A stretch of 64,000 nucleotides of DNA, taken from the NCBI RefSeq assembly GCF_007713735.2, contig NZ_VMNW02000017.1, forward strand, positions 62,001 to 126,000, in the 5' to 3' direction. This DNA comes from Amycolatopsis acidicola. Lineage in GTDB: Bacteria > Actinomycetota > Actinomycetes > Mycobacteriales > Pseudonocardiaceae. This document shows, piece by piece, positions 1 through 64,000 of the stretch. The notes under the pieces are model-generated. The model had not been told where the DNA came from, did not search any database, and saw only the letters and a list, made by a program, of their open reading frames with translations. Both the position numbers and the translations under genes were made by a program. Position 1 is the stretch's first letter. Every line of letters starts with the position of its first letter.

Positions 1-2
1 CG

Positions 3-593
3 ACCAACCACCTCGGCCACTTCGCCCTCGTGAACCGCCTCTGGCCCGCCATCGCGCCCGGCGCGCGCGTCGTGTCGGTCTCCTCGCGCGGGCACCACTT
101 CTCCGGCATCCGCTGGGACGACCCGTGGTTCGAGCAGGGCTACGACAAGTGGCAGGCGTACGGCCAGGCCAAGACCGCCAACGCCTTGTTCGCCCTGCAC
201 CTGGACAAGCTCGCCGACCGCGGCGTACACGCCTTCTCCGTGCACCCCGGCAGCATCCTCACCCCGCTGCAGCGCTACCTCCCGCCCGACGAGCAGGTCG
301 CCAACGGCTCGTGGGTCGACGAGCAGGGCAACTCGAAGAGCACGTTCAAGACCCCCGAACAAGGCGCCGCGACCCAGGTCTGGTGCGCGACCTCGCGGCA
401 GCTCGACGACTTCGGCGGGCAGTACTGCGAGGACTGCGACATCGCCGAGCCCGCCGGCGACGAGGAACTGCGGATCGGTGGCGCGCGCCCCGCGGTCCGG
501 CTCGGCGTGCGCGACTGGGCCACCGACCCGGAGCAGGCGGCCCGGCTGTGGACCATGTCGGCCGAGTTGACGGGCGTGAACGCCTTCGCGTGA
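3..593 (+). CDS. Short-chain dehydrogenase/reductase, C-terminal part (5' end outside window)
   Basis: The reading frame is open from the first bases of the window, so the N-terminal NAD(P)-binding TGxxxG segment lies upstream. The visible part opens with NHLGHF, the conserved Asn segment of classical SDRs. It then has the catalytic serine strand (VVSVSSRGH) and the YxxxK pair as YGQAK. The Pro-Gly turn after the active site (VHPGSI) is also present. NHLGHF plus a long C-terminal tail resembles the retinol-dehydrogenase/WW-oxidoreductase-like branch, which uses NADP(H); the substrate cannot be read from sequence. The ORF tracked from an internal GTG at 30 is not the true start. It ends 14 bp before the cupin gene on the same strand. 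Confidence 0.85.
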   Translation, partial: TNHLGHFALVNRLWPAIAPGARVVSVSSRGHHFSGIRWDDPWFEQGYDKWQAYGQAKTANALFALHLDKLADRGVHAFSVHPGSILTPLQRYLPPDEQVANGSWVDEQGNSKSTFKTPEQGAATQVWCATSRQLDDFGGQYCEDCDIAEPAGDEELRIGGARPAVRLGVRDWATDPEQAARLWTMSAELTGVNAFA

Positions 594-607
594 GCCACAA
601 TGGCCGG

Positions 608-1036
608 ATGAGCGACCAGTGGCACCAGCCGTTGCGGCACATCCGCGGCGGCGAGTTGAGCGGGGACACGAACCAGACGAGCGGGATGCGGCGGCTGGAG
701 GCGGTGTCCGGCAAGACGGTCGGCTCGGAAAAGGTGTGGATGGGCGAGACGCACGTCGGCCCCGCCACCAACTCCGGGGACCACCACCACGGCGAGGCGG
801 AGACCGCGATCTACGTCAAATCGGGGCATCCGGTCTTCGTCTTCGCCGAGGGGGACGAGGAGGTCCGGCTGGAGACCAGCCCCGGCGACTACATCTTCGT
901 GCCGCCGTACGTCCCGCACCGCGAGGAGAATCCCGGCGAAGAGGACGCGGTGGTCATCATCGCCCGAAGCAGCCAGGAGGGCATCGTGGTGAACCTGCCC
1001 AGCCTGTGGGCGGAAGTGGACCGGACGGAAACTTAG
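608..1036 (+). CDS. Small cupin-domain protein
   Basis: A 142-residue single-domain protein starting at ATG 608. A longer in-frame ORF begins at 125, but it would run through the preceding SDR gene, so the short form is chosen. The first cupin motif is visible as three consecutive histidines (about residues 59-61) followed by glutamates and a GHP turn. The second motif is PPYVPHREENPG around residues 103-114. These His/Glu positions are the usual metal ligands, so a metal-binding enzyme or small-molecule sensor is likely. Single-cupin proteins include isomerases, dioxygenases and regulators, and nothing here separates these. It follows the SDR gene closely and may share its transcript. Confidence 0.75.
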   Translation: MSDQWHQPLRHIRGGELSGDTNQTSGMRRLEAVSGKTVGSEKVWMGETHVGPATNSGDHHHGEAETAIYVKSGHPVFVFAEGDEEVRLETSPGDYIFVPPYVPHREENPGEEDAVVIIARSSQEGIVVNLPSLWAEVDRTET

Positions 1037-1092
1037 TTCCCAGATAGCGGACGCTGCTGGAAATCACAGACAGCGCCGGTACGTTCGGCGCG

Positions 1093-2415
1093 GTGACCAC
1101 CGATCTGGACGAAGCCCCCGCCCCGGACCAGACCGCGAACGTGCGTACCGTGCTGGTGTCGAGCCTGATCGGCACCACAGTCGAGTGGTACGACTTCTTC
1201 CTGTACAGCACCGCGGCGAGCGTGGTGTTCGACAAGCTTTTCTTCCCGTCGGAGAACGCCTTCGTCGGGACGATGCTCTCGTTCGTCACGTTCTTCGTCG
1301 GCTTCCTCGCCCGCCCGATCGGCGGTGTCCTTTTCGGACACATCGGCGACCGGATCGGCCGCAAGCGGACGCTCATCACCACGATGGTCGTGATGGGCCT
1401 GTCCACCGCGGCGATGGGTGTGCTCCCGACGTACGCGCAGGTGGGCGTCCTCGCGCCGCTGCTTCTGGTGCTGCTGCGGCTGTTCCAGGGCCTGGCGATC
1501 GGCGGCGAGTGGGCCGGCGCGGTGCTGATGGCGGTCGAGTACGCGCCGCCCGGCAAACGCGCCCGGTACGGCGCCTGGCCGCAGCTCGGTCTCGCGCTCG
1601 GGCTGGGCCTCGGCACGGGTTTGTTCGCCCTGCTGGGAAATCTGCTCGACGACGACCAGTTCCTCACCTACGGCTGGCGGATCGCGTTCGGGCTGAGCCT
1701 GGTGCTCGTGGTGGTCGGGCTGGTGATCCGGCTCAAGGTGGACGAAACCCCGGCGTTCGAGCGGATGCGGCGGCTGCAGGGCACCGCGCGGATCCCGTTC
1801 GTGGAGCTGCTCCGTGACCGGACCGCGCGGCGCAACACGATACTGGGCCTGCTCTCGCGCTGGTCCGAAGGCGCGGCGTTCAACACCTGGGCCGTTTTCT
1901 TCATCACCTACGCGACGGCCACGCTGAAACTGCCGCGGAACACCGTGCTGGTGCAGGTGATGCTCGCGTCGGTGGTGCTGGCGCTGATGCTCCTGGTCTT
2001 CGGCAGGGTGGCCGATTCGGCTTCACCACGGCGGTTGTACGCGATCGGCGCCCTCATCTACGCGCTCTCGGTGTACCCCGCGTTCGTCGCCTTCCAGACA
2101 CGGAACGCGCTACTGGTCGGGATCGTGCTCGTGCTGCTGCTCGGTGTGGTCCACTCGGTGCTCTACGCGCCGCAAGGCACGCTCTACGCGCAGCTCGCGC
2201 CGGTGCGGCTGCGCTACACCGGGATGTCTTTCGTGTACCAGTTTTCCGGGATCTACGCGTCCGGGCTGACGCCATTGCTCGTCACCGCGCTGCTCGCGGC
2301 GGGCGGCGGAACGCCTTGGCTGGCCTGTGGTTACCTCGTGCTCACCGGCATCGTCGGTGCCGCCGCGACGCTGGCGCTGCGCAAGCGGGACCTGTTCTTC
2401 TCGACTACGAGGTGA
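1093..2415 (+). CDS. MFS transporter, metabolite:H+ symporter (MHS) type
   Basis: A 440-residue membrane protein of about 12 hydrophobic segments, GTG start at 1093. The N-terminal GTTVEWYDFFLY stretch is the hallmark of the MHS subfamily (ShiA, ProP, KgtP relatives). The loop 2-3 signature is seen as GDRIGRKRT, and LLRLFQGLAIGGEWAGA matches TM5 of this group. MHS carriers import organic acids, betaines or shikimate by proton symport; the substrate here is unknown. The stop codon overlaps the stop of the convergent SsuD-like gene by 11 bp, so the two transcripts collide at their 3' ends. Import of sulfonates or other organic anions for that neighbour is possible but inferred only from position. 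Confidence 0.85.
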   Translation: MTTDLDEAPAPDQTANVRTVLVSSLIGTTVEWYDFFLYSTAASVVFDKLFFPSENAFVGTMLSFVTFFVGFLARPIGGVLFGHIGDRIGRKRTLITTMVVMGLSTAAMGVLPTYAQVGVLAPLLLVLLRLFQGLAIGGEWAGAVLMAVEYAPPGKRARYGAWPQLGLALGLGLGTGLFALLGNLLDDDQFLTYGWRIAFGLSLVLVVVGLVIRLKVDETPAFERMRRLQGTARIPFVELLRDRTARRNTILGLLSRWSEGAAFNTWAVFFITYATATLKLPRNTVLVQVMLASVVLALMLLVFGRVADSASPRRLYAIGALIYALSVYPAFVAFQTRNALLVGIVLVLLLGVVHSVLYAPQGTLYAQLAPVRLRYTGMSFVYQFSGIYASGLTPLLVTALLAAGGGTPWLACGYLVLTGIVGAAATLALRKRDLFFSTTR

Positions 2416-3547
2416 ACGGGATCGCCGCCGGTTCGTCGGACGACGAGCCGGCGGGGTGGTGCCACAAACCCTTGCGCTCCAGCAAAGGCAGCACGCCCTC
2501 GCCGAACCAGTAGGCCTCTTCGAGATGCGGGTGGCCGGAGAGCACGAACTCGTCGATGCCCAGCGCGTGGTACTCCTCGATCCGCTCCGCGACCTCGGCG
2601 TGGCTGCCGACGAGCGCCGTGCCCGCGCCGCCGCGCACCAGCCCGACCCCGGCCCACAGGTTCGGGTAGATCTCCAGGTCCGCGTTCGAACCGCCGTGCA
2701 GCGCGAGCATGCGGCGCTGCCCTTCGGACTCGCTGCGCGCGAGCCCGCCCTGTACCCGCTCGATCGTCTCCGCGTCCAACGCCTTCAGCAGCCGCTCGGC
2801 TTCCGCCCACGCCTGTTCGGCGGTGTCCCGCGCGATCACGTGGAGCCGGATCCCGAACCGCGGCTTGCGCCCTTCGGCCGACGCTAGCCCGCGGATCCAC
2901 TCGATCTTCTCGGCCACCTGCGCCGGCGGCTCACCCCAAGTCAGATACACGTCGGCGTGCCGGGCGGCGACCGCGCCCGCTTCGGGCGAGGAGCCGCCGA
3001 AGTAGATCTCCGGCACCGGGTCGGGCGTTCGCGTCAGCTCCGCGCCCTCGACCTGCAGATGCACACCGGCGAAATCGACCCGCTCGCCACGCCACAGCGC
3101 CCGCACGATCGACAGGAACTCGTCGCAGCGTTCGTACCGCGCCTTCTTGTCGAGGAAGTCGCCGTACGCCCGCTGCTCGTGGCTTTCCCCGCCGGTGACG
3201 ACGTTCAGCAGCAGGCGTTGCCCGGAATGCCGCTGGAACGTGGCGGCCATCTGCGCGGCCAGCGTCGGTGACAGGAGCCCGGGCCGGAACGCCACGAGGA
3301 ACTTCAGCCGCTCGGTGACCTCGCTCAACATCGCGGTGGACAGCCAGGCGTCTTCACACCAGGCGCCGGTCGGCGTCAGCGCGCCGACGAATCCGAGCTG
3401 CTCCGCGCTGCGCGCGATCTGGCCGAGATAGCCGAGCGTGGCGGGACGGGAGCCACCCGCCGTCGTCGTCGCCACGCCGTGCCCGCCGCCCACCAGATAC
3501 CGGCTGTCCCCGTAGGTCGGCAGGAACCAGTGAAAAGTCAGCGACAT
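2405..3547 (-). CDS. ssuD: FMNH2-dependent alkanesulfonate monooxygenase-like (LLM class)
   Basis: A 380-residue luciferase-like monooxygenase, matching the usual SsuD length of about 381. The start is ATG at 3547, with GAGGAG a few bases upstream; the ORF is open further upstream but without support. SsuD-like features include FHWFLPTYGD at the N-terminus, RPGLLSPTLAAQMAATF, a VNVVTGGE-like strand (LLLNVVTGGES) and RYERCDEF. The family cleaves C-S bonds of alkanesulfonates, giving sulfite and aldehyde, and needs a partner FMN reductase (SsuE), which is not adjacent. No ssuABC transporter is present. Other LLM enzymes share this fold, so the substrate is provisional. Confidence 0.82.
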   Translation of the reverse strand: MSLTFHWFLPTYGDSRYLVGGGHGVATTTAGGSRPATLGYLGQIARSAEQLGFVGALTPTGAWCEDAWLSTAMLSEVTERLKFLVAFRPGLLSPTLAAQMAATFQRHSGQRLLLNVVTGGESHEQRAYGDFLDKKARYERCDEFLSIVRALWRGERVDFAGVHLQVEGAELTRTPDPVPEIYFGGSSPEAGAVAARHADVYLTWGEPPAQVAEKIEWIRGLASAEGRKPRFGIRLHVIARDTAEQAWAEAERLLKALDAETIERVQGGLARSESEGQRRMLALHGGSNADLEIYPNLWAGVGLVRGGAGTALVGSHAEVAERIEEYHALGIDEFVLSGHPHLEEAYWFGEGVLPLLERKGLWHHPAGSSSDEPAAIPFTS

Positions 3548-3744
3548 CAGGCAACTCCTCGGCAATGGGCACCAAAACGCCACCATGCCGCAGGTGCTCG
3601 GGACAGTGCATCCGTTCCCAGCATCCGGGAGCAGGTCCGTGCCGGGCGACGCGCGCCCCGACGTATGCTTTCCGTGCGTCAAGAATCCGGCGCCGGAAAC
3701 TGTTGGACGGCGCGAAAGTGGCGTGAACACATGGCGAATCGAAG

Positions 3745-4497
3745 ATGAGCGGCCTCACCCCCGAACGGCCCGAGCCGTTGCTCCGCCTGGACGAAGTCGC
3801 CGGCGCGCTGGAGGATCTGCGCGCCGAGGTGGCCGGCGAGGAACCGTTGGACGCGGTGTTGCTGCGGCTGGCGGAAACCGCGGTGAAGGGGATCTCCGAC
3901 GCGGACGCGGTCAGTGTGACGGTGCTCGCGGACGGCGGCCCGCGCACGGCGGCCAGCACCGATTCCGAGATGATCGGCATCGACGGCGCCCAGTACACCG
4001 CCGAGAGCGGGCCCGCGTTGCACGCGGCCACCACGCGCGAGCCCGTGCGCTCGGTCGTCGCCGACGACGAGGAACGCTGGCCGGAGTTCGTGAAGGCGGC
4101 TCTGGCGACGGGCGTGCGCGCGTACCTGTCGATGCCGTTGCTGTTGGAGAGCGCGCACGACGGCGAGCCGGAACTGGTCGGCGCGCTCAACGTGTACAGC
4201 CGCACGGCCACAGCCTTCGATCCCTTCGACGAGACCCTGATGCGGTTGTTCACCAACACCGCGTCGGCCGCGATCAGCAACGCCCGCCGCTGGCACCACG
4301 CCCGCGACCGGGTGCGGCACCTGGAGGTCGCGCTGACCTCGCGGGCCGAGATCGACCAGGCGAAGGGCGTGCTGATGGCGGTGCACGGGGTGAGCGCGGA
4401 GGACGCGTTCGCCCGGCTGGTCGAGCAGTCCCAGCAGCAGAACCGGAAGCTCCGCGAGGTGGCGCGGGAACTTCTGGAGTCGGTGCGGCACCGCTGA
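3745..4497 (+). CDS. GAF and ANTAR domain protein (putative RNA-binding antiterminator)
   Basis: A 250-residue soluble protein. Residues about 30-185 form a GAF sensor domain. The C-terminal ~60 residues are an ANTAR domain, recognisable as AEIDQAKGVLMAVHGVSAED followed by a Gln/Arg-rich third helix. ANTAR domains bind paired RNA hairpins and prevent transcription termination; in actinobacteria GAF-ANTAR proteins are common, and mycobacterial members control lipid and transport genes. The GAF ligand is unknown. It is divergent from the ssuD-like gene across about 200 bp and ends one base before the stop of the convergent glycosyltransferase. No target hairpin pair could be assigned confidently. 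Confidence 0.88.
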   Translation: MSGLTPERPEPLLRLDEVAGALEDLRAEVAGEEPLDAVLLRLAETAVKGISDADAVSVTVLADGGPRTAASTDSEMIGIDGAQYTAESGPALHAATTREPVRSVVADDEERWPEFVKAALATGVRAYLSMPLLLESAHDGEPELVGALNVYSRTATAFDPFDETLMRLFTNTASAAISNARRWHHARDRVRHLEVALTSRAEIDQAKGVLMAVHGVSAEDAFARLVEQSQQQNRKLREVARELLESVRHR

Positions 4498-4498
4498 T

Positions 4499-5566
4499 TC
4501 AGCCGTCGCCGGAACCGATCGCCGCACCGTCCACACTGGACTCGACGAGCACCTCGGCGGTGCGTGCGGCGTTCACCCGGACGTCGAACTCCCGCCTCGC
4601 CACCGCCCGCGCGGCCGGCGCCAGCTTCGCGCGCAGCTTGTCGTCCAAGACAAGCCGCTCCAGCGTGGCCGTGAGCGCGTCGGCGTCGCCGGACGGCACG
4701 ATCGTCGCGGCGCCCGCGAGCACCTCCATCGTGCTGCCGATCGCGGTGGTGACGGCGGGCAGTCCGTGCGCGAGCGCCTCCAGCAAGGGGTACGGCAGGG
4801 CTTCCCACCGATCCGGCTCGCAGAAGATGTCCAAGCGGCGCAACAGTTTCGAGCTGTCGGGCAGCGGGCCGAGCAACCGCACCGGGAGGCCACGGGTGCG
4901 CTCGATCAGTGCCGCGCGGTCGGGTCCGGATCCGGCGAGCAACAGTTGAATCGGACGGCCGCGGCGGCGTAGCTGGGCCACGGCTCGCACCAACAGGTCG
5001 AGCCCGTCTTCGAGCACCAGCGGGGCGATCGCCCCCAGCACGACCGGCGTCCGGCGACGCGGCGGCACCGGCTCGTCCGGGATCTCCACGCCAGGCAGGA
5101 TCCGGCGCGCGTTGCGGACGCCGAGCTTCTTCAGCAGGCCCACCAGCGTGTTCGTCGGCGCCACCGCGCCCGCCAGGTTCCGGTACGCCTGCCAGGCGTC
5201 GGGCAGGAACGTGTCCGTCGCGCCGCCGCCGTGCAGGGTGGCGACGGTGGGCGCGACCGATTCGGCCGCCCGCACCAACGCGAGGTTGCTCGCCGGGTCC
5301 GCCAGGTTCACCTGCACCACGTCGGGCGCCAAGTCCGCCAACGCGGCTCCGGCCTCGGGCGCCCACGACGCGTGCTTCGCGAGCGGGACCACCTTCACGT
5401 CCATCACCGGGCCGAACTCACGGAGAAAAGGGCCCGCCACCTCCTGGTTGACGACGAGACTGCGGCGCACCCAGCCGGGCAGGTGTCGCAGGAGCCTGGT
5501 GGTGTAGAGCTCGGCGGCGCCGAAGGTGCCACTGTCCACCACGAGCGCGACGTGCAGTGGTCCCAT
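4499..5566 (-). CDS. Glycosyltransferase family 4-type
   Basis: A 355-residue GT-B glycosyltransferase. The ATG at 5566 is preferred to the upstream in-frame extension because GPLHVALVVDSG is the expected first beta strand. The C-terminal half carries the GT4 sugar-nucleotide region: LLAGSGPDRAAL, RLLGPL and an E-x7-E pair in WEALPYPLLEALAHGLP. These retaining enzymes transfer a sugar from a nucleotide or lipid donor; donor and acceptor cannot be deduced. It has no signal peptide or membrane segment. It lies 29 bp downstream of the MocR-type regulator on the same strand, so the two could be co-transcribed, although a functional link is not obvious. Confidence 0.82.
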   Translation of the reverse strand: MGPLHVALVVDSGTFGAAELYTTRLLRHLPGWVRRSLVVNQEVAGPFLREFGPVMDVKVVPLAKHASWAPEAGAALADLAPDVVQVNLADPASNLALVRAAESVAPTVATLHGGGATDTFLPDAWQAYRNLAGAVAPTNTLVGLLKKLGVRNARRILPGVEIPDEPVPPRRRTPVVLGAIAPLVLEDGLDLLVRAVAQLRRRGRPIQLLLAGSGPDRAALIERTRGLPVRLLGPLPDSSKLLRRLDIFCEPDRWEALPYPLLEALAHGLPAVTTAIGSTMEVLAGAATIVPSGDADALTATLERLVLDDKLRAKLAPAARAVARREFDVRVNAARTAEVLVESSVDGAAIGSGDG

Positions 5567-5595
5567 ATGCCGGAAGTACCCGCCTTGCGCGACGG

Positions 5596-6987
5596 CTACA
5601 CGGCCAACGGCTCCGGTACCCCATACGCGTCCCAAGCCGCGGCGAGCCGTCTGACGGCCTCAGTCAGCTCCTCCGGCGTGGCGAGGAAGGAGATCCGCAG
5701 GCAGCGGGTGCTGCCGCCGGTGACGTCCAGCGCCCCGCCGGGCAGGACCGCGACGCCGTGCCGCAACGCCAGCTGGGCGAAGGAAATCCCGTCCCCGCGC
5801 GGAAGTTCCACCCACACCGTCTGGCCGCCCGTCGCGGGCCGGAACCGCCACTCCGGCAGCAACCTGGTCAGCTCCGCGCACAGCGTGTCGTGGCGTTCCC
5901 GCAGCTCGGCGACCCGGCGCTCGCGGTGCTCTTCCAACCCCGCGACCAGCTCGGCCGCGGCGAGCTGACTGAACACTTCGCCGCCGAGGTCCTGCACGGC
6001 CTTGAACCGGGCCAGCCGCGCGACCACCGCTTCGGCGGCGCGCACCCAGCCGATGCGCAGACCACCCCAGAGGATCTTGCTCAGCGACCCGACGGTCAGC
6101 AGCAGGTCGTCACGGCCGAAGGCGGCCAGCGGCGGGAGGTCGCCGGACCCGAGGTCGGCCAACGCCTCGTCGTCGATCACCGGCACCCCGGCGGCGACGG
6201 CGGCTTCGGCGACCCGGCGGCGAAGCAGGGCAGGCAGCACGTCGCCGGTCGGGTTGTGGTGGGTCGGGATCAGGTAAGCGAGCGCGGGACGCTCCTGGAG
6301 TGCACGGACGAACGCGTCCGCGTCGGTGTGCGGCACCGAACGCAGGACCGCCGCCGACTCGCGGAAGACCTCGAGCGCGCCGGGGTACGTCGGCGCTTCC
6401 ACCAGCACTCGGTCACCCGGCGTCAGCAGCATCCGGGCAACCAGCGACAGTGCCTGCTGCGCGCCCGCCGTGACGAGGATCTGCTCCGGCGACGTCGGCA
6501 GCCCGCGCCGCGTGTACCGCTCGGCGAGCGCGCGCCGCAACGCCGGATGCCCTGCCGGGTAGTAGCCCATCCCGTCCTGCACGGACAGCACCTTGGCGTA
6601 CGCGTCCGCCACGACCTTCGGCATCGCGTTCGGGGAAGCGCAGGTCAACAGGACCACGTCGTCCGGCGGTTCGAGCAGGTGGAGGAACAGCGGGTTCGAC
6701 GTCTCCATCGAGGCCCCGCCCGGCACGGCGGCCGGCGCGACCCTGGTGCCGCTGCCCTGTTTGCGGACGATCCGGCCCTCCTGGCTGAGCAGGTCGTACG
6801 CCGCGACCACGGTGGTGCGCCCGACAGCGAGGGCGGCCGCCAGCGTGCGATCCGGTGGCAGCGCGTCACCGGGACGCAGCTCGCCGTCGTCGATCATCCG
6901 CCGGAGCCGGGCGGCCAGCAGCACGTACAGGGGCCCGCGCCCGGCCGACCAGCGGCCGAGGCGCGCGACAAGGTCAAGTGGCCTCAC
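5596..6987 (-). CDS. MocR/PdxR-type GntR regulator with aminotransferase domain
   Basis: A 463-residue chimera. An N-terminal GntR winged helix (about residues 10-75, with PLYVLLAARLRRMIDDGEL and GRTTVVAAYDLL) is joined to a fold-type I PLP aminotransferase-like domain. The PLP lysine is in SLSKILWGGLRIGW. MocR proteins sense PLP or amino compounds and regulate vitamin B6 or amino-acid genes. The start is GTG 6987 (a TTG at 6993 is possible). A longer ORF extending to 7896 is antisense to the neighbouring C-S lyase and is discarded. The gene is divergent from a PLP-dependent lyase with only 63 bp between the starts, so it probably controls that gene and itself. Confidence 0.88.
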   Translation of the reverse strand: MRPLDLVARLGRWSAGRGPLYVLLAARLRRMIDDGELRPGDALPPDRTLAAALAVGRTTVVAAYDLLSQEGRIVRKQGSGTRVAPAAVPGGASMETSNPLFLHLLEPPDDVVLLTCASPNAMPKVVADAYAKVLSVQDGMGYYPAGHPALRRALAERYTRRGLPTSPEQILVTAGAQQALSLVARMLLTPGDRVLVEAPTYPGALEVFRESAAVLRSVPHTDADAFVRALQERPALAYLIPTHHNPTGDVLPALLRRRVAEAAVAAGVPVIDDEALADLGSGDLPPLAAFGRDDLLLTVGSLSKILWGGLRIGWVRAAEAVVARLARFKAVQDLGGEVFSQLAAAELVAGLEEHRERRVAELRERHDTLCAELTRLLPEWRFRPATGGQTVWVELPRGDGISFAQLALRHGVAVLPGGALDVTGGSTRCLRISFLATPEELTEAVRRLAAAWDAYGVPEPLAV

Positions 6988-6994
6988 CGGCAAA

Positions 6995-7012
6995 CCAATA
7001 TCCCGGGATTGG
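6995..7012. promoter_or_regulatory. Inverted repeat between MocR gene and C-S lyase
   Basis: CCAAT-N8-ATTGG with a ten-base palindrome (ATCCCGGGAT) inside it. It occupies most of the short gap between the divergent MocR and lyase starts. The position fits an operator for the MocR protein, but no binding consensus is available to confirm it. Confidence 0.4.
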
Positions 7013-7050
7013 CTCTGTGGCAAGCGGTTTTCCGCCGCCAGAGTGAAGGC

Positions 7051-8211
7051 ATGACGCATCGCGAAACGCTCCGGCTGCCCGTTCCCGACCAGATCGAAGG
7101 CCGTCCGGTCACCGTGCCGCTCTACCAGACCGCCAACTTCGCCTTCGACGATCCGGCCGCCATGGCGTCGGCGATGAGTAGCCCCTCCGGGGCGCATTTC
7201 TACAGCGGCTACACCAACCCGACCTCGCGCGCGTTGGAAGAGGCCGTCACCGCGTTGGAGGGCGGCACGGTCGCGCTCGCCACGGCGTCGGGGATGGGCG
7301 CGATCAGCGCGAGCCTGTTCGGCGCGCTGCGCCACGGTGACCACGTGATCGCCCAGAAAGCCGTGTACGGCGGCACTTCCGGGCTGCTGAACAACCTCGC
7401 GACGCAGTGGGGCGTGGAGGTCACCTGGATCGCCGGGCACGACCTCGACGAGTTCACCGCCGCGCTGCGGCCGAACTCCCGCGTCCTGCTGCTGGAGACG
7501 ATCGCCAACCCCACCGGTTATGTGCCCGATCTGCCGAACCTGCTTGGCGCCGCCCATTCCGCCGGCCTCACGACGATCGTCGACAACACGTTCGCGACGC
7601 CGATGCTGTGCCGTCCGATCGAATACGGTGCCGACGTCGTGGTGCACTCGGCCACGAAGTACCTCGGCGGGCACCACGATCTGGTCGCGGGGGTGGCGGT
7701 GTTCGCCGAGCGGGAGCCGTACGAGAAGGCGTGGGCGCAGGCGATCAAACTCGGCTCGGTGATCGACCCGTTCACGGCGTGGCTGACCCTGCGGGGCCTG
7801 AAAACGCTGCCGTTGCGGGTGCAGCGGCAGGTGAATACAGCGAGCGACATCGCGCACCGGCTGGCCGCCCATCCGGCCGTGTCGGTGGTGCACCACCCCG
7901 GGCTGCCGTCACATCCGAGCCACCGCCGGGCGAGCAGGCTGCTGTCCGGGTACGGCGGCACGTTGTCCTTCGAAGTGGCGGGCGCCGAGCAGTTCATGGG
8001 CCAACTCGGCCTGATCCTGAACGCGGGTTCGCTCGGCGGCACCGAAACCGTCGCGATGCATCCCGCGTCGACCACGCACCGGCATCTGCGGGGCGAGGCC
8101 CTGCGTGCGACCGGCGTGACCCCGGACCTCGTGCGGCTGTCCTTCGGACTGGAACACCCCGACGATCTCTGGGCCGACATCGAGCAGGCGCTGAAGTCGT
8201 TGCCGGGGTGA
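7051..8211 (+). CDS. PLP-dependent trans-sulfuration family enzyme (cystathionine/methionine gamma-lyase-like)
   Basis: A 386-residue Cys/Met-metabolism PLP enzyme with ATG at 7051 and GAGTGAAGG just upstream. The PLP-binding lysine is about Lys203 in HSATKYLGGH. Other family signatures are FYSGYTNPTSRALEEAV, ASGMGAIS, VYGGTSGLL, IVDNTFATP and the substrate-binding LSFGLEHPDDLWADI at the C-terminus. It could be a cystathionine gamma-synthase or lyase, O-acetylhomoserine sulfhydrylase or methionine gamma-lyase; these cannot be separated safely by eye. It is divergently transcribed from a MocR regulator that itself has a PLP domain, which points to inducible amino-acid or sulfur catabolism rather than a housekeeping role. 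Confidence 0.85.
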   Translation: MTHRETLRLPVPDQIEGRPVTVPLYQTANFAFDDPAAMASAMSSPSGAHFYSGYTNPTSRALEEAVTALEGGTVALATASGMGAISASLFGALRHGDHVIAQKAVYGGTSGLLNNLATQWGVEVTWIAGHDLDEFTAALRPNSRVLLLETIANPTGYVPDLPNLLGAAHSAGLTTIVDNTFATPMLCRPIEYGADVVVHSATKYLGGHHDLVAGVAVFAEREPYEKAWAQAIKLGSVIDPFTAWLTLRGLKTLPLRVQRQVNTASDIAHRLAAHPAVSVVHHPGLPSHPSHRRASRLLSGYGGTLSFEVAGAEQFMGQLGLILNAGSLGGTETVAMHPASTTHRHLRGEALRATGVTPDLVRLSFGLEHPDDLWADIEQALKSLPG

Positions 8212-8284
8212 CAGCCCGGCGCGGAGGTGTTTCAAATCGGGCGCCGACGGGAATTCCGGGCGGACGGTGACCCCAGGAGGCGCG

Positions 8285-8434
8285 ATGGGCAAGCATCGTT
8301 TCGACGAGAACGAGGAAGACCGCAAATGGGGCGGCCCGGCACTGGCCGAGCGGAAGGAAGCCGAGCCGCGACGACACAGCCGTGAGGAGAAAGAGTCCGA
8401 ATCGGACCGGGCGGACGCGGAGCGGCAACGGTGA
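8285..8434 (+). CDS. 49-residue highly charged microprotein
   Basis: A short ORF below usual gene-calling thresholds. It begins at ATG 8285 with a perfect AGGAGG four bases upstream (8275-8280). The product is almost all charged residues: it starts MGKHRFDENEEDRKWGG and ends in alternating Glu, Arg, Asp and Lys, with no hydrophobic core, so it is probably disordered or a nucleic-acid/protein-binding peptide. A 13-bp perfect stem-loop follows eight bases after the stop, which completes a plausible monocistronic unit. The function is unknown and I do not recognise a family. Confidence 0.65.
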   Translation: MGKHRFDENEEDRKWGGPALAERKEAEPRRHSREEKESESDRADAERQR

Positions 8435-8441
8435 AGACGGA

Positions 8442-8479
8442 GGCGGCGTGACCGGAGGGGGCACTACGGTCACGCCGCC
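8442..8479 (+). terminator. Strong stem-loop after the microprotein gene
   Basis: A perfect 13-bp stem, GGCGGCGTGACCG paired with CGGTCACGCCGCC, with a 12-base loop and no U-tract. GC-rich hairpins without a T-run are common actinomycete terminators. The rest of the gap up to 8739 shows nothing else convincing apart from a small GCACGG/CCGTGC repeat near 8570. Confidence 0.6.
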
Positions 8480-8739
8480 CGGCAGGGCCGGAGCGGCGGC
8501 ACCGGCCTGAGTCTGAATCTTGCTTACCCGCACTTCGTGAAAGACAAACCTGCGGTTCGACCTGCACGGGGTTCCGTGCGGGCGCGTGCGAGGCTGTGGT
8601 CCAGGCAAGGCGCCCTGACCGTCCACTGTGGCCGGATGGGAATGGTTGGGCCACCTGGGTGCACAACCCGCGAGAACCCTTACGCGCCTCGATCGTCCCG
8701 TTACGCTTTGGCTGTGCAGCCGAAGCGGAAGGGGCCTCC

Positions 8740-10278
8740 GTGGCGGACAGCTCGCAGTGGTGGCGCAGCGCGGCGATCTACCAGATTTACATCCGCAGTT
8801 TGGCCGACGGCGACGGCGACGGGGTCGGCGATCTAGCCGGAATCCGCTCCCGGTTGCCGTACCTGGAAAGACTCGGCGTCGACGCGTTGTGGATCACGCC
8901 TTGGTACCCGTCCCCGATGGCCGACGGGGGTTATGACGTCGCCGACTACCGGGACATCGACCCGCTGTTCGGCACACTGCGCGAGGCCGAAGCGCTGATC
9001 AGCGAGGCGCACGGGCGCGGCCTGCGCGTGCTGATCGACCTGGTGCCGAACCACACCTCGGACCGGCACCGCTGGTTCCAGGCCGCACTCGCCGCGGGAC
9101 CTGGGTCGCCGGAGCGAGACAGATACATCTTCCGCGACGGCGATGAGCCGCCGAACGACTGGCGGAGCGTGTTCGGCGGTCCGGCGTGGACACAGGTCGG
9201 GGACGGCCAGTGGTACCTGCACCTGTTCGACCCGACCCAGCCGGACCTGAACTGGGCGCATCCCGAGGTGGTCGCGGAGTTCGAGGACATCCTGCGGTTC
9301 TGGCTGGACCGCGGCGTGGACGGCTTTCGTATCGACGTCGCGCACGGCCTGGCGAAGCAGAAAGGGTTGCCGGCGCTGGGAGTTTCCGAACTCGTGCTGC
9401 CGACCGACCGGCTCGACCACCCGCATTGGGACCGGGAGGAGGTGCACGAGATCTACCGGTCGTGGCGCCGGATCAGCGAAGCCTATGGGCCGGACCGGAT
9501 TTTCGTCGCGGAGGCCTGGGTGGCGACCCCCGAGCGGCTGGCCAGATACGTCCGGCCGGACGAGTTGCACACGGCGTTCAACTTCGATTTCCTGCGCTGC
9601 GCCTGGGATGCGGCGAGCCTGCGCGAGGTGATCGACACCAGCCTCGCCGCGATGTCGTCGGTCGGCGCGCCGGCGACGTGGGTGCTGTCGAACCACGATG
9701 TGATCCGCCACGTGACCCGGTATGGCGGCGGGGACCTCGGCCTCCGGCGGGCGCGGGCGGCGCTGTTGCTGATGGATGCGCTGCCCGGGAGCGTGTACCA
9801 CTACCAGGGTGAGGAGCTGGGCCTGGAGGAGGTCGAGGACCTGCCGGAGGAAGTGCTCCAGGATCCGAAGTGGGAACGTTCCGGGCACCAGAACCGAGGT
9901 CGCGACGGCTGCCGGGTTCCCTTGCCCTGGAACGGAAAGCGGCCGCCGTTCGGGTTCAGCACCGGCACGCCGTGGCTGCCACAGCCGGCGCACTGGAGCA
10001 CGTTGACGGCCGAGGCCCAGGACGCCGACGAGAACTCGATGCTCTCCCTGTACCGCGAGGCGCTGCACCAGCGGCGGCAGATCGGTACCGGGGAACTGTC
10101 CTGGGTGGACAGTCCGGACGGCGTGCTGTCCTTCCGCCGCGGCGAGGGTTTCCTGTGTGTGGCCAACCTTTCGCCGGTCCCGTACCCGTTGCCCGAACAC
10201 GAGCGAGTGCTCCTGGCGAGCACCCCGCTCGACAACGGGAAGCTGCCCACCGACACCACCGTGTGGCTCGCGACCTGA
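8740..10278 (+). CDS. GH13 alpha-glucosidase / alpha-amylase family hydrolase
   Basis: A 512-residue cytosolic-looking protein (no signal peptide) with GTG 8740, chosen because VADSSQWWRSAAIYQIYIRS is the normal start of GH13 glucosidases; the ORF is open further upstream. The catalytic triad is visible: nucleophile Asp199 in GFRIDVAHG, acid/base Glu258 in FVAEAW, and transition-state Asp320 in LSNHDV. VLIDLVPNHTS is conserved region I. This class hydrolyses alpha-1,4 or alpha-1,6 oligosaccharides, trehalose or sucrose derivatives inside the cell. No sugar transporter or regulator is adjacent, so the substrate is open. Confidence 0.9.
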   Translation: MADSSQWWRSAAIYQIYIRSLADGDGDGVGDLAGIRSRLPYLERLGVDALWITPWYPSPMADGGYDVADYRDIDPLFGTLREAEALISEAHGRGLRVLIDLVPNHTSDRHRWFQAALAAGPGSPERDRYIFRDGDEPPNDWRSVFGGPAWTQVGDGQWYLHLFDPTQPDLNWAHPEVVAEFEDILRFWLDRGVDGFRIDVAHGLAKQKGLPALGVSELVLPTDRLDHPHWDREEVHEIYRSWRRISEAYGPDRIFVAEAWVATPERLARYVRPDELHTAFNFDFLRCAWDAASLREVIDTSLAAMSSVGAPATWVLSNHDVIRHVTRYGGGDLGLRRARAALLLMDALPGSVYHYQGEELGLEEVEDLPEEVLQDPKWERSGHQNRGRDGCRVPLPWNGKRPPFGFSTGTPWLPQPAHWSTLTAEAQDADENSMLSLYREALHQRRQIGTGELSWVDSPDGVLSFRRGEGFLCVANLSPVPYPLPEHERVLLASTPLDNGKLPTDTTVWLAT

Positions 10279-10322
10279 GTTTTTCCGTCGTGTCGTGGGG
10301 CGGATTGGGTAAGGTCCCGACC

Positions 10323-11570
10323 ATGACGACTCCGGGGGACGGCGGGCAGCCGCAGGGCTATTCGCAAGGACAGCCACAGCGTTATCCACAGGAGCAGCCG
10401 CCCTATCCCCAGCCGGGGACGGGCTCTCACCCCGCCGCACCGAGCGCGGATGGGGGTGCGGGTGCGGGTGCGGGTGCGGGTGCGGGTGCGGGTGCGGGTG
10501 CGCCGCCAGCCTTCCCGGGCCCATCAGGTTATGCAGGGCCGGGCAACCCAGCACCCGGCACCACCGGGGGCGGTGACGCAGGGCCGGGTTATCCAGGGCA
10601 GGCCGCCCCGGGGATGGGCTACTCGGGCCAAGCCGCGCCGGGGATGGGGTATCCCGCGCACCCCCAGCCAGGGACGGGCTATCCGGCGCAGGGTTTCCCC
10701 GGGCAGGGCTATCCGCAGGGCTCCCCCGGTGTTGGCTCTCCGGGGCAGGGTTACCCGACACAGGGTTCTCCAGGAACGGGCTATCCGCCGCCGGGCTCCC
10801 CCGCGCAGGGTTACCCGCCGCAGGGCTCCCTTGGACAGGGCTATCCGCCGCCGGACTCCCCCGCGCAGGGCTATCCGCCGCCGGACTCCCTCGCGCAGGG
10901 CTATCCGCAGGGCTCCCCCGCGCATGGCTCTCCGCAGGGCTTCCCCGCGCAGGGCTCCCCTGGGCAGGGCTATCCGGCACCGGGTGCTCCAGGACTCGGC
11001 TATCCGGCACCGGGCTATGCGGCACAGGGCTACCCGGGGCAGGGCATGCCGTTCAAACCCGGGCCGTTGACGCTGCCGGGGCTCGGCGCGATCCCGGCGG
11101 TTGCCGGGATCGTCCTGATCCTCGTCGGGTTGTTCGCGCTGCCGTGGCTGACGCTCATGGGCCAGACGGACTACTTCACCGACATCACCCAGCTCGCCGC
11201 GGACAGCACCGGCTCTGGTGGCTGGAGCAGCACCTACGCGATCTTCCTCGGTTACCTCGTGGTGTTCGTGCAGCTGGTCAACCCGCTGCCATGGACGCTC
11301 GGTGCCCTGCGCGGGAAGAAATCGGCCTTCCTGCTCAGCGGGATCCGGCGCAAGGACCTCACTCGCGAGAACCTCTGGTGGTACCGGACCGTCTTCGGCT
11401 CACGCGCGACGCTGATGCTCGGCATCCACGTGGCCGGGGTGATCGGCCTGTTCCACAAGGACCTCAGCCTGATCGGCGCGGGCGCCTGGCTGGTGCTCGT
11501 CGGCAGTGTGCTCGTGGCCGCCGGTGCCTTCGTCGGGCCGCGGGTCACGGCGCATATGCCTCCAGGTTGA
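10323..11570 (+). CDS. Pro/Gly/Gln-rich membrane protein with low-complexity N-terminus
   Basis: A 415-residue protein. Residues 1 to about 245 are low complexity, built of GYPxQGSP-like units and one run of alternating Gly-Ala encoded by eight exact GGTGCG hexamers. The C-terminal ~165 residues contain about four hydrophobic segments, beginning AIPAVAGIVLILVGLFALPW. This layout (cytoplasmic Pro/Gln-rich arm plus small membrane domain) is common in actinomycetes, but the function is unknown. Antisense ORFs through the repeats are shadows. The 3' end overlaps the transposase-like gene on the other strand by 26 bp. Confidence 0.8.
   Translation: MTTPGDGGQPQGYSQGQPQRYPQEQPPYPQPGTGSHPAAPSADGGAGAGAGAGAGAGAGAPPAFPGPSGYAGPGNPAPGTTGGGDAGPGYPGQAAPGMGYSGQAAPGMGYPAHPQPGTGYPAQGFPGQGYPQGSPGVGSPGQGYPTQGSPGTGYPPPGSPAQGYPPQGSLGQGYPPPDSPAQGYPPPDSLAQGYPQGSPAHGSPQGFPAQGSPGQGYPAPGAPGLGYPAPGYAAQGYPGQGMPFKPGPLTLPGLGAIPAVAGIVLILVGLFALPWLTLMGQTDYFTDITQLAADSTGSGGWSSTYAIFLGYLVVFVQLVNPLPWTLGALRGKKSAFLLSGIRRKDLTRENLWWYRTVFGSRATLMLGIHVAGVIGLFHKDLSLIGAGAWLVLVGSVLVAAGAFVGPRVTAHMPPG
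10455..10502 (+). repeat. Eight tandem GGTGCG hexamers
   Basis: A perfect 48-bp microsatellite in frame inside the low-complexity gene, encoding alternating Gly and Ala. Gain or loss of units keeps the frame, so the length may vary between strains. Confidence 0.9.
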
Positions 11571-13116
11571 ACAACTCGAACAACTGCCGCTGACTCCCAC
11601 TCAGCGACGTGAGCACCCGCCGCGTCCGCGGGCGCCCGCCGGTGGACGGATACCGCAGCACCGTCTCCCCGATCCGCGAAAGCTGCTCGAGCAGCTCCCG
11701 CACGGAAAGGTCGAGACCGGCGCGGTCGGCCTCCTGCCGCATGAGGTGGGTAACCGCCGCCGCCAGTGTGCTCACCAGCGAGTGCACGGCGATCCGCTGC
11801 TCCGTCCAGTCCCACCGCGGCGCCGGCGCGGCGACGAACGAACCGTGGAACATCCGGAACGTCGAATCCAGGTGGTAGCGCGCCCGGTACGCGGTGATCA
11901 CGTCCAGCACCGACCAGTCGTCGTGATCAGTCACCAGTAACTGCTTTCCGAACAGCTCCTCGTCCAGCCGCGCGCGGGCGGCTTCGTCGATCCGATACTC
12001 CAACCGCAGCTCACCGGGCTTACCGCCGGTCAGCCGCGCTGTCAGAACCCTGTCCACCCAGCGCACCCGCGTGATCCGGGCGAGCTCGGTGAGCAGCTGT
12101 TCCCTGGTGCGCCGGTTGGTGCCCGCCTCCAGTGCGAGCGCCAGACCGTCGAGCTGCCGGGTGGCCGTGCTCAACGCCTGCGCGAACCCCCGAACCTGAG
12201 CGGCGTGCAACCGCGCTGAATGGGTGAGCACAACCCGCCGCCGCACCCCGGACACCGTCGCGTGCGTGTCGAGCGCCGTCAGCCCCGCGAACCGGTCCGG
12301 ATCCACCGGCCGCCGCACCGAGGCGGGACGGACGAGCAGCTCCGGAAAGTCCGCGAGTGGCAAGGCACCGACGAAATGGCGCCCCGCGTCCAGGTCCAGC
12401 TGCGCCTGCTGCCCGGCGTCGAACACCACGGTGACCTCACCGCGATGCCGTGCCGCGAGCCGCGACGCGGCCACCCCGAACGGCACACCTCGTTGGTAGA
12501 CATGGGACACGAGCGGGATGGCGCCATCCCTCGTGACCACCGCGCTGAGCCCGGCCAGCGCCGCGTCCGCGGTGTCCGATTCGGCGTAGGTAGCGAAGTT
12601 CGGGATGTCCACCGCCAGCGTGACCGGCGCGTCGAGCCGGATGTGGGAGACCACCTCCTCCTCGATCCGCTCCAGCTGGGTCCGGGTCAGCCTTCTGGTC
12701 ACCTGCCAGAACTGCTCATCCCGCACCGTTTCCGCCGCGAACCTCGGCCGGATGAACCGCTCCGCCGCTGTCTCGGCCCACCAGTCCGCCAACGTCGCAC
12801 ACGGCGCGACGGCCCGCTGCAGCACGGCCAACGCGAGGTACCTGCCGACGGAAACCTTGCGCCGTCCCACGATTTCGTCGATCGCGGGCGCCACCTGGAG
12901 TCGCTCCAGGGTGCCCCAGACCGCGGCCGAATCACCGAAGGTCAGCTGCCGGGTGGACTCCGGCATCCCGCCGCCACCGTCGACCGCCGCCGCGATCTCC
13001 TCGGCCGAACCGAGGTAGCGCTGCGCCACGATCCGGGGCCGCCCGTCCACCCTCGCCGACTCGACGAAGTAGTAGTAGGTCCGCCCGTTGATCCGCTTGC
13101 CGACCACCGATCCCAC
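11545..13116 (-). CDS. IS1634-like transposase-family protein, possibly domesticated
   Basis: A 523-residue protein with GTG start at 13116. The N-terminal TYYYFVESARVDGRPRIVAQRYLGS and the overall layout match IS1634-type DDE transposases. Candidate catalytic residues are Asp170 (TLAVDIPNF) and Asp233 (VVFDAGQQ). In the C-terminal block YRARYHLDSTFRMF, the position normally Glu is Asp417 and the following Lys is replaced by His. No terminal inverted repeats or target duplications were found around the gene, which directly abuts its neighbours and has ordinary GC. Both points suggest a resident, perhaps inactive or repurposed, copy. The very long antisense frame on the same strand, reaching 17963, is not a gene. 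Confidence 0.75.
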   Translation of the reverse strand: MGSVVGKRINGRTYYYFVESARVDGRPRIVAQRYLGSAEEIAAAVDGGGGMPESTRQLTFGDSAAVWGTLERLQVAPAIDEIVGRRKVSVGRYLALAVLQRAVAPCATLADWWAETAAERFIRPRFAAETVRDEQFWQVTRRLTRTQLERIEEEVVSHIRLDAPVTLAVDIPNFATYAESDTADAALAGLSAVVTRDGAIPLVSHVYQRGVPFGVAASRLAARHRGEVTVVFDAGQQAQLDLDAGRHFVGALPLADFPELLVRPASVRRPVDPDRFAGLTALDTHATVSGVRRRVVLTHSARLHAAQVRGFAQALSTATRQLDGLALALEAGTNRRTREQLLTELARITRVRWVDRVLTARLTGGKPGELRLEYRIDEAARARLDEELFGKQLLVTDHDDWSVLDVITAYRARYHLDSTFRMFHGSFVAAPAPRWDWTEQRIAVHSLVSTLAAAVTHLMRQEADRAGLDLSVRELLEQLSRIGETVLRYPSTGGRPRTRRVLTSLSGSQRQLFELFNLEAYAP

Positions 13117-13262
13117 ACTTTAGGTAATACACATGCCCGGCTCCCGGCGCAACGAGATCGATATCGCTGAGCTGCGGAAACACCGCGACAGCCGGGGCGC
13201 GCGGACAGGATCACCTGAGCGGTCATGGAGATGCCCCGCTCGGCGGACCTACCGTTTGCTGC

Positions 13263-15851
13263 ATGGCTTCCGCTGATCAGCAGGACCGTCCGACAGCCTC
13301 CGCGATGCGCCGCGCGCTGGCCCGCGCACGCGACGGCAAGGCGCTGGACATCGCCGAGGCGACCGTCCTGCTGCACGCCCGCGACGAAGATCTCGACACG
13401 CTTTCCGAGCACGCTTCCCGTATCCGCGACGCCGGCCTCGCCGCGGTCGGCAGGGAAGGCGTGATCACCTACAGCCGCAAGGTGTTCATCCCACTCACCC
13501 GGCTGTGCCGCGACCGTTGCGGCTACTGCACCTTCGCCACCGTTCCCGGCAAGGTGGACGCGCCTTTCCTTTCGCCGGACGAGGTGCTGGCGATCGCCCG
13601 GGAGGGCGCGGCGATGGGCTGCAAGGAAGCGCTGTTCACGCTCGGCGACCGTCCCGAGGACAGGTGGAAGGCCGCGCGCGAATGGCTCGACGCCCACGGC
13701 TACGACGACACGCTCTCCTACGTGCGCGCCATGTCGATTCTGGTGCTGGAAGAGACCGGACTGCTCCCGCACCTGAACCCGGGTGTGCTGACCTGGCAGG
13801 ACCTCCAGCGGCTCAAGCCGGTCTCCCCGTCGATGGGGATGATGCTGGAGACCACGGCGACCCGGCTGTGGAGCGAGCGCGGCGGACCGCATTACGGCTC
13901 GCCGGACAAGGACCCGGCCGTCCGGCTGCGCGTGCTCGAGGACGCTGGGCGCAACTCGGTGCCGTTCACCACCGGGATCCTCATCGGGATCGGCGAGAAC
14001 TACGAGGAACGCGCGGACGCCCTGTTCGCCATCCGGAAGTCGGCGCGGACCTACGGCGGCATCCAGGAGGTGATCGTGCAGAACTTCCGTGCCAAGCCGG
14101 ACACGAAGATGCGCGCCACCCCCGACGCCGACCTCCAGGAGCTGGCCGCCACGATCGCGGTCGCCCGGCTCGTGCTCGGCCCGAAGATGCGGATCCAGGC
14201 CCCGCCCAACCTCATCGGCCGGCAGTACGAGCAGATGGTGCGGGCCGGTATCGACGACTGGGGCGGCGTTTCCCCGCTCACCCCGGACCACGTGAACCCG
14301 GAGCGCGCCTGGCCGCAGATCGACGAGCTGGCCCGGCAGACCGCGGCCGCGGGCTTCGAGCTGCGTGAGCGGCTGGCCATCTATCCGGAGTACATCCTGG
14401 CCGGCGAACCCTGGCTGGACCCGCGGGTGGCCGGGCACGTGGCCGCGCTGGCGGATCCGGAAACCGGGCTCGCCAACGACGTGAACCCACAGGGCAGCCC
14501 ATGGCAGGAGCCGGACGGCGGCTGGCAGGAGCAGGGCCGCACCGAGCTGCACGTCGAGGTGGACACCATCGGCCGCACCGGGGACCGCCGCAGTGACTTC
14601 GACTCCGTCTACGGCGACTGGAACGAACTCGCGGAGAAGGTGCCGAGCGCGCCGCGGCGGATGGACGCGGACATCGCGGCCGCGCTGCGCCGCGCCGAGC
14701 AGGATCCGGCCGGACTGTCCGATGAGGACGCTCTCGCTCTGCTCCACGCCGACGGCGCCGAACTCGACGCGCTCACCGAACTCGCGGACGGGCTGCGCCG
14801 GGAAACGGTGGGCGACGACGTGACCTTCGTGGTCACACGGAACATCAACTTCACCAACGTCTGCTACACCGGCTGCCGGTTCTGCGCCTTCGCGCAGCGC
14901 CGCACCGACGCCGACGCCTACACCCTTTCGCTGTCCCAGGTGGGCGACCGGGTGGACCAGGCATGGGAAGCCGGGGCGACGGAGATCTGCATGCAGGGCG
15001 GTATCCACCCGGACATGCCGGGCACCGCGTACTTCGACCTCGCGCAGGAGGTCAAGCGGCGGCAGCCGGACATCCACCTGCACTCGTACAGCCCGATGGA
15101 GGTCGTCAACGGCGCTTCGCGGACCAATCTGTCCATCCGGGACTGGCTGACCAAGGCACACGAGTCCGGTGTGGACTCGCTGCCGGGCACCGCCGCGGAG
15201 ATCCTCGACGACGACATCCGCTGGGTGCTCACCAAGGGCAAGCTGCCGACATCCAGCTGGATCGAGGTGGTCAGCACCGCGCACGAGCTCGGCATCCCGA
15301 CCACGTCGACCATGATGTACGGGCACGTGGACACGCCGGCGCACTGGGTGGGCCACATCAAGCTGATCGCGCAGCTGCAGCGCCGGGCGCTGGAACGGAC
15401 CGGGAAACGCGGGTTCACCGAGTTCGTGCTGCTGCCGTTCATCCACCAGAACGCGCCGATCTACCTGGCGGGCCTCGCCCGCCCGGGCACGACGGTGCGC
15501 GAGAACCGTGCGGTGCACGCGCTCGCGCGCATCCTGTTGCACGGTCTGATCGACAACATTCAGTGCTCGTGGGTGAAACTCGGCGAGGACACGTGTCGCG
15601 CGGTGCTGAACGGTGGCGTCAACGACCTCGGCGGAACGCTGATGGAAGAGACGATCAGCCGGATGGCCGGCGCTGGCAACGGCTCCTACAAGACGATCAG
15701 CGATCTCGAAGCGATGGTGGAGCCGCTCGGGCGTCAGCTGGTGCAGCGCACGACTTCCTACGGCAGGCCGAGCGCGGAACGTGTCGCCGCGGCCCGCTTG
15801 AGTGACGGGGTGGCTGCCGCGGTGCGCAATCCACTGCCGATCGTGGGCTGA
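13263..15851 (+). CDS. fbiC: Bifunctional FO synthase, coenzyme F420 biosynthesis
   Basis: An 862-residue protein with two radical-SAM halves (CofG + CofH), the normal actinobacterial FbiC length. The first cluster motif is C82-x3-C86-x2-C89 (CRDRCGYC); the second is C534-x3-C538-x2-C541 (CYTGCRFC). It joins tyrosine and a 5-amino-6-ribitylaminouracil derivative to make the deazaflavin FO, the chromophore of F420. The ATG at 13263 follows the intergenic gap with no competing upstream start. The other F420 genes (fbiA, fbiB, fbiD) are not in this window; in actinobacteria fbiC is often separate. F420-dependent LLM or FDOR enzymes elsewhere in the genome are expected. Confidence 0.97.
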
Positions 15852-15938
15852 GCCCAGGGTTCTCCGGACCGGAACCTTCCAGCCTGTGTCCGCTGTCACA
15901 TAGGCTGGAAACCCAGTGCCGACTCCAGGAGGCCAAAG

Positions 15939-17771
<1,833 letters not shown>

Positions 17772-18073
17772 TTCCCGCATCGCCTGGAAAAGCTGTGCCG
17801 CCACCAGGACCAGCAGGGTCCACAAAGGACGAAGACAGCTCCGGGCGCCGCGGGGAGCACGCAAGACGGGGTTCACGAGATCCATCGTGGCCACAACGGA
17901 GCCCCGACCGCACAACTTTTTCGCCGCCTGTGGACAACACGCCGTGTTCCCGGAGTTGTCCACAGGCAGCGCAATTCAGCCTTGACAAACAAGGCGAACC
18001 CGGATAACCGCAACCCCGGACAGCCGGTTTCCGGACGATCCCCGGACCCGGAAGCCGTGCTGTCCGGGGTTGG
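17772..18073. other. 302-bp gap between convergent genes
   Basis: No ORF with coding character is present. The only strong structure is the inverted DnaA-box pair described separately. A second, weaker GC-rich repeat (CCGGACAGCCGG.. with ..GTCCGGGG) lies near 18015-18070 and may help terminate the SDR transcript. Confidence 0.6.
17927..17966. promoter_or_regulatory. Inverted pair of DnaA-box-like sequences
   Basis: CCTGTGGACAAC and GTTGTCCACAGG form a perfect 12-bp inverted repeat with 16 bases between the arms. Each arm contains TTGTCCACA, which corresponds to the Streptomyces-type DnaA box known from high-GC actinomycetes. The pair sits between two convergent genes, so it could also fold as a terminator hairpin, although the 16-base loop is long for that. 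It may be a DnaA titration or regulatory site; it is not an origin, since no box cluster, dnaA or dnaN is nearby. Confidence 0.55.
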
Positions 18074-18988
18074 TCAGGCGGTGCGAAGCGGACTGGACGT
18101 GCTTTCCGTCCACTTGCGCAACCGGGGCGGGACGCGCTTCTCCAGACCATAAGGCTCCAGATGCGCGGAAAAGACTTCGTCGAACGCGCGCCGCACGGTT
18201 TCGGTGTCCCAGGTCTGGCGTTCCAGTATCGGCGCCTTCAAATAGGGCTGGCCCATGATGTGCAGCTGCGGTCCGTTGCACCGAACCAGCTGCCCGGTGA
18301 TTCCCTCGGCATTGTCCGAAAGCAGGAACAGGACCAGCGGCGCGATCCGGGACGGCGTCCGATCCGGCGGGCAGCTGCGCAGGGACCGCTCCGATTTCCA
18401 GACCATCCTGGTGTGCGCGAGCGGGCAGATCGCGTTGACCCTGATCCCGATCTCCTCCAGGTCCAGCGCCCAGGAATAGGTCAGTGAAGCCACCGCGCCC
18501 TTGCTCGCCGAATAAACGCCGAGCTTGCGCTGGCCGAGCGACGCTCCGGAAGAGACATTGACGATCGCTCCGCCGTGTCCCTGTTCCCGCATAGCCTTGA
18601 CGGCGGCGATGCCGGTGTACATCACTCCCAGCACGTTGACTTCCACCAGCTCGCGGACCTGTTCGGCCTCCTCCTGCCACGGCAGCGCCTCGTAGTTGAG
18701 GCCCGCGTTGTTGACCAGCCCGTCGATCGCGCCGAACTCGTCCACACACAACTGGACCAGCGCGGACGCCTGGGCTGGATCGGTCACGGTGTGTCCACTG
18801 GCGACAGCGGAACCGCCGTAAGCACGAATGTTGCCGGCGGTGCGCTCCGCCAGTTCGAGATCGACATCGTTCACCACCACCCGGCAGCCGGCCTGGGCCA
18901 GGTGCACCGCGAACGATTCGCCGAGGCCACGCCCGGCCCCCGTCACCACCACTGCCCGCCCGTTCAGGCCCGCCAGCTCCATATTCAT
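18074..18988 (-). CDS. Short-chain dehydrogenase/reductase
   Basis: A 304-residue SDR. The start is ATG 18988 (GGGGAG eight bases upstream); a GTG at 18997 is possible, and the longer ORF to 19144 lacks support. It shows the cofactor motif TGAGRGLG, the NNAG strand (GLVNNAGLNY), a catalytic Ser region (NVSSGAS) and YSASK. The C-terminal ~60 residues after the usual SDR core are longer than typical and contain an Arg-rich end. The NAD(P) preference is unresolved: the residue after the second strand is Asp (NDVD), which favours NAD. The substrate is unknown. It converges on the acyl-CoA ligase gene. Confidence 0.87.
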   Translation of the reverse strand: MNMELAGLNGRAVVVTGAGRGLGESFAVHLAQAGCRVVVNDVDLELAERTAGNIRAYGGSAVASGHTVTDPAQASALVQLCVDEFGAIDGLVNNAGLNYEALPWQEEAEQVRELVEVNVLGVMYTGIAAVKAMREQGHGGAIVNVSSGASLGQRKLGVYSASKGAVASLTYSWALDLEEIGIRVNAICPLAHTRMVWKSERSLRSCPPDRTPSRIAPLVLFLLSDNAEGITGQLVRCNGPQLHIMGQPYLKAPILERQTWDTETVRRAFDEVFSAHLEPYGLEKRVPPRLRKWTESTSSPLRTA

Positions 18989-19392
18989 CGTGTCCACTCC
19001 CCACTGGCCGGCCCCGACGCAGCCCTGTCCTCGGCTCCACCGGCCTCGGCCCCAGTCTTCGCCCTCCCCACACCGTTGAGACGGAGCTGACGACGAGCGG
19101 TCAGCTCGTTGCGCCGAACGAGTGAGCGATGACCAGTGGGACATACTCTCCGACCGGTCAGCGGCACTCCCGGTATCCGCCGTTCGTCGTAGCCCGAACC
19201 GTTGCTTTTACCACCGGATGGGCCCAAACCCGGGCTACCGTCGTGCTGTGACTGTTCGCTTCCGGGCTGTAAGCGGCATACTGACTGTTGTCTTTCCTGT
19301 CGGTTGGGTGAGTGCCCATACCCGGTACCCCACGGCAGACGACAGAATGCGTGGACGCGGTGCGTTCACCCGGTAGGGGGGAGTAGGGACGG
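18989..19392. other. 404-bp divergent intergenic region
   Basis: It separates the SDR (minus strand) and the MFS gene (plus strand), so it should hold both promoters. CGGTCAGC occurs twice in direct orientation (19098-19105 and 19155-19162). I could not assign -35/-10 pairs with confidence. An 84-codon ORF at 19122 lacks an RBS and coding character. Confidence 0.5.
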
Positions 19393-20613
19393 ATGGTGAG
19401 GACTGAGGCCCGGCCATCGATGCGTGCTGCCCTGGCCAACGGGGAGTTCCGCACGGTGTGGCTCGCGGAGGCACAGTCCACCCTCGGCGACCAGCTCACC
19501 ACCGTGGCGCTGGCCCTGCTGGTTTATCACCGCACCGGATCCGCGCTGTGGTCGGCCGTGGCCTACGCCCTGACCTTCCTGCCGGCGCTGGCCGGCGGGC
19601 TGGGCCTCTCGCAGCTGGCGGACCGGTACCCCAGGCGGACGGTGCTGGTCGTCACCGCCGCGGTGCAGGCGGGTTTCGTCGGCGTGATGGCGATACCGGG
19701 GATGCCGCTGGTGCCGTTGTGTGTGCTCGTGGTCTGCGGACGGCTGGCCGGCGCGCCCGCCAATGCGGCGCAGAACGCGCTGACCAGGGAGATCTTCGTC
19801 GACGACGAGCTGTACCTGCGCAGCCAGGACATCCGTGGCATCACCACGAACACGGCGATGCTGCTGGGACTGGCCGGCGGTGGCCTGCTCGTGACCACGG
19901 CGGGGCCTTCGCTCGCGCTGGCCATCGACGCCGCGACTTTCGCCGTCAGCGCGGTGGCGCTGCACCGCTGGGTGAAACCACGACCCGCCGCCGACGGCGG
20001 GCAGGGCAGCTGGTTCGGCGCGATCCGCTGGGTCGCGACGCAGCCGCGGCTGCGCGTCCTGCTCGGCTTTTCCTGGCTCGTCGGCCTCGCCGTCGTACCG
20101 GAGGGGCTCGTGGCCCCGCTGGTGCAGGAGATCGGCGCCCCCGATCAGGCGGTGGGCTGGCTCCTCGCCGCGGATCCGCTCGGCTTCGTCATCGGGGTTT
20201 TCCTGATGTCGCGCTACGTCTCCGCGGAAGCGCGCAAACGCGCGCTGGGCGTGCTGGCGATACTGCCGACGGCGATTCTGCTGGTGTTCTCCGTGCGACC
20301 GGATCTCGTGCTTGCCCTGGTCGCACTGGCGGCCGCGGGTGCGGCCGGTGCCTACATCGTCACGGTGGGCGCTTCGTTCATCACGTGGGTTCCCAACGAA
20401 CTGCGCGGCGGTGCGGGTGGTTTGTACCGCACCGGGCTACGGGTCGCGCAGGGCGTCGGCGTCGCGATCGGCGGTGTCGTGGCACAGCTGCTCGGTTCGG
20501 CCACCGGTGCCATCGTCATCGCGGGCGCGGCCGGGGTGGTGCTCGGAATACCGCTGGCGGTCTCCTGGGCCCGTCTGCAACGAACCGCTGCCGAAACCAC
20601 CTCTGCGATATGA
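19393..20613 (+). CDS. MFS efflux-type transporter
   Basis: A 406-residue protein with about 12 hydrophobic segments and ATG at 19393 after a purine-rich GGGGGGAGTAGGG stretch. The N-terminal NGEFRTVWLAEAQSTLGDQL and the loop motif ADRYPRRTVL resemble MFS_3/macrolide-efflux exporters. Its substrate is unknown. Its 3' end converges on an array of tiny minus-strand ORFs (20645-20905). Export of small peptides would be an attractive link, but nothing beyond proximity supports this. Confidence 0.85.
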   Translation: MVRTEARPSMRAALANGEFRTVWLAEAQSTLGDQLTTVALALLVYHRTGSALWSAVAYALTFLPALAGGLGLSQLADRYPRRTVLVVTAAVQAGFVGVMAIPGMPLVPLCVLVVCGRLAGAPANAAQNALTREIFVDDELYLRSQDIRGITTNTAMLLGLAGGGLLVTTAGPSLALAIDAATFAVSAVALHRWVKPRPAADGGQGSWFGAIRWVATQPRLRVLLGFSWLVGLAVVPEGLVAPLVQEIGAPDQAVGWLLAADPLGFVIGVFLMSRYVSAEARKRALGVLAILPTAILLVFSVRPDLVLALVALAAAGAAGAYIVTVGASFITWVPNELRGGAGGLYRTGLRVAQGVGVAIGGVVAQLLGSATGAIVIAGAAGVVLGIPLAVSWARLQRTAAETTSAI

Positions 20614-20644
20614 GTAACGCCGCCGGGTCGCCCGCCGATCCTCA

Positions 20645-20665
20645 TCAGAAGTCGCGGTTTGCCAC
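20645..20665 (-). CDS. Mini-ORF 4, peptide MANRDF
   Basis: GTG-GCA-AAC-CGC-GAC-TTC-TGA with GGAGG at 20675-20679, nine bases before the GTG. It is the last unit, ending 31 bp from the stop of the convergent MFS gene. The second residue is Ala here, Ser or Thr in the others; all are small residues. Confidence 0.5.
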   Translation of the reverse strand: MANRDF

Positions 20666-20722
20666 AACCAGTCACCTCCAGTTTTCCCGACGAAACAAAC
20701 TTCCACTTACCGACTCGCCGGC

Positions 20723-20743
20723 TCAGAAGTCGCGGTTGGACAC
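20723..20743 (-). CDS. Mini-ORF 3, peptide MSNRDF
   Basis: GTG-TCC-AAC-CGC-GAC-TTC-TGA. The SD is AGAGG at 20752-20756, eight bases before the GTG. It encodes the same peptide as mini-ORF 2 with different codons. Confidence 0.5.
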   Translation of the reverse strand: MSNRDF

Positions 20744-20795
20744 GGAGTACACCTCTCCCGCGGTAGCGAAACGAACAAGATTCAAGGGACGGCTT

Positions 20796-20816
20796 TCAGA
20801 AGTCACGGTTCGACAC
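20796..20816 (-). CDS. Mini-ORF 2, peptide MSNRDF
   Basis: GTG-TCG-AAC-CGT-GAC-TTC-TGA with GGAGG at 20826-20830, nine bases before the GTG. The Ser codon (TCG) differs from the TCC of the next unit, and Arg is CGT rather than CGC: both are synonymous changes. Confidence 0.5.
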   Translation of the reverse strand: MSNRDF

Positions 20817-20871
20817 CGAGGTCCACCTCCACGCACCACGCAAACAATCGAACATCAACCAGCCACCAGGA

Positions 20872-20892
20872 TCAGAAGTCACGGTTGGTCAA
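20872..20892 (-). CDS. Mini-ORF 1 (first on minus strand), peptide MTNRDF
   Basis: TTG-ACC-AAC-CGT-GAC-TTC-TGA. GGAGG lies at 20901-20905, eight bases before the TTG. An in-frame GTG at 20901 would overlap the SD and is less likely. It is the promoter-proximal unit if the array is transcribed from the gap below the diguanylate cyclase gene. Its function is unknown; see the array finding. Confidence 0.5.
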   Translation of the reverse strand: MTNRDF

Positions 20893-21003
20893 GAAGAACA
20901 CCTCCAATCGGTGCTCGCAAGGGAGCTGCGAAGCGCCGGCATGGGCGAGGTCCTCGCGTGCACGCCACTTCGTATGCGGTGGGATGATACCTGTCGAAGG
21001 AAA

Positions 21004-21026
21004 GTGCCCGGCGTCCTTCCGGGCAC
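21004..21026. terminator. Stem-loop between mini-ORF array and diguanylate cyclase
   Basis: GTGCCCGG and CCGGGCAC form an 8-bp perfect stem with a 7-base loop. On the minus strand the stem is followed by TTTCCTT, a weak terminator tail. On the plus strand it would lie in the leader of the GGDEF gene. The direction of action is uncertain. I found no riboswitch-like conserved core in the remaining 461-bp gap. Confidence 0.4.
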
Positions 21027-21074
21027 AGCAAAGTTACCCCGCCGTGGCCGGGCTCGTCGAGAGAAGGTGACCCA

Positions 21075-22481
21075 GTGGGACCGCCCCCCTCCAGGCGGGG
21101 ATCGCACACGCTCCCCGGCGAGCAGGCCGGACAGGAGGGTCCGCGTCCGAACGGCTCCGGCCAAATCAAGGCCACGAACCCGCGTTCGGACACGTCGAGT
21201 GATTCTTCGGGCACTCGCCGCTCATTAAGCCCGCGCAATTGGGCTTTGTGGCGGCGGCCGAAGGGATTCATCGCATTCCTGATCGTCGCGGAACTGGTGG
21301 CCATTGTCTGGTTCGCGGCGGCAATCGCGAACTCGCCCGTTCTGGCACCTCTCGATTGGTTGCGGTTCGCGATTCTCACGGTCGGCGCGACGGTGCACAT
21401 CCAGCTCACCCGGCGCCAGGAAGAACGTCGACGGAATCGCGTTCGGACAGTGCTGATCGACCTCACCGCGGTCTGGGTGTTTCCCGCCGCGATTATTCTT
21501 CCGGCGCCGCTGACCGTACTACTGGTTCTGCTGATTCGCGCGCAGCACTGGTTCGTCGCCCGGCGCCCGGCGCACAACTTCGTGTTCTCCTCGATCACGC
21601 ACATGCTGGCGGCCACGGTGGCGCACACCGTGTTCGTGGCTTTGGGCGGGCAGCATTGGGAGGCATTGTCCGTCCTGGGCTCGCTGGGCGAATTCGGCAA
21701 GCTCGTCCTGGTCGGACTGGTCTACGAAGCGGTCCAGATCCTTTACGTGGGCAGCATTCTCAGCCTCGCCGGCAAACCGAGCGTGCAGACCGTACTCGGC
21801 AGCAAAGCGGACAACCTGCTCGAAGCGATCACGGTCGGACTCGGTGCCATCACGGCGATCCTGCTCGTCGTGCTGCCGCCGACGGTCGCGATCATGGCCG
21901 TGGTGACGGTGGTGTTCAACCGGCTCGCGGAGCTCGATCAGCTCCAGGACGACGTGCGCACCGATCCCAAGACGCAGGTGTACAACATGCGCGGCTGGAC
22001 GGAGTCGGCGGAACGGGCGCTGAACCGGGCCACGAAGTCCGAGGACGGGCTCGGCATCCTGATGATCGACCTCGACCACTTCAAGTGGATCAACGACACC
22101 TACGGCCATCCCGCCGGGGATGACGTCCTGCGGAACCTCGCGCAACTGCTGGATGAAGTGACCCGCCCTTCGGACGTCGTCGGCCGGTTCGGCGGCGAGG
22201 AGTTCCTCGTGCTCCTGCCCGACACCGACCAGGCGACCGCGACGGGTGCCGCGGAGCGCATCCGGTCGGCGGTCGCGGAACTACGGATCGTCACCACCGA
22301 CAAGCGCGGCGACCAGACGACGGTGTCGGACCGGACGGCGTCGATCGGCGTCGCGGTCTTCCCCGCGCACGGCGACTCCCTGGAGAAACTCATGCAAGCG
22401 GCCGACGCCGCGGTGTACGAAGCCAAGGAAGGCGGCCGGAACCAGGTGCGGGTGGCCGAGCACCGCTCCGTGAACCACTAG
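21075..22481 (+). CDS. Membrane-anchored diguanylate cyclase (GGDEF)
   Basis: A 468-residue protein with GTG 21075 and GAGAGAAGG seven bases upstream. Residues ~60-290 contain about six hydrophobic segments forming a membrane sensor region of unknown ligand. The C-terminal GGDEF domain has an intact active site as GGEEF (373-377) and the product-inhibition I-site RxxD (RPSD, 364-367) exactly five residues before it. DLDHFKWINDTYGHPAGDDVL is typical. It should make c-di-GMP under membrane-derived control. c-di-GMP controls development through BldD in actinomycetes; the BldD-like gene of this window is about 4 kb downstream. No EAL or HD-GYP domain is attached. Confidence 0.93.
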   Translation: MGPPPSRRGSHTLPGEQAGQEGPRPNGSGQIKATNPRSDTSSDSSGTRRSLSPRNWALWRRPKGFIAFLIVAELVAIVWFAAAIANSPVLAPLDWLRFAILTVGATVHIQLTRRQEERRRNRVRTVLIDLTAVWVFPAAIILPAPLTVLLVLLIRAQHWFVARRPAHNFVFSSITHMLAATVAHTVFVALGGQHWEALSVLGSLGEFGKLVLVGLVYEAVQILYVGSILSLAGKPSVQTVLGSKADNLLEAITVGLGAITAILLVVLPPTVAIMAVVTVVFNRLAELDQLQDDVRTDPKTQVYNMRGWTESAERALNRATKSEDGLGILMIDLDHFKWINDTYGHPAGDDVLRNLAQLLDEVTRPSDVVGRFGGEEFLVLLPDTDQATATGAAERIRSAVAELRIVTTDKRGDQTTVSDRTASIGVAVFPAHGDSLEKLMQAADAAVYEAKEGGRNQVRVAEHRSVNH

Positions 22482-22547
22482 GGTGGCGGACCGGCCCGGG
22501 GGTTTTCCCGGTGTTGGAATGCCGTTGATCCTGCCACCCTGGAGTTC

Positions 22548-24677
22548 ATGATCGCCCCAGCCGAGACCCCGCGCCTGCGGCGGCCCTTGTCCACCTCGGC
22601 CTGGCTGCTCGTGCTGACCTTCGCACTCGTCGGATTCGGTTTCGTCGCGTCGCGCGCGGCGACTCCCGCCGATCAGGGCCCGCCCACCGGCGGCGCCGCC
22701 GCGGCAGAACGCGCGATCGACGCGTTGACCCACCCCGGCTCGCAACCGCTCGCACTGAACCTGCTGCCCGCGGACTTCACCCAGGTCACCGGGGTGAAAC
22801 CGGGCGCGATGCCCGCACTCGACGGAACAATGCGCGCGGTCCACGTGGACGGTGGTTGTTCGACTCCTTGGGGCGACGACAACACCAAATGGGACTACGC
22901 GGTCCCGTGCAAGGCGCACGACCTCGGCTACGACCTGTTGCGCTACGCGGACAAGGTCGGCCACCCGCTCGGCCCGGAGGTGCGCGCCTCGCTCGACGCG
23001 CGCCTGTCCGACGACATGCACCACACCTGTGACATCAATCCCATGGGCTCGCCGCGGTTGTGCCAGGCGGTGGCGTCCATGTACGCGGCGGGTTTGAAGG
23101 TCAACTCCTGGCACCAGCGCTGGGGTCCGCCGGTCGGCGACCCGATCGGCCCGATGCTGGCGGGCGTCGCCGTGATCGGCTGTCTGCTGGTGTTCCGGTT
23201 ACGCGGCTGGCTGCGTACGCGCCGCGAGCGCCCGGCCCGCAAACTCGAGCCGAAGCCCACGCCCGCGCCCGCTTCGTCCTGGGTGACGCTCGGCGTGACG
23301 AGCCTGGTGTTGCTGATCCTCGGTGAATCGGTGATCTCGCTGGCTCGCTGGGCGGGCGCCGACGAGTCGTGGCTGTGGCCGTTCACCTGGCTTGCCCAGT
23401 TGGCGCCGGTCTTCTTCTTCGCCGGCGGCCGGGCGAACAGGGCAGGCTGGGAGTCCGTGGCCGACAGCGGTGGCGGCTACCGCCAGTACCTCGCGCACCG
23501 GGCGAGCTGGCTGTTGCGGCCCGCGCTGATCTTCGTCGTGGTGACGCTCGTGGTGCCGTTGGCGCTCGAACTGCTGGGAATTCCGGACAGTACGAACGCG
23601 ACGATCGTCCGGATAGCGCTGCATCCGTTGTGGCTGCTGGCTGTCTACCTGTTGACGATGGTCGCGGCGCCGGTGATGCTCGCGCTCCATCGCCGCGCCG
23701 CCGCGGCGAGCACGGTGGGACTGCTGGCATTCGTGGTGCTGGCGGAACTGTCCGCGGGGTGGCTGGGTACGGAAATTCCGCGCTATGCGGGCGCTCTCGG
23801 GCTCGCGCTGCTCGCACAGCAGGTCTCGTTCGGTCGCATCGCCGGACGGAGTCGGCTGGTGATCGGCGGGATCACGGCCGCGGCCGGGCTCGCGCTGCTC
23901 GTCACGATCGGCGGTGTGGACCCGAATCTGCTGGGCGCCGCGGGAGCGCCGCCCGCGCTCGCCGCGCCGACGCTGCCGGTGCTTTTCCTCGGCGCGGCGC
24001 AGCTGTGCCTGCTCGGCCTGTTCGCGAAACCGCTGAACCGGATCACCACGCAGCCCGTGGTCTCCAGCGTGGTCCGGCTGGCGATGCGCGCTCCGATGAG
24101 CTTGTACCTCGGCTTCCTCGCCGCGGTGCTGTTGCTCGTCACGGTGGTCTACCTGCCGGTGAACCCGGCCGACGCGCTGGCCTGGCTCGCCGGGCCGCGC
24201 CCGTTGACGGCACTGGCGCTGCTCGCGGTCCCCGCGTTGATCATCTTCTGGTGGTTCGAACGGCACTCGGAGGGGTACCTGGTAGTGCACCATCAGCGGC
24301 CGACCGGCTGGCTGGCGCACGCCGCGACGGTGCTGGGCACCGGGTTCGCCACCATCGGGCTGTTCGGGTTCGCCCTGACCCGCTTCGGCGGAGACGCAGG
24401 CGGATCGGTTCTCGGACTCCCGCTCGACCCGATCCAGAACCTGATCCAGCTCCTGCTCGGGGTGTTCCTGCTGCACACGGTGCGGGTCGGACTCAGCGGC
24501 GCCACCAGCACCTGGGTGGTGACGGCGCTGGCCTGCGTGCCGCCGCTGATGGACGTCGCGGACGGGTACGACGTGGACACGGTGACGATCGCGGTGCACG
24601 GGCTCACCGCCGTCTTCGCGCTCGCGGCCGCTGCCAGCACCTTGCGTCCGGCCAGAACGGTGGTGCAGAACACTTAA
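22548..24677 (+). CDS. Phospholipase A2 - membrane acyltransferase fusion protein
   Basis: A 709-residue protein with a membrane segment at about 15-40, then an extracytoplasmic domain (residues ~60-185) with prokaryotic phospholipase A2 hallmarks. These are DGGCSTPWGDD, then Cys-x2-His-Asp in CKAHDLGYDLLRYA (the His-Asp catalytic pair), and paired cysteines at HHTCDINP and RLCQAV. The remaining ~500 residues have at least ten membrane segments. Their start (VFFFAGGRANRAGW, then YRQYLAHRASWLLRP) resembles acyltransferase-3 family membrane proteins. Hydrolysis of phospholipids on the outer face could feed an acyl-transfer reaction in the same polypeptide; this is inference. It lies 66 bp downstream of the GGDEF gene on the same strand. 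Confidence 0.75.
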   Translation: MIAPAETPRLRRPLSTSAWLLVLTFALVGFGFVASRAATPADQGPPTGGAAAAERAIDALTHPGSQPLALNLLPADFTQVTGVKPGAMPALDGTMRAVHVDGGCSTPWGDDNTKWDYAVPCKAHDLGYDLLRYADKVGHPLGPEVRASLDARLSDDMHHTCDINPMGSPRLCQAVASMYAAGLKVNSWHQRWGPPVGDPIGPMLAGVAVIGCLLVFRLRGWLRTRRERPARKLEPKPTPAPASSWVTLGVTSLVLLILGESVISLARWAGADESWLWPFTWLAQLAPVFFFAGGRANRAGWESVADSGGGYRQYLAHRASWLLRPALIFVVVTLVVPLALELLGIPDSTNATIVRIALHPLWLLAVYLLTMVAAPVMLALHRRAAAASTVGLLAFVVLAELSAGWLGTEIPRYAGALGLALLAQQVSFGRIAGRSRLVIGGITAAAGLALLVTIGGVDPNLLGAAGAPPALAAPTLPVLFLGAAQLCLLGLFAKPLNRITTQPVVSSVVRLAMRAPMSLYLGFLAAVLLLVTVVYLPVNPADALAWLAGPRPLTALALLAVPALIIFWWFERHSEGYLVVHHQRPTGWLAHAATVLGTGFATIGLFGFALTRFGGDAGGSVLGLPLDPIQNLIQLLLGVFLLHTVRVGLSGATSTWVVTALACVPPLMDVADGYDVDTVTIAVHGLTAVFALAAAASTLRPARTVVQNT

Positions 24678-24786
24678 ACGAGTGTTGTGAACCACATTCG
24701 GAGATCGGTATGCGACGCTACGGCAACCGGGTGACAGGCTGACACGTCCAATGGTCTGGACACCCGTCGGGGAAGGAGGCGTTGGC

Positions 24787-26454
24787 GTGGACAATCCGCC
24801 GCGAAACGAGCGTGGGCCTCGTAGGCCCGCACCGCGGCAGGGACGCCCCACTGACGCCCGATATGTCGGCCCCGCCCGGCGCCCCGCCGGAGGACAGCGT
24901 CCGCCGGCACGGCAGACCCCGGCGACAGCCAGGTCCGCCCCACCGCCGAAATCTGGGCCGCCGCCGAGGCGCCGCCCGTCCGCTCCCCCGCCGCCTCCGC
25001 GCCGGCGCAAGTTCGGCGCGAAGATCGTGGTGGCCGTGGTCTCGCTGCTCGTGGTGAGCCTGACCGGTTACGCGTGGGCCGCGATGCGGGGTCTGGTCGA
25101 CGGCCTGACCACCACCGACGTGATCAGCGCGGACCAGCCTGCCGACGGCGCGAGGGACATCCTGCTGGTCGGCATGGACAGCCGGGTCGACGCGCAGGGC
25201 AACCCGCTGCCCGAATCGCTCCTGAACGAACTGCGGGCCGGTGTCTCCGATGGTGAGGAGAACACCGACACGCTGATCATGGTGCACATCCCGAACGACG
25301 GGAGCAAAGCCGTCGCGATCTCGCTGCCGCGCGACTCGTACGTGAACATCCCCGGGTTCGGCCAGCACAAGATCAACTCGGCGTACGCGCGGGCCAAGGC
25401 CGCCGAGCGCTCGAAACTGCAGAGCGAGGGCGACACCGACGCCAAGGACATCGAGCTCAAGAGCAGCCAGGCCGGGGCGAAGACGCTGATCGCGACGGTG
25501 CAGCAGCTCACCGGCTCGTCGATCGACAACTACGCCTCGGTCAACCTGCTCGGCTTCTCCGACATCACCAAGGCCATCGGCGGCGTCGACGTCTGCCTGA
25601 AGGACAACGTCGACGACAGCTACTCCGGCGCGAAGTTCACCAAGGGCAAGCACACGATCTCCGGGGTCGAAGCGCTTGAGTTCGTCCGGCAGCGGCACGG
25701 GCTGCCGCGCGGCGACCTCGACCGGGTCGTGCGCCAGCAGGTCTTCATGGCGGGCATGGCGCAGAAGGTGCTCTCCACCGGGACGCTGACCGACCCCGGC
25801 AAGCTCAGCTCGCTCACCGCCGCCATCAAGAAATCGGTGGTGCTCAACCAGGGCTGGGACATCCTCGCGTTCGCCCAGCAGATGAAGAACCTCACCGGCG
25901 GGCAGCTGCAGTTCCAGACCATCCCCGTGGTCAACATGGACTACAGCACGCCGGAGGACGGCAGCGCGATCAAGGTGGACCCGAGCCAGGTGCACCAGTT
26001 CGTGCAGGGCCTGACCGGTCCGCCGCCGGCGGCGCAGGCCGCGGCACCGACCACCAGCCCCAACGCCGGCACCACCGTGGACGTCCACAACGGAACGTCG
26101 AAGGAAGGCCTGGCGGCGACCGTTTCGCAGACGCTGACCGCGCAGGGTTTCACCGGGGGCGAGACGGGCAACGCGACCGGGCGCACCAGCCACACCACCG
26201 TCCGGTACCCGGCCGGCGCGAAGGAAGCCGCGCAGAGCGTGGCCACCGCGCTCGGCTCGAAACCGACGCTGGAGCAGGACACCTCGGTGCCCAGCGGACA
26301 CGTGGTCGTGGTGGTCGGCAGCGACTACAGCCCGCCGACCTCGGAAAACGTCGCGCCCGCCGCGCAGTCTTCCGCCGCGTCGAGCACCAGCGCGCAGGCC
26401 CCGGCCACCGATGACCAGGCGATCACCGCCGATGGCATCACTTGCGTGAACTGA
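24787..26454 (+). CDS. LytR-CpsA-Psr (LCP) family protein with LytR_C domain
   Basis: A 555-residue protein. GTG 24787 is chosen because AAGGAGG lies seven bases upstream; an upstream in-frame GTG at 24751 lacks an SD. The first ~75 residues are Pro/Arg-rich and cytoplasmic, and one membrane helix (KIVVAVVSLLVVSLTGYAW) follows. The LCP catalytic domain shows DILLVGMDSR, NTDTLIMVH, ISLPRDSYVNIPG and FVRQRHGLPRGDLDRVVRQQ, whose Arg residues bind the pyrophosphate of the lipid-linked donor. The C-terminal LytR_C domain begins TTVDVHNGTSKEGLA. LCP enzymes ligate arabinogalactan or other glycopolymers to peptidoglycan outside the cell. A Ser/Ala-rich tail ends the protein. Confidence 0.93.
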   Translation: MDNPPRNERGPRRPAPRQGRPTDARYVGPARRPAGGQRPPARQTPATARSAPPPKSGPPPRRRPSAPPPPPRRRKFGAKIVVAVVSLLVVSLTGYAWAAMRGLVDGLTTTDVISADQPADGARDILLVGMDSRVDAQGNPLPESLLNELRAGVSDGEENTDTLIMVHIPNDGSKAVAISLPRDSYVNIPGFGQHKINSAYARAKAAERSKLQSEGDTDAKDIELKSSQAGAKTLIATVQQLTGSSIDNYASVNLLGFSDITKAIGGVDVCLKDNVDDSYSGAKFTKGKHTISGVEALEFVRQRHGLPRGDLDRVVRQQVFMAGMAQKVLSTGTLTDPGKLSSLTAAIKKSVVLNQGWDILAFAQQMKNLTGGQLQFQTIPVVNMDYSTPEDGSAIKVDPSQVHQFVQGLTGPPPAAQAAAPTTSPNAGTTVDVHNGTSKEGLAATVSQTLTAQGFTGGETGNATGRTSHTTVRYPAGAKEAAQSVATALGSKPTLEQDTSVPSGHVVVVVGSDYSPPTSENVAPAAQSSAASSTSAQAPATDDQAITADGITCVN

Positions 26455-26592
26455 CCCTGCTCTGTTCAGCCCACCGGCGTTAGCCCAAACGGCCTAATCC
26501 GGGAATCAACTCCAACGACTCGGCCGAAGTGACGTAAGAGCGGGCCCCTCAGCGACTTACATACGCGTGGACACCGCTCGGGTTCGACCGGA

Positions 26593-26617
26593 AGTACCGG
26601 CGCAGGGGTGCGGTACT
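26593..26617. promoter_or_regulatory. Inverted repeat upstream of BldD-like gene
   Basis: AGTACCG and CGGTACT with an 11-base spacer, 28 bp before the GTG start. It is a candidate autoregulatory operator. A further CGTAAG/CTTACA pair lies upstream at about 26533-26562. Confidence 0.4.
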
Positions 26618-26644
26618 ACCGAGGGTCAAGGCAGGGGACTAGGA

Positions 26645-27142
26645 GTGCTCATCGACAGTGATGTCTATCAACGGGTTCTCGGGGAGGAACTCAGGAAGCT
26701 GCGCCGGCGGCGTGGCTGGACGCGCAAGGAGCTGAACCAGCACCTGCAGAGCGACATCTCGCTGCAGACGCTGGCGACCTACGAGCTCGGCACCCGCCAG
26801 TGCTCGGTCGTGCGTCTCGTTGAGTTGTGCCTGGCGATGGACGAACTACCTCAGGATCTGCTGGCGAGAGTGCACCGGCGGGTCTTCACCGACGAGCCGG
26901 GGAAAGTCCGGCTCGACCTGGCACGGATCGTCGCGGACCGGCAGCACGAACTACTGCCGCTGCGGAGATGGGCCGACGGCCGGATGCGACAGGCCACCGG
27001 CACGACGGAAGTTCAGCTCGACCGGCCCGCCCTCGAGCGGATGGCCGAGCTGTGCGGACTCGAGGTCGCGGATCTGCTGACCAGACTGCGATCGATGGCC
27101 GCGCCCGCCGCCGGGAGCCTGGATCCCGGCGGGGGCGGATAA
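26645..27142 (+). CDS. BldD-like HTH transcriptional regulator lacking the c-di-GMP signature
   Basis: A 165-residue protein, close to the 167 of Streptomyces BldD, with GTG 26645. The N-terminal helix-turn-helix (residues ~8-70) contains LGEELRKLRRRRGWTRKEL and TYELGTRQCSVVRL, parallel to the BldD pattern YERGDRAVTVQRL. The C-terminal domain matches the BldD layout (KVRLDLARI.., LLPLRRWA.., then a final helix ending VADLLTRLRSM). BldD binds tetrameric c-di-GMP through RxD-x8-RxxD; at the equivalent place this protein has RQATGTTEVQLDRPAL, which does not preserve the motif. It is therefore probably a paralogue with another ligand or none. Confidence 0.75.
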   Translation: MLIDSDVYQRVLGEELRKLRRRRGWTRKELNQHLQSDISLQTLATYELGTRQCSVVRLVELCLAMDELPQDLLARVHRRVFTDEPGKVRLDLARIVADRQHELLPLRRWADGRMRQATGTTEVQLDRPALERMAELCGLEVADLLTRLRSMAAPAAGSLDPGGGG

Positions 27143-27170
27143 GGCCCCGCTCGCCCCGCCGGCTCAGGCG

Positions 27171-28655
27171 CTACTTGTTGCCTGCGCTGCCGATTAGTTC
27201 GAAGTCGGCGGGGCGCAGCTTGCGGGTGTTCAGCCAGTACCGCCAGGTGAAGCCGGGCCAGACCGTCCGGTTCACGCCCTTGCTGTCGAGATACCAGCTC
27301 TGGCAGCCACCCTGGGTCCAGACGCCCTTGTTGAGCTTGCGCTGGATCTCGTCGTTGAACCTCGTCTGCACGTCGGTCCGCGGGACCAGCGCGTGTGCGT
27401 CCTTTTCCTCGACCAGCCGGATCGCTTCGGCGATGTAGCGGATCTGCGACTCGATCATGAAGACGACCGAGTTGTGCCCGAGGCCGGTGTTCGGCCCGAG
27501 CAGGAAGAACAGGTTCGGGAAACCGGCGACCGTGATGCCGAGGTGCGTCTGCATCCCCTCGCCGGCCCATTCCTTGGACAGGTTCCGGCCGTCCTCGCCG
27601 ATGATGTCCAGGTTGTCGAAGGCGTCGGTGACGTGGAAGCCGGTGCCGAAGATGATCGCGTCCACCTCGTGCTCCACGCCCGCGGTGTCCACGATGCTGT
27701 GCGCCTTGACCTCGGCGACGCCGTCGGTGACCACGTCCACGTTGTCCCTGGCCAGCGCCGGGTAGTAGTCGTTGGAGATCAGCACGCGCTTGCAGCCCAT
27801 CACGTAGTCCGGGGTGAGCTTGGCGCGCAGCTCCGGGTCGGAGACGGCGCGGTCGATGTTGGACTTGGCCAGCAGCTGGCCGATCTTCATCACGCCGGGA
27901 TGCCCGTTGAACCCGACCGCGCGGGCCTCGAGCATCCAGTACAGCAGGCTGCGGTAGGCGCGCTGGACGCCCGGCACCTTGTCGAACAGGTTCTTCGCCC
28001 ACTCCGGCATGGCGTGGTCCGGCTTCGGCATGACCCACGGCGGGGTGCGCTGGAACAGGGTGAGCCGCTCGACGTCGGGCGCGATGGCCGGGACGAACTG
28101 GATCGCGCTCGCGCCGGTGCCCACCACCGCGACGCGCTTGCCGCGCAGGTCGTAGTCGTGGTTCCAGCGCGCCGAGTGGAACTTCTCGCCCTCGAAGTTC
28201 TCGATGCCCTTGAGGTCGGGAGTCTGCGGCAGGTGCAGCGCGCCCACGCCGTTGACAAGGTGCGTGCCCGCGAACTCGTCGCCGCCCCTCGTGGCGACGT
28301 GCCAGCGGTGCTCGTCGGAATCCCAGCGCGCGCCGGTCATCTCCTGGCCGAACCGGATGAACCGGTACAGGTCGTACTTCTTCGCGACCCCGCGCAGGTA
28401 GTCCCAGATCTCGGGCTGCGGGGAGAACGAACGCGTCCAGTTCGGGTTCTGCTCGAACGAGAACGAGTACATGTGCGACTGGATGTCGCACGCGCAGCCG
28501 GGATAGGTGTTGTCGCGCCAGGTGCCTCCGACCTCGTGCGCCTTCTCCAGGATCACGAAGTCCTCGCGTCCCTGTTTACGCAGCTGGATGGCCATGCCGA
28601 GACCGGAGAACCCGGTGCCGACGATGATCACGCCCGTCTCGGTCCGCTCACCCAT
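27171..28655 (-). CDS. Flavin-containing Baeyer-Villiger-type monooxygenase
   Basis: A 494-residue flavoprotein with GGAGG five bases before the ATG at 28655. It has two Rossmann motifs (GTGFSGLG near the N-terminus for FAD, GTGASA near residue 175 for NADPH). The BVMO fingerprint FxGxxxHxxxW appears as FEGEKFHSARW. VGGTWRDNTYPGCACD is also typical. It should insert oxygen next to a ketone or oxidise a heteroatom using NADPH and O2. It is divergent from a TetR regulator with an 82-bp shared promoter region containing a palindrome, the usual arrangement for a substrate-inducible BVMO. Confidence 0.92.
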   Translation of the reverse strand: MGERTETGVIIVGTGFSGLGMAIQLRKQGREDFVILEKAHEVGGTWRDNTYPGCACDIQSHMYSFSFEQNPNWTRSFSPQPEIWDYLRGVAKKYDLYRFIRFGQEMTGARWDSDEHRWHVATRGGDEFAGTHLVNGVGALHLPQTPDLKGIENFEGEKFHSARWNHDYDLRGKRVAVVGTGASAIQFVPAIAPDVERLTLFQRTPPWVMPKPDHAMPEWAKNLFDKVPGVQRAYRSLLYWMLEARAVGFNGHPGVMKIGQLLAKSNIDRAVSDPELRAKLTPDYVMGCKRVLISNDYYPALARDNVDVVTDGVAEVKAHSIVDTAGVEHEVDAIIFGTGFHVTDAFDNLDIIGEDGRNLSKEWAGEGMQTHLGITVAGFPNLFFLLGPNTGLGHNSVVFMIESQIRYIAEAIRLVEEKDAHALVPRTDVQTRFNDEIQRKLNKGVWTQGGCQSWYLDSKGVNRTVWPGFTWRYWLNTRKLRPADFELIGSAGNK

Positions 28656-28701
28656 TACTTCCTCCGCATCGAGCCGCTTAGGTGTTACCGCGAGTCCACC
28701 T

Positions 28702-28712
28702 TACTTGAAGTA
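28702..28712. promoter_or_regulatory. Palindrome in BVMO/TetR divergent promoter
   Basis: TACTTGAAGTA is a perfect 11-bp palindrome flanked by ACCT and AGGT (offset by one base), with a second TTACTTC half-site just downstream. It lies between the two divergent starts, where a TetR dimer would block both promoters. A possible -10 for the regulator is TAGAGT at 28725-28730, seven bases before its GTG. Confidence 0.5.
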
Positions 28713-28737
28713 GGTTACTTCCGGTAGAGTCAATCCC

Positions 28738-29343
28738 GTGAGCACCACCCCCAGTCCCCGGAAGCGCATGCCCAGGGCCGAGCGCGAACGCCAGATGCTT
28801 CAGGTCGCCGAAGAGGTGTTCGCCGAGCGGGGGTACGTGTCCGCGTCGATGGACGAGATCGCGGAACGGGTCGGCGTGTCGAAGCCGATGCTCTACGAGT
28901 ACTTCCATTCCAAGGAAGGGCTGTTACTGGCCTGTATCGCCCAGTCGCGCGCCGAACTGCGTGAGGCGACCGAGGAGGCCGTCCTGGGCGCCACGTCCGC
29001 TGAAGAGGCGCTCAGGCGTGGTTTGCGAGCCTTTTTCGTGTACATCCGCGAGCGGCGGCAGGCGTGGTCACTGCTGCGGCACGAGATGGCGCTGATCGGC
29101 ACCGGCGCGTCGGACGAGATCGAGGAGACCCGGCGTCAGCAGACGGACCTGATCGCGAAGCTGATGACGGGATACTTCGGCGTGGGGTCCCCCCTGCGGG
29201 TGGAAGCGACCGCCGAATTCGTCGTCGGAGCGTGCGAACGGCTCGCCGTGTGGTGCGAACGGCATGCCGAAGTGACACCTGATCGGGCGACAGATTACGC
29301 AATGGACGTGCTCTGGACCGGGCTGCGCGAACGCGCACAGTGA
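28738..29343 (+). CDS. TetR family regulator
   Basis: A 201-residue protein with GTG 28738, probably leaderless. The N-terminal TetR helix-turn-helix is clear: AEEVFAERGYVSASMDEIAERVGVSKPMLYEYFHSKEGLL. The rest is an all-helical ligand domain without recognisable specificity. It is divergent from the BVMO gene and probably represses it until a substrate binds. Leu63 is encoded by TTA (28924-28926), the rare codon read by the bldA-type tRNA in many actinomycetes, so translation could be developmentally timed. Confidence 0.92.
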   Translation: MSTTPSPRKRMPRAERERQMLQVAEEVFAERGYVSASMDEIAERVGVSKPMLYEYFHSKEGLLLACIAQSRAELREATEEAVLGATSAEEALRRGLRAFFVYIRERRQAWSLLRHEMALIGTGASDEIEETRRQQTDLIAKLMTGYFGVGSPLRVEATAEFVVGACERLAVWCERHAEVTPDRATDYAMDVLWTGLRERAQ

Positions 29344-29583
29344 CCTCGTTTGCGTCAACCGTGCAAATGCACGTGCATCGTCACCTGCAATGGTCACCCT
29401 GAGCACACTTGGTGCGTTTGCTTGTCACACAGAGTCGTATTGGGGTATCGATAGAGGTCGACAAAAAGTTCGGCGAACGGCGGCTCAGGTGCGCCTGATC
29501 GGGTGAGAGCGATCGGCGTCACGGAACGGCGGTAACCCGCTCTCAGCAGCGGAACAGCAGCCAGTGGCAGGGGTGTGGAGACA
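29344..29583. other. 240-bp intergenic region with 12-bp palindrome
   Basis: ATGCACGTGCAT (29367-29378) is a perfect palindrome 24 bp after the TetR stop, flanked by further TGCA-containing steps. The AT-richer segment that follows (around 29400-29450, with GTCGTATTGGGG) probably contains the promoter of the next gene. No other structure was found. Confidence 0.4.
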
Positions 29584-30054
29584 ATGGCGGAACCGATCAC
29601 GGCCATTTACGTTCAGCAGGACGACGACTGGAGCGTCACGGTCTCGGGTGGGGACAAGACGCTGAAGCGGCACGCGCCGGGCATCATCGCAGCGCGTGAC
29701 AGCGTGGACCAGCTCGTGGACGAACTGGGGGCGACGGCGAAGGGGGCGACCGTCGTGCACCTGCTCAACGGGAGCGCGCTGGAGTTCACCGCGGCTTACA
29801 TGACGGCGCGACTGACCAGGCCGGAGATGGCCCCGCTCGAGGTGCCCGCGCAGGACGCCGACGAGAAGGCGGAGTCGGGTGAGGCCGTGCCGGAGCAGCA
29901 GAAGGACGAGTCGGCGGGAAAACCCAAGAACAAGGCGGCCAGGAAAGCGAAGCTGACCGCTGACATCGGGGACGCAATGGAGAGCGCGAAACTGCCTGCC
30001 GCGTCGGGCTCGGTGACCGTGGCCAAGGCCACGGTCCCGTCCGCCCGTAGCTGA
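29584..30054 (+). CDS. Conserved hypothetical protein with Lys/Ala/Glu-rich C-terminus
   Basis: A 156-residue protein starting MAEPITAIYVQQDDDW; a GTG nine bases earlier (29575) is an alternative start. Residues 1-70 look like a small alpha/beta domain (beta strand TAIYVQQDDDWSVTVSG, helix AARDSVDQLVDELG, strand ATVVHLLNG), a layout also seen in HicB-like folds. From residue ~95 the sequence is charged, with EKAESGEAVPEQQKDE and KNKAARKAK stretches, probably disordered and basic. I do not recognise a family. It converges on the DUF3618 gene with only two bases between the stops. Confidence 0.65.
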   Translation: MAEPITAIYVQQDDDWSVTVSGGDKTLKRHAPGIIAARDSVDQLVDELGATAKGATVVHLLNGSALEFTAAYMTARLTRPEMAPLEVPAQDADEKAESGEAVPEQQKDESAGKPKNKAARKAKLTADIGDAMESAKLPAASGSVTVAKATVPSARS

Positions 30055-30056
30055 CC

Positions 30057-30278
30057 TCAGCGGAACAGCTTGCGCACCAGCAGCGCGACGATCAGTACGC
30101 CGGCACCGATGAGCGGGAACTTCACCTTGGGGTCCTCGAGCTTCGCCAGCGCACTGGTCTTGGCGGAGTCGGCCAGCTTCTTCGGGTTGGCCTTCTCGCC
30201 GAGCTGGTCCAGAGTCGAAGCCAGCGCGTCGCGGGCCTGCTCGATCTCACGCTCGATGGTGTCGGGGTCGCGGGCCAC
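30057..30278 (-). CDS. DUF3618 small membrane protein
   Basis: A 73-residue protein with GTG 30278 and GAGGAGGA just upstream. The N-terminal DPDTIEREIEQARDALASTLDQLGEKANPKK is the DUF3618 signature, a predicted coiled coil. A single C-terminal membrane helix (FPLIGAGVLIVALLVRKL) follows. DUF3618 proteins are widespread in actinobacteria; they often sit next to membrane-stress or phage-holin-like genes, but their function is not established. The topology is a short cytoplasmic coiled coil with a tail anchor. Confidence 0.85.
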   Translation of the reverse strand: MARDPDTIEREIEQARDALASTLDQLGEKANPKKLADSAKTSALAKLEDPKVKFPLIGAGVLIVALLVRKLFR

Positions 30279-30386
30279 CAGTCCTCCTCAGCTTGACAGG
30301 GCACCACCGTAAATCACCGCCATGGGCCGGGCGTACCGGCCACGCCGGAAACCCGGTGTGGTCCGGACGCTAGGCTGGCAGGCGTC

Positions 30387-30460
30387 GCGCCCGTAGCCCA
30401 ATTGGCAGAGGCACACGGTTTAGGTCCGTGCCAGTGAGAGTTCGAGTCTCTCCGGGCGCA
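30387..30460 (+). tRNA. tRNA with UAG (Leu) anticodon but a short variable loop
   Basis: A 74-base cloverleaf. The acceptor is GCGCCCG/CGGGCGC with discriminator A. The D-arm has the AATTGGCAGA loop typical of leucine tRNAs. The anticodon stem CACGG/CCGTG encloses TTTAGGT, so the anticodon is UAG (reads CUA). The T-arm is GAGAG-TTCGAGT-CTCTC. Only about five bases (CCAGT) separate the anticodon and T stems, whereas bacterial leucine tRNAs normally have a long variable arm. CCA is not encoded. Leucine identity is therefore likely but structurally odd. Confidence 0.85.
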
Positions 30461-30461
30461 C

Positions 30462-31121
30462 TCACGGTGGGGGCAACACATCGGCCACTGCCGCGACGTC
30501 GTCGAGCTGATCATCGGAGGGGCGCCCCCGGAGGGCCTCCGTCTCGGTGATGACGAAGAGCGAACCGTCCAAGCGCGAGCGATAGTGCTGGCCCGTGAAA
30601 TGCACGCCGCCCAGTCCGAGTACCTCGCTGCCGAAAGGCCGTACGTCGCCTGAGCCGTACGAATCTTCGACCTTCTTCAGTTCGGCGGCCGAGGTCGCGG
30701 ACGGCATTTTCACCCACACCACGGAACCGACGATCACGGCGCCGTTGTCATCGCTCACCGCGAACAGCAACTGATCGAGATCGGTGCAGGGATGGCTCAG
30801 GAAGAACTGCTGCACCTGACCATACGACTGCACCCCACAACGCAGGTCCTGTTTGACCACGCGCTCGATCTCCTTCAGCGACATCCGTTGCCAGGCCTGG
30901 GTTTCATCGCCCTTCTTCGCCTCGGTCTTGCCGCGCGCCGTGCGGGCGGCGGCGCTGTCCGCACCGGTCGCCGTATCCAGACCGGCGCCGACCGACGTCA
31001 CGACATCCCCACTACTGCCGAATGCGACAAAACTGGCGACCAACGCGGCCCCGAGAGCGCCGCCCGTCGCCTTTGTCCACCTTCCGCGCGAGTCTCTGGG
31101 TTGATTCGGGTCGTACCGCAC
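30462..31121 (-). CDS. Hypothetical membrane-anchored extracytoplasmic protein
   Basis: A 219-residue protein with GTG 31121. A short cytoplasmic N-terminus (YDPNQPRDSRGRWTK) precedes one hydrophobic segment (GGALGAALVASFVAFG), so the rest probably lies outside. Two cysteines (in LRCGVQ and SHPCTDL) could form a disulfide. The mature part has alternating strands (GAVIVGSVVWVKMP, SLFVITET), suggesting a compact alpha/beta domain. I do not recognise a family. It ends two bases past the tRNA on the opposite strand, so its terminator may overlap the tRNA gene. Confidence 0.65.
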   Translation of the reverse strand: MRYDPNQPRDSRGRWTKATGGALGAALVASFVAFGSSGDVVTSVGAGLDTATGADSAAARTARGKTEAKKGDETQAWQRMSLKEIERVVKQDLRCGVQSYGQVQQFFLSHPCTDLDQLLFAVSDDNGAVIVGSVVWVKMPSATSAAELKKVEDSYGSGDVRPFGSEVLGLGGVHFTGQHYRSRLDGSLFVITETEALRGRPSDDQLDDVAAVADVLPPP

Positions 31122-31245
31122 AAAAGCTCACCCCAGCATCGATCGACTTCAGCCGTCGACCTTGGCGTGAACCCGTGCACGAAGGAAACCGCGTCCGGGG
31201 ACGAACACTCGGATGCCGAATGTTCGTCACCCGGATGCCGGAGTG

Positions 31246-32202
31246 TCAGGGGGCCGGGACCGGTGGGGTGCCGTGGGTGTGGAAGGACTCGATCGTCTTC
31301 AGGCCCCACGCCTGGCCCTTCGCGCGCTCGGCTTCGGTCCAGGTGACGGTTTCCCAGTCCGGCGCGAGGATCAGCCGCGCCACCGGGTTGCACAGTTCGA
31401 TCCGGTTGCCGCCGGGCTCATAGACGTACAGGAAGAACGTCTGCTGGATCGCGTGCTTGTGCGGCCCCGTCTCGATGAAGACACCGTTCTCCAGGAAAAT
31501 GTCCGCCGCCCGCAGGATGTCTTCACGCGTGTCGGTCGCGAAGGCGATGTGGTGCAGCCGCCCGTTGCTGCCGGTCCAGTCGCTCGTGTAGACGATGTCG
31601 TAGGACTTCTGTCCGAAGTGGAGCCACTGCGCGCCCAGATTGCCGTTGTCCAACCGAATCTGCTCGGTGGCCCGCGCGCCCAGCAGGTCGCGGACGAAGT
31701 TGCCGTTGGGTTCCACGTCCGCGGCGAGGAAGTTCACGTGGTCGAGCCGGCGCACGCACACGCCGCGGCCGGGGTACGCCTGCGCCTGGTTCTTCAGCGC
31801 GGGCCGCAGCTCCTCGGGCGGGTCGTACCGCTCACTTTCCCAGTACAGCTCGTATTCGTGCCCGTCGGGATCGGTGAACAGGTAGGTGGGGCCGATCCCG
31901 GCGTCGCCATCGATCCAGCCGATGCCGCGGCCCGCCGCGTCGATCGCCTTGACCCGGCGGTCCAAAGCCTCCTGGCTCGACGCGCGCAGCGCGGTGCGCC
32001 GGATCCCGGAAGTGTGCGAGCCGGTCAGTTTCAGGCTGTGGTGCTCGTAATCGTCCCACGTGCGCAGGTACACCGAATCCCCGTCGCGGCCGTTTTCGGT
32101 CAGGCCCATGACATGCGTGAAGAACCACAGGCTCTTCTCGGGCTCGGGGGTGAGCAGCTCAACGTGCCCGATGTGGGCGACATCGTGCAGCAGGCTCGTC
32201 AT
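31246..32202 (-). CDS. Type I extradiol (VOC) ring-cleavage dioxygenase
   Basis: A 318-residue two-domain vicinal-oxygen-chelate enzyme, the usual size for catechol 2,3-dioxygenases. The three Fe(II) ligands of the C-terminal domain are visible: His in RLDHVNF, His in LHHIAFATD and Glu in NRIELCNP. The N-terminal domain (GHVELLTP, LFTDPDGHEYELYWE) is the degenerate structural repeat. ATG 32202 has AGGAGG upstream and lies eight bases after the PrpF-like gene, so all three genes of this operon are co-transcribed. The neighbours process 4-oxalomesaconate, which suggests cleavage of a carboxylated catechol such as protocatechuate or gallate. That would be unusual, because LigAB-type enzymes normally do it. 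Confidence 0.87.
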   Translation of the reverse strand: MTSLLHDVAHIGHVELLTPEPEKSLWFFTHVMGLTENGRDGDSVYLRTWDDYEHHSLKLTGSHTSGIRRTALRASSQEALDRRVKAIDAAGRGIGWIDGDAGIGPTYLFTDPDGHEYELYWESERYDPPEELRPALKNQAQAYPGRGVCVRRLDHVNFLAADVEPNGNFVRDLLGARATEQIRLDNGNLGAQWLHFGQKSYDIVYTSDWTGSNGRLHHIAFATDTREDILRAADIFLENGVFIETGPHKHAIQQTFFLYVYEPGGNRIELCNPVARLILAPDWETVTWTEAERAKGQAWGLKTIESFHTHGTPPVPAP

Positions 32203-32210
32203 CGATCCTC

Positions 32211-33254
32211 CTAGCTACGGGGAAAAACAGTGCCGTCGAACAGTTTCCGCGCGGTGCGCACCACGCCGGCGCGGCGCACCCGCGCTCCGTCGAGCTCGAC
32301 TTCGACCTCGAGGTGGCCGGTCGGGTGCTCGATGTCGAGCCGGTTCCCGGACGGCCGCGCCAGGTCGTGCCCGACCGCGCCGTCCAGCAATGCCGCCGTA
32401 CCAACGGTTACCGCGCCGAGCACACCGATGGACGTGTGCGGTTCGAGCGGAATGTACGTGCGGGTGCACAGCGTCCCGCCGTCGCGCGGCGCGGCGACGA
32501 ACGTGGTCTTCGGGATCGACGCGCCGTCGACGTCGCCGAGCCCCATCAGCTTCCCGGCCTGCAGCCGCAACGACTGCACGCGTTCGACGAGCGCGGGATC
32601 CTTGAGCTCGTCGAGGGTTTCGTACCCGGTGAGCCCGAAATCCCCGGCCGCCACCACGACCACCGGCATCCCGTTGTCGATGCAGGTGACCTCGACGCCG
32701 TCGATCACGTCGCGCAGGTTGCCCGTGGGCAACAGGCTTCCGGTCGACGAACCCTCGGTACCGGTGAAGTCGAGGGTGATCGGCGCGGCCGTGCCGGGAA
32801 CACCGGAGATGGCCGTGTCCCCGTCGTAGTTCACGACACCGCCGGGGGTTTCGAAGGTCGCGGTCGCCACCGCGTCCGAGTTGACCTGGTAGATCCGCAC
32901 GCTCGTGGTTTCGCCGCCGGGCTCGACCAGGCCGCGTTCCACCGCGAACGGCCCGATCCCGGCCAGGATGTTCCCGCAGTTCTGGCGCGTGGACACGGTG
33001 GCCTCGCCGACACCGAGTTGCAGGAACAGATAGTCCACATCGGACTCCGGACGGTCCGAACGCGACACGACGGCGACCTTGGAGGTCAGCGGATGCGCGC
33101 CCCCGATGCCGTCGATCTGGCGCGGGTCCGGACTGCCCATGATGCGCAGCAACAGCTCGTCGCGCTCGGCCGGATCCGCGGGCAGGTCCTCGGCGAGGAA
33201 GTACGCACCCTTGGAGGTGCCGCCGCGCATCATCAGGCAGCGCACCCCGTTCAC
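32211..33254 (-). CDS. 4-oxalomesaconate tautomerase-like PrpF family isomerase
   Basis: A 347-residue PrpF/AcnD-accessory family protein. The N-terminal CLMMRGGTSKGAYF and the Cys motif RQNCGNILAGIGPFAVERG are the family signatures; this Cys and a second region (GMPVVVV) shape the diaminopimelate-epimerase-like active site. Members move a double bond: GalD tautomerises 4-oxalomesaconate in gallate degradation, and others isomerise methylaconitate or methylitaconate. The downstream position of the CHA aldolase start favours the GalD role. The GTG start at 33254 overlaps the aldolase stop by four bases, indicating translational coupling. Confidence 0.87.
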   Translation of the reverse strand: MNGVRCLMMRGGTSKGAYFLAEDLPADPAERDELLLRIMGSPDPRQIDGIGGAHPLTSKVAVVSRSDRPESDVDYLFLQLGVGEATVSTRQNCGNILAGIGPFAVERGLVEPGGETTSVRIYQVNSDAVATATFETPGGVVNYDGDTAISGVPGTAAPITLDFTGTEGSSTGSLLPTGNLRDVIDGVEVTCIDNGMPVVVVAAGDFGLTGYETLDELKDPALVERVQSLRLQAGKLMGLGDVDGASIPKTTFVAAPRDGGTLCTRTYIPLEPHTSIGVLGAVTVGTAALLDGAVGHDLARPSGNRLDIEHPTGHLEVEVELDGARVRRAGVVRTARKLFDGTVFPRS

Positions 33255-33946
33255 AGCCCGTACTCCTCCGCCGTCACGTACTCGACGCCGAGCTCGGCGA
33301 GCTTTTCGCGCAGGCCGTACCTGTCGAGGCCCAGCTCGCCCTCACGGAACGCCGCGCGGGTGGCCTCCTCCTTCTCCAGGCGCGCCTGGGACTTCTCCAG
33401 ACCGCGGTCCACGTCCCCCCGCGGCACGACCATCACGCCGTCGTCGTCGGCGAGGATCGCGTCGCCGGGGCGGACCAGCTGGCCGCCGATGGTCACCGGG
33501 ACGTTCACGGCACCCGCGGTCGCCTTGACCGTGCCCTGCGCGCTGACCGCCGCGGACCACACGGGGAAGCCCATCTCGTGCAGCTCCGCGACGTCGCGGA
33601 CACCAGCCGCCGTGACGAGCCCGCGCACGCCGCGCACCTGCAGCGCGGTGGCGAACAGCTCGCCGAACATGCCGTCCGTGCTGGGGGACGTGGTGGTCAC
33701 GACGAGCACGTCACCGGGCCGGCACTGCTCGACGGCCGCGTGGATCATCAGGTTGTCCCCCGGCCAGCTCACGACGGTGACCGCGGTGCCGCCGATCCGG
33801 GAACCGAGGTGCACCGGCCGCAGCTGAGGGCCGAGGAAACCGGTGCGCCCCAACGCTTCGTGCACCGTGGCGACGCCGTACCCGGCCAGCTTGTCGACCT
33901 TTTCGATCTCGGCCCGCGGAGGATCGGTGACGATCACGTTCTTCAT
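33251..33946 (-). CDS. 4-carboxy-4-hydroxy-2-oxoadipate aldolase / oxaloacetate decarboxylase (RraA-like fold)
   Basis: A 231-residue protein with the HMG/CHA aldolase fold. GYGVATVHEALGRTG, AGVRDVAEL (the Arg-Asp pair near the metal site) and GDAILADDDGVMVVP are visible. GalC/LigK-type enzymes cleave 4-carboxy-4-hydroxy-2-oxoadipate to pyruvate and oxaloacetate, the last step of protocatechuate 4,5-cleavage and gallate pathways. It is the first gene of the operon, followed by the tautomerase and dioxygenase. The hydratase (GalB/LigJ) and the dehydrogenase and lactonase steps are not in the window, so the pathway is incomplete here. RraA-like regulators of RNase E share this fold but not the context. 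Confidence 0.87.
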   Translation of the reverse strand: MKNVIVTDPPRAEIEKVDKLAGYGVATVHEALGRTGFLGPQLRPVHLGSRIGGTAVTVVSWPGDNLMIHAAVEQCRPGDVLVVTTTSPSTDGMFGELFATALQVRGVRGLVTAAGVRDVAELHEMGFPVWSAAVSAQGTVKATAGAVNVPVTIGGQLVRPGDAILADDDGVMVVPRGDVDRGLEKSQARLEKEEATRAAFREGELGLDRYGLREKLAELGVEYVTAEEYGL

Positions 33947-34025
33947 ACCGGCACCACCGTCACAGTCATCGCAGACATCTCCCTACCTCGAAGCTCTGCC
34001 ACGACCGTAGAAGATACCCGCCAAT

Positions 34026-34047
34026 ATTGTCAACAATTTGGTTGACA
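34026..34047. promoter_or_regulatory. Promoter/operator before the ring-cleavage operon
   Basis: On the minus strand TTGACA lies 18 bases before TACGGT, a reasonable sigma-70 pair. It overlaps ATTGT-CA-ACAAT (34026-34037), the symmetric pattern bound by FadR/FCD-type GntR regulators, and a second TGTCAAC-N6-GTTGACA repeat (34028-34047). No such GntR gene is adjacent. Confidence 0.45.
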
Positions 34048-34054
34048 GCCGGTG

Positions 34055-34627
34055 CTAAGTCGCCCGGCGGCCGGTGAACGCCAGGAGCCGCGCGCTCGCG
34101 TCCGCGGTCGGCCGCACGGGCAAGGGCGGGTCGAAGCGGCCGGGACGGTCGGCGTCGACGAGAAAGAGGGGCGCCAACTCCAGCAGCTCCTCGGCGAGTC
34201 TGTCCGGCAACGGCCGGGGATGGCCGCAGGCCTGCGCGATATCCCAGCCGTGCACGGCGATCTCGACCGCGCCCGCGCTGGTGAGGATGCTCGTGGCCAG
34301 GGGATTTCCGCCGACAGACACGCTTTCCGGGCCATCCGTCCACGCGCCGAGCAGCAGCCGGGCGCGGGCGCGGAGGGTGTCCATCGGGTCGCCGCCTTCG
34401 GCATCGGGCGCGACCAGGTCGACGCGCCCGATGTCGGCGGCTTCGTACAACGCGAGAAGGGAGTCGTTCAGGTGCCCCAGCAGGGTCGCCAGGTCCCAGC
34501 CCCGGCAGGGCGTCGGACGCGGCAGGTGCTCCTGCCGGACGAGATGCAGGCTGCCGAAGGTGTAGTTCACCGCGCGTTCCAGCAGGCCGATCCCACCCAG
34601 GAGCGCCGCCGCGCCGTCTTCGATCAT
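34055..34627 (-). CDS. Mycothiol-dependent maleylpyruvate-isomerase-like (DinB fold) enzyme
   Basis: A 190-residue helical protein. Its N-terminal four-helix region contains TPCRGWDLATLLGHLNDSLLAL, and AVEIAVHGWDIAQACG supplies the later histidine; these His positions bind the metal in the MDMPI/DinB superfamily of mycothiol-dependent enzymes. This branch resembles the TIGR03086-type proteins of actinobacteria, whose substrate is unknown. ATG 34627 overlaps the stop of the upstream ECF sigma factor by four bases (ATGA), so the two are translationally coupled. A role in a thiol-stress or detoxification response under that sigma factor is a reasonable guess. Confidence 0.8.
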   Translation of the reverse strand: MIEDGAAALLGGIGLLERAVNYTFGSLHLVRQEHLPRPTPCRGWDLATLLGHLNDSLLALYEAADIGRVDLVAPDAEGGDPMDTLRARARLLLGAWTDGPESVSVGGNPLATSILTSAGAVEIAVHGWDIAQACGHPRPLPDRLAEELLELAPLFLVDADRPGRFDPPLPVRPTADASARLLAFTGRRAT

Positions 34628-35616
34628 TTGGCGGGAACGCTCTCCGGCAGTCCGAACTTCGCGAACAGGCTGGTGTCGAAGAAGCACGACACGTGCGTGA
34701 TCCGGTCGCCCGAGATCGTCAGGATCGGCATGTTGAACGGCACGTAGACGTCTCCCGCCTTCATGTACAGGCCGAAGCCGGGCTGGCCGTTCGCCTCGAT
34801 CGGGATGAGGTGCATGTCGCCGGGCCCCTGCGCCGGGCATTGGACGTCGATGAGCCGCGCGATGTTCTCGTTGCCCTGGTACCAGCCGACGAACGGCGGC
34901 ATCTCCCAGATGGCGTCCTTCGTGAACAGGTCGACCATCGCGTTGACGTCCTTGGCCTCGAACACGGCCACGAACTTCTCCAGCAGCTCGCGCTGGTCCG
35001 CGGCGGTGGGCTCGACCACCTCGTCCTCGCGCGGGGTCGCCTGCTCCAGCTGGGTGCGCGCCCGCTGCAGGATGCTGTTGACCGCGGTGGTGGTCGTGTT
35101 GAGCACCTCCGCGACTTCGGCGGCGCGCCACTGCAGGACGTCTCGCAGGATCAGCACGGCACGCTGCCGCGGCGGAAGGTTCTGCAGCGCGGCGATCAGC
35201 GCCAGCCGGATGGTTTCGCGGGAGGTGACGATCGAGGCCGGATCCGCGCGATCCGCGCCGACCATCGCGTCCGGCACCGGCTCCAGCCACGGCACCTCGG
35301 GCTGCTCGACCAGCTCGTCGCCGGCCTGCGAGCCCGGGTTGCCCAGCCCCGTCGGCAGCGGGCGCTTGCCCCGGTTCTCGAGCGCGGTGAGACAGACCCG
35401 GGTGGCGATCCGGTACAGCCAGGTGCGCAACGAGGAGCGGCCCTCGAAGCGCTCGTAGGACTTCCAGGCCCGGATGTAGGTCTCCTGCACCAGGTCCTCG
35501 GCATCGTGCACCGAACCGAGCATCCGGTAACAGTGCGCGAGCAGTTCGCGTCTGAAGGGGTCGGCCTGACGGAGGAAATCCTCGTCCGCCGGCCGTTCTG
35601 TCATCGTCATGGTCAT
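34624..35616 (-). CDS. ECF RNA polymerase sigma factor with SnoaL-like C-terminal domain
   Basis: A 330-residue sigma factor, longer than simple ECFs. Region 2 is CYRMLGSVHDAEDLVQETYIRAW (residues ~30-52). Region 4 is LPPRQRAVLILRDVLQWRAAEVAEVLNTTTTAVNSILQRAR (~165-205). A C-terminal SnoaL/NTF2-like domain (from about residue 220, LLEKFVAVFEAKDVNAMVDLF) follows, as in the SigG/TIGR02960-type actinobacterial group. In such sigma factors the C-terminal domain modulates activity and no classical anti-sigma gene is needed; none is adjacent. ATG 35616 has AAGGGA upstream. Confidence 0.9.
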   Translation of the reverse strand: MTMTMTERPADEDFLRQADPFRRELLAHCYRMLGSVHDAEDLVQETYIRAWKSYERFEGRSSLRTWLYRIATRVCLTALENRGKRPLPTGLGNPGSQAGDELVEQPEVPWLEPVPDAMVGADRADPASIVTSRETIRLALIAALQNLPPRQRAVLILRDVLQWRAAEVAEVLNTTTTAVNSILQRARTQLEQATPREDEVVEPTAADQRELLEKFVAVFEAKDVNAMVDLFTKDAIWEMPPFVGWYQGNENIARLIDVQCPAQGPGDMHLIPIEANGQPGFGLYMKAGDVYVPFNMPILTISGDRITHVSCFFDTSLFAKFGLPESVPAK

Positions 35617-35665
35617 AAGGATTCCCTTCTCCCACGTCAGAAGTACAGACCGGACACGGACCGCT

Positions 35666-35692
35666 AATTCATCGGTACGGAGGCGATGAATT
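35666..35692. promoter_or_regulatory. Perfect 9-bp inverted repeat AATTCATCG/CGATGAATT
   Basis: The two arms are separated by nine bases, 50 bp upstream of the ECF sigma start and followed by TTTT on the plus strand. It may be an operator or part of the sigma promoter. The AT-rich arms stand out against the GC-rich surroundings. Confidence 0.45.
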
Positions 35693-35730
35693 TTCCGGGG
35701 CGGAAATCAAGGCCTTGGTGAAGGCCTCCG

Positions 35731-35854
35731 GCAGGCCGGGCCTCTTCGGCCTGCGGCCCTCGCCAGTCCCAGCTCGCTCGGGTTCCAGAGCAGCCGCCGC
35801 GTCACCACCACCTCAGGACACCCGTCCTGAGGCTTGGAACTACCGTCCCAAGCC
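35731..35854 (+). other. Three consecutive stem-loops (structured segment)
   Basis: GCAGGCCG/CGGCCTGC (8 bp, 8-base loop, 35731-35754); CCTCAGGAC/GTCCTGAGG (9 bp, 4-base loop, 35811-35832); GGCTTGG/CCAAGCC (7 bp, 35831-35854). They lie upstream of the proposed SigK promoter, so they would be in a leader only if a second, earlier promoter exists. Otherwise they may insulate the two divergent units. Confidence 0.45.
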
Positions 35855-35892
35855 CGTATCCCGGCAAAGCGTGGCCGACCGGCTGCCGAGAC

Positions 35893-35919
35893 CCATCCGG
35901 ATGACGCGCGGCTCCGAAT
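35893..35919 (+). promoter_or_regulatory. SigK-type promoter of the FAD oxidase operon
   Basis: CCATCC (35893-35898), 15 bases, then CCGAAT (35914-35919). These match the hexamers I recall for the mycobacterial SigK consensus. A start of transcription about seven bases further on would coincide with GTG 35927, giving a leaderless mRNA. Confidence 0.6.
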
Positions 35920-35926
35920 GCCGAAC

Positions 35927-37198
35927 GTGCAAGCTCACTCGAACCCCGCCCAGCGTCGCGTCGCCGTGATCGGCTCCGGAGTGTCCGGGCTGACCGCCGC
36001 CTACGTGCTGCGCAACGACCGCCACGTGACGCTCTTCGAAGCCGACGACAGGCTCGGCGGGCACGCGCACACCCACGACGTGACCACGCCCGACGCCCGC
36101 GAGATCCCGGTGGACAGCGGGTTCATCGTGCACAACGAGCGCACCTACCCCACCCTGCTGCGCCTGTTCCGCGAGCTCGGAGTGTCCACACAGGACACCG
36201 AGATGTCGATGAGCGTGCGCTGCGAAGGCTGCGGACTCGAATACGCCGGCGCGCGCCGGCTCGACGGTGTGTTCGCCCAGCGCGCTAACCTGTTCCGGCC
36301 TCAGTACCTTCGGATGCTGGCCGAGGTGAAGCGCTTTCACCGGCACGCGCACCGCGTGCTCGACCACCCCGACGCCGGCGACACCACGCTCGGCGCGTTT
36401 CTCGCCATCGGCGGCTATTCGACGTACTTCGTCGACCACTTCCTGATCCCGCTGGTGTCCGCGGTGTGGTCGGCGGGCGGGCAGCTCAGCAAGCGGTACC
36501 CGGCCCGGTACCTGTTCACTTTCCTGCGCCACCACGGAATGCTGTCCGTCAGCGGCTCGCCGACGTGGCGCACCGTCACCGGCGGATCGCGGTCCTATGT
36601 GGACAGGGTCGCGAAGAACCTCACCGCCGTGCACACCGCCACCCCGGTGCGCGCCGTGCAACGACACGCGGACGGTGTGACCGTGCGCGATGAAGCCGGC
36701 GACAGCCACGAGTTCGACGAAGTCGTGCTCGCCACTCACGCCGACCAGGCCCTGCGGCTGCTCGCCGACCCCACGCGCGCCGAACGCGAAGTGCTGTGCG
36801 AGTTCCGCTACTCGCGCAACACAACCGTGCTCCACACCGACGAGTCGGTGCTGCCGAAGGCGCGGGCCGCCCGCGCTTCGTGGAACTACCTCAAGCCCGT
36901 TTGCCACACCAGCGAGAGCCCCGTGCTCGTCACGTACGACATGAATCGCTTGATGCGCCTGGACGAACCGGTCGGCTACCTCGTCTCCCTGAACCGCCCC
37001 GCCGTCGGTAAGGTCCTCGCGGAGATGGTCTACGAGCACCCCGTCTACACGCCGAAAGCCCTTGCCGCACAACGAAGGCTGCCCGAACTGAACACCGGCC
37101 GGACCGCGTACGCCGGGGCGTACCACGGCTGGGGGTTCCACGAGGACGGCTGCGCGTCGGGGGTGCGGGCCGCCGCCGCGCTGGGTGTCCGCTGGTGA
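35927..37198 (+). CDS. FAD-dependent amine-oxidase-like protein of the SigK/CFA operon
   Basis: A 423-residue flavoprotein. The FAD motif RRVAVIGSGVSGLTAAYVL is at the N-terminus, followed by LFEADDRLGGHAHT and DSGFIVHNERTYP. This family accompanies cyclopropane-fatty-acid synthase and DUF1365 in many bacteria and corresponds in gene order to Rv0449c of M. tuberculosis. It probably oxidises or desaturates an acyl chain or the product of the neighbouring enzyme, but the reaction is not established. GTG 35927 is preferred because the SigK-like -10 hexamer overlaps an alternative ATG at 35918. The stop overlaps the GTG of DUF1365 by four bases. Confidence 0.87.
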   Translation: MQAHSNPAQRRVAVIGSGVSGLTAAYVLRNDRHVTLFEADDRLGGHAHTHDVTTPDAREIPVDSGFIVHNERTYPTLLRLFRELGVSTQDTEMSMSVRCEGCGLEYAGARRLDGVFAQRANLFRPQYLRMLAEVKRFHRHAHRVLDHPDAGDTTLGAFLAIGGYSTYFVDHFLIPLVSAVWSAGGQLSKRYPARYLFTFLRHHGMLSVSGSPTWRTVTGGSRSYVDRVAKNLTAVHTATPVRAVQRHADGVTVRDEAGDSHEFDEVVLATHADQALRLLADPTRAEREVLCEFRYSRNTTVLHTDESVLPKARAARASWNYLKPVCHTSESPVLVTYDMNRLMRLDEPVGYLVSLNRPAVGKVLAEMVYEHPVYTPKALAAQRRLPELNTGRTAYAGAYHGWGFHEDGCASGVRAAAALGVRW

Positions 37199-37851
37199 AC
37201 GCGATCTACGACGCCGTGGTGACCCACACCCGGCGCGCGCCGCACCGCCGGTTCTCGCACCGGATGTACCTGTGGCTGGTGGACCCGGACGCCCCGCCCG
37301 AACTGCCATGGTGGCTGCGCCCGTTCGCGCGGTTCGAAGGCGCCGGCGATCTCCGCGAATGGCTGAAGCTACAAGGCATCCGGCGCCCTGGCCGGATCAC
37401 GATGCTCGCTCAGGCCAAAGTGCTCGGGTACGTGTTCAACCCGCTCACGGTCTATTGGTGCGAAGCGGGGTACGTCGTCGCCGAGGTGCGCAACACCTAT
37501 CGCGGGATGCATCGCTACTTAGTGCGACCGGACGACTCCGGAAGCGCGAGCGCGGACAAGGAGTTCTACGTCTCGCCCTTCCTGCCCATGCACGGCCGGT
37601 ACCGGCTGCACCTGCCATACCCGGACGAGGAGCTGAACCTGGTGGTCTCGCTCCGGCAGGACGGCCGCACGAGCCTCGCCGCCACTGTGCGCGGCCGTCG
37701 GCTGCCCGCGACTCCGGCCACCCTGCTCAGGATGTTGCTCACACGCCCGTTGACGCCGCAGCGCGTCTCCTTGTCGATCAGGTGGCACGGCATAGCTTTG
37801 TGGATGCGCCGTGTCCCGATCGTCCCGCGGAAATCGGAGAGGAACCGATGA
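37195..37851 (+). CDS. DUF1365 family protein
   Basis: A 218-residue protein typical of DUF1365: an HRRFSHRMYLWLVD start, then LGYVFNPLTVYWCE and KEFYVSPFLPMHGRYR. The family is nearly always encoded between an FAD oxidoreductase and a CFA synthase, as here and as Rv0448c in M. tuberculosis; it is presumed to act on the same lipid substrate. GTG 37195 overlaps the previous stop, and its own stop overlaps the ATG of the CFA synthase (ATGA), so the three genes are tightly coupled. Leu109 is encoded by the rare codon TTA (37519-37521), which could make the operon depend on a bldA-type tRNA. Confidence 0.92.
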   Translation: MNAIYDAVVTHTRRAPHRRFSHRMYLWLVDPDAPPELPWWLRPFARFEGAGDLREWLKLQGIRRPGRITMLAQAKVLGYVFNPLTVYWCEAGYVVAEVRNTYRGMHRYLVRPDDSGSASADKEFYVSPFLPMHGRYRLHLPYPDEELNLVVSLRQDGRTSLAATVRGRRLPATPATLLRMLLTRPLTPQRVSLSIRWHGIALWMRRVPIVPRKSERNR

Positions 37852-39041
37852 CTGAACCCTGGTCCGAACTCGCGATCGTGCCGAACTCGCCCGGGCGGGC
37901 GTGGGCGGCCGAGAAGCTGTTCCGGTTCGCCGTGCGCGATCTCGCGGTCACGGTCGAACTCGGCGCCGAACGGCTCGGCCGCGGCGGCCCGGTGTTGCGG
38001 ATCGACCGGCCGCGCGCGTTCTTCCACCGGCTCGGCGCGGACGCGAAGATCGGCTTCGGCGAGTCCTACATGGCCGGTGACTGGTCCGCCCCGGAGCCGG
38101 CGGACGCGCTGCTCCCGTTCGCCGAACGGCTCGCGAACCTGGTGCCCAAACCGCTGCAGTCGTTGCGGCGCTTCGTGGACGCCGCGAAACCGGGCAGCGA
38201 GCGCAACACCGTCGAGGGCGCGCGGCAGAACATCCACCGCCACTACGACCTGTCGAACGAGCTGTTCGCGGAGTTCCTCGACGAGACGATGACCTACTCC
38301 TCAGCGTTGTTCGAGCCCGGCTCGGACGACCTCTCGGCCGCCCAGCGCAACAAGATCGACGCGATCCTCGACCTCACCGGAGTGCGGGAAGGCACGCGGT
38401 TGCTGGAGATCGGCACCGGCTGGGGCGAGCTCGCGCTGCGCGCGGCCAAGCGTGGCGCGCATGTCACCAGCCTGACCATCTCGGCGGAACAGCAGACCCT
38501 CGCGCGCAAACGAGTGGCCGAGGCCGGGATGCAGGACCGCGTGGAAGTGCTGCTGCGCGACTACCGCGAAGCCACCGGCAGCTACGACGCGGTCGTCAGC
38601 GTGGAGATGATCGAGGCCGTCGGCGAGGAGTACTGGCCCGCGTACTTCGCCGCGCTGGACCGGTTGCTGGCGCCCGGCGGGCGGGCCGGCGTGCAGGCGA
38701 TCACGATGCCGCACGACCGGATGGTGGCCACGCGGAAGTCCTACACGTGGATGCACAAGTACATCTTCCCCGGCGGGCACCTGATGTCGGTGCGGGCTTT
38801 CGAGGACGCCGTCCGAGGCTACACATCGCTGCGCGTCGACGAGCGACGCGGCTTCGGCCAGCACTACGCACGCACGCTTCGCCAGTGGCGCCAACGGTTC
38901 CTGGCCGCGTGGCCGCGTATCACGGACCTCGGCTTCGACCAGACGTTCCGGCGGATGTGGGAGTTCTACCTCGCCTACTGCGAGGCCGGGTTCCGCGCCG
39001 GCTACCTCGACGTCTACCAGTTCGGGCTGAGCAAGCGGTAG
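37848..39041 (+). CDS. Cyclopropane-fatty-acyl-phospholipid synthase family methyltransferase
   Basis: A 397-residue enzyme starting at ATG 37848 with GGAGAGGA upstream. The N-terminal lipid-binding part contains GFGESYMAGDW; the SAM-binding motif is LLEIGTGWGELAL near residue 185. NIHRHYDLSNELFAEFLDETMTYSSALF and SVEMIEAVGEEYWPAYF are CFA synthase hallmarks. It transfers a methylene or methyl group from S-adenosylmethionine to unsaturated acyl chains of membrane phospholipids. In gene order it corresponds to ufaA1 (Rv0447c) of the mycobacterial SigK locus. It converges on rskA with a 12-bp gap. The longer ORF from 37185 is an artefact of the upstream frame. Confidence 0.93.
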   Translation: MTEPWSELAIVPNSPGRAWAAEKLFRFAVRDLAVTVELGAERLGRGGPVLRIDRPRAFFHRLGADAKIGFGESYMAGDWSAPEPADALLPFAERLANLVPKPLQSLRRFVDAAKPGSERNTVEGARQNIHRHYDLSNELFAEFLDETMTYSSALFEPGSDDLSAAQRNKIDAILDLTGVREGTRLLEIGTGWGELALRAAKRGAHVTSLTISAEQQTLARKRVAEAGMQDRVEVLLRDYREATGSYDAVVSVEMIEAVGEEYWPAYFAALDRLLAPGGRAGVQAITMPHDRMVATRKSYTWMHKYIFPGGHLMSVRAFEDAVRGYTSLRVDERRGFGQHYARTLRQWRQRFLAAWPRITDLGFDQTFRRMWEFYLAYCEAGFRAGYLDVYQFGLSKR

Positions 39042-39052
39042 GCCCATCGCGG

Positions 39053-39802
39053 TCACATCAGGAACCAGACCGAGGGCTCGGTCGTCGGCTTGGCCGAGCC
39101 ACCCGCCGGTTCCACCGTCATCGCGATCTCGTCGACGCCCTGGATGCCGTCGAAGACCAGCGGCGCGGTGGACGTGCCGCCGGGGCCGAGCACGCCGATC
39201 GAATGCGGCGTGCCGTTGACGATCGCCCACGCCTGGTAGGTCGAGGTCGACGGCTGGTCGGGCATCCCGGCCACCAGCAGCATCCCGCGGTTCAGCTGCC
39301 GCGACACCATCACGCTGCCCTCGCCGACCTTCGCGCCCGTGCCTGGAATGGCCTGGAGGTCTTGTGCCGCAAGGAGTTCCGCGACCTCGTTCGCCTGGCC
39401 CCGCGCCTGGGACAACTCGCCGCGGGTCTGGTCGAGCTCGCTCTGCGTGTTGAGCGCGACCACCCCGAGCCCCACCGCCGCGGCGACCGCGACGGCAGCG
39501 GCGACGGACACCAGCCGGATGGCCCACGGGCTGCGCTCGCGCCGCTGCTTCTCGGGCCGCGCGGGGCGAGGCGGATCCTGCCGGACACCGGCGATCCTGT
39601 TCAGCACCGCTTGTTTCATCGTGGCAGGCGGCTCTTCCGAGACGGCGAGACCGAGGCGGACCGCCGTGGCCCGCAGTTCGGCCACCTCCTGGCGGCACTC
39701 GGGACATTCGGCGAGGTGCCGTTCGAACTGGCGTCGCTCCAGCTCGTCGAGCGCGTCGAGCGCGTACGCACCTGTCAGCGTGTGCACGTCCGGAGCTGTC
39801 AT
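39053..39802 (-). CDS. rskA: Anti-sigma-K factor
   Basis: A 249-residue membrane protein. The cytoplasmic zinc-binding anti-sigma motif H29-x3-C33-x2-C36 (HLAECPEC) is intact. One membrane helix around residues 95-117 (LVSVAAAVAVAAAVGLGVVAL) precedes the external RskA C-terminal domain, which carries YQAWAIVNGTPHSIGVL and an acidic end. RskA holds SigK at the membrane until regulated proteolysis releases it. ATG 39802 overlaps the sigK stop by four bases, as expected for a sigma/anti-sigma pair. The external domain presumably senses envelope conditions; the signal is unknown. Confidence 0.93.
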   Translation of the reverse strand: MTAPDVHTLTGAYALDALDELERRQFERHLAECPECRQEVAELRATAVRLGLAVSEEPPATMKQAVLNRIAGVRQDPPRPARPEKQRRERSPWAIRLVSVAAAVAVAAAVGLGVVALNTQSELDQTRGELSQARGQANEVAELLAAQDLQAIPGTGAKVGEGSVMVSRQLNRGMLLVAGMPDQPSTSTYQAWAIVNGTPHSIGVLGPGGTSTAPLVFDGIQGVDEIAMTVEPAGGSAKPTTEPSVWFLM

Positions 39803-40386
39803 CGGCCCACCCCCAGGCAGTCGCGCAGCCGGATGAGACCGTCGCGCAGCCTCGTCTTGATCGTCCCGAGTGGACTGTCGAGCAGTTCGGCCACCTCGGG
39901 ATAGGTGTGCCCGCCGTAGTAGGCGAGCACCACGGATTCACGTTGCAGCTCGGTCAGGTTGGACAGGCAGCGGCGCACCTGCTCGCGTTCGAGCCGGGCG
40001 GCGACGGCCTCGGAGACCTGGTCGAAGTCCGGCCCCGGCGAGACCGAACCGGCGCGCTTCTCGCGATCCGCCCTGGCCTGCGCGGAGCGCACCCTGTCCA
40101 CGGCACGGCGATGCGCCAGCGTCAGGGCCCAGTTCACCGCGCCGCCCTGCGCCGGGTCGAAGCGCGTCGCGGTGCGCCAGAGCTCGACCAGTACTTCCTG
40201 GGTGACCTCCTCGGACTGGGCCACGTCCCGTACGACACGCCGCACCACGCCGAACACGGGCGTGGCGACCACCGCGTACAGCTGCTCGAAAGCCGCCTCG
40301 CTGCCGCGCGCGACCTGCGTGAGCAGGTCTTCCGGGGAGGGCCCCGGTGGGCCTGACGGCCGCATCGCCCGCACCGACTCGTCCAT
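39799..40386 (-). CDS. sigK: ECF sigma factor K
   Basis: A 195-residue ECF sigma factor. Region 2 is LLTQVARGSEAAFEQLYAVV to EEVTQEVLVELWRTATRFD. Region 4 is LTELQRESVVLAYYGGHTYPEVAELLDSPLGTIKTRLRDGL. The start is ATG 40386 with GGAAGGA upstream. Coupling to RskA and convergence with FAD oxidase - DUF1365 - CFA synthase match the M. tuberculosis Rv0444c-Rv0449c locus, except that the lipid operon is inverted and the Rv0446c homologue is missing. A promoter like that of the lipid operon lies upstream, so sigK probably activates itself. Confidence 0.92.
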   Translation of the reverse strand: MDESVRAMRPSGPPGPSPEDLLTQVARGSEAAFEQLYAVVATPVFGVVRRVVRDVAQSEEVTQEVLVELWRTATRFDPAQGGAVNWALTLAHRRAVDRVRSAQARADREKRAGSVSPGPDFDQVSEAVAARLEREQVRRCLSNLTELQRESVVLAYYGGHTYPEVAELLDSPLGTIKTRLRDGLIRLRDCLGVGR

Positions 40387-40417
40387 GCACCGATCCTTCC
40401 GTACTTCGCTGCTGGTT

Positions 40418-40444
40418 GTTCGGTGCGGCGGCGGTTGTGGATTG
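40418..40444 (-). promoter_or_regulatory. SigK-type autoregulatory promoter of sigK-rskA
   Basis: On the minus strand CAATCC, 15 bases, CCGAAC. Hexamers and spacing closely match the site before the FAD oxidase. It lies about 30 bp upstream of the sigK start, leaving room for the SD. Confidence 0.55.
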
Positions 40445-40487
40445 GCGCAGCAGTCGGTTTCAGTGAACGAAACTCATGTTTGGTTTT

Positions 40488-40503
40488 TACTCCATTCGGA
40501 GTA
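40488..40503. repeat. Short hairpin TACTCC-ATTC-GGAGTA
   Basis: A 6-bp perfect stem with a 4-base loop beside a T-run (TTTTT) on the plus strand, about 100 bp upstream of sigK. The role is unclear; it may be an operator. Confidence 0.35.
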
Positions 40504-40622
40504 TTGTCCGCTGTGCGTACGGCAGTGAAAATGGTCGCGCACAAGCACCGGCCGCCCTCCTCAAGGCGGACCGGCCCGAGCCCGGGCGTTTCCCCTCCTG
40601 TGCACCACCGGGCTCAGGGAGT

Positions 40623-40662
40623 CCCTCGGCGGCGCCTCTCCCTACCTCCCGCCCGCCGAGGG
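40623..40662 (-). terminator. Long inverted repeat downstream of quiC1-like gene
   Basis: CCCTCGGCGG and CCGCCGAGGG, 10 bp, with a 20-base loop, 35 bp past the stop of the minus-strand gene. It is probably its terminator. A GAGCCCGG/CCGGGCTC pair lies further on, near 40577-40616. Confidence 0.5.
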
Positions 40663-40697
40663 CCTCCCACCGTATTGATGCTTCCTCCGCCGAACGC

Positions 40698-42449
40698 TCA
40701 GGCCCGAGCCAGCCGCAATCGCCGGTGGGCGGCCATGCGCACCGGGGCGTTCACGCCGCCATAGCCCAGATAGCCGCCTACGCGCTGGACCACTTCGAAG
40801 AACACCCGTGAACCCAGCAACTCCGTGTAGAAGTGCAGGAACTCCCCATCCTCGTCGCGGTCGTACAACACCGAGTACTCGCGCAAAGAAGCCAGCAGCT
40901 CCGGGGAAAGCGCGAGCCTGGCGTCGAGGTCGTCGTAGTAGTTGTCCGGGATCTTCAACAACGGCGCGCCGTTCTCGCGCATCGCACTGGCGCTGGCGAA
41001 CACGTCGTCCGTCGCGAAGGCGATGTGCTGCGGGTCCGGCACGCCGGGCGCCCACTCGCCGCGGCGCAGCAGGGAAACGTTCAGTGAGATCCGCACATCG
41101 CGCGCCGCGTTGGTCACCGCGCGGCTGCGGACGAGGCCGAAGGGCGCGGCGAACTCCGTCGGCAACTCCGGCCGCAGGCCCAGCACGGTCCGGTAGAACA
41201 GCGCGGCCTCGTCGAAGTTGTCGAACGGCTGACTGAGCGAAACATGATCGGTCCGGGTCAGCCCGGCGCCCCCGTCGTCGACCCGCCCGGTCGGCTCGAA
41301 GTCCTGCTGCCAGCCCTCGCCGCAGAAGAAGACCGCCGTGCCGTCCGGCGCTTCCACCCACGGCAGGCTGACCTGCTCCCGCGAGAGCTCGTGCGAACGG
41401 AACGCCTCGGCCCGCGCGATCGAGCGCTGCGGGTCCGCGCTTTCCACCGCCAGCGCGCTGATCTCCCCCGCGCCCTCGTTGAGCACCACCCGCGCCGCGC
41501 CCTGCCGCCACAGCTGGACCGGCTTGCTCGGATGTTGACCGACGTGCGTGAACCCCATGCGGCCCAACGCGTTCGCGATCTCGGGACCGGTGACGGCCAG
41601 TTCCGTGAAGGCGTGCCCGGACAGCTCCGGCGCGGCCGGCATCTCGTGCTCCTGCAACAACAGCAGCGAGCGCATCGCGTCCACCGCGGCCCGGTGCGGA
41701 TCGGACTGCCGGAACACGTCGTTGAACACCTCCAGCGACAGCGGGCCGGAGTAGCCGGTGGACAGCACCTTCTCGACGAACCCGGTCAGGTCGAACGCGC
41801 CCTGGCCGGGAAACAGCCGGTAGTGCCTGCTCCACTGCAGCACGTCCATGTGCATCCGCGGCGCGTCCGCCAGCTGCAGGAAGAAGATCTTCGAACCCGG
41901 GATCGTGCGGATCGCGGCGAGGTCGCTGCCGCGGGAGAGCACGTGGAAACTGTCCAGGCACAGCCCGAGCGCGGGGTGGTCCGCGCGCCGCACGATCCGC
42001 CACGAGTGGTCGTAGGTGTTGACGAAGCGGCCCCACGCCAGCGCCTCGTAGGCGATCCGCATCCCGCGGTCGGCGGCGCGGGAGGCCAGCGCGTGCAACT
42101 GCTCGGCCGCGAGATCGTCATCGTCGACCGCGTCCGGGGAGACGGACGAACAGACGAGCACCGTGTCGGCACCCAACTCGGCCATCACGTCGAACTTCCG
42201 CTCCGCACGGCGAAGATTGGCCGCGAGCACGTCCGGCGGCACGGCCTCGAAATCGCGGAACGGCTGGTAGAGGTCGATCGACAGGCCGAGGTCCGCGCAG
42301 CGCCGCCGCACCTCGGCCGGCGAGAACGGGGCGACCACGAGGTCGTTCTCGAACAGCTCGATCCCGTCGAACCCGGCCTCGGCGGCCGCGGCCAGCTTGT
42401 CCTCCAGCGTGCCCGACAGGCACACCGTGGCGATCGTCTTCCTCTGCAC
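40698..42449 (-). CDS. Two-domain 3-dehydroshikimate dehydratase (QuiC1-like)
   Basis: A 583-residue fusion. Residues 1 to ~290 are a sugar-isomerase-like TIM barrel whose metal ligands are visible as Glu in YEALAWGRF, Asp in LCLDSFHV, Gln in FLQLAD and Glu in SLEVFND. The remainder is an HPPD-like vicinal-oxygen-chelate domain (LTRTDHVSLSQP.., PQHIAFATDDVF, RVFFEVVQR). This is the layout of bacterial QuiC1, which dehydrates 3-dehydroshikimate to protocatechuate. GTG 42449 has GGAGGAG upstream; the ORF extends further but would enter the TetR gene. It is divergent from a TetR regulator. A protocatechuate-type ring-cleavage operon is about 7 kb away. Confidence 0.9.
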   Translation of the reverse strand: MQRKTIATVCLSGTLEDKLAAAAEAGFDGIELFENDLVVAPFSPAEVRRRCADLGLSIDLYQPFRDFEAVPPDVLAANLRRAERKFDVMAELGADTVLVCSSVSPDAVDDDDLAAEQLHALASRAADRGMRIAYEALAWGRFVNTYDHSWRIVRRADHPALGLCLDSFHVLSRGSDLAAIRTIPGSKIFFLQLADAPRMHMDVLQWSRHYRLFPGQGAFDLTGFVEKVLSTGYSGPLSLEVFNDVFRQSDPHRAAVDAMRSLLLLQEHEMPAAPELSGHAFTELAVTGPEIANALGRMGFTHVGQHPSKPVQLWRQGAARVVLNEGAGEISALAVESADPQRSIARAEAFRSHELSREQVSLPWVEAPDGTAVFFCGEGWQQDFEPTGRVDDGGAGLTRTDHVSLSQPFDNFDEAALFYRTVLGLRPELPTEFAAPFGLVRSRAVTNAARDVRISLNVSLLRRGEWAPGVPDPQHIAFATDDVFASASAMRENGAPLLKIPDNYYDDLDARLALSPELLASLREYSVLYDRDEDGEFLHFYTELLGSRVFFEVVQRVGGYLGYGGVNAPVRMAAHRRLRLARA

Positions 42450-42501
42450 GTCTTCTCCTCCGCGGTGGACGGACCAATCGGTGAGTTCTACGGTGCGGCG
42501 T
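42450..42501. promoter_or_regulatory. Divergent promoter region quiC1-like / TetR
   Basis: A 52-bp gap. On the plus strand TGGACG, 17 bases, TACGGT gives a possible promoter for the TetR gene. ACCAATCGGT within the spacer is a short imperfect palindrome where the repressor could bind. Confidence 0.35.
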
Positions 42502-43140
42502 ATGCCCTCAGCTACCCCCGAACGGCAGCGCGACGCCGACCGAACGCGCGCCGAGATCCTCGACGTGTCCACCCACGAATTCGCCGACCAGGGCTACGCC
42601 GGGGCGCGGGTGAACGAGATCGCCGCCAAGACCCGGACGACCAAGCGGATGATCTACTACTACTTCGGCAGCAAGGAGGGCCTCTACGTCGCGGTGCTGG
42701 AGCGCGCGTACTCGGTGATCCGCGCGCAGGAGCAGGAGCTCGACGTCGAGCACCTCGACCCCGTCGAGGCGCTGCGGCAGCTGGCCGAGCTGACGTTCGA
42801 CCATCACGAGTCCCATCCGGACTTCATCCGGCTGGTCAGCATCGAGAACACGCACCACGCCGAGCACCTGCTCAAGTCCTCGGTGCTGACCACGCTGGCC
42901 AACCCGGCACTGGACGTGGCGTCCCGCATCCTCGACCGCGGCCGCGCCGAGGGCCGCTTCCGCGACGACGTGGACGCGCTCGACGTGCACATGCTGATCA
43001 GTTCCTTCTGTGTCTTTCGCACGGCCAACCGGCACACCTTCAACGCGATCTTCGACCGCGACCTGCTCGACCCCGGCCGCCGCGAGCACTACCGGAAGAT
43101 GCTCGGTGAGCTGGTGATCGACTACCTGACGGCGACTTGA
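42502..43140 (+). CDS. TetR family regulator
   Basis: A 212-residue protein with ATG 42502. The HTH is standard: RAEILDVSTHEFADQGYAGARVNEIAAKTRTTKRMIYYYFGSKEGLY. The C-terminal domain resembles the TetR_C group found with aromatic-acid genes, with ENTHHAEHLLKSS. It is divergent from the dehydroshikimate dehydratase by 52 bp and so probably controls it in response to a shikimate or hydroxybenzoate compound. The ORF is open further upstream (to 42397), but that segment overlaps the divergent gene. Confidence 0.92.
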   Translation: MPSATPERQRDADRTRAEILDVSTHEFADQGYAGARVNEIAAKTRTTKRMIYYYFGSKEGLYVAVLERAYSVIRAQEQELDVEHLDPVEALRQLAELTFDHHESHPDFIRLVSIENTHHAEHLLKSSVLTTLANPALDVASRILDRGRAEGRFRDDVDALDVHMLISSFCVFRTANRHTFNAIFDRDLLDPGRREHYRKMLGELVIDYLTAT

Positions 43141-43156
43141 CCACAACTCACCATCT

Positions 43157-43188
43157 GGTACATAACCGGACGGTACATTAACCCGGAC
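43157..43188 (+). repeat. Tandem direct repeat GGTACATAACCGGAC / GGTACATTAACCCGGAC
   Basis: Two near-identical 15-17 bp units abut just after the TetR stop. They may be regulator sites for the downstream DUF2237 gene, or a simple duplication. The rest of the 248-bp gap holds only GTCCACAGTGGAC (43338-43350), a perfect palindrome. Confidence 0.5.
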
Positions 43189-43388
43189 GGCCCCGCTCCC
43201 GCAACGGAGCACGACTCCTCGCCGGGGCGAGCTGACCCGCCGGAGCACGCGTCGGAGGAGAAGTGCGGTGGCGTTCGTGGTCCGACGGCGGACTGCGGTC
43301 GGTAGCAGGTGAATCACTGACCGCGCACCGGCCGGGAGTCCACAGTGGACCCACAGCGGCAACACGCCGGAAGTGCCAAGCTTGAGCC

Positions 43389-43781
43389 ATGACCAACGAT
43401 CGCAACGTGCTCGGCGGCGAGCTGGAGTCCTGCGGAACCGAACCCCGCACCGGGTTCCACCGGACGGGTTGCTGCACCACCGGCCCGGACGACCTGGGCA
43501 ACCACACGGTGTGCGCGGTCGTCTCGAAGGAGTTCCTGGCGCATCAGCTCCGCGCGGGCAACGACCTGGTCACCCCGCGCCCGGAGTACGAGTTCCCGGG
43601 CCTGCGTCCCGGTGACAGGTGGTGCGTCTGCGCCTCCCGCTGGCAAGAAGCGTACGAAGCGGGAATGGCGGCGCCCGTCGTGCTGGCCGCCACGCATGAG
43701 CGCGCGCTCGAAGTGGTGAGCCTGGAGGCGTTGCGCGAGCACGCCGCCGACGTGCCGGCGGACCCTAGCTCTTTGCTCTGA
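43389..43781 (+). CDS. DUF2237 family protein
   Basis: A 130-residue protein with the strong DUF2237 pattern: NVLGGELESCGTEPRTGF, then GCCTTGPDDLGNHTVCAVV and FPGLRPGDRWCVCASRW. Five conserved cysteines in these blocks suggest a metal- or cofactor-binding fold, but no function is established for the family. ATG 43389 follows a possible weak SD (TTGAG). The 3' end overlaps the convergent membrane-protein gene by 17 bp. Confidence 0.9.
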   Translation: MTNDRNVLGGELESCGTEPRTGFHRTGCCTTGPDDLGNHTVCAVVSKEFLAHQLRAGNDLVTPRPEYEFPGLRPGDRWCVCASRWQEAYEAGMAAPVVLAATHERALEVVSLEALREHAADVPADPSSLL

Positions 43782-44370
43782 TCGCCACGCGGCGGACGAA
43801 AACCACGTTCGCCGCGACGAGGCCGATCGAGACGACGAGCGCCGGCACGTCGACCAGAAGTCCGTGCCTGCCGGCGAAATCGGGTTCGAGGAGACCGCCG
43901 GGATCGTCGAGCACCTCCGCCTGGCTACCCTGCCGCTGCCGGTCGGTGGAGTCGGTGCGGATGATGAGCGTGCCGGCGCGCGGGCAGCTCAGCGTGTGCA
44001 CGAAACCGTAGTGCTGGTACCGCGACTGGGTGTCGACTTCCTGCCGTTGCGTCACTTCGCAGCTCTCGGCCACCCCGAAAGCATGCAGCACGACGCCTCG
44101 CCCGGCGATCGTGAGCGCCGCGAACAGCAGCCCGGCCACGATGAGCGACGTGACCAGCGCCCACCACGGGCCGCCCGCCTGCCGCGCCATGCCGAGCCCG
44201 AACGCGGCGACCCCGGCGATGCCGAGCACGATCGCGGCGATGGTGCTGTGCGGCGGAAGGAGGAAAACGACTGCTGCCGCCACGATGGCCACCAGCCCGC
44301 ACACGGCCGTGAGCCTGCCGGTGCGCAACCCGAGTCTTCGGGCGAAGACGTCCGCGGGAGAAGCTGCCAT
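43765..44370 (-). CDS. Membrane protein of unknown function
   Basis: A 201-residue protein. Three hydrophobic segments lie in the first ~90 residues (VCGLVAIVAAAVVFLLPP, STIAAIVLGIAGVAAFGLG, WWALVTSLIVAGLLFAAL). A soluble middle part with two cysteines (AESCEVTQRQE.., HTLSCPRAGT) follows, then a final helix (ALVVSIGLVAANVVFV). The soluble part has the strand-rich look of DUF3592-like proteins, but I cannot assign it firmly. The two cysteines outside the membrane could form a disulfide. ATG 44370; it is divergent from the J-domain gene. Confidence 0.7.
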   Translation of the reverse strand: MAASPADVFARRLGLRTGRLTAVCGLVAIVAAAVVFLLPPHSTIAAIVLGIAGVAAFGLGMARQAGGPWWALVTSLIVAGLLFAALTIAGRGVVLHAFGVAESCEVTQRQEVDTQSRYQHYGFVHTLSCPRAGTLIIRTDSTDRQRQGSQAEVLDDPGGLLEPDFAGRHGLLVDVPALVVSIGLVAANVVFVRRVAIRAKS

Positions 44371-44467
44371 CGCGCAAGACTAACCGGGTTCACCGGGTCC
44401 AGTGACCGGTTTTCCCTTGCCCGGAGCAACACCCCGGCAACGCGCGGTGCCCTTGTATTGTGACCGC

Positions 44468-45508
44468 GTGCACGATCCCGGCTACTACGAGCTGCTCGGG
44501 GTGGAGCGGGATGCCTCCGCGACGGAGATCAAGTCCGCCTACCGCTCGCGAGCCAGGGCGATGCACCCCGACGCCGGCGGTTCGCCTCGCGAGTTCCACC
44601 TGCTCCGCGAGGCGTACGAGACGCTGAGCGACCCGCGCCGCCGCGCGGACTACGACCGCGGGTTCGTGCCCGCGCCGGTGCGCACGCGGCGGCGGCCGCG
44701 GGATTTCGGGGAGGACCCGTCGTTCGTCGCGACGATTCCCCGGCTCGACCCGGAAACGCTTTCCTGGTGGCACCGTGGGGCGGAATGCGCGGGCCCGTCC
44801 TCGCCACGCCCGCCGGGACACGCCCCGGCGGCGATCCTGCTCGCCTGGCTGCTGCTGGTCGTGCTGCCGCTGACGGCGGACTGGCTGCTGTTCGCCGTCT
44901 GGCTGCTGCTGGCGACGGCCGTGGCTATCTGGCTCGTGCGGCGGCACCTCGAACTGGCGCGCGCCCGCGCGCGGTTCGCCACCGAATTCGGCGGGGTGAC
45001 CGTGTTCGGCAGGCCGGGCGCCGACGCCGACCAGTGGGGTGAGCGGCTCACCGCCGAACTGCTCGAGCGCTACCTCACCCGCCTGCCGCACGTCCGCGTC
45101 TTCCACGGCCTCGCGCTCCCCGGCTCGGTCTTCGCCGACGTGGATCACGCCGTGCTCGCCGGGAAACGCCTGGTGCTGGTCGAATCCAAGACGTGGCTGC
45201 CCGGCCGCTACGGAGCCGACGACGACGGCACACTGTGGCGCGACGACCGCCTTTTCCGCGGCGGCGCCACCCGGCTCCCCGAAGCCATCGAGGCCTACCG
45301 GAACCTGCTGCCGGGCGTGGAGGTGCGGGGCGCGCTGGTCGTGTACCCGAGCCGCGCCGGGGAGATCACCACCGAGGCGGACTTCACCGTGCCCGCCCCG
45401 CCGATGACCCCGGACCAGTTCGTACAGGAGATCGGCGGCTGGCTCGCCGCCGGACCCTCCATTGTGGACACCTCCGTGCTGCGCCGCGTGCGCGGGCAGG
45501 TCGTCTGA
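44468..45508 (+). CDS. DnaJ-domain / NERD-nuclease-domain fusion membrane protein
   Basis: A 346-residue protein with GTG 44468, apparently leaderless (TATTGT nine bases upstream). Residues 3-65 are a J domain with an intact HPD triad (33-35, in AMHPDAGGS), which stimulates DnaK. Two hydrophobic stretches follow (about residues 120-160: AAILLAWLLLVVLPL and LLFAVWLLLATAVAIWL). Residues ~180-295 resemble a NERD domain: ADVDHAVLAGKRLVLVESKTWLPGRY with the Asp, Glu and Ser-Lys positions of PD-(D/E)xK-type nucleases. J-domain proteins with such a tail are unusual. A membrane-tethered chaperone-linked nuclease or nucleic-acid-binding role is inferred. Confidence 0.8.
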   Translation: MHDPGYYELLGVERDASATEIKSAYRSRARAMHPDAGGSPREFHLLREAYETLSDPRRRADYDRGFVPAPVRTRRRPRDFGEDPSFVATIPRLDPETLSWWHRGAECAGPSSPRPPGHAPAAILLAWLLLVVLPLTADWLLFAVWLLLATAVAIWLVRRHLELARARARFATEFGGVTVFGRPGADADQWGERLTAELLERYLTRLPHVRVFHGLALPGSVFADVDHAVLAGKRLVLVESKTWLPGRYGADDDGTLWRDDRLFRGGATRLPEAIEAYRNLLPGVEVRGALVVYPSRAGEITTEADFTVPAPPMTPDQFVQEIGGWLAAGPSIVDTSVLRRVRGQVV

Positions 45509-45584
45509 CCGGGCTGGGTAAATGTGTGAGAACGTGGCTGGACCGGCATGCGCACGAAGGCGAGGAAGGCCTGCGGGAATCGGG

Positions 45585-45850
45585 GCACGCCTGGGATGCC
45601 GTGGTCGGCGAAGTAGGTGATCGCCCGGGTGAGGAAAGCGGCGCAGGTCGGGCCCTTCTCGCCCGGCCGGTCTCGCTCGTAGCGCACCGCTGTGGTCTTG
45701 CTGGCCTTGATTACCGTGCCGGTCACCGGGTCGAGCGCCGATCGTGGCGGCACGCCATGTCGTGCAAGTACTCGCGAGACCGTGCGCGTCGCCAACGGTA
45801 GGCCCAGGCGTTGTCGGTCATCAGCCGTTCGATGCGGGTGCACCCACCAG
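45585..45850 (-). pseudogene. Scrambled IS481-family transposase remnant
   Basis: Fragments in different frames and in the wrong order. The first on the minus strand is IERLMTDNAWAYR, the DDE segment normally near the middle of IS481 transposases. A separate piece follows with TVSRVLARHGVPPRSALDP, VRYERDRPGE and then, after an internal deletion of the first catalytic region, KGPTCAAFLTRAITYFADHG. Natural order places the TDNAWAYR block last, so at least two partial copies have been joined. No inverted ends are recognisable. The flanking 45510-45584 and 45851-45882 show no clear gene. Confidence 0.75.
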
Positions 45851-45882
45851 CCGACTGCCACCAACCTAACCGCCAAGCACCG

Positions 45883-46152
45883 CTAGGGGGCGCTCCACAG
45901 GCAGAACTCCGGCGTCTTCTCACGCCGACGCACGTACGTGCCCTTCGAGCGGACCGTCACCACCAACCCCCATTCCCGCAGCAGTCGTGTCGCATGTCTG
46001 GCCGTCCCCAGTGACACCCCGTACTCGCGAGCGAGCTGGCCCTCCGCGGGCAGCGTCGTGTTCGGCGCCAGTTCGCCCGCCTCGATCCGTTCGGCGATGC
46101 GCTTCGCGACGGACTCGTAGAGGTAACCGGGTGCTTCGAAATCAAGACTCAC
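45883..46152 (-). CDS. Short GntR-type winged-helix regulator
   Basis: An 89-residue protein consisting almost only of a GntR DNA-binding domain: YLYESVAKRIAERIEAGELAPN, LPAEGQLAREYGVSLGTARHATRLLREWGLV and the wing KGTYVRR. There is no effector-binding domain. GTG 46152 begins a protein starting VSLDFEAPGYLYES; the longer ORF to 46476 is antisense to the XRE gene. Such HTH-only GntR proteins paired with small XRE genes are common in actinomycetes. The gene ends next to the IS481 remnant, so truncation by insertion is also possible. Confidence 0.82.
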   Translation of the reverse strand: MSLDFEAPGYLYESVAKRIAERIEAGELAPNTTLPAEGQLAREYGVSLGTARHATRLLREWGLVVTVRSKGTYVRRREKTPEFCLWSAP

Positions 46153-46174
46153 AGGACGAAAAGTAGCATAGAAA

Positions 46175-46187
46175 CGACAAAATGTCG
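46175..46187. promoter_or_regulatory. Operator-like palindrome between GntR and XRE genes
   Basis: CGACA-AAA-TGTCG, perfect, in the 66-bp divergent gap and standing out by its AT-rich flanks. It could be bound by either regulator and would affect both promoters. Confidence 0.5.
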
Positions 46188-46218
46188 CTTGATCCGCCCA
46201 CAGTAAGCTGCACTTCCG

Positions 46219-46503
46219 ATGACCGAGGACGAGCTGGACGAGGCGCTGGACGCGCGGCTGCGCGCGCTGGCCACCCGCGTGCGCCGCGCACGGCGCGAAA
46301 GGGACCTCACGCAGGACGAGCTCGCCGACCGCGCCGGCGTCTCCCGGTCGGTGGTCGCGGAGCTGGAGCGTTCCCGGCTCGATCAGCCGCGGCGCAAGGA
46401 AGATCCGCGAAAACGCCCGCCCCGCAACATCACGCTCGACACGTTGTTCCGGATGGCCGAGGCGCTGGGGGTGCACCCCGCCGAGCTACTCGACGACCGC
46501 TGA
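46219..46503 (+). CDS. XRE-family helix-turn-helix protein
   Basis: A 94-residue protein with ATG 46219. The XRE HTH spans residues ~15-75: RVRRARRERDLTQDELADRAGVSRSVVAELERSR, ending TLFRMAEALGVHPAELL. An insert (QPRRKEDPRKRPPRN) interrupts the third and fourth helices, which is slightly unusual. No other domain is present. It is divergent from the short GntR gene. Its 3' end overlaps the convergent patatin gene by 18 bp. Confidence 0.88.
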   Translation: MTEDELDEALDARLRALATRVRRARRERDLTQDELADRAGVSRSVVAELERSRLDQPRRKEDPRKRPPRNITLDTLFRMAEALGVHPAELLDDR

Positions 46504-47454
46504 CGGCAGCTGCGCGAGGAACCTGCGCGCGGCCTCCTGCCCGCTGGAGTACAGCGTCGCCTGCGTCTCCGGCGACAGCCCGAAATCCGTCGCGGAGATC
46601 CCGCCGGTGTCGACAAAGATGGTCCGCTGGTTGACGCCCTCGTCGTCGAGCCGGTACCGGTTCCAGTCCGCCATCAGCGTCTGCAGCGAACCCGTCGCGA
46701 TGCCCAGCGGCGAACGGATCGGCGAGTCGTGATTCCCGCGCGGGCGGCCGGACAGCTTCACGCCCCAGGTCGGCCAGCGCGAGCGCACCCCGTCCGTGCG
46801 GTCGAAGACGGTGATCGGGAAGTTCGACAGCAGCCCGCCGTCGACCCAGGTGACCTTCTTGCGTTCGCCGGTCTCGAACTCCACGGGCCGGAAGAAGAAC
46901 GGGATCGACATGGACGCGCGCACGGCGTCGACCAGCAGCTCGTCATCGGCTTTGCGGCCGTACTCCGCGTAGTCCCACGGCAGCCGCACGAGCGCGCGGC
47001 GGGACAGGTCGCTGGTGTGCACGACGAGCGAGTAGCGCTGGTAGTCCTGGAGCGAGGTGTTCGGGTCGTCGAGGCGGAGGTCGCCGAACTTCGTCACGCC
47101 CACGGCCTCGAACAGCGGGCCCAGCCATTCGTAGAGGTAGTCGCCGGTGTGCGCGCCGCGGTGCAGCAGGAACTCGATACCGTCGCCCGCCTTGCCGAGC
47201 ACGCGGTGCAGCAGGCTGTCCTCCTGGAACTTCCGGTACTCGCAGCCGTGCATCACGTCTTCGAGCTCGTGCAGATCCCGGCCCGCCTTCTGGTACGCCG
47301 CGACCAGCGCGGCCACGATGGCCCCGGCGCTGGTGCCCGCGATCCGCTGGAAGCGGTAGCCCTGGTCGTGGAGCACCAGCACCGCGCCGAGCAGGCCGAT
47401 CCCCTTCACCCCGCCGCCTTCGAGCACGAGGTCGACCGGTTTCCCGTCAGCCAT
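46486..47454 (-). CDS. Patatin-like phospholipase
   Basis: A 322-residue patatin. The oxyanion loop is LEGGGVKGIGLLGA, the nucleophile is Ser42 in GTSAG, and the dyad Asp is in VTWVDGGLLSNFP. There is no signal peptide, so it is cytosolic or delivered by other means. Members hydrolyse phospholipids or act as lipid acyl hydrolases; the natural substrate is unknown. ATG 47454. It is divergent from the peptidase E gene across 109 bp. Confidence 0.92.
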   Translation of the reverse strand: MADGKPVDLVLEGGGVKGIGLLGAVLVLHDQGYRFQRIAGTSAGAIVAALVAAYQKAGRDLHELEDVMHGCEYRKFQEDSLLHRVLGKAGDGIEFLLHRGAHTGDYLYEWLGPLFEAVGVTKFGDLRLDDPNTSLQDYQRYSLVVHTSDLSRRALVRLPWDYAEYGRKADDELLVDAVRASMSIPFFFRPVEFETGERKKVTWVDGGLLSNFPITVFDRTDGVRSRWPTWGVKLSGRPRGNHDSPIRSPLGIATGSLQTLMADWNRYRLDDEGVNQRTIFVDTGGISATDFGLSPETQATLYSSGQEAARRFLAQLPSAVVE

Positions 47455-47563
47455 GCCCCACCCCCCTGGGAGTCGTCCGCTTCAGGAGTCGGCGCGCGGA
47501 CCGCGGTGTTACACCGCCCACTCTCGGCACATCAGTGTTGATCGCTCGTGATAGGCATTCCGG

Positions 47564-48280
47564 ATGCGTCTGCTGCTGCTGTCCAACTCGACCGCGCCGG
47601 GGAAGCAGTACCTCGAACACGCGCTGGACGTGCTGGGCGAGATCCTCGACGGCGTCAAGCGGCTGGTGTTCGTCCCGTTCGCGCTCGCCGATCACGAGGG
47701 CTACACGGCCAAGGTCGCCGAGGCGCTGGAGCCGGTCGGGGTCGAGGTCGCCGGCGCGCATTCGGACGATCCGATCAAGCTGTTCAACAGCGCGCAGGCG
47801 GTGTTCGTCGGCGGTGGCAACACCTTCCGGCTGCTGCGCGAGCTGTACGCGCGTGAGCTGCTCGCCCCGATCCGGGACAGGGTGGCGCACGGGACCGTCT
47901 ACATCGGATCGAGTGCGGGCACGAACGTGGCCTGCCCGACGATCCGCACCACGAACGACATGCCGATCGTGCAGCCGCCCGCGTTCGAGGCCAGCGGGCT
48001 CGTCCCGTTCCAGATCAACCCGCACTACCTCGACCCCGTCGCGGGCGATCCGCACATGGGCGAGACGCGGGAGGAACGGCTGGAGCAGTTCCTGGAGGAG
48101 AACGACGTGCCCGTGCTGGGGATGCGCGAAGGCACCTGGCTGCACCGCTCCGGCGACGCGCTCACCCTGGGCGGCGACGAGTCCGGCGCCCGGCTGTTCC
48201 AGCGGGGTTCGGCCGCGGCGGAGATCCACTCCGGCGCGGACCTGAGCGCACTGCTGGACACCGTGCCGCTGTTCCGCTGA
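47564..48280 (+). CDS. pepE: Peptidase E (alpha-aspartyl dipeptidase)
   Basis: A 238-residue S51-family serine peptidase, close to the ~230 residues of PepE. The nucleophile motif is GSSAGTN, preceded by FVGGGNTFRLLREL, and QINPHYLD contains the His of the catalytic site. It cleaves dipeptides with N-terminal Asp, in the cytoplasm. ATG 47564 begins MRLLLLSNST as usual for the family. It ends one base before the stop of the convergent thioesterase gene. Confidence 0.93.
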   Translation: MRLLLLSNSTAPGKQYLEHALDVLGEILDGVKRLVFVPFALADHEGYTAKVAEALEPVGVEVAGAHSDDPIKLFNSAQAVFVGGGNTFRLLRELYARELLAPIRDRVAHGTVYIGSSAGTNVACPTIRTTNDMPIVQPPAFEASGLVPFQINPHYLDPVAGDPHMGETREERLEQFLEENDVPVLGMREGTWLHRSGDALTLGGDESGARLFQRGSAAAEIHSGADLSALLDTVPLFR

Positions 48281-48281
48281 A

Positions 48282-48698
48282 TCAGGACAGGCCGAGCAGC
48301 TCCGGTTCGGCCGCGATCTCCAGCCAGTGCCTGCCGGGGTCCTCGACCAGCCGCCGGGTGCGCAGGTCGAGCACCCCGGACACGCTCGACACCTCGGCCA
48401 CGAGTTCGCCGCGCACCAGCATCTCCTGCCGCACCCGCGAGGTTTTCCCGGTGCCCCAATGGAAAGTGCTGACCACCGTGATCTCGTCGCCCATCCGCAG
48501 CTCGCGGCGGAAGCGCAGCGTGGTCTCCAGATTCACCGGCCCGAGCCCGCGCGCGGTCAGCTCGTTCGGGTCGATACCGGCCGCGCGCAGGCATTCCCAG
48601 CGCGCGTGGTCGGCGTAGGCGAGGTAGGCCGGGCCGCGGACGTGCCCGTTCACGTCCAGGTCGTCACTGCGGACGCCGATGGTGGTGCGAAACGTCAT
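48282..48698 (-). CDS. Hotdog-fold acyl-CoA thioesterase
   Basis: A 138-residue 4HBT-type thioesterase. Residues 10-30 (VRSDDLDVNGHVRGPAYLAY) supply the Asp and the Asn-His of the active-site region. WECLRAAGI and the strands LRFRRELRMGDEITVVS complete the fold. It hydrolyses acyl-CoA or hydroxybenzoyl-CoA-like thioesters. ATG 48698. Its first 35 bases overlap the 3' end of the AraC gene upstream on the same strand, so the two are almost certainly co-expressed. Confidence 0.85.
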   Translation of the reverse strand: MTFRTTIGVRSDDLDVNGHVRGPAYLAYADHARWECLRAAGIDPNELTARGLGPVNLETTLRFRRELRMGDEITVVSTFHWGTGKTSRVRQEMLVRGELVAEVSSVSGVLDLRTRRLVEDPGRHWLEIAAEPELLGLS

Positions 48699-49476
48699 GC
48701 CGCGCACGATGCCCTGTGGTGGGGCGGTTGTCTGGAACGTTTCGGCCAGCCCAGGTGCGCACCAGCCCGGCCGGTGACGATCCGGCGAGGGCGCGGCATT
48801 CCCGGCCGAGATGGGACTGATCGGCGTACCCTGTCTCGAAAGCGACGTCGGCGAGCGATGTCCGTCCACATGCGACTCTGGGAAGGCGCGCCAGGAAGCG
48901 CTGGAACCGCAGGACCCGGTGTAGTTGTTTGGGGCTGCAGCCCACCTCGAACGCGAACCGGCGACGCAACCCGCGCTCGCTGATCCCCAGCTGTGCGGCG
49001 ACTTCGGGCACGCGTGCTCCGGCCGACACTGCCCCGGCGGGCAGCCCATCCGCCTCGCGATCTACGAACAGCGACTCCAGGATCGACCGCGCGGCAAGGA
49101 AATCCGCGCTTTCGGCAAGCCGTTCCTCGACCGTCGACGGCCCCCACAGCTCCCGCAGCGGGACTCCGCCGACCGGCAGTTCGGCGATCGAGTAGCCCAG
49201 CAGCGAACCCGCTGCCCCGCAGCGCAGCCGCAAGCCCACCGTCTGCCCCGCCGGCCGCAGCCGGACCCGCACGGGCTCGTCCACCGCGACCATCACCGTC
49301 AGCTCTTGCCCGTTCCACACCACGTCGACACAGCCGTCCGGCAGCACGCGCAGATTTCGTTCCCAGCCGGGGCGGCCGTACCAGGCGCACGCGACGCCCG
49401 GCACGGACGACGCGAACTCGCGGTAGACCGAACGCCGCGGGCCGAGACCGGCCGACGGCCGCACTGGGACAGCCAC
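48664..49476 (-). CDS. AraC family regulator
   Basis: A 270-residue protein with the AraC DNA-binding domain at the C-terminus: VPEVAAQLGISERGLRRRFAFEVGCSPKQLHRVLRFQRFL and LADVAFETGYADQSHLGRECRALAGSSPAGL. The N-terminal part (RNLRVLPDGCVDVVWNG..) is the DUF6597-type sensor domain frequent in actinobacteria. The start is GTG 49476; a GTG three codons on is an alternative. It is divergent from the DUF1015 gene with 28 bp between the starts. The target genes are unknown, but the overlapping thioesterase is one candidate. Confidence 0.88.
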   Translation of the reverse strand: MAVPVRPSAGLGPRRSVYREFASSVPGVACAWYGRPGWERNLRVLPDGCVDVVWNGQELTVMVAVDEPVRVRLRPAGQTVGLRLRCGAAGSLLGYSIAELPVGGVPLRELWGPSTVEERLAESADFLAARSILESLFVDREADGLPAGAVSAGARVPEVAAQLGISERGLRRRFAFEVGCSPKQLHRVLRFQRFLARLPRVACGRTSLADVAFETGYADQSHLGRECRALAGSSPAGLVRTWAGRNVPDNRPTTGHRARHDVSHHHRRPQ

Positions 49477-49504
49477 CCGGCCAGTATCCAGGCAGGATCG
49501 GGGT

Positions 49505-50611
49505 ATGAACCAGTCCGCACACGCGATCCGGACCGGCTGGGTGGTCGTCGGCGACGTGCCGGGGCCGAACGTGGACGAGTTCGCCGAGCCGAGCGAGGTG
49601 GTCGACGCACTCGCCGGCACGCGCGGCGAAACGCTGCTCGCGGTCCAGCACCCACACCGCACTCCGCGGGCGCGCGCCCGCGGCCTCTCGCTCGCCCAAG
49701 CCCTGCCCGAGGCACGGCGAACGCTCGACAGGCTGCTCGCCACGCACTACCGCGAAGCGCACGATTTCGTCGCGGCATACCGGGTGGATGGTGCGGTCGG
49801 CGTGTTCTGCCTTGTCGACCCGGCGCAAGGTGTGCGGCACAGCGAAGAGATCTACCCCCGGATCGTCGACGAGCGCGCCGCGATGCTCGATGGGCTCGGC
49901 CGGGCGACGAGCGCGGCGATGCTCGTCCCACTGCGCGACGGTCCGGCGCTCACCGAATCGGTGGAGCGCGCGGTCGCGGGGCAGAAACCCGATGTCGTCA
50001 GCGGTGGACACAGACTGTGGCTCATCGGCCCCGGGCCCGTACAAGAGGAGTTGCTCGCGTTGGTGCGCCGCGGGCCGTTGCTGGTCGCCGACGGGAACCA
50101 CCGTGTGGCGGCGGCCCGGTCCAGTCTGCTGGCGCTGGTCACCGCGGGGCCGGAGCTGCGGATCGGGGCGATCCACCGGGCGTTGGTGGGCACGGGTTTG
50201 CGCACGGGACAACTCGCCGCGGCCTGGCGTCGCGCCGGGCTCGTCGTGCGGGAGACGCGCGCGCCGGAGCCACCGGCGAAACCGGGGCTCGTCACCGTGC
50301 CGTCCGGCCTGGTCGTCGAGCTCCCGGAGCCGCGGGAACCGTTGCCGCGCATCGATCACGACGTCGTGGAGCGACTCCTCATCGGCCAGGCTCTCGGCAT
50401 CGATCCGGAGGGGCCGCACGTGCGCGCGCTGCCCGCGGGACATCCACCGGGCCCGGATGTCGACGCCGTGCTTCAACTCGCGCCCGTTCCCTTCGCCGAC
50501 GTACTCGCGGTACACGAACAAGGTCGGCGAATGCCGCGAAAGAGCACCTATTTCACGCCGAAACCACGCAGCGGCCTCCTGATCGCCGAGCTGCCGGCAC
50601 CGAAAAGTTGA
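49505..50611 (+). CDS. DUF1015 family protein
   Basis: A 368-residue protein. DUF1015 signatures are LVADGNHRVAAA in the middle and MPRKSTYFTPKPRSGLLI at the C-terminus, with EEIYPRIVDERAAML between. These conserved HR and KSTYF(x)PK blocks suggest an enzyme, often thought to be kinase- or phosphatase-related, but no reaction is proven. The N-terminal ~40 residues differ from the usual family start. ATG 49505 follows AGGATCGGGGT. Confidence 0.85.
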   Translation: MNQSAHAIRTGWVVVGDVPGPNVDEFAEPSEVVDALAGTRGETLLAVQHPHRTPRARARGLSLAQALPEARRTLDRLLATHYREAHDFVAAYRVDGAVGVFCLVDPAQGVRHSEEIYPRIVDERAAMLDGLGRATSAAMLVPLRDGPALTESVERAVAGQKPDVVSGGHRLWLIGPGPVQEELLALVRRGPLLVADGNHRVAAARSSLLALVTAGPELRIGAIHRALVGTGLRTGQLAAAWRRAGLVVRETRAPEPPAKPGLVTVPSGLVVELPEPREPLPRIDHDVVERLLIGQALGIDPEGPHVRALPAGHPPGPDVDAVLQLAPVPFADVLAVHEQGRRMPRKSTYFTPKPRSGLLIAELPAPKS

Positions 50612-51026
50612 CCACTAAACCGGAGATCACCTATTGCCCCGCCATCGACAGCTCCCCGAATAATCGCCGACGCGGGACGACAAAAGAAGCAGCTCAGCTC
50701 CTGTCACGCAGGCGCCGGCCAGAATATTCCAGCGCGCCGGGATAACGATCAGGCACGACAAGGTACGTACAATTCGGCCGCCGCGGGACAGAATTCCCGG
50801 GCCGGGTCGCGACGAAAGATCATCTCGTCGACACCCAGGGAGCCAGGCGTCGCCCGGCTGCTCGCGCCCAGGTCAACGGACGCAGGAAAACGCAATCTGC
50901 AAATTGCAGTTTCTGGAGTTTCAGCCACCGAGACAAAGGGTTTGCTACATTAAGGTGACAACGCTTCTGGCTCCCCTGCGACCGTGCTTACGATGCCAGC
51001 ACCTTCACGAGAAACCGGATGCGATC
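50612..51026. other. 415-bp AT-richer intergenic region
   Basis: Base composition drops clearly below that of the surrounding genes. CTGCAAATTGCAG (50897-50909) is a perfect palindrome. TTTGCTACATT (50941-50951) contains an extended -10 (TG-C-TACATT), about 75 bp before the small Cys-protein gene. No RNA gene or ORF is supported. Confidence 0.5.
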
Positions 51027-51254
51027 ATGGCAACACGCATTGATTTCGAGCCCGGCGACATCTGCTTTTCCTGCCTCGTCCCTCGGGAACAGACCCCCCA
51101 CGACGAAGAATGGTGTTTCGACTTCAAGGACCGGCCGTTGTGCGGGCAATGCGCCCGCGACGAGTGCATAATCCACGAACCGTGGCCGGACACTTTCCCG
51201 CTGCCGGAGCCGATGCCGCGAACGGTGCCGGACCTCGCGTATTTCCTGCCCTGA
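51027..51254 (+). CDS. 75-residue protein with Cys pairs (zinc-ribbon-like)
   Basis: A small acidic protein starting at ATG 51027. CFSC (residues 13-16) and CGQC plus a further Cys (CARDEC region, ~39-46) could bind one zinc. The rest contains several Trp and a Pro-rich end (PLPEPMPRTVPDLAYF). The ORF is open upstream to 50904, but that part has no coding character or SD. No family is recognised. Small Cys-pair proteins of this kind often modulate transcription or translation, but that is only a guess. Confidence 0.65.
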   Translation: MATRIDFEPGDICFSCLVPREQTPHDEEWCFDFKDRPLCGQCARDECIIHEPWPDTFPLPEPMPRTVPDLAYFLP

Positions 51255-51342
51255 CCCCGTCGATTCCCCCCATTCCGGCAACCCGGCGCGGCCGCACGGT
51301 ACCGTGGACGGATTGACGCCCGGAATGGGAGGTGAGGAGCCG

Positions 51343-52200
51343 ATGGGGGACTCCGCCGCGCGCCCGACGATGAGCAGGCGGCGCGAGGTCAGCCACACGA
51401 GTGCCCGTTCGCTGCTGATGACCGTGCTCGGTGAGTACGTGCTGCCGCGCGGGCGCCCGGTCTGGACGTCCACCCTGGTCGACGTGCTGGCTGCCTTCGG
51501 CGTCGAGGAAAAGTCGGCGCGCCAGGCACTCGCGCGCACGGCCGCCGAAGGCTGGCTCGTGTCCGAGCGCGTCGGCAGGCGCGTGCGCTGGTCGCTGACG
51601 CCGCCAGGGCGCAGGCTGCTCACCGAAGGCGCGGAACGGATTTACGGCTTCGGCCGCGACAGCGGAGAGTGGGACGGCAAGTGGCTGATGCTGCTCGTGT
51701 CGGTCCCGGAGACGAAGCGGGACCTGCGGCACAGCCTGCGCACCCGGCTGACCTGGGCCGGGTTCGGCTCGCCCACGCCCGGTGTGTGGATCAGCCCCGA
51801 CGCCTCCCGGCAGGACGAGGCCGGCACGATCGTGCGCGACCTCGGTCTGGACAAGGAGGCGATGTCGTTCGTCGCCGCGTACGGCACCATCGGTGACGAG
51901 GACGCGATGGTCGCGCAGGCCTGGGATCTGAGCGCGCTGGAGGGCCGGTACGAGGGCTTCATCGACGAGTTCACCGGCGTGCATCCGGCCTGTGGTGACG
52001 AAGCGTTGCACGCGCAGGCCAAACTGGTCCACGAATGGCGCCGGTTCCCGTTCCTCGACCCACGCCTGCCGGCCCGGCTGCTGCCCCACAACTGGAGCGG
52101 CGCGCAGGCTGCGGAACTGTTCCACCGCAAGCACGTCGAATGGCGGCCCGCCGCCCAGGAACACTGGGACAAACTGACCGGCAGCGCGGAAGCGGCCTGA
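51343..52200 (+). CDS. PaaX family transcriptional regulator
   Basis: A 285-residue protein with ATG 51343 and GGTGAGGAG upstream. The N-terminal winged helix (SARSLLMTVLGEYVLPRGRPVWTSTLVDVLAAFGVEEKSARQALARTAAEGWL) and the C-terminal PaaX domain (LTWAGFGSPTPGVWISP, FLDPRLPARLLPHNWSG) are both clear. PaaX represses phenylacetyl-CoA catabolism and is released by phenylacetyl-CoA, although actinobacteria carry several paralogues for other targets. No paa genes are in the window. A styrene-type epoxidase cluster lies just downstream, and styrene catabolism ends in phenylacetate in some bacteria, so a link is conceivable. Confidence 0.92.
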   Translation: MGDSAARPTMSRRREVSHTSARSLLMTVLGEYVLPRGRPVWTSTLVDVLAAFGVEEKSARQALARTAAEGWLVSERVGRRVRWSLTPPGRRLLTEGAERIYGFGRDSGEWDGKWLMLLVSVPETKRDLRHSLRTRLTWAGFGSPTPGVWISPDASRQDEAGTIVRDLGLDKEAMSFVAAYGTIGDEDAMVAQAWDLSALEGRYEGFIDEFTGVHPACGDEALHAQAKLVHEWRRFPFLDPRLPARLLPHNWSGAQAAELFHRKHVEWRPAAQEHWDKLTGSAEAA

Positions 52201-52312
52201 GGGCCGTCGATTCGCCCACCTGAGCGAAAAGGGCGAACGCGGCGGCCAGGCACCCAAAGACCCCATTCGGCAACAAACCGGCCGATCCCACTGCACAGTC
52301 CACTGAGGACGG

Positions 52313-53005
52313 TCAGATCTCCCAGACCTCGTCCGGGGGCCGGGTCAGGCGGATGGCCGTCCGGCGGACCGCGTCGGCCACCTTTTCGTCGCTGAGGTCC
52401 CCGGCGACGAAAACCACGGCCACGCAACCGACCGCGCCTCCAGTGAGCCGGACCGGGGCGGCGATCTCGGTGAGCCCGGCGTGCAGTTCGCCCACTGTGC
52501 GGACATAGCCGGTCTGCCGCGCCCAGCCCACTTCGGGCCGTTCGTCCGGGCGCGGTGACGCCGTCGACTGGATCGCCAGGCCGCACGCGCCGCGATCCAT
52601 CGGCGCGCGCGTCCACGGCCGGTACGCCACGTGCGCCCTGTCCCTGTCCGGTTCCACGGTGACGACCGTGACCACCTGCCCGCCGCGGGGAACCGCGAAG
52701 AAAGCCGTTGCGGCAACAGAGTTCGCCAGTTCGCCGAGGACGTCATGCAGGTGCGCCTGCGCGTCACCGAGGATGGTGCGCGTGAGCACGAGCAGGCCGA
52801 GGCCCATGGTGTAGCGGCCTTCGGCAGTACGCCGAACGAGTTCCCGATCTTCCAGTGTCCGCAGGATCCGGTAGACAATCGAGCGATGCAGTCCCGTCGC
52901 GGCCGCGAGGTCCTGACTCGACCGGGCCTGGCCGTCGGCCAGGATGTCCAGCACGTCGAGGGCACGGTCCAGCGTCTGCGCCCGCACGCCAGGCTTCGCT
53001 TCCAC
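52313..53005 (-). CDS. IclR family regulator of the epoxidase cluster
   Basis: A 230-residue protein. GTG 53005 is chosen because GGGGGAGG lies five bases upstream; the ORF extends to 53035. The N-terminal HTH is VLDILADGQARSSQDLAAATGLHRSIVYRILRTLEDREL; the C-terminal effector domain follows with MDRGACGLAIQS and GYVRTVGELHAGLTEIAAPV. It is divergent from the flavin reductase - monooxygenase operon and presumably controls it through the inverted repeats at 53059-53090. The effector may be a styrene- or indole-like compound or its product. Confidence 0.92.
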   Translation of the reverse strand: MEAKPGVRAQTLDRALDVLDILADGQARSSQDLAAATGLHRSIVYRILRTLEDRELVRRTAEGRYTMGLGLLVLTRTILGDAQAHLHDVLGELANSVAATAFFAVPRGGQVVTVVTVEPDRDRAHVAYRPWTRAPMDRGACGLAIQSTASPRPDERPEVGWARQTGYVRTVGELHAGLTEIAAPVRLTGGAVGCVAVVFVAGDLSDEKVADAVRRTAIRLTRPPDEVWEI

Positions 53006-53058
53006 CGATACCTCCCCCACTGTTGCCGGGGTCACTTTAACACGCTATGCTGCTCGGA

Positions 53059-53090
53059 TATCGAGCCGACAATGTCGTCGCTGCTCGATA
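53059..53090. promoter_or_regulatory. Nested inverted repeats, candidate IclR operator
   Basis: An outer TATCGAGC/GCTCGATA pair (8 bp, perfect) encloses CGACA-A-TGTCG (53067-53077). Both lie between the IclR gene and the flavin reductase start at 53125, where an IclR dimer or tetramer would act on both genes. Confidence 0.55.
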
Positions 53091-53124
53091 CCAGAACCAA
53101 TATGGGGAGGGCTTCCGCGCAGAA

Positions 53125-53637
53125 ATGTCGTCGCGAAACCGTCCTCCCGTCGATCCAGGCACCTTCCGCCGCACCGTCGGCCGGTTCGCCAGTGGCGTCA
53201 CAGTGATCACCACGGCCGACGGCGAGCGCGTGCATGGCATGACTGCCAACGGTTTCCTGTCCGTCTCCCTCGACCCTCCGCTCGTACTGGTGTCGCTCGG
53301 CAAGACCTCTCGCACGGCGAAGCTGCTGCGACGCACCCGCCGTTACGGCGTGAGTGTGCTCGCCGACGACCAGCAGCTGCAGTCCCAGCACTTCGCCGGG
53401 CGCCCGGCGCCCGGGCTCGTGCCCGAGTTCGACCACGTCGGCGGAATCGCGTACCTCCGCGGTTCGATCAGCCAGATCGGTTGCGAGGTAACGAAAATCC
53501 ACCGCGCCGGTGATCATCTGCTGTTCGTCGGCAGGGTCACCCACCTCGCCTGCGCCGATCGCGAACCGCTCGTGTTCTTCACCGGCTCCTACCGCGCGCT
53601 CTACGCCGAAACAGCCGGGCAACTGTTCACCTACTGA
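53125..53637 (+). CDS. styB: Flavin reductase component of two-component monooxygenase (StyB-like)
   Basis: A 170-residue flavin-reductase-domain protein: DPGTFRRTVGRFASGVTVITT, GMTANGFLSVSLDPPLVLVSL and the terminal GSYRALYAE are HpaC/StyB-type. It supplies reduced FAD to the oxygenase encoded next. ATG 53125 is preferred over the open frame back to 53047 because the operator-like repeats lie between them. A purine-rich AGAA precedes it. Gene order is reductase first, opposite to the Pseudomonas styAB order. The stop lies 16 bp before the StyA-like start. Confidence 0.87.
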   Translation: MSSRNRPPVDPGTFRRTVGRFASGVTVITTADGERVHGMTANGFLSVSLDPPLVLVSLGKTSRTAKLLRRTRRYGVSVLADDQQLQSQHFAGRPAPGLVPEFDHVGGIAYLRGSISQIGCEVTKIHRAGDHLLFVGRVTHLACADREPLVFFTGSYRALYAETAGQLFTY

Positions 53638-53653
53638 TCCAGAAGGAGCGGCC

Positions 53654-54883
53654 ATGGACGGGATCGGCATCGTCGGGGCTGGCATCGCCGGCCTGCACCT
53701 CGGGCTCCTGCTTCGCCAGCACAACGTCCCGGTCACCATCTACAGCGACCGGACCGCGGAGCAGATGGCGGGCGGCCGGATGCTCAACAGCGTCGCGCAC
53801 CACCACGCGACGGTCGAGCGGGAGCGGGCGCTCGGCGTGGACCACTGGCCGGTCGAGGAGTTCGGCTACTTCGGACACCACCACTACCTCGCCGGCGGGC
53901 CACAACCGTTGGTATTTCCCGGTTTCTTCAAGGCGCCCTCGCGCGCGATCGACTACCGCATCTACCTCCCGACGCTGCTGGAGGACTACCTCGCGCGCGG
54001 CGGCGAGTTCGAGGTGCGCCCGGTACAGGCGGCCGACGTGGTGAAGCTGTCGGAGCGGCACGACCTCGTGGTGATCGCCTCCGGCCGCGGCAACATGAGC
54101 GCGATGTTCCCGCGCAGGGCCGACAAATCCCCGTACGACACCCCGCAACGCAAGCTGTGCGCCGGGCTGTACGAAGGAATCGCCCACTCCGAACCGCGCG
54201 GCGTCACGATGAGCATTTCGCCGGGGCACGGGGAGCTGCTCGAAATCCCGATGTACTCCGCGGCCGGGCACGTCGCCGCGCTGCTGTTCGAGACCGTGCC
54301 GGGCGGAGACCTCGAGGTGCTCGCCGAAACGAGTTACGACGACGACCCCGCCGGGTTCGAGAAACTCGTGCTGGAGAAGACGCGGCAGCACCACCCGTCG
54401 AACTTCGAACGCATCGACACCGGGAACTTCCACCTCACCGGCCCGCTGGATCTGTTGCAGGGCGGGGTTTTGCCGTCGGTGCGCGAGGACTACACGAGGC
54501 TCCCCAACGGCCGCTACGTCGTGGCGGTCGGGGACGCGCACACGGTCGTCGACCCGGTCATCGGCCAGGGCGCGAACTGCGCGTCGTACTCCGCGTGGGA
54601 ACTGGGGCACGCGATACTGGAGGACCCCAACTTCGACGAGCGGTTCTGTCAGAAGGTCGCCGACCGCAGGCGCAACTCCGTGCACGCGACGGCCGACTGG
54701 ACCAATCTGATGATCCGCACGCCACCGCCGCCGCATCTGCTGCAGCTGTTCGTGGCGATGTCGCAGAACCAGGCCGTCGCCGACGAGTTCACCGAAAACT
54801 TCAGCTGGCCGGACAAGCAGTGGGACATTCTCGCGACACCCGAGCGCGTGCGGAAGTTCCTGGCCGGCCACGGAATGAACTAG
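53654..54883 (+). CDS. styA: Styrene monooxygenase-like FAD oxygenase (StyA)
   Basis: A 409-residue flavoprotein very similar along its length to Pseudomonas StyA as I recall it: GIVGAGIAGLHLGLLLRQH, EEFGYFGHHHYLAGGPQP, FKAPSRAIDYRIYLP, VTMSISPGHGELLEIP, LDLLQGGVLP and GDAHTVVDPVIGQGANCASY. It epoxidises styrene or related vinyl arenes, and often oxidises indole to indoxyl, using FADH2 from StyB. ATG 53654 has AGAAGGAG upstream. An epoxide-hydrolase-like gene follows, giving a logical epoxidation-hydrolysis sequence. Confidence 0.92.
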   Translation: MDGIGIVGAGIAGLHLGLLLRQHNVPVTIYSDRTAEQMAGGRMLNSVAHHHATVERERALGVDHWPVEEFGYFGHHHYLAGGPQPLVFPGFFKAPSRAIDYRIYLPTLLEDYLARGGEFEVRPVQAADVVKLSERHDLVVIASGRGNMSAMFPRRADKSPYDTPQRKLCAGLYEGIAHSEPRGVTMSISPGHGELLEIPMYSAAGHVAALLFETVPGGDLEVLAETSYDDDPAGFEKLVLEKTRQHHPSNFERIDTGNFHLTGPLDLLQGGVLPSVREDYTRLPNGRYVVAVGDAHTVVDPVIGQGANCASYSAWELGHAILEDPNFDERFCQKVADRRRNSVHATADWTNLMIRTPPPPHLLQLFVAMSQNQAVADEFTENFSWPDKQWDILATPERVRKFLAGHGMN

Positions 54884-54936
54884 CGCGCCGGCTCGGCTGC
54901 CGCTGCTTGTCGTAGGCACCGGCTAGGGTGCCGGAT

Positions 54937-55767
54937 GTGACCGAGCACCTGAGCATCCCGACCCCTGCCGGCTCCTTCGACGCCATCGCCGCGGGGCCCG
55001 CCGACGGCAGGCCCGTCCTGCTGCTGCACGGCTTTCCGCAGGCCGCGATCGTGTGGGAGGACCAGGTCGCGGTGCTCGGTGACCGCGGTTATCGTGCCGT
55101 GGCCCCGGATCAGCGGGGCTACTCGCCCGGCGTCCGGCCGGAAACGGTCGCCGAGTACGGGATGAGCGAACTGGTCTCCGACGTGCTCGCCATCGCGGAC
55201 GGGTTCGGCTGGAGCCGGTTCGATCTCGTGGGCCACGACTGGGGCGCCGCGGTCGGCTGGTGGACGGCGTGGGAGCACCCGGATCGGGTGCGCACGCTGA
55301 CAGCGGTTTCCACCCCGCACCCCGGCGCGCTCGCGCAGGCGCTGCGCACGGACGAGGATCAGGCGATGCGCTCGCAGTACATGCGGGACTGGCGAGACAG
55401 GAGCACCGAACGCCGCATGCTGGCGAACAACGGCGAAGCGCTGCGCCGCATGTTCGAGTGGAAGGTCTCCACCACACGCGTCGACGAGTACGTCCAGCGC
55501 CTCTCCGAGCCGGGCGCGCTCACGGCCGCGCTGAACTGGTACCGCGCAAGCAGGCCCGCCGCGAAAATCGGCAAGGTGGAGGTGCCGACGCTGTACGTGT
55601 GGAGCACCGAGGACGTCGCGCTCGGCTCCACCGCTGCGCTGGACACGGAGAACTGGGTGAGCGGGCCGTACTGGTTCCAGATGCTGGAGGACGTGTCGCA
55701 CTGGGTGCCCGAGGAGCACCCGGAAATCCTCACCGGGCTGATCCTGGAGCACCTTTCCCGCAGGTAG
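54937..55767 (+). CDS. Alpha/beta hydrolase, epoxide-hydrolase-like
   Basis: A 276-residue hydrolase. The HGFP oxyanion motif (LLLHGFPQAAIVWED), the nucleophile elbow GHDWGAAVGWW (Asp nucleophile, the hallmark of epoxide hydrolases and haloalkane dehalogenases), and the final His in DVSHWVPEEHPE are visible. Such enzymes open epoxides to diols through an Asp ester. GTG 54937 (or GTG 54928) follows TAGGGT, a plausible -10, so a separate leaderless transcript is possible. Position after styBA suggests hydrolysis of the styrene-oxide-type product. Confidence 0.87.
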   Translation: MTEHLSIPTPAGSFDAIAAGPADGRPVLLLHGFPQAAIVWEDQVAVLGDRGYRAVAPDQRGYSPGVRPETVAEYGMSELVSDVLAIADGFGWSRFDLVGHDWGAAVGWWTAWEHPDRVRTLTAVSTPHPGALAQALRTDEDQAMRSQYMRDWRDRSTERRMLANNGEALRRMFEWKVSTTRVDEYVQRLSEPGALTAALNWYRASRPAAKIGKVEVPTLYVWSTEDVALGSTAALDTENWVSGPYWFQMLEDVSHWVPEEHPEILTGLILEHLSRR

Positions 55768-55816
55768 CGGGCCTCGCGGCCCGAAACTGTCGGTGGGTCG
55801 CGCTAGCTTTGCGCGC

Positions 55817-56239
55817 ATGACATACGACTTCCAGGTCACGATCGACTCGGCCGACCCGCACCCGCTCGCCGACTGGTGGGCGGAGGCGATCGGGTGGACG
55901 GTCGAGCCCGCCGATGAGGAGTTCATCCGCCGCATGGTCGCCGAGGGCCGGGCGCGCGAGGAGGACACCACGACTCATCGCGGGCGGCTGGTCTGGAGCG
56001 TCGGCGCGGCCATCAGGCATCCGGAGTCCGGCAGGCGGATTCTCTTCCAGCGGGTGCCCGAGGCGAAAACGGTGAAGAACCGCGTGCATCTCGATGTGCG
56101 CGTGGGGGACGAAAAGCGCGAGGCCGAGGTGGAGCGGCTGGTCGCGGCCGGCGCGAAGGTGCTCTACCGCGGGAGCCAGGGGCCGTTCACCTGGGTCACG
56201 GTCGCCGATCCGGAGGGCAACGAGTTCTGCCTGACCTGA
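55817..56239 (+). CDS. VOC/glyoxalase-superfamily protein
   Basis: A 140-residue protein made of one VOC module pair: FQVTIDSADPHPLADWWAEAIGW, and NRVHLDVRV to FTWVTVADPEGNEFCLT. It resembles the actinobacterial glyoxalase-like domain (PF18029) in which the metal site is usually incomplete. The function is unknown: it could be a small-molecule-binding, resistance or isomerase protein. ATG 55817 is 49 bp after the hydrolase gene. Membership of the epoxidase unit is uncertain. Confidence 0.8.
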   Translation: MTYDFQVTIDSADPHPLADWWAEAIGWTVEPADEEFIRRMVAEGRAREEDTTTHRGRLVWSVGAAIRHPESGRRILFQRVPEAKTVKNRVHLDVRVGDEKREAEVERLVAAGAKVLYRGSQGPFTWVTVADPEGNEFCLT

Positions 56240-56389
56240 ACCAGTTCGAGGGGGAGAGATTTGGTCGTACGCAACGAAAGAGCCTGAGACCGAGCAGGCG
56301 GGACAGCCGACGGGGACGTGTGGGGGTGGAGGTGTGCCGGCCCCACCTCGGCCGCGTCTTCCCGCCGGCCGCGATCGCTGACGCGCACA

Positions 56390-56414
56390 TGTAGATGAAT
56401 CACGTGTAGATGAA
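56390..56414 (+). repeat. Direct repeat TGTAGATGAA, period 15
   Basis: Two exact copies (56390-56399, 56405-56414) in the 202-bp gap downstream of the ThDP-enzyme gene. There is no obvious role. Confidence 0.5.
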
Positions 56415-56441
56415 GGCAGACCAGAGGAAAGGTGGTGGGGC

Positions 56442-58076
56442 TTATCGATGAGCCCGGTACCAGCGTGGTGACGTATTGAGCGGTGGCGTGAGGTTCGCGC
56501 GGACCACCAGCACATTGGGTTCCTCGGCGCGGACGAACTCGCCGAGCCGTCGGCGGAACGCCCGGCCGAAGCCCTTGACCTGGTCGGCGTGCACGCCGAA
56601 GGATCGGGCCAGCCCGACGAAATCCGGCGTGTGCAGGTTGACGCCGCGCTGCGGCAGGCCTTCGCGGTCCTGGTCGTAGCGGAGCATGCCGTAGCCGCCG
56701 TCGTCGACGATGATCACCGTGACGGGTAGCGACTCCTGCGCGAGTGTGGCCAGATCGCCGCAGCCGTAAAGGAAACCGCCGTCCCCGCTGACGCACACCA
56801 CGCGTCCCGCACCGGCCGCGGCCGCGCCCAGCGATGCTGGGAAGCCGAAGCCGAGGGTGCCCCAGCCCATGGGGTACGCGAACCGTCTGGGTGCGCTGAC
56901 CCGGTGATAGCCACCGGCCCAGTACCCGGCGACGCACATGTCCGCCACCACGACCGCGCTCTCGGGCAGGGTTTCCTCTAACGTGCCAAGGAAATCCGCC
57001 GCCTGGGGTTCGTCGGCGCGCATCCGGCGGCGGACCGAATCGTGCAGCCCGCGCAGGCGGCCGGTCAGCTCGTCCAATCCCGGGCGAGGGGTGAGGCCGG
57101 TCAGCAGCTGGCTGACCACGTCACGCGCGTCGCCGACGAGGGTCAGGTCCGGCGGGTAGTTCTTGGCCGCGTCCTGCGGGTCGACGTTGACGGCGATCAG
57201 CTTGGGCGGCTTGGGCATCAGCCAGTTCTGGGTCATCAGCCCGTCGAAGTCGGTGCCGATGCCGAGCACCACGTCGGCCTCGTCCCACAGCGCGCCGACT
57301 TCGGGGTCGTGCACGGGGTTCGGCGCCGCGCACGGATGCGACGGCGGCAGCAGTCCGCGCCCGGCGAAGGTGGTGACCACAGGCGCGGCGAGCCGTTCGG
57401 CCAGTTCGCCGATCACCGGGCCCGCTTCGGCGCGCGCGGCGCCGCCGCCTGCCCAGATCAACGGGCGCGCGGCACCGGAAAGCAGGCGCTGTGCCTCGTC
57501 GAGGTCGGTCAGGTTGATCGCGGCGAACCGTTCCGTCGAGTCCGGCGCGGACAGCCGGGTGGTGTGCTCGCGGAGGAAATCCGTGGGGACGCCGACGTAC
57601 ACCGGCCCGCTCTGCGGTTGCACGGCGAGGCGCGCCGCCCTGGCCACGGCCGGCGCGATGTCCTCCGCCACCTCGACCGTCGTCGCGGATTTGGTGACAG
57701 GCGCGAACATCGCGGCCTGGTCGCTGGTCTCGTGCAGCACCCCGCGCACCACACCGGGGCGGCGGAGCTTGGCCGGGATGTCGGTGGCGAGCACCAGCAC
57801 CGGCGAGGCCGAAGCCATGGCCTCTCCCACGGCACCGAGCGTGTTCGCCGCGCCGGGCCCGGTGGTGACCAGCGCGACGCCGAGTTTGCCGGTGGCCCTG
57901 GCGTAGCCGTCCGCCGCGTACCCGGCCGTCTGCTCGTGCCGGACGCCGATGAGCCGGATGCCGCTTTCCGCCAGTGCTTCCCAGATCGGCAGGTTGTGCA
58001 CCCCTGGCAGCCCGAAGGCCACCTCGGCCCCGAGCTCGGTCAGCGTGTCGACTAGATGCTGGGCCCCGGTCTTCAT
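56442..58076 (-). CDS. Thiamine-diphosphate-dependent enzyme, acetolactate synthase-like
   Basis: A 544-residue three-domain ThDP enzyme. The activating Glu is in GVRHEQTAGYAADGYAR; PGAANTLGAVGEAMASASPVLVLATD is the FAD/PP boundary; the ThDP-Mg motif is GDGGFLYG with the second part VDDGGYGML. The residue that is normally Asn in GDG-x(24-28)-N appears as Asp. No regulatory subunit (IlvN) is adjacent, which argues against biosynthetic acetolactate synthase and for a catabolic carboligase or decarboxylase such as a benzaldehyde lyase-, glyoxylate carboligase- or MdlC-like enzyme. The start is ATG 58076 (GTG 58079 is possible). Confidence 0.87.
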   Translation of the reverse strand: MKTGAQHLVDTLTELGAEVAFGLPGVHNLPIWEALAESGIRLIGVRHEQTAGYAADGYARATGKLGVALVTTGPGAANTLGAVGEAMASASPVLVLATDIPAKLRRPGVVRGVLHETSDQAAMFAPVTKSATTVEVAEDIAPAVARAARLAVQPQSGPVYVGVPTDFLREHTTRLSAPDSTERFAAINLTDLDEAQRLLSGAARPLIWAGGGAARAEAGPVIGELAERLAAPVVTTFAGRGLLPPSHPCAAPNPVHDPEVGALWDEADVVLGIGTDFDGLMTQNWLMPKPPKLIAVNVDPQDAAKNYPPDLTLVGDARDVVSQLLTGLTPRPGLDELTGRLRGLHDSVRRRMRADEPQAADFLGTLEETLPESAVVVADMCVAGYWAGGYHRVSAPRRFAYPMGWGTLGFGFPASLGAAAAGAGRVVCVSGDGGFLYGCGDLATLAQESLPVTVIIVDDGGYGMLRYDQDREGLPQRGVNLHTPDFVGLARSFGVHADQVKGFGRAFRRRLGEFVRAEEPNVLVVRANLTPPLNTSPRWYRAHR

Positions 58077-58131
58077 CACCCGCCCAGGTTAGGCCCACAC
58101 CCAGCGTGCGCGGTCTCGGTGTGCCCTCCAC

Positions 58132-59133
58132 CTACCACTGCGCGGGCAACCGCTCCTCCGCCGGAGGCGGGCCGGGCGGGGTGCCGTCGCCGAAGGGGCG
58201 GCCGCCCAGTTCCTCCCTGCCGTGCGGGGTGGCCCAGCCGGAAAGGTCCGGACCTCGGGGCACGATCCGCGTCGGGTTGATCTGCTCGTGCACCTGGTAG
58301 TAGTGCCGCTTGATGTGGTCGAAGTCCACGGTGTCGCCGAAACCGGGCGTCTGGAACAGATCCCGCGCGTACGCCCACAGCACCGGCAGGTCGCTCAGCT
58401 TCTGCCGGTTGCACTTGAAGTGCCCGTGGTACACCGCGTCGAACCGGACAAGGGTGGTGAACAACCGGACGTCCGCTTCGGTGATCGTGTCCCCGACGAG
58501 AAAGCGTTGTCCCGCAAGACGCTCGGACAACTGGTCCAAACGAGCGAACAACCGGGCGTACGCGTCGTCGTACGCGGACTGCTTGGTCGCGAAACCCGCT
58601 TCGTAGACCGCCGCGTTCACGTCCTTGTACACGGCGCGATTCACCTCGTCGATCTCGTCCCGCAGCTTCTCCGGATACAACTCCGGCGCGCCTTCGCGGT
58701 GGTACGCCGTCCACTCCGTGGACAGGTCGAGGGTGATCTGCGGGTAGTCGTTGGTCACCAGCTTCCCGCTCGGGATGTCAACCACCGCCGGCACACTGAT
58801 TCCGCCTTCGTATCCTGGCTCGGCCGCCTGGTACGCCTCGTAGAGAAAACCGATGCCCAGCACCGGATCCTTCCCGCCGGGGTCGAGCGTGAACCGCCAG
58901 CTGCGCTCGTCCTGGATCGGGTCCGCGACAGCCACCGACAACACCTGCTCCAAGCCGAGCAACCGGCGTACGATCAGACCACGGCTGGCCCACGGGCAGG
59001 CCCGGCTCACCACGAGCCGGTAGCGGCCCGCCTCGACCGGCCAGCCTTCGCGGCCGTCGGCCGTGATCCGCGCGGCGAAATGATTGGGGGCGCGCTCGAA
59101 TTTCCCGGTTTCCGGATCCGTCGGGATGGTCAT
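58132..59133 (-). CDS. GST-family reductase, glutathionyl-hydroquinone reductase (ECM4)-like
   Basis: A 333-residue protein of the Xi-class GST/ECM4 family, with the catalytic Cys in RACPWASRG, SVPAVVD and a C-terminal helical domain (FLVGDTITEADVRLFTTLVRFD, GFGDTVDFDHIKRHYY). Family members remove thiol adducts from quinones. Because this organism probably makes mycothiol rather than glutathione, the co-substrate may be mycothiol; that is inference. ATG 59133. It is divergent from the WS/DGAT gene. A Pro-rich C-terminal extension ends the protein. Confidence 0.88.
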   Translation of the reverse strand: MTIPTDPETGKFERAPNHFAARITADGREGWPVEAGRYRLVVSRACPWASRGLIVRRLLGLEQVLSVAVADPIQDERSWRFTLDPGGKDPVLGIGFLYEAYQAAEPGYEGGISVPAVVDIPSGKLVTNDYPQITLDLSTEWTAYHREGAPELYPEKLRDEIDEVNRAVYKDVNAAVYEAGFATKQSAYDDAYARLFARLDQLSERLAGQRFLVGDTITEADVRLFTTLVRFDAVYHGHFKCNRQKLSDLPVLWAYARDLFQTPGFGDTVDFDHIKRHYYQVHEQINPTRIVPRGPDLSGWATPHGREELGGRPFGDGTPPGPPPAEERLPAQW

Positions 59134-59222
59134 CCCACCAGGGTAGGACCGGGCGCTCCACCTAGCATGACCCGAAATCCCCGCACGGGCGCAGGACGCT
59201 CCGGTACGAGAGGTGGTCACCG

Positions 59223-60590
59223 ATGGCGCTGATGCCCTTCACCGACTCGATGTTCCTGCTGGTGGAAAGCCGCGAGCATCCGATGCACGTCGGCGGTCTC
59301 CAGCTGTTCCAGACGCCGGACGGCGCGGATCCCGATTACCTGCGCGGAATCCGTGACGATCTGCTGAAGAACGAAGAGGTTCCGCCGCTGTTCCGGCGCC
59401 GCCCCGCGCGCCCGGTGAACACGGCGGGATACCTGGCCTGGGCCAGTGACGCCGACGTCGATCTGCACTACCACTTCCGGCATTCCGCGCTGCCGCAACC
59501 GGGCCGCGTGCGTGAACTGCTGGAGCTGACGTCCCGCTGGCACAGCACCTTGCTCGACCGGCACCGGCCGCTGTGGGAGATCCACCTCGTCGAGGGCCTG
59601 CGCGACGGCCGGTTCGCGATGTACAGCAAGATCCACCACGCGCTGCTCGACGGCGTTTCGGCGCTGCGGCATCTCCAGGGCACCCTCAGCGACGACCCTG
59701 ACGACCGGAACTGCCCGCCGCCGTGGGGTTCCCGCCGCCCGCCTCGGGAGAAGCCGTCGCGCAACGCCCGCGAGCTGCTGCGCTCGGCGGAGAATTCGTT
59801 GGTACAGCTGGCAGGCGTGGCACCGGCCGCGTTCAAGGTGGCCAACGAGGCGTTCCGCGAGCACACCCTCACGCTGCCGATGCAGGCCCCGAAGACGATG
59901 CTCAACGTGCCGATCGGCGGCGCCCGCCGGTTCGCCGCGCAGTCGTGGCCCCTCGCGCGCGTCCGCGCGATCGCCACGGCCACCGGCACTTCCCGCAACG
60001 ACGTGGTGCTGGCGATGTGCGCCGGTGCGCTCCGGGACTACCTCATCGAGCAGAAGGCGCTGCCGGACGCGCCGCTGATCGCGATGGTCCCGGTGTCGAT
60101 GCGCGGCAAGCAGACCGACACGGTGTCGAGCGGCAACCAGATCGGCGCGGTGCTGTGCAATCTCGCCACCGACCGGCAGGACGCCGCCACCAGGCTGAGC
60201 ACGATCCACCATTCGATGCGCGACGCGAAGCGGATCTTCAAGGAGCTCACGCCGCTGCAGGCACTGCTGTTGTCCGGGATCAACGTGGCGCAGCTGGGCA
60301 TCTCCACGGTGCCGGGTGTCGTCACGAACACCCGGCCGCCGTTCAACCTGGTGATCTCCAACGTGCCCGGGCCGAGGCAGCAGATGTACTGGAACGGCGC
60401 GAAACTCGACGGCATCTACCCGGCTTCGGTGCTGCTCGACGGCCAGGCGCTGAACATCACGCTGACCAACAACGGCGACAGCCTCGACTTCGGCATCACC
60501 GGCTGCCGGGCGAGCGTGCCGCACCTGCAGCGACTGCTGCTGCACCTGGACACGGCGCTGGCCGAACTGGAGGCCGCGGCGCACGTCTGA
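59223..60590 (+). CDS. Wax ester synthase / diacylglycerol acyltransferase (WS/DGAT)
   Basis: A 455-residue bifunctional acyltransferase. The active site HHxxxDG is His138-His139-x3-Asp143-Gly in KIHHALLDGVSAL. PPFNLVISNVPGPRQQMYWNGAKL near residue 365 is the second family signature. It makes triacylglycerol or wax esters from acyl-CoA, consistent with lipid storage in actinomycetes; multiple paralogues per genome are usual. ATG 59223. Its stop codon is part of a perfect palindrome shared with the convergent aldo/keto reductase gene. Confidence 0.95.
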   Translation: MALMPFTDSMFLLVESREHPMHVGGLQLFQTPDGADPDYLRGIRDDLLKNEEVPPLFRRRPARPVNTAGYLAWASDADVDLHYHFRHSALPQPGRVRELLELTSRWHSTLLDRHRPLWEIHLVEGLRDGRFAMYSKIHHALLDGVSALRHLQGTLSDDPDDRNCPPPWGSRRPPREKPSRNARELLRSAENSLVQLAGVAPAAFKVANEAFREHTLTLPMQAPKTMLNVPIGGARRFAAQSWPLARVRAIATATGTSRNDVVLAMCAGALRDYLIEQKALPDAPLIAMVPVSMRGKQTDTVSSGNQIGAVLCNLATDRQDAATRLSTIHHSMRDAKRIFKELTPLQALLLSGINVAQLGISTVPGVVTNTRPPFNLVISNVPGPRQQMYWNGAKLDGIYPASVLLDGQALNITLTNNGDSLDFGITGCRASVPHLQRLLLHLDTALAELEAAAHV

Positions 60591-60614
60591 CGCGAACGGG
60601 CCCCGTTCGCGTCA
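60588..60614. terminator. Bidirectional terminator containing both stop codons
   Basis: TGACGCGAACGGG, one base, CCCGTTCGCGTCA: a perfect 13-bp inverted repeat. Its first three bases are the TGA of WS/DGAT and its last three are the TGA of the aldo/keto reductase read on the other strand. Confidence 0.8.
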
Positions 60615-61586
60615 GGCGATGCCCTCCGGTGAAGCGCCGGAAACCTGGACGCCGCGAGCGGTGATCCGTTCGATCTCGGCCAGTTCGTCCCTGGTGAGGT
60701 CGACGTCGGCCGCGCCGAGGCTGTCCTCGATGTTCTTCGCCCGGCGCGCGCCGACGATCGCGACATGCACGCCCGGCTGGTGCAGCGTCCAGGCGATCGC
60801 CAGCTGGCTGACAGTCACGCCCCTGTCCTTCGCGAACTCCTGCAATTCCCCCACCACTTCGACGTTCCGGCGAAGGTTCTCGCCCTGGAACGCGCTGGAG
60901 TTCGACCGCCAGTCGCTGGCCTCGAACTTCGCGTCGGCGGTCAGCGAACCCGTGAGCAGCCCGCTGCCGAGCGGGCTGTAGACGAGCACGCCGATTTCGT
61001 GCTCGCGGCAGTACGGCAGCGGGTCTTCCTCGATCTCGCGCCGGAGCAGGTGGTACGGCGGCTGCAGCGTCTCCACCGGGCGCGTGCGGTCGAACTCGGC
61101 GAGCTGCGCGGAGTTGTAGTTGGAAACGCCGACGTGCCGGATTTTGCCCTCGTCGACCAGCTCCTGCAGCGCGGTGGCCGTCTCCTCCGCCGGGGTGTTT
61201 TCGTCCGGCCAGTGCACCTGGTACAGGTCGATGTGGTCGATCTCCAGGTACCGCAGGCTTTCCTCGACGCCTTGGCGCAACCACGCCCGGCGCGCGTCGC
61301 GCGGCCGTTCGCTGCCAGGGTTGATCCCGCCCTTGGTGGCGATCACGACGCTGTCCCTGTCCCGCTTCAGTTCCTCGCGCAGCGCACGGCCGAGCAGCGC
61401 TTCGGATTTGCCGAAGCCATAGGCCTGCGCGGTGTCGAAGAAGTTGACGCCCAGTTCGCGCGCGTGCCGGATGGCGGCCATCGCGGCGTCCTCGTCGAAC
61501 GAACCCCAGTCGCCACCGAGCTGCCAGGTGCCGAAGGCGATCCGGGAAACGTCCAGTCCACTCCTGCCCAAAGTCGTCGTCCGCAT
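60612..61586 (-). CDS. Aldo/keto reductase
   Basis: A 324-residue AKR barrel. The catalytic tetrad is visible as Asp and Tyr in FFDTAQAYGFG, Lys in VVIATKGG and His in YQVHWPDE. The C-terminal NADPH site is VAIVGARRAKNIEDSL. ATG 61586 starts RTTTLGRSGLDVSRIAFG, the normal AKR N-terminus; the ORF is open to 61757 but that part is antisense to the ArsR region. It reduces aldehydes or ketones with NADPH; the substrate is unknown. Confidence 0.92.
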   Translation of the reverse strand: MRTTTLGRSGLDVSRIAFGTWQLGGDWGSFDEDAAMAAIRHARELGVNFFDTAQAYGFGKSEALLGRALREELKRDRDSVVIATKGGINPGSERPRDARRAWLRQGVEESLRYLEIDHIDLYQVHWPDENTPAEETATALQELVDEGKIRHVGVSNYNSAQLAEFDRTRPVETLQPPYHLLRREIEEDPLPYCREHEIGVLVYSPLGSGLLTGSLTADAKFEASDWRSNSSAFQGENLRRNVEVVGELQEFAKDRGVTVSQLAIAWTLHQPGVHVAIVGARRAKNIEDSLGAADVDLTRDELAEIERITARGVQVSGASPEGIA

Positions 61587-61680
61587 GATCCCCAGCACAG
61601 CACAGTCTCCCGGAGGACGCAGCACACTACCCCCAAATAACTGTTTGACGGTCTGGCAGGGGTGTCGGCAAACTGGCGCG

Positions 61681-62196
61681 ATGCCGGAAAAGCCCGTCCT
61701 GGACAGCCTTCGCGTGCTCGCCCACCCGCTGCGCGTGCGGATCCTTTCGCTGCTCACGGGCGCGGCGATGAGCGCCGCCGAGGCCGCGCGCGAACTCGGC
61801 GAGACGCAGGCGAACGTGAGCTACCACCTCCGGCGCCTCCACGAGGCGGGTCTGCTCGACGTGGCCGAGGAGGTCCGGATCCGCGGTGGGCAGGCGAAGC
61901 GGTACCGGCACGATCCGGACAGTGGGCCGCGCTTCACCCGCGACGAGCCGGAGGAGGAACGTCTGCTCCTGGCCGCGCTGGCCGGAGAACTCCGCCGCCG
62001 GTCCGAACTTCGTGCTGCCGACGGCCGGACCTCCCTGACCGACGCCGAGCTGTGGGTGGACCGATCGACGTGGGAACAGGCCGTCGAGCATGCCCGCGAG
62101 CTGGGCCGCCTGCTGCACCATGGCGCGCGACCGCCGCGCAGCGAAGGCACGGTGCGGGTCAGCGCCACGGTCGCGCTGTTCGTCCTGGACAGCTGA
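61681..62196 (+). CDS. ArsR-type winged-helix regulator
   Basis: A 171-residue protein. The N-terminal HTH is LDSLRVLAHPLRVRILSLL to AAEAARELGETQANVSYHLRRLHEAGLL, the ArsR_2/HTH_20 subgroup. No metal-binding Cys motif is present, so it senses something other than heavy metals. TTGACG lies about 45 bp upstream. The stop overlaps the ATG of the MFS gene by one base (TGATG), so regulator and transporter form one unit, typical for drug-responsive efflux. Confidence 0.9.
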   Translation: MPEKPVLDSLRVLAHPLRVRILSLLTGAAMSAAEAARELGETQANVSYHLRRLHEAGLLDVAEEVRIRGGQAKRYRHDPDSGPRFTRDEPEEERLLLAALAGELRRRSELRAADGRTSLTDAELWVDRSTWEQAVEHARELGRLLHHGARPPRSEGTVRVSATVALFVLDS

Positions 62197-63401
62197 TGAA
62201 GTCCTTGCGCGGCAGGGATTTCCGCTGGCTGCTGAGCGGGCGGACCTGCGCCGAACTCGGCAACGCCGTCGCGCCCGTGGCGCTCGCCTTCGCGGTGCTG
62301 GACGTGACGGGGTCCGTTGTGGACCTCGGTCTCGTCGTGGGCGCCCGGTCGCTGGCGAACGTGCTGCTGGTGCTTTTCGGCGGGATGCTGGCCGACCGGC
62401 TGCCGCGTTCGGTCATCCTGCAGGGCACCGAGTTCGCGGCCGCGCTCAGCCAGGCCGCCATCGCCGTCAGCATCCTTTGTGGATTCGCTTCGCTGCCGTT
62501 GCTGATCGCGCTGAGCGTGGTCAACGGCGCCGTCGCCGCGGTTTCGCTGCCCGCCGCGTCTTCACTGACCCCGCAGACGGTGTCGCCGAACCTGCTGGCA
62601 CAGGCGAACGCGACGGTCCGGATCGGCGCGAACCTCGGCCGGTTCACGGGCGCCGCGCTCGGCGGCATCCTCGTCGGCGCGCTCGGCACGGGCTGGGCGA
62701 TCGCCGCGAACGCCTCGCTCTTCCTCTGCGCTTCCCTGTGTTACCGGGGAATCCGGACGACGGCGCGCCCGGCGGCCGCGGCACGCCCCCTGGCCGAACT
62801 GGCCGAAGGCTGGCGGGAGTTCTCGTCGCGGACCTGGCTGTGGGCGGTGGTGGCGCAGTTCTGCGTGATCAACGCGGTGAACGCCGGGGCCGTGCAGGTG
62901 CTCGGGCCGTTGGTCGCGGACCACGGGATCGGCCGCGCCGCATGGGGTTTCGTGCTGGGGGCGCAGACGATCGGCTCACTGTGCGGCGGCGTGCTCGTCG
63001 TCCGCTGGCAGCCGAGGCGACCATTGCTGATCGGCGTGGCGGTCACGTTCGTCGACGCCGTGCCGCTGCTGTTGCTGGCGCACGCGCCGTACCTGGTTCC
63101 CTTGCTGGTGGCCGGTTTCCTGAACGGGATCGCGATCGAGTTGTTCGTGGTTGCCTGGGATGTTTCGCTGCAGGAGCACATCCCGGCCGACCGGCTGGCC
63201 AGGGTGTACTCCTACGACCTGCTCGGCTCGCTGGTCACCATCCCGCTCGGCGCGACCGTCGCCGGCCCGCTCGCCGAGCAAGTGGGCATCGAGCCGGCCC
63301 TCCTCGGCGGCGCGGCGCTGATCGTGCTCGCCACCGCGGGCGCCCTGCTGAGCCGCGACATCCGCACCCTGCGGCGGAAAACGCCGGAGCCGGCGAGTTA
63401 G
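62196..63401 (+). CDS. MFS efflux transporter
   Basis: A 401-residue membrane protein of about 12 helices. GRDFRWLLSGRTCAELGNAVAPVALAFAV and GGMLADRLPRSVIL (the loop 2-3 motif) place it with MFS_3-type exporters like the one at 19.4 kb. It is co-transcribed with the ArsR-type regulator. The exported compound is unknown. Confidence 0.9.
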   Translation: MKSLRGRDFRWLLSGRTCAELGNAVAPVALAFAVLDVTGSVVDLGLVVGARSLANVLLVLFGGMLADRLPRSVILQGTEFAAALSQAAIAVSILCGFASLPLLIALSVVNGAVAAVSLPAASSLTPQTVSPNLLAQANATVRIGANLGRFTGAALGGILVGALGTGWAIAANASLFLCASLCYRGIRTTARPAAAARPLAELAEGWREFSSRTWLWAVVAQFCVINAVNAGAVQVLGPLVADHGIGRAAWGFVLGAQTIGSLCGGVLVVRWQPRRPLLIGVAVTFVDAVPLLLLAHAPYLVPLLVAGFLNGIAIELFVVAWDVSLQEHIPADRLARVYSYDLLGSLVTIPLGATVAGPLAEQVGIEPALLGGAALIVLATAGALLSRDIRTLRRKTPEPAS

Positions 63402-63508
63402 CGGGCCAGTCGCTCGTTGAGCTCCCGGCTGATATCGGCGACCTGGGTGGCGGCCTCCGACACCACCGCGTCGTCGGCCGCCGACTCCGTTTCCGGCTTC
63501 TCGTCCAC
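63398..63508 (-). CDS. 36-residue ORF coupled to amidase gene
   Basis: GTG 63508 overlaps the TAG of the amidase gene by one base, and GGGGG lies about four bases upstream, so ribosomes finishing the amidase could restart here. The peptide is acidic and helical-looking (starts VDEKPETESAADD, ends ISRELNERLAR). Its stop overlaps the end of the convergent MFS gene by four bases. It is too short to identify. Confidence 0.5.
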   Translation of the reverse strand: MDEKPETESAADDAVVSEAATQVADISRELNERLAR

Positions 63509-64000
63509 TAAACCCCCGACGCCAGCCTGCTCACCGGCCAAGGCCGGACCTCCTCGAAGAGCTTCGCCACTGCCAGCACCAGGTCGTCCGAGTGGCGCGG
63601 GCCGACGATCTGCAACCCGACCGGCAGCCCGGCCGACGTCAGCCCGGCCGGCACGCTGATCGCCGGCTGCTGGGTCATGTTGAACGGGTACGTGAACGGC
63701 GTCCAGTCCGGCCAGCCCGTCATCCCGCTGCCCGGCGGCACATCGTGCCCGGCCTCGAACGGCGCGATCCCGACCGTCGGCGTGATCAGCACGTCGTACC
63801 GGGTGTGGAACTCGCCCATGAGGATGCCCAGCGCGGCCCGTTCCCCTGTCGCCGCAAGGTAATCCGCCGCCGAATACGTCTTGCCCTGCTCCCAGACCCG
63901 CCGCAGCCCGGGGTCGACGAGCTCCTCCGAACCGGCCGGAAAGGTGTTCAGCCACTGCGCCGCGCCGGTGGACCACAGCACGTCGAAGGCTTCCTTGGGG
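63508..64000 (-). CDS. Amidase, C-terminal part (5' end outside window)
   Basis: The frame is open to the end of the window, so only about 164 C-terminal residues are visible. YDVLITPTVGIAPF, YPFNMTQQPAISVPAGLTSAGLPVGLQIVGPRHSD and LAVAKLFEEV are typical of the C-terminus of amidase-signature (GatA/AmiE) enzymes. The Ser-cisSer-Lys catalytic region lies upstream of position 64000. Absence of gatB or gatC nearby suggests a general amidase rather than tRNA amidotransferase. Confidence 0.9.
   Translation of the reverse strand, partial: PKEAFDVLWSTGAAQWLNTFPAGSEELVDPGLRRVWEQGKTYSAADYLAATGERAALGILMGEFHTRYDVLITPTVGIAPFEAGHDVPPGSGMTGWPDWTPFTYPFNMTQQPAISVPAGLTSAGLPVGLQIVGPRHSDDLVLAVAKLFEEVRPWPVSRLASGV

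Follow-up and report, generated by a model that had tools for sequence, protein, structure and literature searches.

Tandem hexapeptide mini-genes beside a membrane GGDEF protein and an MFS transporter in Amycolatopsis acidicola and relatives: a candidate peptide signalling cassette

What purpose is served by four six-codon reading frames, each with its own Shine–Dalgarno (SD) sequence, repeated in tandem between two genes? The array occupies positions 20645–20905 (minus strand) of the 64,000-nucleotide stretch of Amycolatopsis acidicola DNA analysed here (the window), and each mini-gene consists of an SD, a GTG or TTG start, the peptide M-[T/S/A]-N-R-D-F and a TGA stop. Unit 1 (20872–20905) has the SD GGAGGTG at 20899–20905 and TTG-ACC-AAC-CGT-GAC-TTC-TGA at 20892–20872 (MTNRDF). 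Unit 2 (20796–20830) has the same SD at 20824–20830 and GTG-TCG-AAC-CGT-GAC-TTC-TGA at 20816–20796 (MSNRDF), unit 3 (20723–20757) has the SD GAGAGGTG at 20750–20757 and GTG-TCC-AAC-CGC-GAC-TTC-TGA at 20743–20723 (also MSNRDF), and unit 4 (20645–20679) has GGAGGTG at 20673–20679 and GTG-GCA-AAC-CGC-GAC-TTC-TGA at 20665–20645 (MANRDF). All four SD-led units, with their coordinates and codons, are exactly as a first-pass annotation of this DNA had claimed. The pattern AAYCGNGAYTTYTRR gave 4 matches in the window and none in 100 dinucleotide shuffles of it, and the unit pattern is found genome-wide only in these 4 places (9.47 Mb draft, 195 contigs). A possible base pairing of a unit's SD with ACUUCU within the same unit was spotted by eye.

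Similar arrays are present in eight named Amycolatopsis records, A. sacchari and A. bartoniae among them, and the units are identical in a same-genus genome (G167) and A. alkalitolerans (L005 and L009). The linkers between units, which had been called unrelated, share patches among the orthologues, e.g. GTTTGTTT and AAAACTGGAGGTG. The window and the eight named loci together have 36 units, in which the Asn, Asp, Phe and stop codons are always AAC, GAC, TTC and TGA (36/36), and Arg is CGT in 24 and CGC in 12. CGG is used in 0/36 units of these close relatives, against 103 of the 274 Arg codons in seven window genes, hinting at a constraint on the nucleotide sequence or at homogenization of copies. 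Silent variation is thus thin in these 36 units, and the argument for translation from silent variation, as originally made on the window's own data, is weak when taken alone; the argument becomes strong once more distant relatives are included.

Across 87 distinct arrays containing 296 units, the starts were ATG (138), GTG (131) and TTG (27), the stops were TGA (290), TAG (4) and TAA (2), and the peptide length was 5–7 residues in every unit. With the first units of 98 arrays as anchors, DNA similarity brought in a further 259 units, of which 220 had an SD and an in-frame start. Codon differences among these units were synonymous in 244 cases and non-synonymous in 60 in the predicted frame, compared with 39/285 and 32/277 (synonymous/non-synonymous) in the shifted frames. 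The anchors of this test come from arrays found as ORFs; it is otherwise the neutral version of a comparison within the 296-unit set (117 against 5), which is biased because units were grouped there by peptide similarity. The codon variants seen across arrays include Ser TCN/AGC swaps, GAC/GAT, all four CGN codons, three starts and three stops. Because most codon changes from unit to unit leave the predicted peptide unaltered, there is strong support from sequence comparison for the mini-genes being translated short-peptide genes whose peptide is conserved. With SD, start and stop in frame and a synonymous excess, they have the features of short protein-coding genes.

Persistence of the repeats with non-synonymous change in the NRDF codons, or with loss of SD, start or stop, had been named in advance as evidence against coding. 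Changes of the first kind do occur between lineages (MSSRDF, MSDRDF, MANRDL, MANRDW and MSNRDC), yet SD, start and stop are kept and the units of one array mostly share the altered peptide; evolution of the peptide accounts for this better than loss of coding. More widely, arrays of 1–19 units with other peptides recur across the family (MxGRDF, MxDREA, MxVRDW, MRDKIW, MSKDL) and are present in other actinobacterial families (MRDNTWT, MRDTTWS). A one-mismatch pattern search in 390 family genomes matched at least 132, including at least 18 of the 19 of the window's genus, with some of the single matches being chance. A class-wide search for RRY-CGY-GAY hexapeptides (394 genomes, 3 of the family) gave tandem matches only in the window's own genome; the peptides of other families are different.

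The first-pass annotation had proposed searching relatives for the tandem pattern together with its MFS and GGDEF neighbours, and both neighbours do recur, with exceptions. Among the 30 pattern loci listed, all except L014–L016 and L040 lie between MFS and GGDEF genes like those of the window, and these four are chance matches of the family pattern search. In other genera the MFS gene is sometimes missing from array loci. The number of units varies greatly. One genome has ten units (L074), and the largest array, between GGDEF and MFS genes at L323:14061-15335 (+), has 19 mini-genes ending SKDL, with one further mini-gene nearby that has an altered end. At L326, two tandem GGDEF-type genes (4627–5982 and 6067–7365; the first confirmed by Pfam, the second by eye only) lie behind one MGKDWN array.

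The GGDEF gene, which the annotation had listed as a neighbour and not as the peptide's partner, is divergent from the array (21075–22481, plus strand; start codon uncertain) and encodes a membrane sensor fused to a GGDEF domain (Pfam PF00990, E = 1.2e-46; TIGR00254). It has the GG[DE]EF motif and the conserved catalytic residues, with G324, G325, E326, E327, D283 and K288 invariant in 65 sequences (alignment A2), and its product is therefore predicted to be a diguanylate cyclase making c-di-GMP. The N-terminal membrane domain (region used, 21222–21944, plus strand) matched no Pfam or NCBIfam family in the window's own protein. It is distantly MASE9-like through its relatives: 6/56 homologues match MASE9 (PF20972) at E up to 0.01 (best 9.3e-9), and in another scan 1/10 relatives matched, below the cut-off. 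As in MASE9 and other MASE-GGDEF sensors, an integral membrane sensor domain is fused to GGDEF, but the window's own domain does not match MASE9 above cut-off. We know of no ligand or peptide gene for MASE9, and no mention of MASE9 was found in the literature searched.

The predicted models are confident (mean pLDDT 94 for the 21075–22481 product, and 93) and contain about six long helices and a broken one at 83–113. In Foldseek searches the full cyclase gave a convincing match for its GGDEF half only, and the membrane domain alone matched nothing at E <= 0.001. The nearest folds to the membrane domain, ECF transporter S-components (RibU, probability 0.97, TM 0.41/0.53, E = 0.15), are not significant, and this resemblance in the model may serve as a lead only. 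Weak PDB sequence matches of the membrane domain to GABA receptor helices were taken as chance.

The association between mini-genes and cyclase was counted from loci fetched by cyclase similarity, which are free of the bias of peptide patterns. Of 69 family genomes searched with the N-terminal membrane domain, 50 matched (the 69, 47 and 25 genomes of separate searches were chosen by hand). SD-led divergent mini-genes lie upstream of the cyclase in 27 of the 30 best family loci, encoding MxGRDF (six units), MxDREA (up to ten), MxVRDW (nine), MRNREW, MTEREY and others, and a 28th (L157) has a longer, 14-residue ORF ending DRDL. Weaker family paralogues have units in 18/40 loci, as read from listed ORFs, with very different peptides (MRDKIW, MREKIW, MRGVEY, MGGIEY, MSRDW). 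A profile of the domain matched 36/197 genomes of the class, one of them that of the window, and outside the family mini-genes were present at 22/29 cyclase loci, 14 of them tandem (MRDNTWT, MRDTTWS, MRDNNWN, MRANSWD, MRHTSWS, MRSVQWA, MRGWKWS). By the ORF rules used, 22/40 weaker family paralogues and 7/29 out-of-family cyclases had no unit, and none of 13 listed distant homologues (12 from outside the class; 246 phylum genomes searched) had a convincing one. Thus, either the domain has other uses or the ORF rules miss units.

Orientation is strict. Of 144 cyclase upstream regions, 89 have tandem units on the divergent strand and none has them on the cyclase's own strand (0/144); this set includes loci fetched by peptide pattern and counts the window's own array twice (once as L001). 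Shuffled upstream regions had tandem units in 0/2880 cases (base shuffles) and 1/2880 (dinucleotide shuffles). In two recounted sets fetched by cyclase similarity, tandem units were present in 18/29 and 14/29. The second cyclase of the window's genome (L207, G000:C117:16836-17537), 28% identical, in an 892-residue open frame with a confirmed GGDEF domain, has one divergent unit, MRNKDW.

The third member of the module is an MFS transporter gene (MFS_1/MFS_3; 19393–20613, plus strand) that is convergent with the array. At 107 of the 143 regions upstream of cyclase genes, an MFS gene of one family is convergent with the array, and at none is it in the other orientation; eight representatives are 38–59% identical to the window's. 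At loci fetched by cyclase similarity alone, the MFS gene is present in 23/30 within the family and 14/29 outside it, the latter count resting on only 1.5 kb of flank. Searching from the MFS in the 25 hand-picked genomes gave new arrays between MFS and cyclase genes that the patterns had missed, namely one of seven MGKDWN-type units and the 19-unit SKDL-type array (L323); many of the 30 MFS-fetched loci show no units by the ORF rules. The MFS (E 1e-35) is missing from 14 of the 18 genomes that lack the cyclase (E 1e-8) and present in all six that have the cyclase. The partners can also be found apart. Cyclase and units occur without the MFS in g19 and several g27 genomes, and an MFS of the same family accompanies a single MRDREY mini-gene with no cyclase near at L324:6267 (-), in a genome with no cyclase match in the domain search. 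At L325:6281 (-), a single M/VRNRDF unit and an MFS gene, which follows on the unit's own strand, likewise have no cyclase near.

In 40 wider loci, called with a rough ORF set, the cyclase gene was found in 32, and besides cyclase and MFS no gene family was common to more than 7/40. The largest family cluster there (64 proteins, 35 loci) combines 33 cyclase-domain proteins, 25 MFS proteins and 7 that are neither. A conserved three-part module of mini-genes, cyclase and MFS is strongly supported by these genomic comparisons. The earlier proposal of a signalling peptide with the adjacent MFS as its transporter is supported, as a hypothesis, because the pairing of array and MFS is conserved across families, always in convergent orientation.

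The last residues of the peptide mostly agree from unit to unit of an array, residue 2 being freer, with exceptions that include MSNRDF with MANRDW and MSNRDG with MSNRDC, and the motifs, nearly uniform per array, differ between cyclase clades. On a FastTree tree of 143 cyclase domains (with the peptide labels of six loci corrected by hand), 26 changes were counted for the C-terminal class (shuffled mean 59), 14 for the residue before Arg (shuffled mean 52) and 28 for residue 2 (shuffled mean 57). In twelve genomes there are two cyclases of this kind whose peptides differ (G000, G012, G057, G060, G065, G077, G117, G186, G211, G382, G385 and G386). Tracking of cyclase clade by peptide type fits a receptor code, and it also fits simple co-inheritance.

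We therefore propose, with moderate confidence, that the array is part of a peptide signalling cassette, in which the mini-genes would supply a ligand to which the cyclase responds by setting c-di-GMP, while the MFS would export or clear that ligand. The mini-genes of such tandem arrays, which have strong ribosome-binding sites of their own, would give peptides of 5–7 residues with a conserved C-terminal end (here M-x-N-R-D-F), and repetition of the mini-gene would raise the yield. The N-terminal membrane domain of the divergent diguanylate cyclase would be the peptide receptor, with binding altering cyclase activity and hence c-di-GMP, and the convergent MFS transporter would move the peptide out of the cell or clear it. 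Binding, the sign of its effect, transport and the side of sensing, outside (cell–cell) or inside (autoregulation), are the steps that we infer. c-di-GMP governs development in actinomycetes and, through development, antibiotic production. A more specific form of the proposal is plausible and put forward tentatively: a class of cell–cell signalling in actinobacteria in which translation of tandem mini-genes directly gives a finished 5–7-residue pheromone, which is exported by a dedicated MFS and converted to c-di-GMP by a cognate membrane cyclase with a clade-specific peptide code; one genome could harbour several orthogonal copies.

Most membrane GGDEF sensor domains have no known ligand. If these peptides are ligands, genome sequences would directly give many receptor–ligand pairs, inexpensive synthetic peptides could be used to test them, and supplying a few residues might switch silent metabolism. 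The arrays would also show that conserved genes of 18–24 bases are a class that gene finders miss.

The peptide has no secretion signal. It is possible, though in our view unlikely, that it never leaves the cytosol and regulates the cyclase from within, as self-regulation or a read-out of translation, with the MFS serving only as a drain, so that these components would carry no cell–cell signal; tandem strong SDs should indeed give a high cytosolic dose. Among closer relatives (alignment A1), R65, E67, R70, R71, D80, R106, R114 and R115 of the membrane domain are near-invariant, and from the helix pattern of the model these charged residues are read as lying in cytosolic segments, which would favour sensing from inside. 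However, this argument is weakened by the wider alignment A3, in which only W85 is invariant. Conservation of the MFS over long distances also speaks against a purely internal role, as does the best, non-significant, structural resemblance of the domain, since ECF S-components bind their substrates from outside.

The mini-genes could instead be minimal RiPP precursors for a natural product exported by the MFS, with the cyclase regulating production or responding to it, which we regard as quite improbable. MFS exporters are common with minimal RiPPs. Comparably short precursors are known: the biarylitides, minimal RiPPs of actinomycetes and myxobacteria, have a five-residue precursor encoded by an 18 bp gene (PMC13417212). 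Their precursor gene adjoins a cross-linking cytochrome P450 gene, whereas the arrays here are tandem, their neighbours are cyclase and MFS genes, and the loci share no modifying enzyme. A Pfam scan of ten window neighbours (11548–30051) found no P450 domain and no ThiF domain, in agreement with the first reading that no ThiF/MccB-like modifying enzyme is visible; one of the ten is a CofH-type radical SAM protein. For other loci, absence of ThiF and P450 rests only on the shared-family clustering of the wider loci, where no third gene was common to more than 7/40. There is thus no evidence for the suggested precursor of a modified peptide. Free variation of residue 2 between copies, and a constant partner that is a signalling enzyme, also argue against a RiPP. 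Microcin C, with its very short peptide gene (the mccA heptapeptide) and MFS exporter, is similar in outline; it needs the ThiF-type adenylyltransferase MccB, and no such gene lies beside the peptide genes among the ten window neighbours.

It is highly doubtful that the act of translation, rather than the peptide, is what matters, with short ORFs titrating ribosomes, peptidyl-tRNA or a tRNA, or keeping a transcript open. Strong SDs and tiny ORFs in tandem would suit such a device, and minigene effects through peptidyl-tRNA drop-off are known in E. coli. Yet the C-terminal motif is conserved within arrays and specific to the clade while its codons vary silently, and a titration device does not need a clade-specific peptide. 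Nor is there a constant gene downstream on the array's strand. In the 31 wider loci where the next gene was found, it was convergent in 26 and on the same strand in 5; of the 31, 3 had no mini-gene found and 2 had only an unrelated short ORF. Leader-peptide attenuators resemble the units in being short intergenic ORFs with an SD; they lie in the 5' leader of the gene they control, on its strand, a position in which no tandem units were found for the cyclase. An attenuator of a downstream gene was accordingly rejected, the window's own next gene being convergent.

An incidental-ORF origin, as a regulatory RNA or DNA-binding repeat, is largely refuted: AACCGYGACTTCTGA is nearly fixed in the window and the eight named Amycolatopsis loci, but the third-position pattern over 259 units and the retention of SD, start and stop contradict it. 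A structured regulatory RNA was rejected, with no Rfam match for the array and a transcript fold no more stable than shuffles (z = +1.5; 95/100 shuffles at least as stable). Taken with the absence of tandem units from the cyclase strand, these results disfavour the ribosome-sponging leader or regulatory RNA that had been offered as alternatives.

Returning to the signalling cassette, Gram-positive pheromone systems (Agr, Com, RRNPP) share with it a short peptide, a dedicated receptor (here a candidate) and divergent specificity groups. Their peptides are released by cleavage of longer secreted precursors and target kinases or transcription factors, whereas here the primary product is 5–7 residues long and the neighbour is a diguanylate cyclase. 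All 296 units are of this short kind, with longer ORFs seen at L157, L308 and L316. Thus biarylitides, microcin C, Gram-positive pheromones and attenuators, whether compared by test or from general knowledge, each differ at a defining feature. No description of these peptides, or of a module of mini-genes, cyclase and MFS, was found in the literature searched, and to that extent the system looks like an undescribed peptide signalling system; the search covered only a minority of subscription papers and no preprints and does not prove novelty.

Some loci depart from the usual form. The single ORFs at L308 and L316 (G224 and G220), MRDNNWRDNNWR, are an in-frame doubling of RDNNW, convergent to the MFS gene and with a cyclase gene adjacent, which suggests a processed precursor. 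Together with the longer DRDL ORF, they hint at a C-terminal end that does the work and at possible trimming of some precursors. In three genus g25 genomes, a lone MSNRDF ORF with a weak SD (L096:2749 (-), L098:2869 (+) and L099:2971 (+)) lies, by eye, between response-regulator-like and methyltransferase-like genes, away from MFS and cyclase; this may be coincidence or a further role of the peptide. Near the module in the window are a radical SAM/CofH-type protein (13263–15851) and a 709-residue membrane protein (22548–24677) with a weak match to prokaryotic phospholipase A2.

Expression of the array may be governed from the intergenic region that separates it from the cyclase gene. A consensus scan found no sigma-70 site, and a scan for terminator-like sites found 1 against a shuffled mean of 0.8. 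The hexamer TATCAT (20984–20989, minus strand) is a candidate -10 element of the array, without a good -35; it lies in a block, GGTATCAT and what follows it, that is conserved in several orthologue groups. An inverted repeat, GTGCCCGG-N7-CCGGGCAC (21004–21026, minus strand), conserved with small changes among close relatives, is a candidate operator or terminator-like hairpin. Both elements fall within a strongly conserved intergenic block (20984–21035), which, judged by its conservation, is likely to be a shared regulator site or promoter.
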